Virus record (IMG/VR): IMGVR_UViG_3300046810_000233
Span: 1-34,136 of that record
Length of the DNA: 34,136 bases
Source: a virus
Strand: one strand, 5' to 3'
A program made the translations under genes and the position numbers. Shown here one piece after another: positions 1 to 34,136 of the stretch; positions within the stretch are counted from its first letter, which is position 1; each line of letters starts with the position of its first letter. A model generated the notes under the pieces. It was given only the letters and a program-made list of their open reading frames with translations. It was not told where the DNA came from and did no database searches.

Positions 1-72
1 CGATATGGCCAGCGCCGCCAGCAAGGCGATGCGCCCCGCGGTGGCGGACCACGGCAAACGGCAAAACGGCAT
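1..72 (-). CDS. Host gene, 5' end only; probable exported or membrane protein
   Basis: Reading leftwards from an ATG at 72-70 gives 24 residues that run off the window: M-P-F-C-R-L-P-W then a hydrophobic stretch rich in Ala and Leu, like a signal peptide or first membrane helix. A strong ribosome binding site, GAGGAGGGG, lies a few bases upstream of the ATG and fixes the start. The gene lies outside the tRNA fragment at 165-209, so it is taken to be chromosomal DNA flanking the prophage. Function cannot be told from so short a piece. Confidence 0.55.
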   Translation of the reverse strand, partial: MPFCRLPWSATAGRIALLAALAIS

Positions 73-164
73 GGCCCCTCCTCATGTCATCCGACAGGTC
101 TTGTCGGGATGGACACTATCATGGACGATACGGTAGCGTCGTTCGCTAGCAGAGAGGAAATGCT

Positions 165-209
165 TGGCCTGCCCAGCTGGGTTCGAACCAGCGACCCTCA
201 GCTTAGAAG
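165..209 (-). other. 3' fragment of a tRNA-Arg(UCU) gene; probable left attachment site
   Basis: On the minus strand this reads anticodon loop CTTCTAA (anticodon TCT), 3' anticodon strand GCTGA, a five-base variable loop, a perfect T arm (GCTGG / CCAGC around TTCGAAC), a seven-base acceptor strand, discriminator G and encoded CCA. The 5' anticodon strand next to it (TCTGA) does not pair properly with GCTGA, and no D arm follows. Homology therefore stops in the anticodon stem, a usual crossover point for tRNA-targeted elements. A displaced 3' fragment with host DNA on its CCA side means the intact tRNA should sit at the other end of the element. Confidence 0.65.
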
Positions 210-762
210 TCAGACACTCGATCGTTATTTTATGCTTTCAAATCAGTTAATTGCATATCTTTGCCTGCGCTATTCGCCTGCTGACGTGACGAGCATATCC
301 CCTTGATTTACTTAGGGTGACTTTGAATGAATAGCGCAGCCTTTAGCTTAGATCGCCAAGCCATTACTTGCCTAAAAACACTATCGCACACCGGTCGTTC
401 TAACTTTCCGCGATCGGCCAGAAGCGGAAAATGTCTGTCCTGTCAACCTATTGCCCCCAAAGCCATTATGTTTGCTTTTCAAAGAGTGTTGAACCAACTT
501 CAATAAGTTGGCTTATCCAATATTGATAAATGCCCCATTTCAACAGAATAACATTGTTGCATTAAAATTCTTAGGTATCTAATTTGCAAGGCACGGTCGA
601 CAAAGGCCATAAGATGAAAAATTAAACCACATTGAGCGAAATCAAATAATGCTCGATTTTCTTCGAAAAATACTTCACTCGCTTCATAAACAGTTGTAAG
701 CTCAGTTGAGGTGTCATGTGCGCTGATTCCTATTAACGTCAATCACTGCGAAGGGGACGATT
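210..762. other. AT-rich gap just inside the left end; no convincing gene
   Basis: This stretch is clearly more AT-rich than the late genes. A leftward frame at 742-500 needs a TTG start without a ribosome binding site and overlaps the leader of the gene at 763, so it is not called. The piece next to the tRNA fragment may contain arm-type integrase sites, but no clear repeats could be picked out by eye. Confidence 0.4.
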
Positions 763-1728
763 ATGCCAACCACAGTTTTAGAAACGGCTTCGGAATGTGA
801 CGCAGTTCTTTCCGCAGCAACTGTGACAAAAATAAGTGATCGTCTAGATTTGAAAATGAATTGGTTACGAATTATTGATCAAAACAACTATGAGAAATAC
901 AAGAAGGACTTTGCTGCTCATGTACCCGAGTATTTTGACGGTGATTATCATGATTTCAGCGAAAAGCGCGAGACGCTATATACCAAAGAGGCTTACAACC
1001 AAAATCTATCAACAGCGCGGGACATTTTAATGGTTTCGACACCCGACAGTGTCATTAATGCTTGGTCGCAATGTATGATTACGCGAGCGCCAGGCTTGCA
1101 CTGTTGGGTTACAAACGCGACTGAAATGTCCGCGATACTACACATTCAGTGGGCTCCGCCAGCCGGTCTTGGCAACCTGTCGCAAACAGAATTACAGCTA
1201 CAAGGTGGGAAAGTAGCCAATGACCTGTTCAGTGTAAATGAGAATTTTATTGGCGAAGTTCAATTACTACTCACGCGAGATCAAGTAGACCAACCAATAA
1301 TAGGTATTGCAAGTGGCCAAGCTGGCGCTGCGGGAAATTGGTCTTCAAATTTTTTCGCCCCAGAAAAACCGAAGCCGCCTCAACCTATAGAGTTCGATGA
1401 CATTATTCATTACGGAGCCAGTGGACGAGTGGAATATGTGACTGAAGCGTATAAAGGCCCAGCAAAAGCCGAATTCACTATTACTGTTCAGTCTGGAAAT
1501 TATAGGCCTGGCGACCCATGGATGCAGCTTTCTGTATGGCTTGACGGCAATCTTATATGCTGGACAGACGAAGAAGCGATGACCAGTGACCCGATGCAAT
1601 TATCGTACCTATTTACACTGGGCATCCCTGATGGGAAGCAGCATCGTATTACGATACAACACGACAACCACAATCTGGATGCGCAGAAAATGGATTTACG
1701 TGTACGAGGTTCTTATCAGCCGACTTAA
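763..1728 (+). CDS. Accessory protein of unknown function, two-part, with a beta-sandwich-like C-terminus
   Basis: A 321-residue protein starting at ATG 763 after GAAGGGG. No signal peptide or membrane helix is seen. Residues 1 to about 195 are unrecognised and contain a Trp-rich, Gly-rich central part. A proline-rich linker (PEKPKPPQP) leads to a C-terminal part of about 115 residues that alternates like a beta sandwich, with PWMQLSVWLDG and later QHRITIQHDN. That pattern loosely recalls carbohydrate-binding modules such as CBM60, but it is only a resemblance. The gene is AT-rich compared with the phage genes, stands alone, faces away from the recombinases and lies at the very end of the element, as lysogenic-conversion genes often do. 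No function is assigned. Confidence 0.75.
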   Translation: MPTTVLETASECDAVLSAATVTKISDRLDLKMNWLRIIDQNNYEKYKKDFAAHVPEYFDGDYHDFSEKRETLYTKEAYNQNLSTARDILMVSTPDSVINAWSQCMITRAPGLHCWVTNATEMSAILHIQWAPPAGLGNLSQTELQLQGGKVANDLFSVNENFIGEVQLLLTRDQVDQPIIGIASGQAGAAGNWSSNFFAPEKPKPPQPIEFDDIIHYGASGRVEYVTEAYKGPAKAEFTITVQSGNYRPGDPWMQLSVWLDGNLICWTDEEAMTSDPMQLSYLFTLGIPDGKQHRITIQHDNHNLDAQKMDLRVRGSYQPT

Positions 1729-2111
1729 ATTACAGATTCTGCGGCGGATGACTAGACGGGGCAAGCAACCTAAGGCCTTTTCATTACCAAGAAGCCGTTG
1801 CGACAGCCGGGCCGCAGAAGATGTCGACAGAGAAATCATACGCTTGACAAATAAGCTACCGCTAATGAGGTCAAGTTTGCTATAGAGCCAAACCCGACCT
1901 TGCGACTTCGCGCTAGCTTTGGAAATCCTGAGACTGGATTTGCTTCTAGTTTTGTCAGAAAAATGAAATCAAGATGAAGCTTAAGTGAATGCGTGATGTT
2001 CACTTTAAGTCGGAAGCAGACGTTTGTGTTAGCGGCTTTCGCTTGGAGTAGCTATATTGAAATCGGTCGACCTAATTTCGTTAGTTCACATTAGACCAAT
2101 TTCAGAAATCG
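1729..2111. other. Intergenic region between converging genes
   Basis: The accessory gene and the recombinase operon converge here. A possible rightward 45-codon frame after 1749 has no ribosome binding site and unconvincing composition. I see no RNA gene and no strong terminator. Confidence 0.35.
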
Positions 2112-3611
2112 TTAGATACAACCAAACATAGTTTTGATTGAATAGTGGCGGAACTGCTCATACCTTGGCAATGTTCGTGTTGATGGCCAAAGAAATTTGT
2201 GTTCGGGGAACGCTGCGACAGGCAACAAATAAATATCAGCCACATGCTGATTGGACTCATCCATTCGCACCCAAATCACGAAATCGACGGGTAACTCATG
2301 TCGAAGGGTGACCTTCCAACACGGGTGGCTGCGCTCGTAACGGCACCTGGTACACAAAACGCGCGCGACAACGCCGTTCAACCGATATGTCCGAGGAGAC
2401 AAGCACTCGAACGTCGCATTGGCTCGCATCGCACAGCGTTCGACCTCGATTAATGTGTCTCTGGTCACACAACGTATGTAGAACCCAGTCAGCGTCCTAC
2501 ATGAAAATTGCGATCCAGATACGCCGGCAGCGGCAAATGCGCCAACGAGACCGCGGAAGCGCTCAGCGTAAGTTTTAGCAGAAGGAAAAACGGATGCATC
2601 TATGAGGTCTGCGTCTACCCGGCCGTGTGTGACAAGTATTTGTCTAAGGCCATCCAACATCTCATCATCTGTCCAATGCTTACGTCGTCGTCTACGCTCG
2701 GCGCGGGCTTCTTCAAACCTTTCGGGCGTTACGACTCCCTCGAAGCTGCTACTGTGCCTTACCCATTTGGACTGATCATTTGGACGCCTCGAGCTTCTAA
2801 GCCGCTGAGTACTGCGATTGAAAACGAGCACTCCAGCGTACTTTTCGTTTGTCAGAATGCCCTTCACATGAAAACCTTTCCACGTGCCACTGTGCTCATA
2901 GGTGACGCCCTCAGCGTTGAGCCTGGCAGCTATGTGGACGTCTGCCATTAGCTCCTCGATGTACATGGCGCAGATACGCTTGACGACTTCGACTTCGTTG
3001 TCCGGTCCTTTGGTGTAGACAACGCGATCGGTTGGCAGGTTCTTTCGTTCCCCCCTCTGCAACACTCCCTTCCAATCTCCCGCTGACGAAACCGCAACTC
3101 TCCTAAGCCCGTATCCAGCGGTGCCGCCTTGCTTGAACCCATCCATGGTTAGCCGACACTGGGCACGGAAGACCTTGCCGGACAGCTCGCGGCTGTACTC
3201 AGCTGCCATCGCCCTCTTGAGTCCTTTCAGCACCGCGGCCAATGGCGATCCATCATCGATGAATGACTCGGTGCAGTAGGCGACTGAGATCCCGACTCGG
3301 CGGCAGGCGTACTCGTAATACGCACTTTCGTCGACATCCTGGAAGCGGCCCCATCGGCTGATGTCGTACACGAGAACATGCTCAAACGAGGCCTGGCCCG
3401 ACTGAATATCGGCCGGCAACTGGAGAAGCCCTTCTCGACCATCAAGGGTCAACCCGCTGCGCCCCTGGTCCCGATAGACAGTGACGACCTCCATTTCATG
3501 CTACTCCGCGTATTCCCGTAAAGCGGCCTCTTGATGCTCCGTCGAGTAGTTCTGGTGTTCGGTCGATGCGCGGACGTACAGCGCAGCACGGGCAGCACAG
3601 GGCTTCAGCAT
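2112..3611 (-). pseudogene. Second serine recombinase, interrupted by an in-frame amber codon near the N-terminus
   Basis: The full frame runs from ATG 3611 to TAA 2112. Its first 36 codons carry the resolvase/invertase start with the probable nucleophilic serine (ALYVRAST), then TAG at 3503-3501, then the remaining catalytic fold (YDISRWGRFQD, AAEYSREL) and the Recombinase domain (GFKQGG, LTNEKYAGVLVFNR). The neighbouring paralogue is open through the matching position, so a C-to-T change in a CAG codon is a likely cause. Restart at the ATG three codons later would give a 460-residue protein without the serine nucleophile, presumably inactive as a recombinase. The start overlaps the previous stop as ATGcTGA, so the two genes are translationally coupled. 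Readthrough cannot be excluded. No zinc-ribbon cysteines are evident. Confidence 0.8.
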
Positions 3612-5137
3612 GGTGGCTCCTGGCCTCCGCCTACAGCCATCCCAAACATCTCGCTTAGAGAAGTAAAACGCCACGATGAGTAGCGATCAAGGTTCGAGTC
3701 CCTTAGGTACATGGTTCTAGTTACCATGGCATCTACGGGTATCAAGAAGTAGTCGAGACACTCGCCTGTATCGCCGTGTATTCGGCTTGTGATGACAAAG
3801 TGTATGCCGACCTTTCTGGTGACTCTCCAATCCGGTGAAGCGCCCTTGGGCCTGCGCATTGCAGCCACCTCCACACGAACACGCAAGTCGCCATTTAAAT
3901 TCAAAGTGAAGGGGGCTCGCATACGTTCGGTAGTGGCGCCAGCTGCATGGGCCAGCACCTCCACTTGTGAAAATATGCTCTCCCGAATCGGCAGCAACTT
4001 CTTTTTCGTGTCAACGAATGCGTACATGAGGGAGCGCGGTAACCCAGCCGCATCATATGCGCGTACTAGCGAGCCAAATGCTCGGGAGAACAGCTGCGGA
4101 TCTGGCATGTTGGGGTCTTTCGCAATGATCTGCGCGTTGACCTTACCGTGCCGTCGGTAGCAAGCCTGAAGAAGCGAAATTAGTTCAGAAGCAGAGTAAC
4201 GTCGCATTCTGCGTGCATGCTCAACCTGCACGGCTTCAAAAAGCGCCGGCGGTACAATCGGATCGATCGCGGCCAGGTTCACGACCCACTTGTCAGGGGC
4301 ATTACGCCTTCGTGGTTTGGAGAGCTTGGATGAACAGCGATTGAACGCGAGAGCGCCGCAGTATTTGACGTTGGTCAGCAGGGAGTTGACCATGTTTTGA
4401 GTCCAGGGCCGATCAAATTCGTTAGGAATATTCTCGCTGTTGAGTACTCGCGCGATGCCCGCTTGGCTCAAGCCTTTGTCCAGGTAGAGCGAATAGACCC
4501 GCCGAACCGTAGCAATCTCGCCCTCTGGTCCCTGGACAAGAATCACACGGTCTGTCGTAGAGCTTTTCTGTTCGCCGTACTCTAGTATCGCTCTCGGTGT
4601 TCCATTGGCCTTCAAAGCGAGGCGCCGAAGCCCAAATCCCGCATGCCCACCTTGCTTGAACCCCATCTCGATAAATCGGGACTGGGCCGCGAACACCTTC
4701 TCGGACAACTCCCGGCTGTACTCTGCGGCCATGACCCGCTTCATGCTTTTCAGAAGCGACGTGAACGGCCCCCCGTCGTTGGCGAACTTCTCAGCGCAGT
4801 ACACCACTTCGATGCCAGCACGTCGGCAAGTGTGCTCGTGGTACGCAGCCTCATCAATGTCCTGGAACCGTCCCCAGCGACTGATGTCGTAAACGATGAT
4901 GTGGCTGAAGTCAGGCTGCGCTGACTGAACATCGTTCATTAGGGACCGCAGGCCAGCACGTCGCTTGATGTCGAGACCGCTCTTCCCATCATCGACATAC
5001 TCACGAATGACGCGTAGGCCACAAGCGGCAGCGTACTCCCGAATCTTCGCACGCTGGTGATCGGTCGAGTAATCCTGGCGCTCTGTCGACATACGGACGT
5101 ACATCACAGCGCGGTTGGCGGAACACTGGACCATCAT
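3605..5137 (-). CDS. Serine recombinase (resolvase/invertase catalytic domain plus Recombinase domain)
   Basis: A site-specific DNA recombinase of about 510 residues. N-terminal catalytic domain: VMYVRMSTERQ with the probable catalytic Ser, the arginine-bearing YDISRWGRFQD, and AAEYSREL. It is followed by a Recombinase domain (MGFKQGGHAGFGLRR, LTNVKYCGALAFNR) and a C-terminal part of some 200 residues without the usual Cys4 zinc ribbon. The start is placed at the twin ATG 5137/5134 behind GGGGG. A TTG at 5182 is in frame but has no ribosome binding site. It is the first gene of a coupled pair with the amber-bearing paralogue. It probably moves this element or an island nested in it. Serine recombinases seldom use tRNA sites, so its link to the tRNA fragment is unclear. 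Confidence 0.9.
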   Translation of the reverse strand: MMVQCSANRAVMYVRMSTERQDYSTDHQRAKIREYAAACGLRVIREYVDDGKSGLDIKRRAGLRSLMNDVQSAQPDFSHIIVYDISRWGRFQDIDEAAYHEHTCRRAGIEVVYCAEKFANDGGPFTSLLKSMKRVMAAEYSRELSEKVFAAQSRFIEMGFKQGGHAGFGLRRLALKANGTPRAILEYGEQKSSTTDRVILVQGPEGEIATVRRVYSLYLDKGLSQAGIARVLNSENIPNEFDRPWTQNMVNSLLTNVKYCGALAFNRCSSKLSKPRRRNAPDKWVVNLAAIDPIVPPALFEAVQVEHARRMRRYSASELISLLQACYRRHGKVNAQIIAKDPNMPDPQLFSRAFGSLVRAYDAAGLPRSLMYAFVDTKKKLLPIRESIFSQVEVLAHAAGATTERMRAPFTLNLNGDLRVRVEVAAMRRPKGASPDWRVTRKVGIHFVITSRIHGDTGECLDYFLIPVDAMVTRTMYLRDSNLDRYSSWRFTSLSEMFGMAVGGGQEPPC

Positions 5138-5249
5138 GCCCCCATTGTTGAGGTAGCTCAATAACTCGAAAGTTAAGGTCAAAGACTATATGAGGATGAG
5201 CTATTACGCCGCACGGCTCATGCTACCGAAGTCTGTCAATGACGATCCA

Positions 5250-5261
5250 CCAAGATCTTGG
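5250..5261. promoter_or_regulatory. 12-bp perfect palindrome upstream of the recombinase operon
   Basis: CCAAGATCTTGG is a perfect palindrome about 115 bp upstream of the recombinase start, in the space between the divergent recombinase and small-ORF genes. It could be an operator or part of a recombinase core site. Position and symmetry are the only evidence. Confidence 0.3.
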
Positions 5262-5313
5262 CTCGACCTGCCGGCACTTCTAAACCATTCTTAACTCTTT
5301 TGGATACACAACA

Positions 5314-5577
5314 ATGAAAAGTCGAAACTCCCGTGAAGGATTTTATTGTGGATGTATGGCCTCCCCAGTAGGAAAACGTCGCTGTCATGTCCGCTCCCAA
5401 ACTCGACAAATCGGTAGTGGCGCTGCCACCAAAACTGTTACTACGCGTCTTGTGTCCAAAGCGGAAGAGAGACACCGGATCGCTCTAGTCGCTCAGATAA
5501 TTGCCGAGGGCAGAGGCGATGCATTAACTAGTGCGAACCTTGAAATGGATTCAAAGGGCGAACTTGACCGGTATTAA
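5314..5577 (+). CDS. Hypothetical small basic protein, possibly frameshifted
   Basis: An 87-codon frame with no clear ribosome binding site. The last 45 residues look coding (SKAEERHRIALVAQII, then an acidic end), while the N-terminal half looks out of frame. A neighbouring frame beginning at ATG 5386 gives MSAPKLDKSVVALPPK and then meets TAG, and the two pieces would join naturally by a small shift. It may therefore be the remains of one gene. It begins a rightward run of small ORFs. No family is recognised. Confidence 0.3.
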   Translation: MKSRNSREGFYCGCMASPVGKRRCHVRSQTRQIGSGAATKTVTTRLVSKAEERHRIALVAQIIAEGRGDALTSANLEMDSKGELDRY

Positions 5578-5663
5578 ACAAACAACAAGCAACTGCCACA
5601 TAATTTCCATATGGACATATGGATATATCCTTAACTTCGTTTACAACCTACACAATATGCGAC

Positions 5664-5825
5664 ATGAATAAAAAGGGTGCTCCGCGATATCAAACTCCTG
5701 CCGAACTCAAAAAAGCCATTCAGCATCATCAAGAGCGGGCTGAAAAATTGCTTGCGGAGGTACGGGCTTGTCGAGATGGCAAATCGGTGGCAATTCAGAC
5801 CGCTACGAAGAAGCCAGCGCCGTAA
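5664..5825 (+). CDS. Small helical protein, 53 residues
   Basis: Starts at ATG 5664 (MNKKGAPRYQTPAEL). The middle is a likely amphipathic coiled coil (KKAIQHHQERAEKLLAEV) and the tail is Lys/Pro-rich. The longer frame from 5619 has an unlikely hydrophobic lead. Composition and helix pattern support coding. The style is like small accessory proteins of mobilisable plasmids, but no family is recognised. Confidence 0.45.
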   Translation: MNKKGAPRYQTPAELKKAIQHHQERAEKLLAEVRACRDGKSVAIQTATKKPAP

Positions 5826-5917
5826 GTATCTTCGAACAGGCGCTTAATCTGTACAGTCACCTCATGACCATTTGTGAGAGAGCAGCTGCTAAAGGTTATA
5901 TTGATGGATTTTTATGA
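5768..5917 (+). CDS. Possible overlapping 49-residue ORF with a TTG start
   Basis: A TTG at 5768 lies seven bases after GGAGG, inside the end of the preceding ORF but in another frame. The 49-residue product is helix-prone (YEEASAVSIFEQALNLYSHL) and its TGA overlaps the next ATG as ATGA, a coupling typical of real operons. It could be a separate gene, or the true C-terminal part of the 5664 gene after a frameshift. Confidence 0.35.
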   Translation: MSRWQIGGNSDRYEEASAVSIFEQALNLYSHLMTICERAAAKGYIDGFL

Positions 5918-6090
5918 AATCATAGTCGGATGAGCATTTAAAGCCTGATGATCTGAACAAGTCTTTACAGCGGACGCGCCAAGGCGACGCTTCTACTGTG
6001 CCGCTACTTGCAATAATTCTCGCTACGTTAATTGCCGTTTGCATTCTTATCCTATTGTGGTCAGCATTACGCCATTATTGGCAACCCTAA
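5914..6090 (+). pseudogene. Small single-helix membrane protein with an amber codon at position 4
   Basis: The 59-codon frame begins ATG AAA TCA TAG at 5914 and then stays open to TAA 6090. After a hydrophilic stretch of about 28 residues comes one strong membrane helix (LLAIILATLIAVCILILLW) and a short basic tail ending in WQP. The ATG overlaps the previous stop as ATGA. The early TAG suggests recent inactivation. No alternative ATG lies between the TAG and the helix. This is the second in-frame amber in the accessory zone. Confidence 0.4.
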
Positions 6091-6454
6091 CTTCAGCGTT
6101 GGAGTATGTGTAGCCATTCAAAATATTTGCATGTCAGAATTGATTTCTTTAACACCATTTTAAACGGCATAGACGAATCACAATCAATACAAGACCCTAA
6201 TGTATTTAACTCGACTTCGCAAACAAGACGTTAATCTAGCGCAAATTGATGCAAATCAAAGTCTAGACAAATATCTTCTGTATTATGGTGACTTGCCTAA
6301 TTCGCACAGACAAATTCATGGACCACAACTTGTTTGTCCACGTCAACTGGGCCACCTTACGCAAATCGCTACCTAAAACCACTTAGTTGTTAATTCATTT
6401 AATGGTCTATGTCCCACGTTATAAGTTTACAGTCAAACAATAAGAGGCACCAAA
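6091..6454. other. AT-rich gap; one marginal 58-codon ORF
   Basis: An ATG at 6200 opens a 58-codon frame ending at 6376 (MYLTRLRKQDVNLAQIDANQ...), without a ribosome binding site. It may be chance or gene debris. The rest holds the leader of the lipoprotein gene. No RNA gene is seen. Confidence 0.3.
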
Positions 6455-6883
6455 ATGAACGTGCATATACTTCTAAAGCTATTGTTGTCAGGGATATTCG
6501 GTATCGCATTTTTAACGGGTTGTACAAGCATGGAGCAGTCAGCACAACCAGTAAATGAAAAACTTATGAAGGCATCTCCAACATCGTCCGAATTTCCTAT
6601 AAAACATTTAAATAGTGAGCCTATTGTTGTTCAGGGAAAGCAGCTTTCCGCAACTGAAGACGCAACAAAAGTACTGGCCAAGCCAAGTATTTTTATGCTC
6701 AGTATCGGCGAACGAGACATTTGGACGACTCAGCTTTTTCAACCACGTCAATACTGCGGTGCTGATCCACAAGCATACACAGCAAGCGTCTGCGGGACGA
6801 GAGTTGGCCATCTTTACCACGTTGGAGTGCAAGGGGGGCACCAATGTGGTTACAACTATTACGTCATTATCTGCATAAACTAG
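6455..6883 (+). CDS. Small predicted lipoprotein, accessory gene
   Basis: A 142-residue protein with a lipoprotein signal: a basic and hydrophobic start and lipobox LTGC with Cys23 as the lipidated residue. The ribosome binding site AAGAGGC precedes the ATG. The mature part is polar and has four more cysteines near the end (C100, C112, C130, C140 by eye count), so disulphides are likely. The gene faces opposite to the lysis genes and is AT-rich, so it is probably expressed from its own promoter in the lysogen. Superinfection exclusion and surface modification are roles known for prophage lipoproteins, but nothing here specifies one. Confidence 0.7.
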   Translation: MNVHILLKLLLSGIFGIAFLTGCTSMEQSAQPVNEKLMKASPTSSEFPIKHLNSEPIVVQGKQLSATEDATKVLAKPSIFMLSIGERDIWTTQLFQPRQYCGADPQAYTASVCGTRVGHLYHVGVQGGHQCGYNYYVIICIN

Positions 6884-6991
6884 ACATGCATCACGACCGC
6901 AGGCTTGCTGTTCCGACCCGCCCGGGTGCGGCTGGCCGAGTAGCGTATGTTATTCAATAGACTTGCCTAGCAGGTGTTATTTTGTTTATAC

Positions 6992-7234
6992 CTACTTAGG
7001 CCAAGCCTGAACCGTTTTCGCATGGCGAGCGGCACAGTCGGCGTATTGGTGCAGCAGGTTGATTGCCCAGGCCTGCCAGACGTCGTAGTCGGCGGCGTCA
7101 GGCTTTGGGACGTCCGGGCATGGCGCCACGAGCGCGCTATCGAGGGATGGCCGAATTGGCAGCGTCGATGGCGGCGTCGAGGTTGCGCACGCGGTCAGGA
7201 GTGGGAGCGCAGCCCACAGGCAGAGGTTTCGCAT
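6992..7234 (-). CDS. Rz1: Outer-membrane spanin lipoprotein (Rz1-like)
   Basis: An 80-residue lipoprotein: signal peptide with lipobox LLTAC, Cys16 lipidated, then a short proline-containing periplasmic part (STPPSTLPIRP). It overlaps the 3' end of Rz by 98 bp in another frame, the classic nested spanin arrangement. With the inner-membrane spanin it bridges the periplasm and fuses inner and outer membranes as the last step of lysis. The gene is the last of the leftward late operon. Confidence 0.85.
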   Translation of the reverse strand: MRNLCLWAALPLLTACATSTPPSTLPIRPSLDSALVAPCPDVPKPDAADYDVWQAWAINLLHQYADCAARHAKTVQAWPK

Positions 7235-7532
7235 TACGCAGCTCCTTGGTGAGCGCCGCGATCTTGGGCGCGAGGATGGTTTCGATGCCGGCGTACTCCG
7301 CGGCGGCCCGATGGATCTTTTCGGCGTCTGCCTGCAGGGTGGTCAGCGCGCCGGTGGCCTGGTTCGCTTTCTCAACTGCTTGCGCGGTTTTCAGCTTTGA
7401 CAATGCCGTTTCCAACCGCCAGCCGTTGCTCACCCAGCCGGCGCCGAACAGCAGCACGCCAGCGGCGATCCCTGCACCAGCCAGGAAAGGGCCGCGGTAC
7501 GGCACCAGGCGGGTAGCGAGGTCGGCGATCAT
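7137..7532 (-). CDS. Rz: Inner-membrane spanin (Rz-like)
   Basis: 131 residues starting at ATG 7532, which overlaps the endolysin stop as ATGA. One N-terminal membrane helix (about residues 12-35) anchors it, followed by a long helical, coiled-coil-prone periplasmic part (about 40-100) and an end with LPVGCAPTPDRVR, which matches the usual Rz C-terminal style. It works with the Rz1-like lipoprotein in outer membrane disruption. The longer frame beginning MPKGAD reads back into the endolysin gene and is not preferred. Confidence 0.85.
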   Translation of the reverse strand: MIADLATRLVPYRGPFLAGAGIAAGVLLFGAGWVSNGWRLETALSKLKTAQAVEKANQATGALTTLQADAEKIHRAAAEYAGIETILAPKIAALTKELRNAKPLPVGCAPTPDRVRNLDAAIDAANSAIPR

Positions 7533-8023
7533 GTCAGCCCCTTTAGGCACAGCTCGCGCTCACGCTGGCGGCGCCGACTCAGACCGAGCACCTCTTTGCC
7601 GCCCGCTCGATTCCACAGCAGCAGCGCATCGCAAGCACCGATCGCGTCGCCGGCATTGATCCGGCGCGCCATGCTCGACCCGCAGAATGCCGGGACACCG
7701 ATATTGAAAGCAGCGTCGACGAAGGCCACCTTTTGCCCGGCCGTCAGCCGGTCCATCGGAATGCACCGCGCAATGCCGGCGGCGTGCCGCTCGAGGTCAC
7801 GATCCAGCTGGGCGTCGCACTCGGCTGACGTGTAGGTTCGACCGGCTTGGGCGCTCTCCGTCGCGCCGTCGCAATAGGTGAGCACGCCGCCGATGTCCCT
7901 ATAGGTCTTGAGCGCCCTGCCCTCTTGCGCCGGCGTGAACACCAGCAAGGCCGCGGCCGCAGTCGCGCCGACGATGGCGAGCAGGCCGCGGCGCGCAGGC
8001 CTCTTGGTCTGATCGATCGCCAT
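7529..8023 (-). CDS. Endolysin: SAR-type phage lysozyme (GH24)
   Basis: 164 residues. Glu34, Asp43 and Thr49 reproduce the E-x8-D-x5-T spacing of T4-type lysozymes, in the motif EGRALKTYRDIGGVLTYCDG. The enzyme cleaves the glycan of peptidoglycan. A weakly hydrophobic, Ala/Gly-rich N-terminal segment (residues 13-30) directly before the catalytic Glu suggests a signal-anchor-release endolysin like those of P21 or P1: exported by Sec, tethered inactive, and released when the membrane is depolarised. Several cysteines (51, 69 and others) could take part in disulphide control. Confidence 0.9.
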   Translation of the reverse strand: MAIDQTKRPARRGLLAIVGATAAAALLVFTPAQEGRALKTYRDIGGVLTYCDGATESAQAGRTYTSAECDAQLDRDLERHAAGIARCIPMDRLTAGQKVAFVDAAFNIGVPAFCGSSMARRINAGDAIGACDALLLWNRAGGKEVLGLSRRRQRERELCLKGLT

Positions 8024-8024
8024 A

Positions 8025-8288
8025 TCAGCTCCCGCCCCCGCGGTGATTCATCATGGCGCCAAATTCTTTCCAGCCGCGCCAGACCTGAAGAGCGAACTTG
8101 GCAACCACAATCAGCAGGCCCAGGTAGCGAAAGGCGTTCGCGCCCAGTACCGGCTGTAGGACCGGCAGTTGGGAATCTAGCCAAGCGAGGATCGAATCGG
8201 CGAACGGGTACAGCGCCAGGAGCACGGCCCACACGTTGTTGCGCGCGACCTGCAGCCAGGCCAGCAGCTTTTTCTTCATCGTCTTCAT
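8025..8288 (-). CDS. Small membrane protein, holin candidate
   Basis: 87 residues with a basic N-terminus, a first hydrophobic segment (about 20-36) and a second (about 52-70, YLGLLIVVAKFAL), then a short polar end. It sits directly upstream of the endolysin, where holins usually lie. A two-helix protein of this kind could be a pinholin or holin that triggers a SAR endolysin. The identity rests on position and topology only. Confidence 0.6.
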   Translation of the reverse strand: MKTMKKKLLAWLQVARNNVWAVLLALYPFADSILAWLDSQLPVLQPVLGANAFRYLGLLIVVAKFALQVWRGWKEFGAMMNHRGGGS

Positions 8289-8289
8289 G

Positions 8290-8550
8290 TCATCCTTTCG
8301 GGAGGTGCTGAACCAGCCAAGTCAGCCCGGCGCCCATCGTTGAGGCAGCGCCGCCGACCATCATCAGCGTCTTCCAGCCGCCGCGGGCCTCCGAAAGAGT
8401 AAGCAGCACTTGATCCAGTTTCAGGGTCAGTTGCCGATTGCTCTCTTGGAGTCCTTCGACACTGGTTGAGAGGTGCGCGACCTGGACTTCGAGGCGCGCG
8501 ATGTCGATACGGGCCGTTGCGAGCGCCTCGGTCAAATCAAGTGTTGGCAT
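8290..8550 (-). CDS. Coiled-coil plus one-helix protein, second holin-type candidate
   Basis: 86 residues. The first 55 form a heptad-like helix (ARIDIARLEVQVAHLSTSVE) and one membrane helix follows near the C-terminus (LMMVGGAASTMGAGLTWLV). The layout resembles XhlA-type hemolysin/holin-associated proteins. The start overlaps the end of the papain-like hydrolase gene by 19 bp. It may be the holin itself or a partner or antiholin of the 8025-8288 protein. Confidence 0.6.
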   Translation of the reverse strand: MPTLDLTEALATARIDIARLEVQVAHLSTSVEGLQESNRQLTLKLDQVLLTLSEARGGWKTLMMVGGAASTMGAGLTWLVQHLPKG

Positions 8551-9029
8551 TGAGCCGGCCCATAAAAAAAACCCGCCGGAGCGGGCTGGTTGAGAAAGCT
8601 GAGCGCCGCGTGCAGCGTCCCAGGGTCGAAACGTTCAGGATTCGGCATGCCGAGCGCCGCGGCGCAGGCCTCGGAGCAGAACCACTTCCGCTTGTCATCA
8701 GCAACCGGCGACAGCACGAAGTGGACGTTCCCGAGCAGGTCGTAGGGCTGGCCCTCGTGATTGATGAACCAGTACCAGGCTGCGTTTTCGTCCATGTGGT
8801 CGGGCAGCGGGACGATGTCCCACAGCGCCCTGTCAAATTCGATCGACTTGAACCGCACGCCGCCGTCCATCGCGGACGACGACGCGGCATAGCTGAAGCC
8901 TGTCTTCGGTCCGTCAGCGAGAATCAGCTCGACGTGCGAATACGGGCTGCGCGTCCACCAGCGCACCAAGCGGTTGTAAATGCCCGGCAGGCCTGCGTGC
9001 GTGCCCTTGTAGAAGGCGGCGCGCAGCAT
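8532..9029 (-). CDS. Papain-like cysteine hydrolase (NlpC/P60-superfamily, YiiX-like) of a phage
   Basis: 165 residues from ATG 9029, which shares a base with the preceding TGA (TGATG). A conserved SPYSHVEL near residue 30 supplies a His, and FCSEACAAALG supplies a Cys after it. This His-before-Cys order is typical of the permuted papain-like group. Genes like this are common among phage tail and lysis genes and are often mislabelled. A role in cleaving peptidoglycan peptides, on the virion or during lysis, is likely but not shown. The C-terminus is written by a terminator hairpin. Confidence 0.65.
   Translation of the reverse strand: MLRAAFYKGTHAGLPGIYNRLVRWWTRSPYSHVELILADGPKTGFSYAASSSAMDGGVRFKSIEFDRALWDIVPLPDHMDENAAWYWFINHEGQPYDLLGNVHFVLSPVADDKRKWFCSEACAAALGMPNPERFDPGTLHAALSFLNQPAPAGFFYGPAQCQHLI
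8564..8585 (-). terminator. Intrinsic terminator embedded in the last codons before the lysis cassette
   Basis: On the minus strand CCCGC-TCCG-GCGGG is followed at once by eight T residues. The hairpin and U-tract encode the end of the papain-like hydrolase (Ala-Gly-Phe-Phe-Tyr), so it lies within a gene. Transcripts of the downstream lysis genes must pass it, either by antitermination or because translating ribosomes melt the hairpin. Confidence 0.7.
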
Positions 9030-9469
9030 CACAGCCCCGCCGCCGTGATGAACAACTGGTCGAGAGCCTCGTCGTCCAGACCGAGCGCCTGGCCCAGCAT
9101 GCCGACCAGCGACCGACTGCGCACGACGCTGCTCGAGTAGTCCCACTCGATGCGTGCCGTTTCCTTCTCCGGGCTGGGGAGTGAGTCGATGGCCGCTTCG
9201 ACCAGCGACAGCTTGCCGGCGCCGAGCAGTGCGAGCCGAGCCTGCCGCATGGTGACCTGTTCCGGTACAGCCACAGGCGCGGGCGGCGCGGGCGGCGCTA
9301 ACTCGATACCGTCGCGCGCATCATTGGCGCGGTAATTGACCCAGTCGGCGGCCAAGGCCTCCTCGATCACGATCATGCGGCCAGCGTGATCCTCGGGCGG
9401 CACCTGGAGGAAGCAACCGTCCAGCTTGCCGTTTTCGTCATATGTTACATATTGAACGTTTTCCATCAT
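9029..9469 (-). CDS. Phage tail-fibre-associated protein
   Basis: 146 residues. The N-terminal part begins with NVQYVTYDENGKLDG, a short strand-rich segment often seen in proteins following fibre genes. A proline-rich linker (APPAPPAPVAVPEQ) leads to a helical C-terminal domain (TMRQARLALLGAGKL ... LGLDDEALDQLF), a type common in phage tail assembly or fibre accessory proteins. It overlaps the fibre gene upstream by four bases. It could be a fibre chaperone or a minor tail component. Confidence 0.55.
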   Translation of the reverse strand: MMENVQYVTYDENGKLDGCFLQVPPEDHAGRMIVIEEALAADWVNYRANDARDGIELAPPAPPAPVAVPEQVTMRQARLALLGAGKLSLVEAAIDSLPSPEKETARIEWDYSSSVVRSRSLVGMLGQALGLDDEALDQLFITAAGL

Positions 9470-10467
9470 CCAACCTTCTTGAACAGAATCTCGAAATAAA
9501 CTTCCGTGGCCGAGGCGCTCGCAGGCTGAGCCGGGCCTGCGCTGCTGCCAGTGGTGTAGCGGCGCAGCTGGAAAACTTTCGGCGTCGCGATGGTGAACTT
9601 GCCTCGCAAGATCGCCCGCGAGGTGTCGCTTGAAGAGCTGTTGCTCGAACTCGATGTGCCGTAGTCCGTGTAAGCGGTGTCCGTTACGCTGTAGAGCATC
9701 GCCTTGTGGGTGAGGGCGCTGCCGTAGGCCACGGTGGTCCCCTCGTATTCATATGTGCCAGCCGGCAGCGTGACTTGATTGCTCGCCAGCGAAGCGCCAG
9801 AAATCTCGTTGACCTTCACCGTGTTCAGCACGCACTGTACGACGCCGAACGCGCCTGCCGAGGACGATGCCGTGCCGCTGGGCTGCTCTTCGCGTACATA
9901 CAGAATCGGGAACGTAGCAGCGCTGCCGGTATCGCCCTTGTCGCCGGTGCGCTGGAAGGACAGCACGACCTGGTCCGCCTGAGCGAAAGGACTTGCTGCA
10001 CTAAATGCCACACACGCAACCGTGAACTGTCGATAGCCGGCGGGCGTGGTCATCGCGGTCAAGCTGAACACGAGAAACTTCGACGCATCGCCTGCTTTCT
10101 CAATGCGAATCTGGCCGAGCGATGTTGTACTGGTCGAATCGTCGAAGGTGTTCAGCAGGTTTGTGTAGTCGATATTGTCAGATCCGACGACATCCGTAAC
10201 TATGGCAGTGGCTGCGTTTTGCGTCGCGCTGTTCAGCCGCAGCCAGCCAGCGGTCGGGTCCGCCATCGTCGTACCCAGGTCGACCTTGTAGGGGACCTTG
10301 TTGGCACCGCCCGCAGCAGAGATGTTCATGCTGGCTTCGGTTGCGTTGATTTGCTGGAGCGCGACCGGTAAGTCCTGCATGAAGCCGGCCATGTTGTTAT
10401 CGAACGTCTGCTGATCCTGTGTTCGCGCGGGCATCGAGGATGGATCGAGGAATTTGGTGATCGCCAT
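9466..10467 (-). CDS. Tail fibre or receptor-binding protein
   Basis: 333 residues. The N-terminus is helical and Gln/Asn-rich, the middle contains TGDKGDTGSAATF, a short collagen-like turn often found at fibre joints, and the C-terminus is strand-rich with a Ser-rich loop (GTSSSSNSSSSDTS), suggesting a trimeric jelly-roll head. It follows directly on the gene at 10467-12038 and ends where the accessory gene starts. It is the best candidate for host recognition. No enzyme motif is seen. Confidence 0.6.
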   Translation of the reverse strand: MAITKFLDPSSMPARTQDQQTFDNNMAGFMQDLPVALQQINATEASMNISAAGGANKVPYKVDLGTTMADPTAGWLRLNSATQNAATAIVTDVVGSDNIDYTNLLNTFDDSTSTTSLGQIRIEKAGDASKFLVFSLTAMTTPAGYRQFTVACVAFSAASPFAQADQVVLSFQRTGDKGDTGSAATFPILYVREEQPSGTASSSAGAFGVVQCVLNTVKVNEISGASLASNQVTLPAGTYEYEGTTVAYGSALTHKAMLYSVTDTAYTDYGTSSSSNSSSSDTSRAILRGKFTIATPKVFQLRRYTTGSSAGPAQPASASATEVYFEILFKKVG

Positions 10468-12038
10468 TAAACGGCACCTCCGATTGTGAGATTCATGAGC
10501 GAGCGAGTCGCGTACTGGATGACGTTCTTGAAGCTTTCATACCGGCCGTAGACCGCCGTGCTGCCGTACGGCCCACCAACCCAGACGACCGGCTTTTGCC
10601 GGATTTCAAAGAGACGCGCCTGCAGGTAGTCGATCTGGTCGTTGTCGACCATGACGTCACAGCTCATACGCTTGGCGTACGGCCGAATTACGGTGCTACT
10701 GGTGCCGTCAAAGTTGAAGGTCGTGCTCGAGTAGTCCTTGCCCTCGGTCGACAGCCCCCTCAACGTTGGTCCGAACTCCTCGACCGGGCCGATCGCGCAC
10801 ATGCCGCACTTGGCCGTGCCGCCTATCTTGCGCAGGCTGATCGTTACCAGGGCGTTGGCGTAGACCGGTAGCCTCAGGGTCAGGAAGTAGTCTTTGCGCT
10901 TGATTCGCTTGAAAGCCCAGTTGAAGAACGAGCTACCCGAATTCAATTCGACAAGCGATTTCGTTTCACCGTATACCCGGCCCTCCACTTTGTCGACGAC
11001 GCTGATTCGCACCTCGTCGGCAAACAGATTACCCAGGTACAGGCCCTGGCTGATCGCTTGCGGCGACAGCACGAGTAGGACCTCGTCAGGGTTGCTCGTC
11101 TGAGTGTTGTTGTACTGGTCCAGCATGGCCCAGCGGTTCGTAGCTCCTCGCGGCGTCCAGGCGGTCGTGTCGGTTGGCGCTTTGTTGACGTTACTGGCGA
11201 TGAGCGACTGGTAGACGCTATGGGTCGCGGGGTCGTAGACCTTGTCGTCCTTGGCATAGGTAGTCGACGTGCTGTACGTCGGTTCGACGATCGTCACGTT
11301 GGAATACACCAGGCCGGCACCGGCACCAATGACGTCGGCAGGGCGGGTGGCAGCTGCGCCAGCGGTCTGGACATAGCTGGAAGGCGCTGAACCAGTTTCG
11401 ATCTGGCACATGGTGATGTACACGTCAACGGGTGCTGCCATGGCCCTATTGAGAAACACCACCGGGTACACGCCACCAGTGCTGCCTACAGGCTGACCGT
11501 CCGGGCCTGCACCTGAGATCCGGCTTAGGCGCCCCACGAACTGTGCCGAGTTAGACGCGCTGAGAATAACCTGCGTGAAACCGCTGTGGCCGGTGAAATA
11601 CACGGCGATTTCCTCGGTGCCGGTAAGGGCCCTCGACAGGCTGACAAAAGCACTCCACGCGTACGTAACCTGCCCGGTGACGGCTGCGGGCGTCGTCCCG
11701 GTGCGCTCTGCCCGGCAGTTCGCATAGCCCGATGTCATCGCCGCGTCAAATGTTAGCTTAGCGCAGGCCTTGCCAGCGTACGAGACCGCTGAGGCGTAGC
11801 CAGGCGGGGTCGATCCAACCAGCGCCCATGCGTCGCCGCTCTCACTGTACGGCAGCAGGTTCGTTGCGGCCGGCTCGACCAGTGCGTACGGCGCTTTCGT
11901 CAGATCGCTCGGGTCATAGGTCACAGCCAGAGTGTTGGCCGGCACCTGTACGAGCGTGCCGGTGCGGTCATATACCCACTTGGGCGACGCGCGTGTACAG
12001 GCCACATCGCCCAGGGTTACGGGGTCAACAATAATCAT
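10467..12038 (-). CDS. Large tail protein with carbohydrate-binding features
   Basis: 523 residues from ATG 12038, preceded by AAAGGA and overlapping the tape measure stop as ATGA. The N-terminal half holds a jelly-roll-like region (about 75-215) of the type found in carbohydrate-binding domains. Around 265-300 is YAKDDKVYDPATHSVYQS followed by PTDTTAWTPRG, reminiscent of chitin-binding CBM5/12 modules. It is the first gene after the tape measure, so it probably builds the tail tip. No lambda M, L, I or J relative is present, and this protein may replace several of them. Confidence 0.6.
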   Translation of the reverse strand: MIIVDPVTLGDVACTRASPKWVYDRTGTLVQVPANTLAVTYDPSDLTKAPYALVEPAATNLLPYSESGDAWALVGSTPPGYASAVSYAGKACAKLTFDAAMTSGYANCRAERTGTTPAAVTGQVTYAWSAFVSLSRALTGTEEIAVYFTGHSGFTQVILSASNSAQFVGRLSRISGAGPDGQPVGSTGGVYPVVFLNRAMAAPVDVYITMCQIETGSAPSSYVQTAGAAATRPADVIGAGAGLVYSNVTIVEPTYSTSTTYAKDDKVYDPATHSVYQSLIASNVNKAPTDTTAWTPRGATNRWAMLDQYNNTQTSNPDEVLLVLSPQAISQGLYLGNLFADEVRISVVDKVEGRVYGETKSLVELNSGSSFFNWAFKRIKRKDYFLTLRLPVYANALVTISLRKIGGTAKCGMCAIGPVEEFGPTLRGLSTEGKDYSSTTFNFDGTSSTVIRPYAKRMSCDVMVDNDQIDYLQARLFEIRQKPVVWVGGPYGSTAVYGRYESFKNVIQYATRSLMNLTIGGAV

Positions 12039-15000
12039 GCAGTCCTTTCTGCCGGCATGCCGGTTGCATCCCACTTCTCCAATGCCTCGCCGGCCTGCTG
12101 CGTACCTTTGGCGATGCCACGGTTCTCGGCGCTATTCGCTTCCTTGAACTGACGCACTTCGTCGCGCAGCGCCTTGATCTCAGCGACCAGTGCAGCGCTG
12201 TCACCGCCGCCGGCTCGCGCCAGCAGCGCCGCAGTCTGGTTGCTGCTCCAGATCCGCGACGGCCCGGTAGCTTCCAGTTCGGGACCGTTCTCGCCAACGA
12301 TGCGCAGGCCGCCGCGGAACAGGCCACCGGACGCAAAGCCAGGGATGCCCAGCTTTCGCTGGTGATCCTTGTACTCCTGCGAGCTCATGAAACCCAGGCG
12401 GATAGCATCGAGGCTTTCGCCCTTCGCCAATACCCCTTGCCAGTACTGGAGGCCAGCCTGATCCGGAGCCCGGCCGAGCAGGTCCTGGTAGAAGCCGGCG
12501 ATGGTTGCCGTGCCGCCCACGACCGGGTTCGACTGCGCCGAGCCGATCGACGACTGGAACGCTGCCATGGCTTGCGCCAGGGTCAGCGTTGCAACCGACT
12601 GCCCGTTCAGCGCATCGATCTGCGCTTGACCATTTGCCACGATGTCATCGAGGCGCTTGATCTGCTCCTGCAATGCATCGAGCGAGCGCTGCTCCACCGT
12701 GAGCTGATCGTCCGTCAGGTCGCCCAGCTGCGCGATGTCGGCCTGGGTTTGGTACAGGTCGCGCAGGTAGTCGGTGTACGAGCTGAATTGCGAGCTCGCG
12801 TCCTGCGTTACCGCGCTCAGGGCGTCCTTTAGGCTATCGGCATCTGGCAGCGGGCCGCCGGCCTTGGCAATCGCCAGCGCAGCGCGGATCTGCGCCTGGC
12901 CGAACGCACGCTCTGCCACCTTCTGGTCCGGAGACTTGAGGCTGTCGAGCGTGCTGCGCAGGGACTGCGACAGCGACTTGAGCTTATTGAGGGCAGCAGT
13001 GTGCGAGTCGACTGACGATTGGATCGCCGACTTCTCGCGTGACACGACCTTCTGCAGCGCCGAGTAAGCGTCGTTGACGCCGGCGAACATCGTGCTGGCT
13101 GCATCCTTCACGGCCTGCATCGCTGCCGCTGCCTTGTCGACCGCTTCGGCCGCCGCATCCGCTGCCGGGTGCACCTGGGCGAATGCTTCCGCCAGGGCCA
13201 GCAGAGAATCCAACTGCTTCGCGCCCGACTCGGTCGGTGCGGCGCCGGAAGTAATCAGGCTGTTGACCAAGGCCTTGAACTCGTCCCTGGTGGCAGGGAT
13301 TGTGCTGAGGCCTAGACTCGACAGCGCCTTATCCAACGCCTCGGCTACTGGCTTGATCCGCTCCGCATCCGTCAAGAAGTTCTGGTTGAAGAACGCCGCT
13401 TGGGACGACAGAGCCGACAGGCCGCCGGCCATGTCGATCAGCTGTTCGCGCGCCTTGGCAGACCCGATGCCGGCCTCACCGAACAACTGCGAGGCAGAGA
13501 AGCCCAGCAGCTGCGCGATCTGGTCCGTGCCGCGGAAGTCTGTCGCCAGCCGCTCGAGCGCCGCCGATGCGGTCTCACCCGACTTCGACAGCTCGCCCAG
13601 GTTCGGGACCAGCTTCTTCGCGATCTCGTCGCCGATACCACTGAAGAAGTCCGTGACGGCCTGCTGATCCTTGCTTGCGTCGCCGGTCAGCTTCAGATCG
13701 AAGACTTTCGAATAGTCCTTGATCCAGTCCGCTTGCACACCCAACGACATCGCGAAGCCGGACGACGCCGACTCGATCGCCGCAAGACCTTGGGTGAACT
13801 GCTTGACCATTGCATCGGTCAGCGCTTTGGTGTCTGTCCCGTTTTTATCCGAGCGGAACCAGCCGCCATCCTGATGCCAGGCCGAGTAGCTTTGACCAGT
13901 CAGGCTCGACGCCGACAGCGTGCCGCTGATGCCCTGGTCACGGATCTCCTTTGGGCCCATGCCGAAAGCGCGATTTGCAAGGCCGCTAATTGCGCCGGCA
14001 ACAGCGCCACCAATGGGCCCGAAGATGGCACTCGCAACAGCAGTGCCGATCTTCTCGGCCGTCATAACGCCTGAGCCAGTTTCGTACTTGCCAGAGATCG
14101 CCGAATTCAGCGTAGAGCCAATCCCATAGCCCGCAAGCGTGCCGCCGACCTGCCCAGCCCAGTATGCGGTTGGCGTCAGCGCCTGGCCGCTCGCCGTGGC
14201 GTAGCCCTGAGACGCCAGCGGGTTGTATCCCGCCGCTGTCATGCCCTTTTGCACGCCGCCGGCAATCAGATCAGGGATGCCGCTCAGGCCGCCGGTAATC
14301 GCCTTGTACATACTCGATGCTGCTTGAGCTGCACTGATCGGGTTCGTGCTGTCGTTCGTCACCCCGTAGGCGTTTGGTTGGCCCGCGATTTCGCCGGCGA
14401 TCGCCGTTTGGCTTACACCCAGGTAGCTGCCGACCAGTTGAACAACGATCGGTCGAGCGAACATTTTGTAGATCGAGTCAGCTACCGTCGTCTTGAACGT
14501 CGTGACGAGCGATCGGGTGAACGACTTCCAGCCGTCCATGCCGTTGTTCAGCATGTCAGCAAAGCCCTGCTGGAAGACTTGACCGTACTGATCGACGGCC
14601 AGGCGCCATTGCGTGACCATCTGATCCTTGTAAGATCCACGCGTCTGCGCGTCGCCGAGGTCGCGCAGCGCTTGAGCCTGTTCTCGATAAAGCTTCGCCA
14701 GCTCTTCGCCCCCTGGGATAGCGTCCTGCGCTGCCGCAGCTTCTTCCTTGAGTGCTGCTGCATTCTGCAGCCGCGCCGCTCGCAACTCGGCAACCTGGGT
14801 CGTGCTCAGCCCGATCTCTTGGTTGTACTGGAACTGTGCTTCGACTTGGGCGATCAGGCCGTCACGCTCTGCCGTTGCGGCGACGATGCCACTACGATCA
14901 AGTGCGTCAGAAAGCTGCCGGCGCCGATCCAGCAGAAGTGCCAGATCGTTTTCTCGCTGCTGCTTTCGACTCGCTCGCTGCTCATCGAGCACGTCGAGCT

Positions 15001-17062
15001 GACCTTCGAGGTCAGCTTGCTCTTTCTGGCTGTTCGCCTTCAGCTTTATTTGAGCTAGCTCCGCCTGGAGCAGTTTTTCCTTCCTGTCGAAAGCCTTGAT
15101 CTCGGCATCGGCAGTCGCGTTGATCGCCTGCGTCTCGCTCATGTCGCCGAGTGCACGCTGTGTCTGGATTCGCGCCAGCTCACGCTGCTGCACGACGTCA
15201 GCAACCTGGTCGCGCCGCTTCAATGCAGCGATGTTCGACTCGATGCCGGCGTTGTACAGGTCGGAATAGGACTTCCGAATATCTGCAAGACGCTTTGCGA
15301 TCAGCTCTTCGCGTGCCGCCGGCGATTTGTCTGCAAATGCTGCTTTGCCTTCGTTGCGCGCCCTTTCCAAATCGCGCTCGAGTTGTGCCTGACGGCTCAA
15401 GAACTTGTTGCCATCGTCAAGCCATTTATTACGCGCCTGAGTAATTTGCGCCGCATCGGCCTCGGCCTTTGCCGCGGCCCTCGCTGCACCGTCCTTGTCT
15501 CGAATAGCATTGATCGCACGCTTGTTCGCGTCCAGCTCGGCTTCGTACACCGCAATATCGGCCGGCAGATTGCGCTTTCGGGCGCGCGACAGGCTCTCCT
15601 CGATCTTGGCGCGATCGTCGAGCAGCCCGTTGATCTTGTCGAAGTTACTAGCCTCACGACCGCCGGCAAAGTCGATCACCGAATCAACGGCGCCACTGAC
15701 GGCGCCCTTGATCCGGATCCAGCCACGCTCCCAGTCAGTCAAGGCGTCGAGCACCTTCTGCCGCTGGCGGTCGATCCCATCGGCGTAGGCCTTTTGAGCG
15801 ACATCTGCCGCTTCTTGGGCGCGCCCCTGATCCTGCAGCGCTTTTACCTGGGCATACGTAGCCGCGGTGATGAAGTGGTATTTCTCATTGATCTTGTCGA
15901 GCGCGGCCAGCGGGGCCCGGCCCAGTTCCGCGAATTCGGCGGCCGTGTCTGCCACGCTGCGCCCGATCACCTTCTGAACATCAACCGCGACGGCGCCGAA
16001 GCGCTGCAGGTTCTCCGCCGACACTTGGCCGGTCGACACCAGCGCGTTTAGGGCTTCGGCGGCTGCGCCTTGCGAGCCGCTCACGGCCGCGATCTGACGC
16101 GCGGCCTGGGAGAGCTGGTCGACGGTTGCGCCGGCAGCGTTCCCGGTGACCGCGATCGCGCGGGCGTAGCCCGAAGCCTCTTCGGCGCCCGCCTTGTAGG
16201 CCAGCGCCAGGGCGACCGCGGCTGCTGCGGCTACGGTGTACGGGTTGATCAGGCCAACGACGTAACCACCGAGAGCACGCGCGGCGGCGCCGGTGCTGCC
16301 GAAAGTGTCGCGCAGCTGACCGCCTTGCTGCAGTAGAACCGTCAGCGGCGCCTGACCGGCCTGCAGTGAAGTCACTATATCGGTGAACTGCATAGGCACT
16401 TGGCGCAGCGCATTTGCAGTCTGGGCAGCGGACACGCCGGTACGGGTCAAACCTCCTTCGGCTTCCCGCAATCTAGCGATGAAGGGGGCTGCGTGATCGG
16501 AAACACCTAGCTGCGCAGCGCGAAGCTCGAGCAATTCCACACGGGTGCGCCCAATGGCATTCACCTGATCCTGCAGCGACGCGACGAAGTTATCCCGCGT
16601 TGCCTGCGCCTGCGCCAGCTCCCTTTGCGCTGCGGCCGCCGCGCGCGCCGCCTCAGCAGCTCGTGTCTGCGCTGCCTGCTGCTCTGCTGCAGTATGAGCA
16701 GCATTGGCCTGAGCCTGCTCGACAGCACGCAATTGCGCGAGGTAGGGCGTCAAAGTGTTTGGGTCAATGCCGCGCTGACGGGCCAAAACCTCGTAATATT
16801 GCGCCGTCGCGCGACCGCCAGATTCCATGGCAGCGGTTGTGCGCTGGATAGACCCGATGATGCTGCGGCTGGCGGCGTCGACGTTTCGCGAGGATGTAGA
16901 AGCGCCAGAGCCGACGCCAGCAACCGCACGCTCTGCGCGCTCACCGGCCTGGGTGACCTGCTGCGCCATCTGGCCGGCCTGCTGCCCGATCTCCTGGAAT
17001 CCTGCACGGGTGCGAGTAGTGTCTACCTCGGCAACAAGCTGTACGCGGCGCTCTTCGGTCAT
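12035..17062 (-). CDS. Tape measure protein with a C-terminal DUF4214-like segment
   Basis: 1675 residues, by far the longest gene. Residues 1-210 are Ala/Gln-rich coiled coil. About 215-465 match the prophage tail-length tape measure domain (MQFTDIVTSLQAGQAPLTVL). Hydrophobic glycine-rich stretches follow in the middle (about 930-1060), then further coiled coil. At about 1520-1565 is FYQDLLGRAPDQAGLQYW, a DUF4214 signature, and then FASGGLFRGG and GENGPELE near the end. At roughly 1.5 angstrom per residue this predicts a flexible tail near 250 nm. The gene sits directly after the G-T chaperone, as in lambda. Confidence 0.95.
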   Translation of the reverse strand: MTEERRVQLVAEVDTTRTRAGFQEIGQQAGQMAQQVTQAGERAERAVAGVGSGASTSSRNVDAASRSIIGSIQRTTAAMESGGRATAQYYEVLARQRGIDPNTLTPYLAQLRAVEQAQANAAHTAAEQQAAQTRAAEAARAAAAAQRELAQAQATRDNFVASLQDQVNAIGRTRVELLELRAAQLGVSDHAAPFIARLREAEGGLTRTGVSAAQTANALRQVPMQFTDIVTSLQAGQAPLTVLLQQGGQLRDTFGSTGAAARALGGYVVGLINPYTVAAAAAVALALAYKAGAEEASGYARAIAVTGNAAGATVDQLSQAARQIAAVSGSQGAAAEALNALVSTGQVSAENLQRFGAVAVDVQKVIGRSVADTAAEFAELGRAPLAALDKINEKYHFITAATYAQVKALQDQGRAQEAADVAQKAYADGIDRQRQKVLDALTDWERGWIRIKGAVSGAVDSVIDFAGGREASNFDKINGLLDDRAKIEESLSRARKRNLPADIAVYEAELDANKRAINAIRDKDGAARAAAKAEADAAQITQARNKWLDDGNKFLSRQAQLERDLERARNEGKAAFADKSPAAREELIAKRLADIRKSYSDLYNAGIESNIAALKRRDQVADVVQQRELARIQTQRALGDMSETQAINATADAEIKAFDRKEKLLQAELAQIKLKANSQKEQADLEGQLDVLDEQRASRKQQRENDLALLLDRRRQLSDALDRSGIVAATAERDGLIAQVEAQFQYNQEIGLSTTQVAELRAARLQNAAALKEEAAAAQDAIPGGEELAKLYREQAQALRDLGDAQTRGSYKDQMVTQWRLAVDQYGQVFQQGFADMLNNGMDGWKSFTRSLVTTFKTTVADSIYKMFARPIVVQLVGSYLGVSQTAIAGEIAGQPNAYGVTNDSTNPISAAQAASSMYKAITGGLSGIPDLIAGGVQKGMTAAGYNPLASQGYATASGQALTPTAYWAGQVGGTLAGYGIGSTLNSAISGKYETGSGVMTAEKIGTAVASAIFGPIGGAVAGAISGLANRAFGMGPKEIRDQGISGTLSASSLTGQSYSAWHQDGGWFRSDKNGTDTKALTDAMVKQFTQGLAAIESASSGFAMSLGVQADWIKDYSKVFDLKLTGDASKDQQAVTDFFSGIGDEIAKKLVPNLGELSKSGETASAALERLATDFRGTDQIAQLLGFSASQLFGEAGIGSAKAREQLIDMAGGLSALSSQAAFFNQNFLTDAERIKPVAEALDKALSSLGLSTIPATRDEFKALVNSLITSGAAPTESGAKQLDSLLALAEAFAQVHPAADAAAEAVDKAAAAMQAVKDAASTMFAGVNDAYSALQKVVSREKSAIQSSVDSHTAALNKLKSLSQSLRSTLDSLKSPDQKVAERAFGQAQIRAALAIAKAGGPLPDADSLKDALSAVTQDASSQFSSYTDYLRDLYQTQADIAQLGDLTDDQLTVEQRSLDALQEQIKRLDDIVANGQAQIDALNGQSVATLTLAQAMAAFQSSIGSAQSNPVVGGTATIAGFYQDLLGRAPDQAGLQYWQGVLAKGESLDAIRLGFMSSQEYKDHQRKLGIPGFASGGLFRGGLRIVGENGPELEATGPSRIWSSNQTAALLARAGGGDSAALVAEIKALRDEVRQFKEANSAENRGIAKGTQQAGEALEKWDATGMPAERTA

Positions 17063-17063
17063 G

Positions 17064-17357
17064 TCATTCCTTCGTGTTCATCGCTTCCAGAGCGGCGAAT
17101 TCCATCGTCCGGATATCTGCCTCGAGCTCGTCGTAGTCGTCGGGCTCAAGACGCATCCGGTCCATCTTGTGAAACAGGGTGTTGTAGTCAAGCCCGGTCG
17201 GGCCCGCCGCGCCAACCCGCCATTGCGTTTGCAACTCGACGAATAGGGAGTAAGCCCGTTTGTTTTCGGGCCAGACTTCAACCGCCTCGCCGGCGAAGTC
17301 TTCGGCCGTCAAGCCGGCTGCCGCAAGCTCATGCTCACTTGGCACCGGCGTGAACAT
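17064..17357 (-). CDS. Tail assembly chaperone T-like extension (DUF1799-like)
   Basis: 97 residues from ATG 17357, but the frame is open further upstream to the -1 slippery site at 17384-17378. It is therefore probably made mainly as the C-terminal half of a G-T fusion, joined through Leu-Ala-Asp-Ala-Ala-Arg-Ala. The protein is acidic and helical (LEPDDYDELEADIRTME), matching the DUF1799 family found between tail chaperone and tape measure genes. In lambda the T part binds tail tube subunits while G coats the tape measure. Confidence 0.8.
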   Translation of the reverse strand: MFTPVPSEHELAAAGLTAEDFAGEAVEVWPENKRAYSLFVELQTQWRVGAAGPTGLDYNTLFHKMDRMRLEPDDYDELEADIRTMEFAALEAMNTKE

Positions 17358-17374
17358 GGCTCGGGCAGCGTCTG

Positions 17375-17797
17375 CTAGTTTCCCAGACGGCCTTCGCTGA
17401 TCGCGGCGCGATAGTCGTCCGCAATCGCCTTGGCGGCGGCCGGCAGCTCGTCGACCAGTTGGGCGACCGCTTCCTCGCAGAATTCTTCGTCCAGGTTCCA
17501 GCCCAGCACCGCGCCCATCAGGTAGGCGACCGACAGCGCGTTCTGGCGTACGGTGACGTCGGCTTCAGTCGGCGCGGCGACTTCCTCGCTCTTCTCGATT
17601 GCCGTGGTGATCCGGGCGACTTCCTTTTCGCCTTCGGCCTTTACTTTCGCCTGGAACTCGTCGGAAAACTTCGCGAATTCGGTTCGCGTGCGGTACTTAA
17701 ACTCGACCTCGATCGTGCCAGCGGCCTCGCCAGGCATCGGGAACGAGACGGTACGCTTGAACGACTGCGGGCGCTTGCCCAGGGTGACTTTTGCCAT
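17375..17797 (-). CDS. Tail assembly chaperone (lambda G-like)
   Basis: 140 residues from ATG 17797 (MAKVTLGKRPQSFKRTVSFP). It starts with a strand-rich part and continues with charged helices (FQAKVKAEGEKEVARITTA), like phage tail assembly chaperones that coat the tape measure before tail tube polymerisation. It lies between tail tube and tape measure genes, as expected. The stop is preceded by a slippery site, so a minority product extends into the next frame. An upstream extension of the frame crosses a terminator and is rejected. Confidence 0.85.
   Translation of the reverse strand: MAKVTLGKRPQSFKRTVSFPMPGEAAGTIEVEFKYRTRTEFAKFSDEFQAKVKAEGEKEVARITTAIEKSEEVAAPTEADVTVRQNALSVAYLMGAVLGWNLDEEFCEEAVAQLVDELPAAAKAIADDYRAAISEGRLGN
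17378..17384 (-). promoter_or_regulatory. -1 programmed ribosomal frameshift site (G_GGA_AAC)
   Basis: The last sense codons of the tail chaperone read CTG GGA AAC TAG, giving the canonical slippery heptamer G_GGA_AAC immediately before the stop. Lambda uses G_GGA_AAG at the same place. A one-base backward slip continues with CTA GCA GAC and stays open into the downstream DUF1799-like frame, in phase with its ATG. A fusion protein of about 243 residues results. Confidence 0.85.
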
Positions 17798-17823
17798 GAT
17801 GTTGTTCTCTCGGGATCTGGATA

Positions 17824-17850
17824 AAAAGACCGCAGGGGGCGACCCTGCGG
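17824..17850 (-). terminator. Intrinsic terminator after the tail tube gene
   Basis: On the minus strand CCGCAGGG-TCGC-CCCTGCGG (one extra C on the 3' side) is followed by TCTTTTT. It lies between the tail tube and chaperone genes and would reduce transcription of the tape measure and fibre genes relative to the abundant tube protein. Confidence 0.75.
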
Positions 17851-17894
17851 CGGAAAAGCCAGCGCCACGGTCGGCGCCAGCTGGCAACACTGTC

Positions 17895-18542
17895 TTACGA
17901 GGCGTAGCGGACCGGACGGCCCTGCAGCGCCATGCCGCACTTCACGACCATGGCGTTCCCCTTGCCCAGGGTCGGGCTCGGGTTGAAGCCCAGGAAACCG
18001 CTGTACAGCAGCGTGGCGCCCGAAGGCAACACGACGCGCACCGCGGTGGCGCTTTGGGTGTCGGTGGCCGACTGAAGAACGGCGTGGTGCGGCAAGGTCT
18101 GGTCGTCGGCGATGGTCATCGTCACCGAGGTGGCCGAGAAACCGTTCGGCATCTGGATCTCGTCCGGGTAGTCGAGGAACTCTTCGGTGTTGTACTTCGG
18201 ATCGCCACCGGAGACTTCGAACGCCTTCATATAGGGGATCGGCACCCAAGTCGAGATCTTGCGCACCGAACCGGTACCAGCGCCGGCAGGGAAAATCTTC
18301 GTCGAGGTGGTATCGAAGGCTTCCAGCGTCACGGTGGTACCCGTGGCGGCCTTCACGCGGAAGACGCGACCATTGGCGCGCGGCCAGCCGCTGGTGAATT
18401 CGAGGAAGTCACCTACGGCGTAGGTGTTAGCAGCGGTGGTCAGGACGCACTCGGTTGCGTTGGTAGCAGCGGAAACCGAGATCGCCGCAGCGTATGCAGA
18501 TGCGACCGCGAAGGAAGCACCGTTAGGAACGGAAATCGCCAT
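17895..18542 (-). CDS. Major tail tube protein
   Basis: 215 residues, starting MAISVPNGASFAVASAY at ATG 18542. The composition is strand-rich, small-residue-rich and low in cysteine, as in phage tail tube proteins of the lambda V type. It lies after the tail completion protein and before the chaperone, and its gene is flanked by terminators, fitting a highly expressed structural protein. The family was judged by style and position. Confidence 0.8.
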   Translation of the reverse strand: MAISVPNGASFAVASAYAAAISVSAATNATECVLTTAANTYAVGDFLEFTSGWPRANGRVFRVKAATGTTVTLEAFDTTSTKIFPAGAGTGSVRKISTWVPIPYMKAFEVSGGDPKYNTEEFLDYPDEIQMPNGFSATSVTMTIADDQTLPHHAVLQSATDTQSATAVRVVLPSGATLLYSGFLGFNPSPTLGKGNAMVVKCGMALQGRPVRYAS

Positions 18543-18585
18543 GAGGTATGGGCCTTTCTAGTAAAGAGCCCGGGAGCCGGGCATG

Positions 18586-18616
18586 AAAAAAGCCGCCCGG
18601 ATTGCTCGGAGCGGCT
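18586..18616 (-). terminator. Terminator-like hairpin upstream of the tail tube gene
   Basis: On the minus strand AGCCGC...GCGGCT with a partly paired 14-base loop is followed by TTTTTT. A second GC-rich hairpin, GCCCGG-CTC-CCGGGC, lies at 18582-18568 and is followed by TCTTT. Both fall between the head-tail genes and the tail tube gene. Confidence 0.65.
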
Positions 18617-18636
18617 CGGTTTTGGTTGTGGGAGAC

Positions 18637-18981
18637 TTAGCGGCCAGCCCAGATGTCGAAGTCCTGCGAGGCGCCGACCAGCTCCATGTCCGGTTCGTCG
18701 GCGTCTCGCGATTCACCTTCGGGCGACGCCTGCATGTCAGTCGCCGCGCGGAGCGTCTGTTCTACCTGCAGGATCAACGCATCGGGATCACCGCCCCAGA
18801 CATTCACCTGAATCAGTGCGTTCCGCTTGTCCGGCAGGGCGTTGTCGATGAAGCTCATGGATTGACCGCCTATGCGCTGGTACGTGATGTACGGCTGCTC
18901 GGTGCCAACCGGCGCGACACCTCGAAACACTCGTGGGCAAATGGATCGAAGGGCTGCAGTAAGCTTTTCTTCCAGACTCAT
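18637..18981 (-). CDS. Tail completion / terminator protein (DUF3168-like)
   Basis: 114 residues: MSLEEKLTAALRSICPRVFRGVAPVGTEQ... fits the DUF3168 pattern, with a helix, then PYITYQRIGG and NALIQVNVWG strands. Members (lambda U, HK97 gp11 type) cap the tail tube and help join it to the head. It overlaps the upstream gene by four bases and lies right before the tail tube gene. Confidence 0.8.
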   Translation of the reverse strand: MSLEEKLTAALRSICPRVFRGVAPVGTEQPYITYQRIGGQSMSFIDNALPDKRNALIQVNVWGGDPDALILQVEQTLRAATDMQASPEGESRDADEPDMELVGASQDFDIWAGR

Positions 18982-19499
18982 TGAGTTTCCCTTTGGAGCA
19001 CGTCAGCTGCGGCTGCAAGCGCCTGCGGAAACTTGACCTGGGCGCGGCGAACAAACGCAACAGCCCGGGTCTGTTTCGGCGCCGGCAGCGGCACGTAATA
19101 CGCGTCTTTCTCGGCCTGCGGTGCGCCGCGGCGCGGCTTTGGCTTTCCCTTCGACTCAGGACGCTTGGCAGTGTAGAAGTTGCCGTCCTTGCCGATGTAG
19201 GTCACATACCGGGCAATGTGCCCGAATTCGACCAGATGGCCGTGCGGCGCCTTCCGAACGTTCCAGCTAACGTGGTACGTCGCCCTGCCCTCACCAGAGT
19301 TCGACTGCGAGTACACCTGGTAGATCGCGCTATCGAGACGCCCTGACTTGTGCGGTATAACCGAGACGTTGCGCTTGACCTCGTCATACAGAACCTGTGA
19401 AGCCGCTTGCGCCGCGGGCCGGGCTGCAGCTTCAGCGCGATCCCCCATTGCATCCAACATCGAGTCCAGGCTGGCCATGTCGACCGAAAGCATGCTCAT
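18978..19499 (-). CDS. HK97 gp10-like head-tail joining protein
   Basis: 173 residues. The helical N-terminus (MLDAMGDRAEAAARPAAQAA) and the following VKRNVSVIPHKSGRLDSAIY match the HK97 gp10-like family, as does HLVEFGHIARY in the middle. The protein bridges connector and tail. A basic, proline-containing insert (RPESKGKPKPRRG) occupies about residues 113-127. Confidence 0.8.
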   Translation of the reverse strand: MSMLSVDMASLDSMLDAMGDRAEAAARPAAQAASQVLYDEVKRNVSVIPHKSGRLDSAIYQVYSQSNSGEGRATYHVSWNVRKAPHGHLVEFGHIARYVTYIGKDGNFYTAKRPESKGKPKPRRGAPQAEKDAYYVPLPAPKQTRAVAFVRRAQVKFPQALAAAADVLQRETQ

Positions 19500-19816
19500 T
19501 TAAAGCTCTCGCAGACCAAGAACATGAAGCGCCGGTCGTTCGAATCAGGCATTGCGGATTTGATGTTGTAGTCTTTGCCTAGGTGACGGATGCGCATGTC
19601 GCCGTCGATGTCATCTCGGGCCCAGATCCTGATCGAGACGCGCACGATCGATGTTTCGGCGCCGCCGCGTACAACTTCAGCGCCCGACTGGAATCTGACG
19701 TTCGCCCATATCTCTGGGAACAGCGGCATCCAGTTGTCGAGCGGTCGCCCCTTTGAGTCTTGGCCGGCTTCACGCTTGACCAGAGTTACCTGCTCGTCCA
19801 TTCTGAGTGCTGCCAT
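19496..19816 (-). CDS. Head closure / head-tail adaptor protein
   Basis: 106 residues if ATG 19816 (MAALRMDEQV) is used; a start at the following internal Met is also possible. The strand-rich layout (VTLVKREAGQDSKGRPLDNW, VRVSIRIWARDDI, MRIRHLGKDYNI) is that of SPP1 gp16 / HK97 gp7-type head closure proteins. It lies between the gp6-like connector and gp10-like gene, the standard position. The frame extending to 19861 overlaps the previous gene and lacks a good ribosome binding site. Confidence 0.8.
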   Translation of the reverse strand: MAALRMDEQVTLVKREAGQDSKGRPLDNWMPLFPEIWANVRFQSGAEVVRGGAETSIVRVSIRIWARDDIDGDMRIRHLGKDYNIKSAMPDSNDRRFMFLVCESFK

Positions 19817-19824
19817 AACAAACC

Positions 19825-20385
19825 TTAGAGGTAGACGCGATACCTGTCGAGCAATCGACACAGGTGCTGCGAATTAGGGTTGGGGGCATAGTCGTTTTCA
19901 AGCTTGCCGAGGATGTACTGCTTGATCGCAGCCGGTACGTCGTCAGTACTCGGACCGAAGCCCGCCACATACTGCACCTCTACGGCGTTGATGCGTGCCG
20001 TGGTCGCAGGCCAGGCTTTGCCAGGCGCCGGCACGATGTAACCCGGCTCGCTTTTGGCATCGACTAGGTAGTCTTCTGGCGAAAGCGCTCGCAATACGCC
20101 GGCGGCGTCGTAGAACTTCACGGATAGGACACTGACAACAGGTGACTTCGTCAGCTGAATCGCTCCAGGCCCGCCGCGTAGTCCAACCGGGAACGCGTCG
20201 AGCGCCTCCTCCCAGGTCTGATTGACGAAAGCCCGGTTGGTCTCGTACTCTGCTTCCTCTGTGAAGCCCTGCACTTTGCCGGTGATTTCGTTGTCGAGCG
20301 CAGTGCCGCTTGCTCGAGCTTGGCGTCGTGCAGCTTCCATCGATACCGCCAGTGCGCCTGGAGGCGAGATCAGTCGTGTGCTCAT
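19825..20385 (-). CDS. Head-tail connector protein (gp6-like)
   Basis: 186 residues from ATG 20385, overlapping the previous stop as ATGA. The C-terminal two thirds carry the gp6/gp15-type connector pattern: FVNQTWEEALDAFP, SVKFYDAAGVLRALSPEDYL, VEVQYVAGFG and AAIKQYILGKLENDY. Connectors form a ring below the portal. The much longer upstream frame is a shadow of two other genes and is not used. Confidence 0.85.
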   Translation of the reverse strand: MSTRLISPPGALAVSMEAARRQARASGTALDNEITGKVQGFTEEAEYETNRAFVNQTWEEALDAFPVGLRGGPGAIQLTKSPVVSVLSVKFYDAAGVLRALSPEDYLVDAKSEPGYIVPAPGKAWPATTARINAVEVQYVAGFGPSTDDVPAAIKQYILGKLENDYAPNPNSQHLCRLLDRYRVYL

Positions 20386-20576
20386 CGGAGATTCCTTCGG
20401 GTTGCCGCCAGCCGCACACCAGTGTCCGGCGCTCCGGAGGCAGATGGGGCCCGCGCGTATTCTGCCGGCCCCGCTTCTTGGCCTGCAGCTGGTGCTCCAC
20501 CAGGCGGATGCTCCGCCTTTCGAAGCGTCACGCCTTCTGGCGCGGTGTACAGGATTGGGTAAATCGGATCCGCCAT
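20382..20576 (-). CDS. Small phage protein of unknown function
   Basis: 64 residues, MADPIYPILYTAPEGVTLRK, with GGGAGG before the ATG. The C-terminal half is Ala/Pro/Gly-rich and disordered. It shares its MADP start with the next upstream protein and is coupled to both neighbours by overlaps. Possibly a minor head or head-surface protein. Confidence 0.55.
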   Translation of the reverse strand: MADPIYPILYTAPEGVTLRKAEHPPGGAPAAGQEAGPAEYARAPSASGAPDTGVRLAATRRNLR

Positions 20577-20908
20577 CAGTGATCCTCCCTGACAAACCAA
20601 ATGGTGCGGTCGATTTGCTCCCCGTTCGCGCAGTAAAGCCGCACGGTGCAGAAGTTCGCCGCGTTGTTCGCCAAGTCCAGGCCGCCCAAGTAGGCGATGA
20701 CGTCGGTTCCGGAAACTCGCAGATTGGAGATCCCATCCGGATGCGTCGCCAGGCTCACGCCGCCGCAGATCGCGATCGGCGGCTTGGTCGGATGAGGCGA
20801 TGTCTGGGAATCCGTCAGATCTTTTGCGAAGCCGAACTTGTAGAAGCGGATATCGTCCGGGTCCTTCGGCACAGTCCACTTGCCGTTTGCATATGTTGGA
20901 TCAGCCAT
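20576..20908 (-). CDS. Phage head-region protein of unknown function
   Basis: 110 residues, strand-rich (MADPTYANGKWTVPKDPDDI, then DVIAYLGGLDLANNAANFCT). The start overlaps the upstream stop and the end overlaps the next ATG by one base. It lies in the virion-surface insert between capsid and connector, so a structural role is likely. No family recognised. Confidence 0.55.
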   Translation of the reverse strand: MADPTYANGKWTVPKDPDDIRFYKFGFAKDLTDSQTSPHPTKPPIAICGGVSLATHPDGISNLRVSGTDVIAYLGGLDLANNAANFCTVRLYCANGEQIDRTIWFVREDH

Positions 20909-21105
20909 TAGAAATTCACCCTGTTGGTTCCACCATCAAAATTCGCGCGGTTCGTTCCACCGCCAAAGTCCACCCGATTGCTCCCGCCGTCGAAATCCAC
21001 CGATCGGGACGGCGGGACGACAGTTCCACCCGGCGCATCCCCTAATGCCTGCGCGCCGCCCTGGTCACCGATGGATGCCGCACCGACTGGATAAAAGCCA
21101 AGCAT
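20908..21105 (-). CDS. 65-residue protein ending in nine-residue tandem repeats
   Basis: Starts at ATG 21105 with AAGGAG just before it. The N-terminus MLGFYPVGAASIGDQGG is of a kind often found in small phage head proteins. The C-terminus is three copies of a nine-residue unit (VDFDGGSNR, VDFGGGTNR, ANFDGGTNR) plus a final VNF. The regular Phe, Gly-Gly and Asn-Arg spacing suggests stacked beta turns, perhaps a short fibre tip or a polymer-binding strip. Function unknown. Confidence 0.6.
   Translation of the reverse strand: MLGFYPVGAASIGDQGGAQALGDAPGGTVVPPSRSVDFDGGSNRVDFGGGTNRANFDGGTNRVNF
20911..21000 (-). repeat. 27-bp coding tandem repeat, three copies plus a third
   Basis: Units at 20974-21000, 20947-20973 and 20920-20946, then 9 bp of a fourth (20911-20919). 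Third-base differences between units show that the repeat is not brand new and that the protein pattern has been kept. Confidence 0.7.
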
Positions 21106-21114
21106 GCGGGCTCC

Positions 21115-22809
21115 TTAAGTAACAGGAATGGCGTCAGGGGTTGGCAGGACCGGCCGGCCATTAGTCATCAGGTCGAGACCGCTGCAGCCCTCGGGATAGC
21201 TCACGTTGTCGACGATCACGTTCGACACGTCCGGCCCCATGCCGCCGCCGTGCTGGATGGTGACGGGGTAAACCGGCGAGCCCGACAGGGTTAGCGTCAC
21301 GGTGTTCGCGCTGGCGATCGCCACGGCGGCCGTGATGGTCGCGCCCGTGTTGTCCTTCACGCTCCAGCCGGTGATCGGCTGGCCGGCTTTGCGCAGCACC
21401 AGTGCGCTTCCGCCATCGTGGGCGACGTTAACTGTGATGACGTTGCCGGCCCGCGTGGCGCTCGTTATCTTTGGTCCAAGCCCTGTGAACGAGGCGCACT
21501 TGACCATGTACTTGACGGCCTGCGTCAGGCGCTTCACGCTCATGCGGCGGTACTGCATGCCGCCGGCGACGTCTTGGAAGTGCAGGCCATCGCCGCCGTC
21601 GCGCGGGTCGAGATCGAGGCAATTCCAGCCGGCGCGCACCAGGGGCCAGTTGTTCGCGCGGGCGTAGGCGTCGAGGTCAAGCACGGCTTTTCGCTTACCT
21701 TCGACGTTCGTTATGCTGGCGTAGACGCCCGGCACGGCAGGCAGGAAAAACAGGGTTGACGCATCGCGGCCGAACGGCACCACGTATTCGAGCAGCTTTC
21801 CGTAAAGAGTTTTAAGGCGACCGAGGTATGTCGGGCCGTCCATAGCGTCATCGGCTTCGTTCTGGTGCCACACGCAGCCTTCAAAATCGCCGGCCCAGTA
21901 ATCACGGGTCGACTTGAAATTCACAGTGCCGGCCCTGGCACCCGTGCCCAGGAACAGGCCGTCATAAGCCGCGCCGCCGGGCAGATAGTAGTCGATCGAG
22001 GTTGCACCGAAGGCCCAAGGGATCAGGCAGACCGGAACGTCCTTGCCGTATTTCGCCTTGAGGCCTGCGGCCACGATCCGGACAAACGACAGCGTGCCGC
22101 CGTACGATGGGCCGGCATCGCTGCCGCTGCTGGTGCTACCGGTAGACACGCTCGTCGCGCCGGTTGACACGAAGCCTGCAGCGGTGCCGAAGAACACGCC
22201 GTTCCCGTTCTGCTCGTAGTATTCGACCTCTTTAAGCGAGGTGCCCGGCACGATATCGAACGGCCCGTCGGCGCTCAGGGTGCCGACCATGTTCGACTGG
22301 CCCATCGCAAGCACGCACACGCCCACACCCCAGCGTTGTGCGCCGCTGCTGTTCGTGGCGCCATTGGATGGCTGCTGACCATCGCGGATCTGCAGCAGGT
22401 AGCCGGCGCCGGCCGGAACAGCCGCGAGCGTGCCGAGGCCGGTCGAGCCGACGACGGAGACGTTTGCGAGCGTCGTCCAGTCCTTGACCACGGCGCCGCC
22501 AACGGCCTTGATGACGCGGGCCTGCGGATAGCTCGGCGCGCCGCCGGCGAACGTGAACAGGACCGGCATGTCGGCCGAGCCTGCGTTCGTGTCATCGTAG
22601 GTACCAGCCCTGCGTTGCACGACTGGAAAAGCCAGTGCGTGCGCGGTCTTGAAGTCGGTCAGGGTCAGCGCAGTCGTGGTGCTCGTGCCGGGGATTGGCG
22701 GGTCGCTGGCGACAGGTATGCCGGTATCGGCCCCGAGCGGGGCGTCGACGAACCCACGGGCGCCGGCCAGCACGAAGCGGCCCGAGGCGTCGATCAGGAC
22801 GCGCGCCAT
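21115..22809 (-). CDS. SGNH-hydrolase (carbohydrate-esterase-like) virion protein
   Basis: 564 residues. Residues 163-174 hold VCVLAMGQSNMV with Ser172 as nucleophile. WHQNEAD at 314-320 is a block III-type motif and GGDGLHF at 405-411 gives the DxxH pair Asp407/His410. This is the sialate O-acetylesterase/SGNH pattern, used to remove O-acetyl groups from glycans. Residues 1-160 are strand-rich and could attach it to the virion. Residues 440-540 look like a beta-sandwich. The gene is coupled to the FnIII fibre gene (one-base overlap) and lies between capsid and connector genes, an unusual place for a glycan-active enzyme. Substrate unknown; O-acetylated capsule or LPS is plausible. Confidence 0.8.
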   Translation of the reverse strand: MARVLIDASGRFVLAGARGFVDAPLGADTGIPVASDPPIPGTSTTTALTLTDFKTAHALAFPVVQRRAGTYDDTNAGSADMPVLFTFAGGAPSYPQARVIKAVGGAVVKDWTTLANVSVVGSTGLGTLAAVPAGAGYLLQIRDGQQPSNGATNSSGAQRWGVGVCVLAMGQSNMVGTLSADGPFDIVPGTSLKEVEYYEQNGNGVFFGTAAGFVSTGATSVSTGSTSSGSDAGPSYGGTLSFVRIVAAGLKAKYGKDVPVCLIPWAFGATSIDYYLPGGAAYDGLFLGTGARAGTVNFKSTRDYWAGDFEGCVWHQNEADDAMDGPTYLGRLKTLYGKLLEYVVPFGRDASTLFFLPAVPGVYASITNVEGKRKAVLDLDAYARANNWPLVRAGWNCLDLDPRDGGDGLHFQDVAGGMQYRRMSVKRLTQAVKYMVKCASFTGLGPKITSATRAGNVITVNVAHDGGSALVLRKAGQPITGWSVKDNTGATITAAVAIASANTVTLTLSGSPVYPVTIQHGGGMGPDVSNVIVDNVSYPEGCSGLDLMTNGRPVLPTPDAIPVT

Positions 22810-24314
22810 CAGGTCAGCACCAGGCCGACCGGCGTGCCGGTGCCGTTGTCGTACGGTTCAGCCGAGCCGTCCGAGTAGAACAGCCACAGGTCGAAGGTTC
22901 CACCTGTAGCGCTCCATATGAACAGCGAGCCGTTGCCGTTGGTGCTGTACAGGCCGTAGTATCCGTTGCTGTTCGGCGTGTCGCCGTCGCCCCAGCCGCC
23001 CAGGCGGGTAAGTGCACGCTTCTGGCCGTTCTGCGTATAGGTTGCCAGGTCCGGCTTGACCGGAACGCCGCCGCTGCGCTTGCTCCATGCCACTTGGACG
23101 ACCTCGGCCGCCAGTGCAGCCGTGCCAGCAGGAGTGCGGACATACAGACTGACGTCGGCGGCATAATAACCGTTCGTCGAGATGTTGCCCGGCGCTGGGT
23201 AGACCACAGCCGCGGCGCCGCCTTTACCGTCTGTGTTGTACATCGCGTACTTCGTGTCCATGCCTGCTGCAGCAGCGTTGGTCGTCACGCTGGCCGACAG
23301 CACGTTCGAGCGGTTGCCGGCGGCGTCGTATGCGCGTACGCGCAGGTTGTACGTGGTCGATGCGGTGGCGCCCGTGATGGCGCGCGAGGTCACGTTGCCG
23401 GCGTCGCTGAACGTCGTGCCGCCGTCGGTGCTGGTCTCGTAGCCAGTCACGGCGACGTTATCGGTGGCCGCCTGCCAATTCATCGTGTAGCCGGTTGCGG
23501 TGACGTTGGTCGTGGTCAGGCTGCCGGCCAGATTCGGCGCCGTGGTGTCGCCGCTCGCAGCGGCAGTCGTGACGGACAGCGACAGCGGGGCCGCCTTGTT
23601 GCCGGCGGCATCGAAGGCGCGTACGCGCATGGCGTAGACGGTCGACGCGGTCAAACCGGTGTAGGTGTAGCTGAGGACAACGCCGAGCGCCGTATAGGTC
23701 GTGCCGCCGTCCTTGCTGACTTCGTAGCCAGTGACGCCGACGGCGTCGGACGCCGCCGACCAATTCAGCGTAGCCGCGGTGGCGCTCACGTTCGCCGACG
23801 TCAGCGAACCGTTCATCGTCGGCACCGTAGTGTCGCCCGGACCGCCGCCCGTACCGCCCGGCAGCAGGCCGGCCGCCACGGTGACGACGCCGTTGTTCGC
23901 GTCCAGGCCGAGCAGCTTCGTGGAGGCCGAGACACTCGACAGCGCGGCCAGCTGCGCCGGGGTGATACCATCGGCCGTCGAGAGCAGCGACGCGAGAAAG
24001 GAGCCCGGAACGGTGTTGAAAACGGTCTTCGTGCTGGTGTTCGGGAAAGTCACGGCAGCGCCGTCATTCGAACTGGCCGTAACCGACGTGCGCGTCAGCT
24101 GGGTCGCGCTGGTGAGGGTGTACATGCCCTCTTCCCAGTTTCCGGCATTGTCCTCGACCATGAAGCAAACACCTGTATCGCCAGCCGTCAAGGCATTGCC
24201 TGCAATGGCCTTCGCCACGGAGCGGAAACCGGCGACCGGGCCGAGGAGCGTGATGGTGCTCGTGCTGGTGGCGGAAGTCGCCATCAATTCCTTGACTCGG
24301 GTTGCAAATTTCAT
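22809..24314 (-). CDS. Virion fibre protein with two fibronectin type III domains
   Basis: 501 residues. Residues 1-105 are a fibre N-terminal module (SATSTSTITLLGPVAGFRSV, then NWEEGMYTLTSATQLTR), common in phage fibre proteins. A Gly/Pro linker leads to two FnIII domains (about 161-251 and 256-346), each with the ATxxWxxAxD...VTGYE and RVRAxDAAGN patterns, and a C-terminal domain of 150 residues rich in Tyr, Trp and Gly (SLFIWSATGG). The two FnIII domains are similar and probably arose by duplication. Placement after the capsid suggests a head fibre or decoration that binds surface glycans with the esterase. Confidence 0.8.
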   Translation of the reverse strand: MKFATRVKELMATSATSTSTITLLGPVAGFRSVAKAIAGNALTAGDTGVCFMVEDNAGNWEEGMYTLTSATQLTRTSVTASSNDGAAVTFPNTSTKTVFNTVPGSFLASLLSTADGITPAQLAALSSVSASTKLLGLDANNGVVTVAAGLLPGGTGGGPGDTTVPTMNGSLTSANVSATAATLNWSAASDAVGVTGYEVSKDGGTTYTALGVVLSYTYTGLTASTVYAMRVRAFDAAGNKAAPLSLSVTTAAASGDTTAPNLAGSLTTTNVTATGYTMNWQAATDNVAVTGYETSTDGGTTFSDAGNVTSRAITGATASTTYNLRVRAYDAAGNRSNVLSASVTTNAAAAGMDTKYAMYNTDGKGGAAAVVYPAPGNISTNGYYAADVSLYVRTPAGTAALAAEVVQVAWSKRSGGVPVKPDLATYTQNGQKRALTRLGGWGDGDTPNSNGYYGLYSTNGNGSLFIWSATGGTFDLWLFYSDGSAEPYDNGTGTPVGLVLT

Positions 24315-24325
24315 GCTTGGCCTGT

Positions 24326-24406
24326 CTATCCGTTCAGCCGGCCGGCGATAAACGCCAGCAGCTCGTCGTCGGTTTTCCCGACTATGTCTTCAGGGAAGAT
24401 CGCCAC
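24326..24406 (-). CDS. 26-residue ORF with GTG start
   Basis: GTG at 24406 follows AAAAGGGG. The product MAIFPEDIVGKTDDELLAFI... is acidic, helical and plausible, and ends 12 bp before the FnIII gene start. Short ORFs of this kind are frequent between capsid and fibre genes. Unknown role. Confidence 0.5.
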   Translation of the reverse strand: MAIFPEDIVGKTDDELLAFIAGRLNG

Positions 24407-24416
24407 CGATCCCCTT

Positions 24417-24497
24417 TTAGCGGGGACGGTGACGAGAAGAGCCGGCCGCCAGCTCGGCGCGCACGTTGGCGAGCCATGCGGCGGTTTCGGGGCTCAT
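24417..24497 (-). CDS. 26-residue ORF
   Basis: ATG 24497 begins MSPETAAWLANVRAELAAGS and ends in a basic tail. It lies between two equally small ORFs with short spacers, as in a compact operon. No family recognised; coding is judged from composition and packing. Confidence 0.45.
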   Translation of the reverse strand: MSPETAAWLANVRAELAAGSSRHRPR

Positions 24498-24501
24498 GGG
24501 A

Positions 24502-24654
24502 TTACTTCGTGGCGGCCTTGACCGCTTTGGCTTCCGCCTCGTACGGTTCCGCCACTTTGCCTTTGACGAGGGCTTCCGCCTGCTCAGCTTCGAAGCCGGC
24601 GATATCACCGGGGCTGTAGATCTTCCAGGGCTTGATGAATTTGACCGATTGCAT
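24502..24654 (-). CDS. 50-residue phage protein downstream of the capsid gene
   Basis: ATG 24654 is preceded by AAGGAACC. The protein starts MQSVKFIKPWKIYSPGDIAG and continues as an amphipathic helix rich in Glu, Ala and Lys. Small proteins with a KPWxxYxxGD-type start occur after capsid genes in many siphophages, where their role is unknown. Confidence 0.7.
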   Translation of the reverse strand: MQSVKFIKPWKIYSPGDIAGFEAEQAEALVKGKVAEPYEAEAKAVKAATK

Positions 24655-24680
24655 ATTGGTTCCTTGTCAGGATGAAGAGA

Positions 24681-24704
24681 GCCAGCCCACCGAAGGAGGC
24701 TGGC
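24681..24704 (-). terminator. Hairpin after the capsid gene
   Basis: On the minus strand GCCAGCC...GGCTGGC with a loop containing TTCG is followed by TCTCTTC. The U-tract is weak, so it may be a partial terminator or an mRNA-stabilising 3' hairpin that raises capsid expression over downstream genes. Confidence 0.5.
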
Positions 24705-24716
24705 GGTCAGGCCGCG

Positions 24717-26036
24717 TTAAGCGCCCCAGGTAACGCCGGTCAGGATCGCGACCGATTCGACGTGGCGCGGGCCGAAGTCGTGCTTGGCGATCACGCGCAC
24801 CAGGGTTTGGTCACGCTGGAAGGCACTGACCATGTTGCCGTCGGTGTCCTTATAGGATGCCTCCTTCGAGTAGTCGATCATCAGGTTCTCGTCTTCACCG
24901 ATGAAGCAGTCGTTGAAGTCGACGAAGTAGATTTCCGACGCGTTCGAGCCGGCGCCGAGGTTGTTTGGCACCTGAGTGGTCTTGCCGATCGGGTAGCCCT
25001 TGAGATTCCCGTCCTTCATTTCCGGATAGACCTTGTTGCCGTTACCGTCACGCAGGCCTTCCAGGAAGCGGAAGGTACGCGGCGACATGATCCAGCCCGG
25101 CGCGCCCATGTTGGCATCGACGCCTTCCAGGCAAAGGATCAGCTTGTTCAGATCGGTCTCGATCTTCTGCAGCGTGTCGCCGGCCGATGCGGCGATCTTA
25201 AAGCCGGCCAGCGCCCAGGCCAGCAGACCCTTCGGCGTGTTGCTGGTGCCATCGTCGCGGATGAAGCCCTTGTCTTCGCGTGCCCCCATAGCCGACGAGA
25301 CGTCGTCCACGACGATACGGTCGACATTCGGGTTCGCGCCCGAGTAAGCCAGCAGATCGTTCGAGATCGGGACCAGGGCGGCGAGCTTTTTGCTCGACAG
25401 CTTCAGGTCATCGAACTGCTGACCGGTGACCGGGATGTCGTTCTCGGTGCCGATATAGCCAACGACAGCACCGCCCTTCAGGCGCGGCAGGGTGACGTTG
25501 CCATTGTTCAGGGGGAGCGAACGGGCGCCCAGCTTGCGCACGACCGATTTCGGACGCCACAGCTCAATGACCTCGCGGGCCATGTTGGTCGGCACCAGCA
25601 CGCCGCCGGCGCCAGGGGTCAGGGTGCTCAGGGCCATCGCGACGTCTTCGCCGAACTGGTTGTCCATCGCGAACTTTGCGGCGGCCTGTTGGTTACCTTG
25701 GGCGGCGACCAGTGCGCGGACCATGCGCGACAGGCCGGCGCCTGGCACCTCCGCGGTGCGCGGGGTAGCGGGCACGCTTGCAGCCGGCGGGGCGGCCGGC
25801 TGGTGAGCGCGGCCGTGTGCTTGGTCGACCGGCACCGCGGCGGCAGCGGCGATGCTTTCGGCAGCTTCCATGCGGGTAATCTGTGCAGTCAGGTCGGCGA
25901 ACTTGGTCTGCAGGCCCGTGAACTCGGTCAGCTGTTCGGCGGTCAGTTGGCCGCCGTCGGCTTCGATCTTGGCCAGTGCTTGCACGCTGGCGTTGACCTT
26001 GGCGCGTTCGCTGCGGAGCTCGTTAATGGTTGGCAT
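24717..26036 (-). CDS. Major capsid protein (HK97 fold)
   Basis: 439 residues from ATG 26036, with AGGAGAGAG upstream. Residues 1-75 form a coiled-coil delta domain (MPTINELRSERAKVNASVQAL), residues 75-115 are an Ala/Pro-rich linker where the S49 protease probably cuts, and the rest is the HK97 shell domain (GGVLVPTNMAREVIELWRPKS, LPRLKGGAVVGYIGTEND, PIGKTTQVPNNLG, ILTGVTWGA). It self-assembles with the portal and protease into the procapsid. Strong terminators on both sides fit high expression. The longer frame to 26303 overlaps the protease gene and is rejected. Confidence 0.95.
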   Translation of the reverse strand: MPTINELRSERAKVNASVQALAKIEADGGQLTAEQLTEFTGLQTKFADLTAQITRMEAAESIAAAAAVPVDQAHGRAHQPAAPPAASVPATPRTAEVPGAGLSRMVRALVAAQGNQQAAAKFAMDNQFGEDVAMALSTLTPGAGGVLVPTNMAREVIELWRPKSVVRKLGARSLPLNNGNVTLPRLKGGAVVGYIGTENDIPVTGQQFDDLKLSSKKLAALVPISNDLLAYSGANPNVDRIVVDDVSSAMGAREDKGFIRDDGTSNTPKGLLAWALAGFKIAASAGDTLQKIETDLNKLILCLEGVDANMGAPGWIMSPRTFRFLEGLRDGNGNKVYPEMKDGNLKGYPIGKTTQVPNNLGAGSNASEIYFVDFNDCFIGEDENLMIDYSKEASYKDTDGNMVSAFQRDQTLVRVIAKHDFGPRHVESVAILTGVTWGA

Positions 26037-26055
26037 ATGCCTCTCTCCTAGATAA

Positions 26056-26079
26056 GAAAAAGCCGCCTCGAGGGCGGCT
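26056..26079 (-). terminator. Intrinsic terminator between protease and capsid genes
   Basis: On the minus strand AGCCGCC-CTCG-AGGCGGCT (the two arms pair over eight bases) is followed by TTTTC. A perfect stem with a short T-tract makes this one of the clearest terminators in the window. Late transcripts must read through it or restart to express the capsid. Confidence 0.8.
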
Positions 26080-26103
26080 TGGTTGCTTGTCCCGCGAACG
26101 CGG

Positions 26104-27063
26104 TCAAAGTTGGTTTTGGACCGCCATCGCTTTCGCGCGGGCGCCGATGGAAGACTGTTTGGTATTACGCGATGCGCGTGTCTGGCGAGCTTGGGCGGCG
26201 ATGCGGTCAGCTGCAGCCTGTGGCGTCTCAATACGGTCGGCAAAGCCGATGTCGAGGCCGGCCTGACCAAACAGTACGCCAGCTTCGGTGCCGCGAACTG
26301 CATCTACACCAATCCCGCGGTACTTGGCGACAGCGTCGACGAATTGCCCGTAGTAGTTCTGCACCATGTCATTGAGGAACTTCAGCGACTGATCCGAGAG
26401 AGGTTCATGGGGGCTCAGATCGTTTTTGTGGGCGCCGGCATACACGGTCGTCACCTTCACACCCATCTGCTCGTTTCGAGCTGAGATGTCCATGTGTTTG
26501 GCGATCACGCCGACTGAGCCGACACCAGAGGTACGCGACATCGAGACGTCGCCGATGGCCGCGGCCATCAGGTAGGCGGCCGAGTACGCACTGAAATTGA
26601 CGATCGCGCTCATCGGCTTGATGGCCCGGGCCTCGAATAAGAAGTCAGCCAGTTCGAAAGCGCCGGTCGTACTGCCGCCAGGGCTGTCGATGTCGAAAGC
26701 GATGTGCTCAACGGCCGGATCCGCCAACGCCGCAACAACTTGGGCGCGGATATCCTCGTAGCTGGTCATCGTCTCACAGACGTTCAGTTGGGTGCTGCGA
26801 CTGACAAGGACACCGTGAATCGGGATCATCGCAACGCCAGTATCGGCGATCGCCTGGCGGCGCGCTTCCTCGGCGCGCGCTGCGGAGCTCTCGTACGGGC
26901 CGTCGTCTTCCATCATCTGCGGCTGGGCGCCGTTGACGCTCAGGTTGACGATGTTCAGGCTCATCTGCTGGTTGGCCCAGGCCGCAACCTGGTCGAGCAT
27001 CGCCTCGGTGACCATGAGCGGCTGGTTGAAGATGAGACTAGCGAGGCGGAAGCGGTTTTTCAT
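26104..27063 (-). CDS. Capsid maturation protease (S49/ClpP-like, SppA family)
   Basis: 319 residues. PIHGVLVSR begins the core, DSPGGS (126-131) forms the oxyanion loop, Ser161 in NFSAYSAAYLMAA is the nucleophile and Lys213 in YAGAHKN is the likely base. This is the Ser-Lys dyad of S49 peptidases, as in lambda C, which cleave capsid and scaffold during maturation. It overlaps the portal stop by four bases. Residues 260-319 are helical and basic and could serve as a scaffolding tail. Confidence 0.92.
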   Translation of the reverse strand: MKNRFRLASLIFNQPLMVTEAMLDQVAAWANQQMSLNIVNLSVNGAQPQMMEDDGPYESSAARAEEARRQAIADTGVAMIPIHGVLVSRSTQLNVCETMTSYEDIRAQVVAALADPAVEHIAFDIDSPGGSTTGAFELADFLFEARAIKPMSAIVNFSAYSAAYLMAAAIGDVSMSRTSGVGSVGVIAKHMDISARNEQMGVKVTTVYAGAHKNDLSPHEPLSDQSLKFLNDMVQNYYGQFVDAVAKYRGIGVDAVRGTEAGVLFGQAGLDIGFADRIETPQAAADRIAAQARQTRASRNTKQSSIGARAKAMAVQNQL

Positions 27064-28304
27064 GCGAGGATTCCTTCAATTTCGGCGACTGCTTCGGGGC
27101 TTGCCTTGGGCTGTACGACCGGCAGCGGCTTAGCCGCGTCGACCATGTTGAGCGGCTGCAGGTAGGTGTCGCCGCCCTTCACAGGCGGCAGGTTTTCCAG
27201 ACGCCGGATGTCGTTCACGGACAGCCAGCCCCACTGGCGGGCGATCGCGTACGCCTCATAGCGAGACTTCTGATCGCCGCGCAGCAGTCCGGAGACGTTG
27301 AACTCGATGTAGTAGGTATTGCGCTCGCTTGGCAACAGCAGGTCGCGCATCATCGCCTGCTCGTGCCGCTTGATCCACGGCAGAAGCGTGTAGATCACGA
27401 ACTGGATGGCCTGGTGCTCGATATTCGAGAACGTGGCCTTGTCCAACTCGCCGATCATGTGCGGCGGCACCTTGTAGATGCGCGCGATGTCCAGCGCGCT
27501 CAGCTTCAGCGCCGAGATCAGCTCGGCGTCGACGTTTGTCATCGACAGCGCGCGGAAGGTCATCCCCTCCTGTAGCATGGCGACGCGCTTGGCATTGGCG
27601 GCACCGCTGTACTTGGCTTGCCACTGGTCCGTAATGCGGTCGATGACCGATGGATCCTTGATCGGTGGCGCCTCGCGCGGCCGCTCAATCACGCCCGACA
27701 GCGCCGTCCCGTTCAGGAACGACTTCCCTGCATATTGGTGCATTGCCTGGGCATGCCCGATGGCGTTAGCGTGCAGCATGATCGGCGAGACGCCGACGTA
27801 GTTGTTCAGGCTCCACCATCTCACGTGGTGGATCATGCGCTGTGGGACCGGCTCTTGTCCGTCGATACTGAAATACGGCTGGAGGTCCGGCCCGCGCATA
27901 ACCTGGACCGAGTTCGCCGGCAGCGGAAGCAGGTCCGTAACAGTGCCGTCGGGATCGCGCGCAATGATGCTGTACGAATTACCGCGCGTGCCCGCCGACA
28001 GCTGCGACCCCTCACGGTATTCGAGCGGCGTCTGCCAGCCATTCGGTCTGTAGGCTAGGACGTTGTATAGCGGGTGATCCTTCGCCGCCTCCCGTCCTTC
28101 GTCTTTGGTGCGTCGGAAGAGCTCGAGTGGCAGTTGCGCGATGCTCTCGGCCAGCAGCGTCACGCAATTCTGCAGCGCTGTCATCGCAAGTGCGGACTCC
28201 ACGGTGACCAGTGGGCCGGCATCGGAACGGGCGCCGCCGAGACCAGACAGCCAGCCACCGCTGCCGGTAGCAATCTGCGGACTGAAAAACTGTTTGGCGA
28301 ACAT
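27060..28304 (-). CDS. Portal protein (HK97 type)
   Basis: 414 residues. Typical blocks: LPLELFRRTKDEGREAAKDH, GNSYSIIARDPDGTV, PQRMIHHVRWWS, AGKSFLNGTALSGVIE, and LDIARIYKVPPHMIGELDKA followed by SNIEHQAIQFVIYTLLPWI. These are the hallmarks of HK97-family portals, the dodecameric ring through which DNA is packaged. It lies between terminase and protease, as in HK97-like gene orders. The C-terminus is short. Confidence 0.95.
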   Translation of the reverse strand: MFAKQFFSPQIATGSGGWLSGLGGARSDAGPLVTVESALAMTALQNCVTLLAESIAQLPLELFRRTKDEGREAAKDHPLYNVLAYRPNGWQTPLEYREGSQLSAGTRGNSYSIIARDPDGTVTDLLPLPANSVQVMRGPDLQPYFSIDGQEPVPQRMIHHVRWWSLNNYVGVSPIMLHANAIGHAQAMHQYAGKSFLNGTALSGVIERPREAPPIKDPSVIDRITDQWQAKYSGAANAKRVAMLQEGMTFRALSMTNVDAELISALKLSALDIARIYKVPPHMIGELDKATFSNIEHQAIQFVIYTLLPWIKRHEQAMMRDLLLPSERNTYYIEFNVSGLLRGDQKSRYEAYAIARQWGWLSVNDIRRLENLPPVKGGDTYLQPLNMVDAAKPLPVVQPKASPEAVAEIEGILA

Positions 28305-28307
28305 CCG

Positions 28308-28481
28308 TTATCCTTTGTTGCCGGCTGGCGCCTGCGCGCGTGCGACGACGTACGACCAAGCCATCAGGCCGAGACCAGCCACGATGAAGCCGGCCGGCAG
28401 GTAGACCATGCCGGCGCCGATGACAATGGAAGCCAAGCCCAGAAAGCCGGCAATGAGGGTCGCCCAGTCGAGAATGCTCAT
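28308..28481 (-). CDS. 57-residue membrane protein between terminase and portal
   Basis: ATG 28481 overlaps the terminase stop as ATGA and the gene ends three bases before the portal start. Two hydrophobic segments (about 7-23 and 26-45) make it a small two-helix membrane protein. Small membrane proteins occur at this locus in other phages, with unknown role. It is shorter than usual gene-calling limits but packed like a real operon member. Confidence 0.65.
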   Translation of the reverse strand: MSILDWATLIAGFLGLASIVIGAGMVYLPAGFIVAGLGLMAWSYVVARAQAPAGNKG

Positions 28482-30154
28482 ATCGTTACGCCCTCGTCGT
28501 AGATTGAAGTAGCCTGCGCTGCCTCGGGATTCATTGACATCAGCTCGACCGCGTTGAGCATCGCCATCAACGGGTCGATCTTGGCCGAACCGGAGATTTG
28601 TTTGGTGATCAGCACGGCGTTACCGCGGGGCTCGACCTTGGCATTGCCGACGCACCATGCCATCAGCGGCTGCGCGCCATGCACAAATACACCTTCAGCC
28701 AGCTTCCTCTCGGCCGTCTTGATTGGCCCGGTCAGCTTCCAACCCTGCGAAATGCCGATGATGCGGTCCTCAGGAACGCCGGCCTGCAACATCGCGTCGA
28801 GGATGCCGCCGATGCCGCTGGGGTCGATACCCATCTTGAAGAGCAGTCCAGACTCGTAGACCTTGGCGACATTCGCGGCAAATTCGTCGACGTCGTCGCC
28901 GATGCGCTGCACAAGGGTCAGATGCCCGTCCTTGGCGAAGTCCAGGAGCCGGGGCGCGATTTCCTTGCGGCGCTCTAGCACAGAAGGGTGCGCCCAGGCG
29001 TGCGCCCATCCGAGCCACCGCCGCGTCTCCTTGCAGCGCCCGATCGCGTATTGGCCAAGCAGGTCATCGAGACCGCCGCCGTCGCCACCCATGGCGACCA
29101 CTTCCGAGCGCGCAACAAGGTCGTCCAACGAGAACGTCCGCTCAAGCTGGCCCTGCTGCTCCCAGAAACCCGCGCCGGCCCAGCGGTCGGACCGTAGGTT
29201 GAGGCCGATTTCGACGTTGGCGTGCTTGGCCATGAAGCCCCGGAACGATTCCGGGCCGGCTTGCTGTGCTTTCGTGAACTCGCGCTCGAGGAAAGCCTGG
29301 TCGACGGAAAAGCCGATGTTCGGGTTCACCATCGCCATGTTCTCAAGCAGCAGGCATTCGCCCGAGGCCACCATTTCCGGCGGATGCTCGAAGATGATCG
29401 GCACGAAGGCGGGGTCAACGATCTCGCCATCGCGCACCTTGCGCGCATACTCCAACTTCTGTTTAAAGACGCCGGCCGGCGGTTCGTCGGACTGCGTCGT
29501 CAACCAGATCACGAAGCCTTCAGGGCGAGATGCCAGGCCGCCTAGCGCCTCACGGAACATGTTTTCAGCACTCGACATTTTGCCGAATAGGTGCAGCTCG
29601 TCGATCAGGGTGCCGACTGACTTCTTGCCGCCGACCGTGTTTTGATCGGCCGCCAACACCTTGAGAGTCGAGTTGCTTTCGCGGTGTGTAATCTTTTTTT
29701 CGTGTGACTGCACATGCATCAGCGCGTCGAGCTCTTCGTCCTTCTGCACCATGTCACGCGCCGGCGTGTATGCGTTGTTTGCCACCTCGACGGTCGGCGC
29801 CAGCACCGAGAACTCCGCCGACTGGCGCCAGTTCAGGATCAGCGCCGTCAGCATGATCCCGGCCGCAACCGTCGACTTCGAGTTCTTTTTCGGCAGGAGC
29901 ACAAAAAATTCGACGATCAGTCGCCGGCCGCTCTCCGCGTCGTAGGCGCCGAAAATGCAGCGCACCAGGTCAAAAACCCATTCAGCGCAGGATTCGCCGA
30001 AGGTCGGGCTGCCCGGCGCGTCAACGATCTTGAGTTCCTTGAAAATTGCGAGCGCTTGCTCGGCCTGCTCAGGGAAAATCGGCGGCGGAATGATCGTCGT
30101 GCCGGCGAGCAGGCGCGCTGCCCAGTCAGGGCATGCTGTTGTCCAGTCCGGCAT
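28478..30154 (-). CDS. terL: Terminase large subunit
   Basis: 558 residues. The N-terminal ATPase has a Walker A-type loop PKKNSKST (88-95), Walker B GTLIDE (181-186) and a coupling motif in WLTTQS. The C-terminal nuclease has the acid clusters VVAMGGDGGGLDDL and FKMGIDPSGIGGI. It is the packaging motor and DNA-cutting enzyme, acting with the small subunit and portal. The large size and P-K-K-N-S-K-S Walker A fit the HK97/P27-like terminase group. The start MPDWTTACPDW sits directly after the small subunit stop. Confidence 0.95.
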   Translation of the reverse strand: MPDWTTACPDWAARLLAGTTIIPPPIFPEQAEQALAIFKELKIVDAPGSPTFGESCAEWVFDLVRCIFGAYDAESGRRLIVEFFVLLPKKNSKSTVAAGIMLTALILNWRQSAEFSVLAPTVEVANNAYTPARDMVQKDEELDALMHVQSHEKKITHRESNSTLKVLAADQNTVGGKKSVGTLIDELHLFGKMSSAENMFREALGGLASRPEGFVIWLTTQSDEPPAGVFKQKLEYARKVRDGEIVDPAFVPIIFEHPPEMVASGECLLLENMAMVNPNIGFSVDQAFLEREFTKAQQAGPESFRGFMAKHANVEIGLNLRSDRWAGAGFWEQQGQLERTFSLDDLVARSEVVAMGGDGGGLDDLLGQYAIGRCKETRRWLGWAHAWAHPSVLERRKEIAPRLLDFAKDGHLTLVQRIGDDVDEFAANVAKVYESGLLFKMGIDPSGIGGILDAMLQAGVPEDRIIGISQGWKLTGPIKTAERKLAEGVFVHGAQPLMAWCVGNAKVEPRGNAVLITKQISGSAKIDPLMAMLNAVELMSMNPEAAQATSIYDEGVTI

Positions 30155-30631
30155 TTAAACCTTCTTTCCACCGGCGGCAACGAGCTTTGGAGGCGCGGCC
30201 GCGGCAAACTTGCCAGCGCCCACCTTCTTGGCCGCGTCCTGCTTTTGATCCTTTTTTCCGCCCTCACCCAGCTTCTGATGTTTAAACGGCAGCATGGCTT
30301 TGGCCGCGTCAATCCGATATCGGAGATCGGCCGCCGGCTCGTTCATGATCGTCGTCAGGAATTCGATCGGGTCTGCGGTTGGGGGAATTTCAATGAAGTC
30401 ATCGCCCGGCGGCGCCGTGGTGGGCGCCGATTTATTCGGAGCGGCGGCGCCCTTGGATGCCACTGCGCGGTGCTTATCGAGGTAGGCTTTAATATCCGGG
30501 TCTTTAACATTTCGGGACCCGGCAGCTGACGCCGTTTTTTCACTGAAGCCGGCACGGATCGCCGCTTCCTTATTCGAGAACCCGGCCAAAACGGCATCGG
30601 CGAAGGCTCGCTTTTTGCCTGTTAAAGCCAT
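30155..30631 (-). CDS. terS: Terminase small subunit
   Basis: 158 residues from ATG 30631, nine bases after GGAGG. The N-terminal helix-turn-helix (LTGKKRAFADAVLAGFSNKE, then AIRAGFSEKTA) is the Terminase_2 DNA-binding pattern; a Pro/Ala-rich linker and a Lys-rich tail follow. It recognises the packaging site and recruits the large subunit. A TTG two codons upstream is too close to the ribosome binding site. Confidence 0.9.
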   Translation of the reverse strand: MALTGKKRAFADAVLAGFSNKEAAIRAGFSEKTASAAGSRNVKDPDIKAYLDKHRAVASKGAAAPNKSAPTTAPPGDDFIEIPPTADPIEFLTTIMNEPAADLRYRIDAAKAMLPFKHQKLGEGGKKDQKQDAAKKVGAGKFAAAAPPKLVAAGGKKV

Positions 30632-30765
30632 TAACAATTTCCTCCAGGGGGAATTTTTTCTGCGAATGAGAGACTATGCGGTGTCGGACCAATAAGTTGC
30701 TCTAGGGATACGGTACCCCCTCCCCTTGGCGGCTCGATGGGCCGGCGAACAGCGACACCGTGCTG

Positions 30766-31092
30766 CTACCAGCCGCGCGCGCGCTCCTTCGCTTCCCGTG
30801 CGCTCTTGGCGTCGTGGCAAGGGGTCTGGCACAGCAACTCTTTATTCGAGTCGTCGTCGCTACCGCCCTTCCACAGCGGGATCTTGTGATCGACCACTGT
30901 GCCGACGCTTGTGCGACCTTGTCTCAAGCATTCCTGACATAGGCCGCAATCGCGCCTCCGGATCCGCTCACGGTCCTGCACGCCGGCCCAGCCGCGCTTG
31001 CGCTGCACCGTCTCGGGCCGCACTGGCGCAAGCGTTGGGAGTCGACTGCCGGCAGCCTGCAGGCGTGGCTTGAGGGTCTGAAGCTTCGGCAT
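30766..31092 (-). CDS. HNH endonuclease
   Basis: 108 residues with CxxC (Cys52/Cys55) and CQTPC (Cys88/Cys92) zinc ligands and the HNH catalytic core: VVDHK with His69, Asn83 in SNKELLC, and His93 in CHDAK. HNH proteins beside the terminase genes (HK97 gp74 type) stimulate terminase cutting at cos and support DNA packaging. That neighbourhood is reproduced here, which suggests a cos-type packaging mechanism. Confidence 0.9.
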   Translation of the reverse strand: MPKLQTLKPRLQAAGSRLPTLAPVRPETVQRKRGWAGVQDRERIRRRDCGLCQECLRQGRTSVGTVVDHKIPLWKGGSDDDSNKELLCQTPCHDAKSAREAKERARGW

Positions 31093-31238
31093 CAGTCCAG
31101 CGACATGCGAAAAAAGCGCTCGATGTCTTCCGGCGAATACCGGAGACCATGGGTCTGCCTCGGCGCCGGCCGGAATATCCTCTTCAGGATGCCCGGCGAG
31201 TTATCCGGCACTTCGCGCACCAGCTCGACGAACGTCAT
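31092..31238 (-). CDS. 48-residue hypothetical phage protein
   Basis: ATG 31238 opens MTFVELVREVPDNSPGILKR..., ending in RFFRMSLD. The stop shares a base with the HNH start (TGATG), and the start overlaps the upstream stop. It is short, basic and mainly helical. Unknown role; coding is supported by packing. Confidence 0.55.
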   Translation of the reverse strand: MTFVELVREVPDNSPGILKRIFRPAPRQTHGLRYSPEDIERFFRMSLD

Positions 31239-31411
31239 GCCCGAGCGACCGTAGCTTTAGCGCGTAGCGCTGCCTGAGCATCCTCGCACTGCAGCAGGTG
31301 CTCGGCGATGCGACGCACGCGAGCCAGGTCGGCAACCTTGGTTTGGCTCGCTTGGCTACCCAGGACAGCGCGCACTATCTCCGCGACGTAGATGTCAGCC
31401 GGGCCTCTCAT
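31235..31411 (-). CDS. 58-residue hypothetical phage protein
   Basis: ATG 31411 begins MRGPADIYVAEIVRAVLGSQ, continues as helix with VADLARVRRIAEHLL, and overlaps both neighbours by four bases. The same frame is open back to 31663, but that part crosses a terminator and an upstream gene and is Arg-rich nonsense. Function unknown. Confidence 0.6.
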   Translation of the reverse strand: MRGPADIYVAEIVRAVLGSQASQTKVADLARVRRIAEHLLQCEDAQAALRAKATVARA

Positions 31412-31500
31412 GCCGTTGCCCGAGCAGCATCGATCACCGCATCCTCGCGCAGCAGCTGCATCACGAACCGCAACCAAACGACTTCTGCTTCTACGCTCAT
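31408..31500 (-). CDS. 30-residue ORF, first gene of the late operon
   Basis: ATG 31500 is preceded by GTGAGGTCACCC. The product MSVEAEVVWLRFVMQLLRED... is an amphipathic helix. Its stop overlaps the next start as ATGA. It is the first visible gene after the terminator at 31551-31513 and may act as a leader peptide. Confidence 0.5.
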   Translation of the reverse strand: MSVEAEVVWLRFVMQLLREDAVIDAARATA

Positions 31501-31512
31501 GGGTGACCTCAC

Positions 31513-31551
31513 AAATAAAAAGGCCGCCGACGCATTGCTGCATCAGGCGGC
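31513..31551 (-). terminator. Long intrinsic terminator upstream of the late operon
   Basis: On the minus strand a 12-13 bp stem (GCCGCCTGATGCA / TGCGTCGGCGGC, one bulge) closed by a GCAA tetraloop is followed by CTTTTTATTT. It would stop leader transcripts before the late genes unless an antiterminator is bound, matching a Q-type control scheme. Confidence 0.85.
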
Positions 31552-31584
31552 GAAATCCAGATCGATCTTTTGGATTGGAGACGG

Positions 31585-31727
31585 GTTGTGGCGGCCGGTT
31601 GCATGGGCCGGCTAAGTCGCGGATGCAGATCCGCTGCGCGCCGACGGCGCGTTTCCTCGCCACACAAAGCCCTCAGCCGTCATCCGCGCACGTGGAACGT
31701 GATTGTCATGCTTAGGCTTTGTGTGGC
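31585..31727 (-). ncRNA. Candidate structured leader RNA: chain of hairpins
   Basis: Between the late-operon terminator and the gene at 31817 lie at least four strong stems: GCCGG...CCGGC near 31592-31612, GCGGAT-GCAG-ATCCGC (31619-31634), CGCGCC-GAC-GGCGCG (31637-31651), and a 13-bp perfect inverted repeat GCCACACAAAGCC (31659-31671) / GGCTTTGTGTGGC (31715-31727). Frames here are short or Arg-rich and look non-coding. It could be the untranslated leader of the late transcript, a small regulatory RNA or a binding site for an antiterminator. No Rfam family can be named from sight. Confidence 0.45.
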
Positions 31728-31816
31728 CACTGACTTAGAGCCAGTTAATTCGAAAGATCGCAGACTCTCAGCTGTCGTGCTATCGTTTCTTTTCCAATAA
31801 CAAAGGAGAACTGAAC

Positions 31817-32122
31817 GTGGCGAACTTTATAATTAGCTTCCGCATCAAACAAGATGAGGATTACCAGAATCGGTATACTTCGTTCGTCACCGCCGTACAT
31901 GCGGCTGGAGGCGGTATGGGCGCCGTCTGGGAAGAAACCTCTTCGTTCTTTGCACTTCGAGCAAACCACACTGCTGCGAGCCTGTGCAATCACCTGTACG
32001 TTTCCAGTGGATTTAACGCCACAAAAGATGAAATGTTGGTCGTTGACCTGTCCGCTCGTGAGATGGCGACAAAAGGCCCTCTCAAGTACCTAAGCACACT
32101 TGAAGCTTGTCTCGGCTTCTAA
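31817..32122 (+). CDS. Small protein with a Cas2/SinR-like ferredoxin-fold layout
   Basis: 101 residues with a GTG start at 31817 behind AAAGGAG. The order is strand (ANFIISFRI), helix (YQNRYTSFVTAVHAAG), strand (GAVWEETSSFFALRA), helix (TAASLCNHLYVSSG), strand (DEMLVVDLS), helix. The opening MAN-hydrophobic-S and the W-E-E-T-S strand resemble the stand-alone SinR/Cas2-like protein group found outside CRISPR loci. No CRISPR repeat or cas gene is in the window. The gene runs opposite to the late operon and has its own terminator, so it is an independent accessory gene, possibly in toxin or defence functions. Assignment is tentative. Confidence 0.6.
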   Translation: MANFIISFRIKQDEDYQNRYTSFVTAVHAAGGGMGAVWEETSSFFALRANHTAASLCNHLYVSSGFNATKDEMLVVDLSAREMATKGPLKYLSTLEACLGF

Positions 32123-32140
32123 GCACTGTCCGTTAACGCA

Positions 32141-32175
32141 AAAGCCCGCATACCTGATTGGTGCGGGCTTTCTTC
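32141..32175 (+). terminator. Intrinsic terminator after the Cas2/SinR-like gene
   Basis: AAAGCCCGCA...TGCGGGCTTT forms a ten-base stem with an 11-base loop, followed by CTTC. It stands about 20 bp after the stop at 32122, so the gene is a single transcription unit. Confidence 0.75.
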
Positions 32176-32385
32176 GGGCGAACGCGGGCTTTAACGCGGG
32201 CGGGATGTTTCGACTGCCTCGGGTGATGGTGGCGCCGGGAGGCGCGCATTACATGGTGCCGAGGGAACTGTGTTGAGGACTTGAGTTTACGCCTGTTTTT
32301 TAGGTGACGCAATACAGATGAGCTACGATTTGCTTAGTTTCCAAGTGAAAAGTATTATTTAGTCTCTTCGTCCATTGGAGCAAAA

Positions 32386-32679
32386 ATGAGCAGCTGGAAG
32401 TTTGACCCTAATAACTTGACCATTTTGAATGTCGACCATGGCGCTTGGGCTTTGCCTCTAAAGGAGGTTACCGACGCTCAGGCATTGGCTCACTGGATTT
32501 TGCAGGCGGCGAAGCATGACTTCAACATCTGGGAGCTGATGCAAGCATTTCTGGAGGCGGGCCAGCACTGCTTTGGCAGCCAAGAAGTCAACGGCGCAAC
32601 GATGCTCCAAATGCTTTTCAATACGGATCCACATTCCCGCCCTTACACGGTGAACTGGGCTACTGGAACCGTTTCTTAA
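32386..32679 (+). CDS. Accessory protein of unknown function, 97 residues
   Basis: ATG 32386 after TTGGAG. The protein (MSSWKFDPNNLTILNVDHGA...) is acidic, with a helical middle (DAQALAHWILQAAKHDFNIW) and Cys63. It has no signal or membrane helix. It is a second plus-strand gene between the presumed Q gene and the late operon and is more AT-rich than the phage core. No family recognised. Confidence 0.65.
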   Translation: MSSWKFDPNNLTILNVDHGAWALPLKEVTDAQALAHWILQAAKHDFNIWELMQAFLEAGQHCFGSQEVNGATMLQMLFNTDPHSRPYTVNWATGTVS

Positions 32680-32705
32680 CTTAATTTCGTCAAGGCCTAA
32701 TCGAT

Positions 32706-33263
32706 CTATGCTGCTTGCCGCATCTTCGCGCCGGCACGTGCACCGTGCGACTGACACAGGCTCTCCAGCTCGCTCACCATGTCCTTGACGTAGCGGACCT
32801 CTAGGGCGCCGCCTTTGACCGGCTCGCGGCCTGGAGTCTCGGCACAGTGCGTGCACGCTCGGCCCGAGCTGGTGCTGACCTTCGTGCCGTTGCACTGCTC
32901 GCACTCTCCGCCGAGCCAATGGGCCAGTGAATGCAGTGCGATCTTCCGATAGATGCCGTATGCGGCGGCGATGTCCCATTCGTGCTTGATCTTGATCCAC
33001 TGGCGCGCCACGCCCTTCTCGACCACGGCTTGCGTCCAAACCTTCAGCAGCACAGCCAGGTTGTGATTGCCTGCCTCAAACGTCTTGTGACTGATGCCGT
33101 CGCCATACTTCACGCGCGCGAGCATGGAGCCAAACACGCTTCCCGAGCCGCCCGAGAGGTCCGCCAGCGCTGCGGCGGCAAGAACTTCGGTCTGTTTGTG
33201 CAGCTCATCGTCCTGCAGATTGGAAGAGTTCAGAGCGTTGAGGTAGCGTTCGGCGAAGGGCAT
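32706..33263 (-). CDS. Zinc-finger protein, probable Q-type late antiterminator
   Basis: 185 residues with AGGAG before ATG 33263. Four cysteines form one zinc finger: C121xxC124 (CEQC) and C137xxC140 (CTHC). A long helical part lies before it. The order helical domain plus DnaJ-type Cys4 finger, its position at the head of the leftward late region and the terminator-rich leader downstream fit a phage antitermination Q protein, which loads on paused RNA polymerase and lets it pass terminators. The assignment rests on layout rather than clear sequence family. Confidence 0.55.
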   Translation of the reverse strand: MPFAERYLNALNSSNLQDDELHKQTEVLAAAALADLSGGSGSVFGSMLARVKYGDGISHKTFEAGNHNLAVLLKVWTQAVVEKGVARQWIKIKHEWDIAAAYGIYRKIALHSLAHWLGGECEQCNGTKVSTSSGRACTHCAETPGREPVKGGALEVRYVKDMVSELESLCQSHGARAGAKMRQAA

Positions 33264-33331
33264 GGACTTGCTCCTAGTAAAGGTAGAGAAAGCTTAGCAG
33301 TTCGCGATTTATTTTCTTGCCCGTCCGAACT

Positions 33332-33345
33332 TTTCCAAATGGAAA
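33332..33345. promoter_or_regulatory. Operator-like palindrome upstream of the presumed Q gene
   Basis: TTTCCA-AA-TGGAAA lies about 70 bp before the gene start at 33263, in the only non-coding space ahead of it. Symmetry and position suggest a repressor or activator site. The half-site TTCCA recurs in the palindrome at 33482. Confidence 0.4.
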
Positions 33346-33365
33346 GGCGTTGTTGGCGCGCACAT

Positions 33366-33393
33366 AAAAAAAGCCCCCAAAGACTGGGGGCTT
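33366..33393 (-). terminator. Intrinsic terminator after the antitoxin gene
   Basis: On the minus strand AAGCCCCC-AGTCTTT-GGGGGCTT is followed by seven T residues. It ends the antitoxin transcript and isolates it from the presumed Q gene. Confidence 0.9.
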
Positions 33394-33449
33394 AAGTAGC
33401 AAATTTGATTGAAGAGAAAGGAGTAATCCTACTATTTATATAGCACTAA

Positions 33450-33827
33450 TTATACTTTTGAGTCTTCGCTATCTTCATTGCTTCCAACGTTGGAAATAGG
33501 CTGCACTACCAACTGAAGATCTAACGCTTTGAGCACTCGAAGGATGGTTTCCAACCTTGGCTGACTTCCTGGGCGAAGCGCTTTGTACAAGGCCTCTCGC
33601 GCAAGCCCAGACTTGGCTGCAACCGCCGGCATTCCTTTCGCACGCGCTGCGTCTCCAAGAACACTAGCAATCATCGCTGGATCACCATCTGCGAATGCCT
33701 CACTAAGGTACGCTGCTAGCATCTCAGGAGAGTCAAGATGCTCCGCAAAGTCGAACGTGGTCAATGGTTCGATTTCCGAACCACCAAGCTCGCCACTAAC
33801 CTCATTCCTGTCTTTTACGGTTGTCAT
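33450..33827 (-). CDS. Addiction module antitoxin (HigA/COG3636-like helix-turn-helix protein)
   Basis: 125 residues. About 24-110 match the addiction-module antidote family: FDFAEHLDSPEMLAAYLSEA, then a helix-turn-helix MPAVAAKSGLAREALYKAL and PRLETILRVLKALDLQL. It would neutralise a RelE/ParE-type toxin encoded just upstream and repress the operon. Here the upstream toxin gene is cut by an IS element 180 bp away, so the antitoxin is probably an orphan. A perfect palindrome, TTCCAACGTTGGAA, lies in its own 3' end. The N- and C-terminal tails are acidic and disordered. Confidence 0.85.
   Translation of the reverse strand: MTTVKDRNEVSGELGGSEIEPLTTFDFAEHLDSPEMLAAYLSEAFADGDPAMIASVLGDAARAKGMPAVAAKSGLAREALYKALRPGSQPRLETILRVLKALDLQLVVQPISNVGSNEDSEDSKV
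33482..33495. promoter_or_regulatory. 14-bp perfect palindrome inside the antitoxin gene
   Basis: TTCCAACGTTGGAA is perfectly symmetrical and shares the TTCCA/TGGAA half-sites with the palindrome at 33332-33345. It is coding sequence for the antitoxin tail, so symmetry may be chance. A DNA-binding role is possible. Confidence 0.3.
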
Positions 33828-33916
33828 CTCTTACTCGCTTTCATCGTTGTAGTACTACCTAACTCAATACTGACTTACCTACTTACCTGCATTCCTACCT
33901 ACTACCGCTGCTAAGT

Positions 33917-33936
33917 GCCGGGGATCGCTCCCCGGC
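33917..33936 (-). terminator. GC-rich hairpin just after the toxin remnant
   Basis: GCCGGGGA-GCGA-TCCCCGGC on the minus strand, eight base pairs with a four-base loop, five bases after the toxin stop. There is no T-tract, so it may be an attenuator or RNA-stability element between toxin and antitoxin rather than a full terminator. Confidence 0.4.
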
Positions 33937-33941
33937 TTCAA

Positions 33942-34009
33942 CTACTGCCCGAGCTTCCGGGCCAACTCCTTAGCAGCTTCGATATCCTGTTGCTGCCCGT
34001 TCTTCGTTC
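33942..34009 (-). pseudogene. C-terminal end of a RelE/ParE-family toxin, cut by an IS element
   Basis: Only the last 22 residues remain: RTKNGQQQDIEAAKELARKL then Gly-Gln and TAG at 33944-33942. This is the usual end of phage-derived Gp49/HigB-like toxins, where a Lys-Xaa-Xaa-Gln-Xaa-Asp-Ile motif leads into the last helix. The gene lies upstream of the matching antitoxin in the normal order. The frame stops abruptly at the IS end at 34010, so the N-terminal part lies on the far side of the insertion, outside the window. Confidence 0.7.
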
Positions 34010-34136
34010 TGAACCGCCCCGGATTTTGTAGAGGCTCCATTGTTTGAGAGAATGGAGTCATGAAGAAGCAACCCAAGTATTCCCCCGAAGTCATCGAACG
34101 CGCCGTGCGCATGGTCAGCGAGGCCGCCAGCGAGTA
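34010..34136 (+). mobile_element. IS3-family insertion sequence, left end
   Basis: Begins TGAACCGCCCCGG, a TG-type IS3-family terminal repeat, about 50 bp before the transposase OrfA start, and continues past the window. The preceding bases (TTC or GTTC) may be half of the target duplication. It is inserted in the toxin gene. Confidence 0.75.
34060..34136 (+). CDS. IS3-family transposase OrfA, N-terminal part
   Basis: ATG 34060 (MKKQPKYSPEVIERAVRMVS) starts the small helix-turn-helix subunit of an IS3-type transposase, preceded by AATGGAG. OrfA binds the IS ends and is usually joined to OrfB by a -1 frameshift to make the full transposase. Only 25 residues lie in the window. Confidence 0.85.
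   Translation, partial: MKKQPKYSPEVIERAVRMVSEAASE

Follow-up and report, generated by a model that had tools for sequence, protein, structure and literature searches.

The window, i.e. the whole stretch of DNA analysed here, comprises 34,136 bases of an IMG/VR virus record. Its structural genes are all found on the minus strand, in the order terL, portal, protease and capsid, then a block of other genes, then gp6, head-tail adaptor, gp10, tail terminator, tail tube and tape measure. Around 4.3 kb separate the capsid from gp6, and this interval holds orf50, a frame-shifted small ORF, an FnIII fibre, an SGNH esterase, a nine-residue-repeat protein, orf110 and an ORF with the YARAP peptide. The genes and features are as follows:

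28478-30154, minus strand: terL
27060-28304, minus strand: portal
26104-27063, minus strand: protease
24717-26036, minus strand: major capsid protein with the HK97 fold, which borders the interval on its left (PF05065, 172.6 bits; phrog_10)
24502-24654, minus strand: orf50, a conserved ORF of 50 aa (phrog_38773; in nearly all loci)
24326-24497, minus strand: remnant of a conserved ORF of about 60 aa, MSPETAAWLANVRAELA...EDIVGKTDDELLAFIAGRLNG (three-frame translation)
22809-24314, minus strand: fibre protein of 501 aa with a fibre-type N-terminal domain, two FnIII domains and a C-terminal domain (two stretches matching fn3, PF00041)
21115-22809, minus strand: predicted SGNH/SASA carbohydrate acetylesterase of 564 aa (Pfam SASA, PF03629, 30.1 bits, cut-off 24.8; S172-D407-H410)
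20908-21105, minus strand: nine-residue-repeat protein of 65 aa, a possible stalk or linker (repeats read directly)
20576-20908, minus strand: orf110, an Ig-like protein of a family related to the GP4 fibre-tail adaptor gp77 (model pLDDT 93; best PDB match 8jou_B; homologue in L036 above the PF23148 cut-off)
20382-20576, minus strand: tiny ORF whose tail contains the conserved YARAP peptide, directly ahead of gp6 (strict pattern)
19825-20385, minus strand: gp6-type head-tail connector, right border of the interval (phrog_442 head-tail adaptor, E 3.1e-17)

This map bears out an earlier sequence-only reading of the window, which described an insertion of about 4.3 kb between capsid and connector relative to the HK97-like gene order and listed as its parts an SGNH esterase, a double-FnIII fibre, a nine-residue-repeat protein and several tiny ORFs, all of which are present. 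Elsewhere in the window there are two neighbouring large serine recombinases (2112-3494 and 3605-5182) with PHROG integrase matches, the second of which has an additional weak match to an HNH-associated repeat. Near the end of the record, on the opposite strand, lies a 321-aa ORF (763-1728, plus strand) that had no match in Pfam, PHROG or PADLOC.

A capsid search of IMG/VR gave 52 loci, in which we mapped the window genes and called ORFs between capsid and connector. Of the relatives whose capsid identity is 78% or higher, 27 have the interval complete, and in every one of them it is occupied by 2.9-5.0 kb of co-oriented ORFs. This set includes two near-duplicate pairs as well as an Oxalobacteraceae sp. 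CFBP 13730 prophage (L065; capsid identity 82%), whose payload is of the SGNH type. In the outgroups, namely L034 (capsid identity 74%), Paludibacterium L067 and L068, L066, phiKO2, BgVeeders33, RcapNL and SC_9, it measures 0.2-0.9 kb. The block is therefore a property of one clade, and its clade-wide occupation is more than chance.

Median pairwise identities among the genomes of 21 cassettes were 85% for capsid, 83% for portal, 57% for gp6 and 56% for tail tube, and a median of 8% of the cassette could be aligned at all between pairs. Less than 25% of the cassette is shared by 46 of the 59 pairs with capsid identity of at least 90%. L022 and L051 have DNA that is 87-89% identical as far as position 11783 of L022 and once more from 13422 onwards, with unrelated payloads of 1.6-1.8 kb in between, and likewise sharp edges were seen in the comparisons of L004 with L037 and of L012 with L035. 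The block is a hypervariable exchange locus which is maintained across the clade. Variation through a diversity-generating retroelement was rejected, since the reverse transcriptase PF00078 was absent from all 17 records and was found in three control genomes; recombination between conserved flanks is thus the likely source of variation. Pfam families detected in 42 large cassette proteins were SASA (12), fn3 (6), GDSL_2 (4), the lectin-like LamG (3), BNR (2), Gp77 (2) and GH28 (1), and to judge by these matches the common theme of the payloads is putative carbohydrate binding or modification. The role at surface glycans that was proposed earlier is plausible.

The flanks of the exchanged region contain several small ORFs. 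On the left side orf50 always adjoins the capsid gene, outgroups included. The ORF of about 60 aa next to it carries a single frameshift in the window, either a sequencing error or decay, and is intact in L004 and L031. In many of the loci L003-L052 a conserved ORF of about 90 aa (MTHLHM...STIRVYD...YERRGRMKT), absent from the window, is situated between orf50 and the payload. On the right side the strict YARAP pattern was found in 25 of 28 complete capsid-gp6 intervals and in none of the 11 outgroup loci. The peptide is encoded either by a separate ORF or as part of the last cassette protein (capsid-gp6 intervals of L002-L065), and in the loci without orf110 (L009, L010, L012, L013, L029 and L035) it ends that protein. 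The repeat protein consists of three units, FDGGSNRVD, FGGGTNRAN and FDGGTNRVN, and a strict pattern placed the repeat motif directly ahead of orf110 in seven other cassettes (L004, L016, L024, L025, L036, L037 and L052). For three proteins of the repeat type, sequence searches of the PDB yielded nothing useful.

Gly170-Gln-Ser172-Asn173, Asp407 and His410 of the SGNH protein are invariant in the five sequences that we aligned (the window, L001, L025, L055 and L031; identity 57-30%), in agreement with the active site of Ser172, Asp407 and His410 that had been read from the sequence. The catalytic Ser within GQSN and the Asp-x-x-His motif are those of SASA/CE20-type SGNH acetylesterases. The best PDB matches in Foldseek were 7kmm (the carbohydrate acetylesterase XAC1771, E 2.5e-13) and 8f9p (a sialic acid esterase), with CE20 enzymes likewise high in the match list, which we took as support for the fold only because the whole-protein model is poor (mean pLDDT 47). 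From the SASA match, the invariant active site and the acetylesterase matches, the protein likely fits the SASA/CE20 acetylesterases, with O-deacetylation of polysaccharide as its predicted activity. It has the SGNH active site in common with XAC1771 (PDB 7KMM) and SIAE (PDB 8F9P) and, according to a low-confidence model, may share their fold; unlike them it is phage-encoded, has an extra N-terminal domain and a C-terminal beta domain, and is located within a fibre cassette. No tblastn match was found in 50,697 phage records, and phmmer gave a chance-level match only. Deacetylation of polysaccharide during infection would also be in common with the tail spikes of Pectobacterium phages PP99 and Possum and Acinetobacter phage Aristophanes, although those deacetylases are described, in the published titles and abstracts, as tail appendages, unlike the block.

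The N-terminal domain of the fibre is common to ten other proteins, some of them from an unrelated podovirus and from L055 (alignment A3). Most relatives of the domain, from isolates as well as from environmental genomes, carry the annotation tail fibre, a name given by homology, and in other phages genes with this domain come after tail-tube or portal genes, or near the capsid. It had no PHROG match and its profile no useful PDB sequence match, and tblastn in the 50,697 phage records matched the FnIII domains only. Classical tail fibres have a conserved N-terminus and a variable C-terminus; the window fibre shares its N-domain with relatives, but the fused cassettes conserve the C-terminus, which is the reverse order.

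The model of orf110 (pLDDT 93) has an Ig-like fold that corresponds to the one in 8JOU chain B. This chain, 8jou_B, from the entry for GP4 fibre I and the fibre-tail adaptor, is also its top PDB match in Foldseek (E 1.1e-3, TM 0.62/0.74). The window orf110 itself had no match to Pfam Gp77 (PF23148), its profile no useful PDB sequence match, and tblastn found none in the 50,697 phage records. Profile-profile comparison with Gp77-type relatives gave a probability of 55% only. It is 41% identical to the L036 homologue, which scores above the curated PF23148 cut-off of 27 bits (31.7 bits), as does the C-terminal domain of the L044 protein (39.7 bits), while L003, L047, L025 and L055 are below it. 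A record-wide search with a limit of E 0.001 detected Gp77 in 10 of 22 records compared to none of 14 control genomes. The orf110 family is related to gp77. Its domain recurs just before gp6, as a separate gene in the window, L016, L024, L031, L036, L037 and L052, fused C-terminally to a large protein in L005, L017, L020, L022, L027 and L051, and fused C-terminally to the repeat protein in L025 and L040. No correlation was seen between the divergence of orf110 and that of the capsid, the connector or the tail genes (rho no higher than 0.18); co-divergence thus does not point to a docking partner.

What is said here of podophage GP4 (fibre I and gp77; PDB 8JOU, PF23148) draws on the title of the PDB entry, on the name of the Pfam family and on PMC13243795. 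In common with it, the adaptor gene of the window stands beside fibre and repeat genes, and the fold of orf110 and its homologues match gp77. GP4 is, however, a podovirus, while the window is a siphovirus in whose relatives the adaptor is often fused to an enzyme, the location is between capsid and connector, and the payload is exchangeable.

Similar genes were also observed outside the main clade. In L055 fibre, SGNH, repeat protein and orf110 form a unit at 40.7-44.2 kb (also given as 9995-13529), on the opposite strand, amid DNA-metabolism genes and far from the recognisable structural genes of that phage. L055 has no detectable PF05065 capsid and has in common with the window the C-terminus of the tape measure and two tail-tip proteins. 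Its four-gene unit suggests transfer as a cassette. In the podovirus L001, whose capsid belongs to another family, the capsid gene is followed by one small ORF and then by fibre and SGNH. These two arrangements indicate that gene position alone does not fix the location on the particle. A similar layout is found in an unrelated phage, EBPR siphovirus 1 (L062), where the terminase is separated from the head genes by gp39-gp45, which comprise small ORFs and a 'glycosyl hydrolase' with FnIII.

Taking these results together, we regard it as probable, with some reserve, that the block is an exchangeable cassette for a virion appendage that docks via orf110, most likely on the neck or tail as in GP4. 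Its products would form an assembly like a side fibre, in which the payload would consist of the FnIII fibre together with the SGNH acetylesterase, the nine-residue-repeat protein may serve as stalk or linker, and orf110 with its gp77-like Ig fold, perhaps together with the YARAP peptide, would dock the assembly on the particle. Neck or tail is favoured because of the relation of orf110 to a fibre-tail adaptor. The fibre would bind host surface polysaccharide and the esterase would strip O-acetyl groups from it before irreversible adsorption, thereby aiding adsorption, and payloads would be swapped through homologous recombination between the conserved flanks, i.e. the orf50 side and the fn3/orf110/YARAP side. 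Presence in the virion, docking site, substrate and role in adsorption are what we infer for these proteins. A comparable module, gp34-gp36 of Alishewanella phage LSH1, consists of a lyase-like protein, an 8JOU_g-like fibril and an Ig-fold protein that are kept together, and was reportedly detected among the virion proteins by mass spectrometry (PMC13243795). It resembles the block in composition and in being present in only part of its phage's relatives; unlike the block, it lies downstream of the lysis genes. Counting against this reading are the lack of a podoviral tail nozzle in a siphovirus, the values for the window orf110 (no direct Gp77 match, E 1.1e-3, 55% probability), the missing correlation of orf110 divergence with any of the compared genes, and the conserved end in fused cassettes, the C-terminus, which is opposite to that of classical fibres.

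The sequence-only reading took the block for a possible decoration of the head, distinct from the tail fibres. In such a case the cassette would dock on the capsid lattice and display an exchangeable glycan-binding and deacetylating enzyme, similar in function to T4 Hoc. Gene position is the main argument here: the cassette comes directly after the capsid gene throughout the clade, and in podovirus L001 the fibre and SGNH genes are placed behind the capsid gene too. A capsid conserved at 85% would also give changing payloads an unchanging dock. That an esterase could in principle be carried on the head is indicated by T4 Hoc and the GDSL protein of phage PG7 (PMC10385173); in Hoc and Hoc-like proteins a conserved C-terminal part is joined to variable N-terminal modules, and the PG7 fusion is a precedent for a GDSL enzyme joined to a capsid-binding domain. 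However, the block proteins have no match to Hoc, its C-terminal capsid-binding domain or any head-decoration family in PHROGs and Pfam, and there is no Hoc entry among the Foldseek matches listed for orf110, which matches a fibre-tail adaptor instead. Relatives of the fibre N-domain are annotated as tail fibres and the L055 set is not beside a capsid gene. The claim that the block is head-borne and separate from tail fibres is consequently unsupported, and we consider a lattice-bound decoration doubtful; docking somewhere on the head is likewise a minority prospect.

A moron-type cassette that is not part of the virion, with esterase and fibre acting on the surface of the lysogen or released to deacetylate the host capsule, seems improbable. 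It would fit the predominance of carbohydrate-active payloads and the L055 set, which is surrounded by non-structural genes and lies on the opposite strand, but the genes of the main clade are co-oriented and tightly packed with overlapping ends in the late structural operon, orf110 is related to a fibre-tail adaptor, and the compositionally similar LSH1 module is reported from virions by mass spectrometry. Ordinary mosaicism of gene order, i.e. tail fibre genes encoded early at a site that is not special, is very hard to maintain. In its favour, other environmental phages do have fibre N-domain genes close to those for capsid, portal or tail tube, but here the same site is filled in 27 of 27 complete relatives, the flanks being fixed and the payloads unrelated, as expected of a maintained exchange locus.

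The appendage cassette that we favour would be an exchangeable fibre/enzyme module, a kind that is already known. If this reading is right, the locus is a natural plug-in site through which near-identical particles change their glycan-active equipment while the head genes stay conserved at about 85%. It would then raise the question where and how a podovirus-type fibre adaptor docks on a long-tailed phage, and the interval from orf50 to gp6, with the gp77-like domain and YARAP, would be a genomic marker with which carbohydrate esterases, lectins and hydrolases of phages could be sought. We also put forward, tentatively and as rather less likely than not to hold, a more specific idea: that the clade keeps a dedicated recombination locus beside the capsid, where a single dock (gp77-like domain and YARAP) on the head or neck, not the tail tip, would let unrelated carbohydrate-active enzymes be swapped while the particle stays constant.
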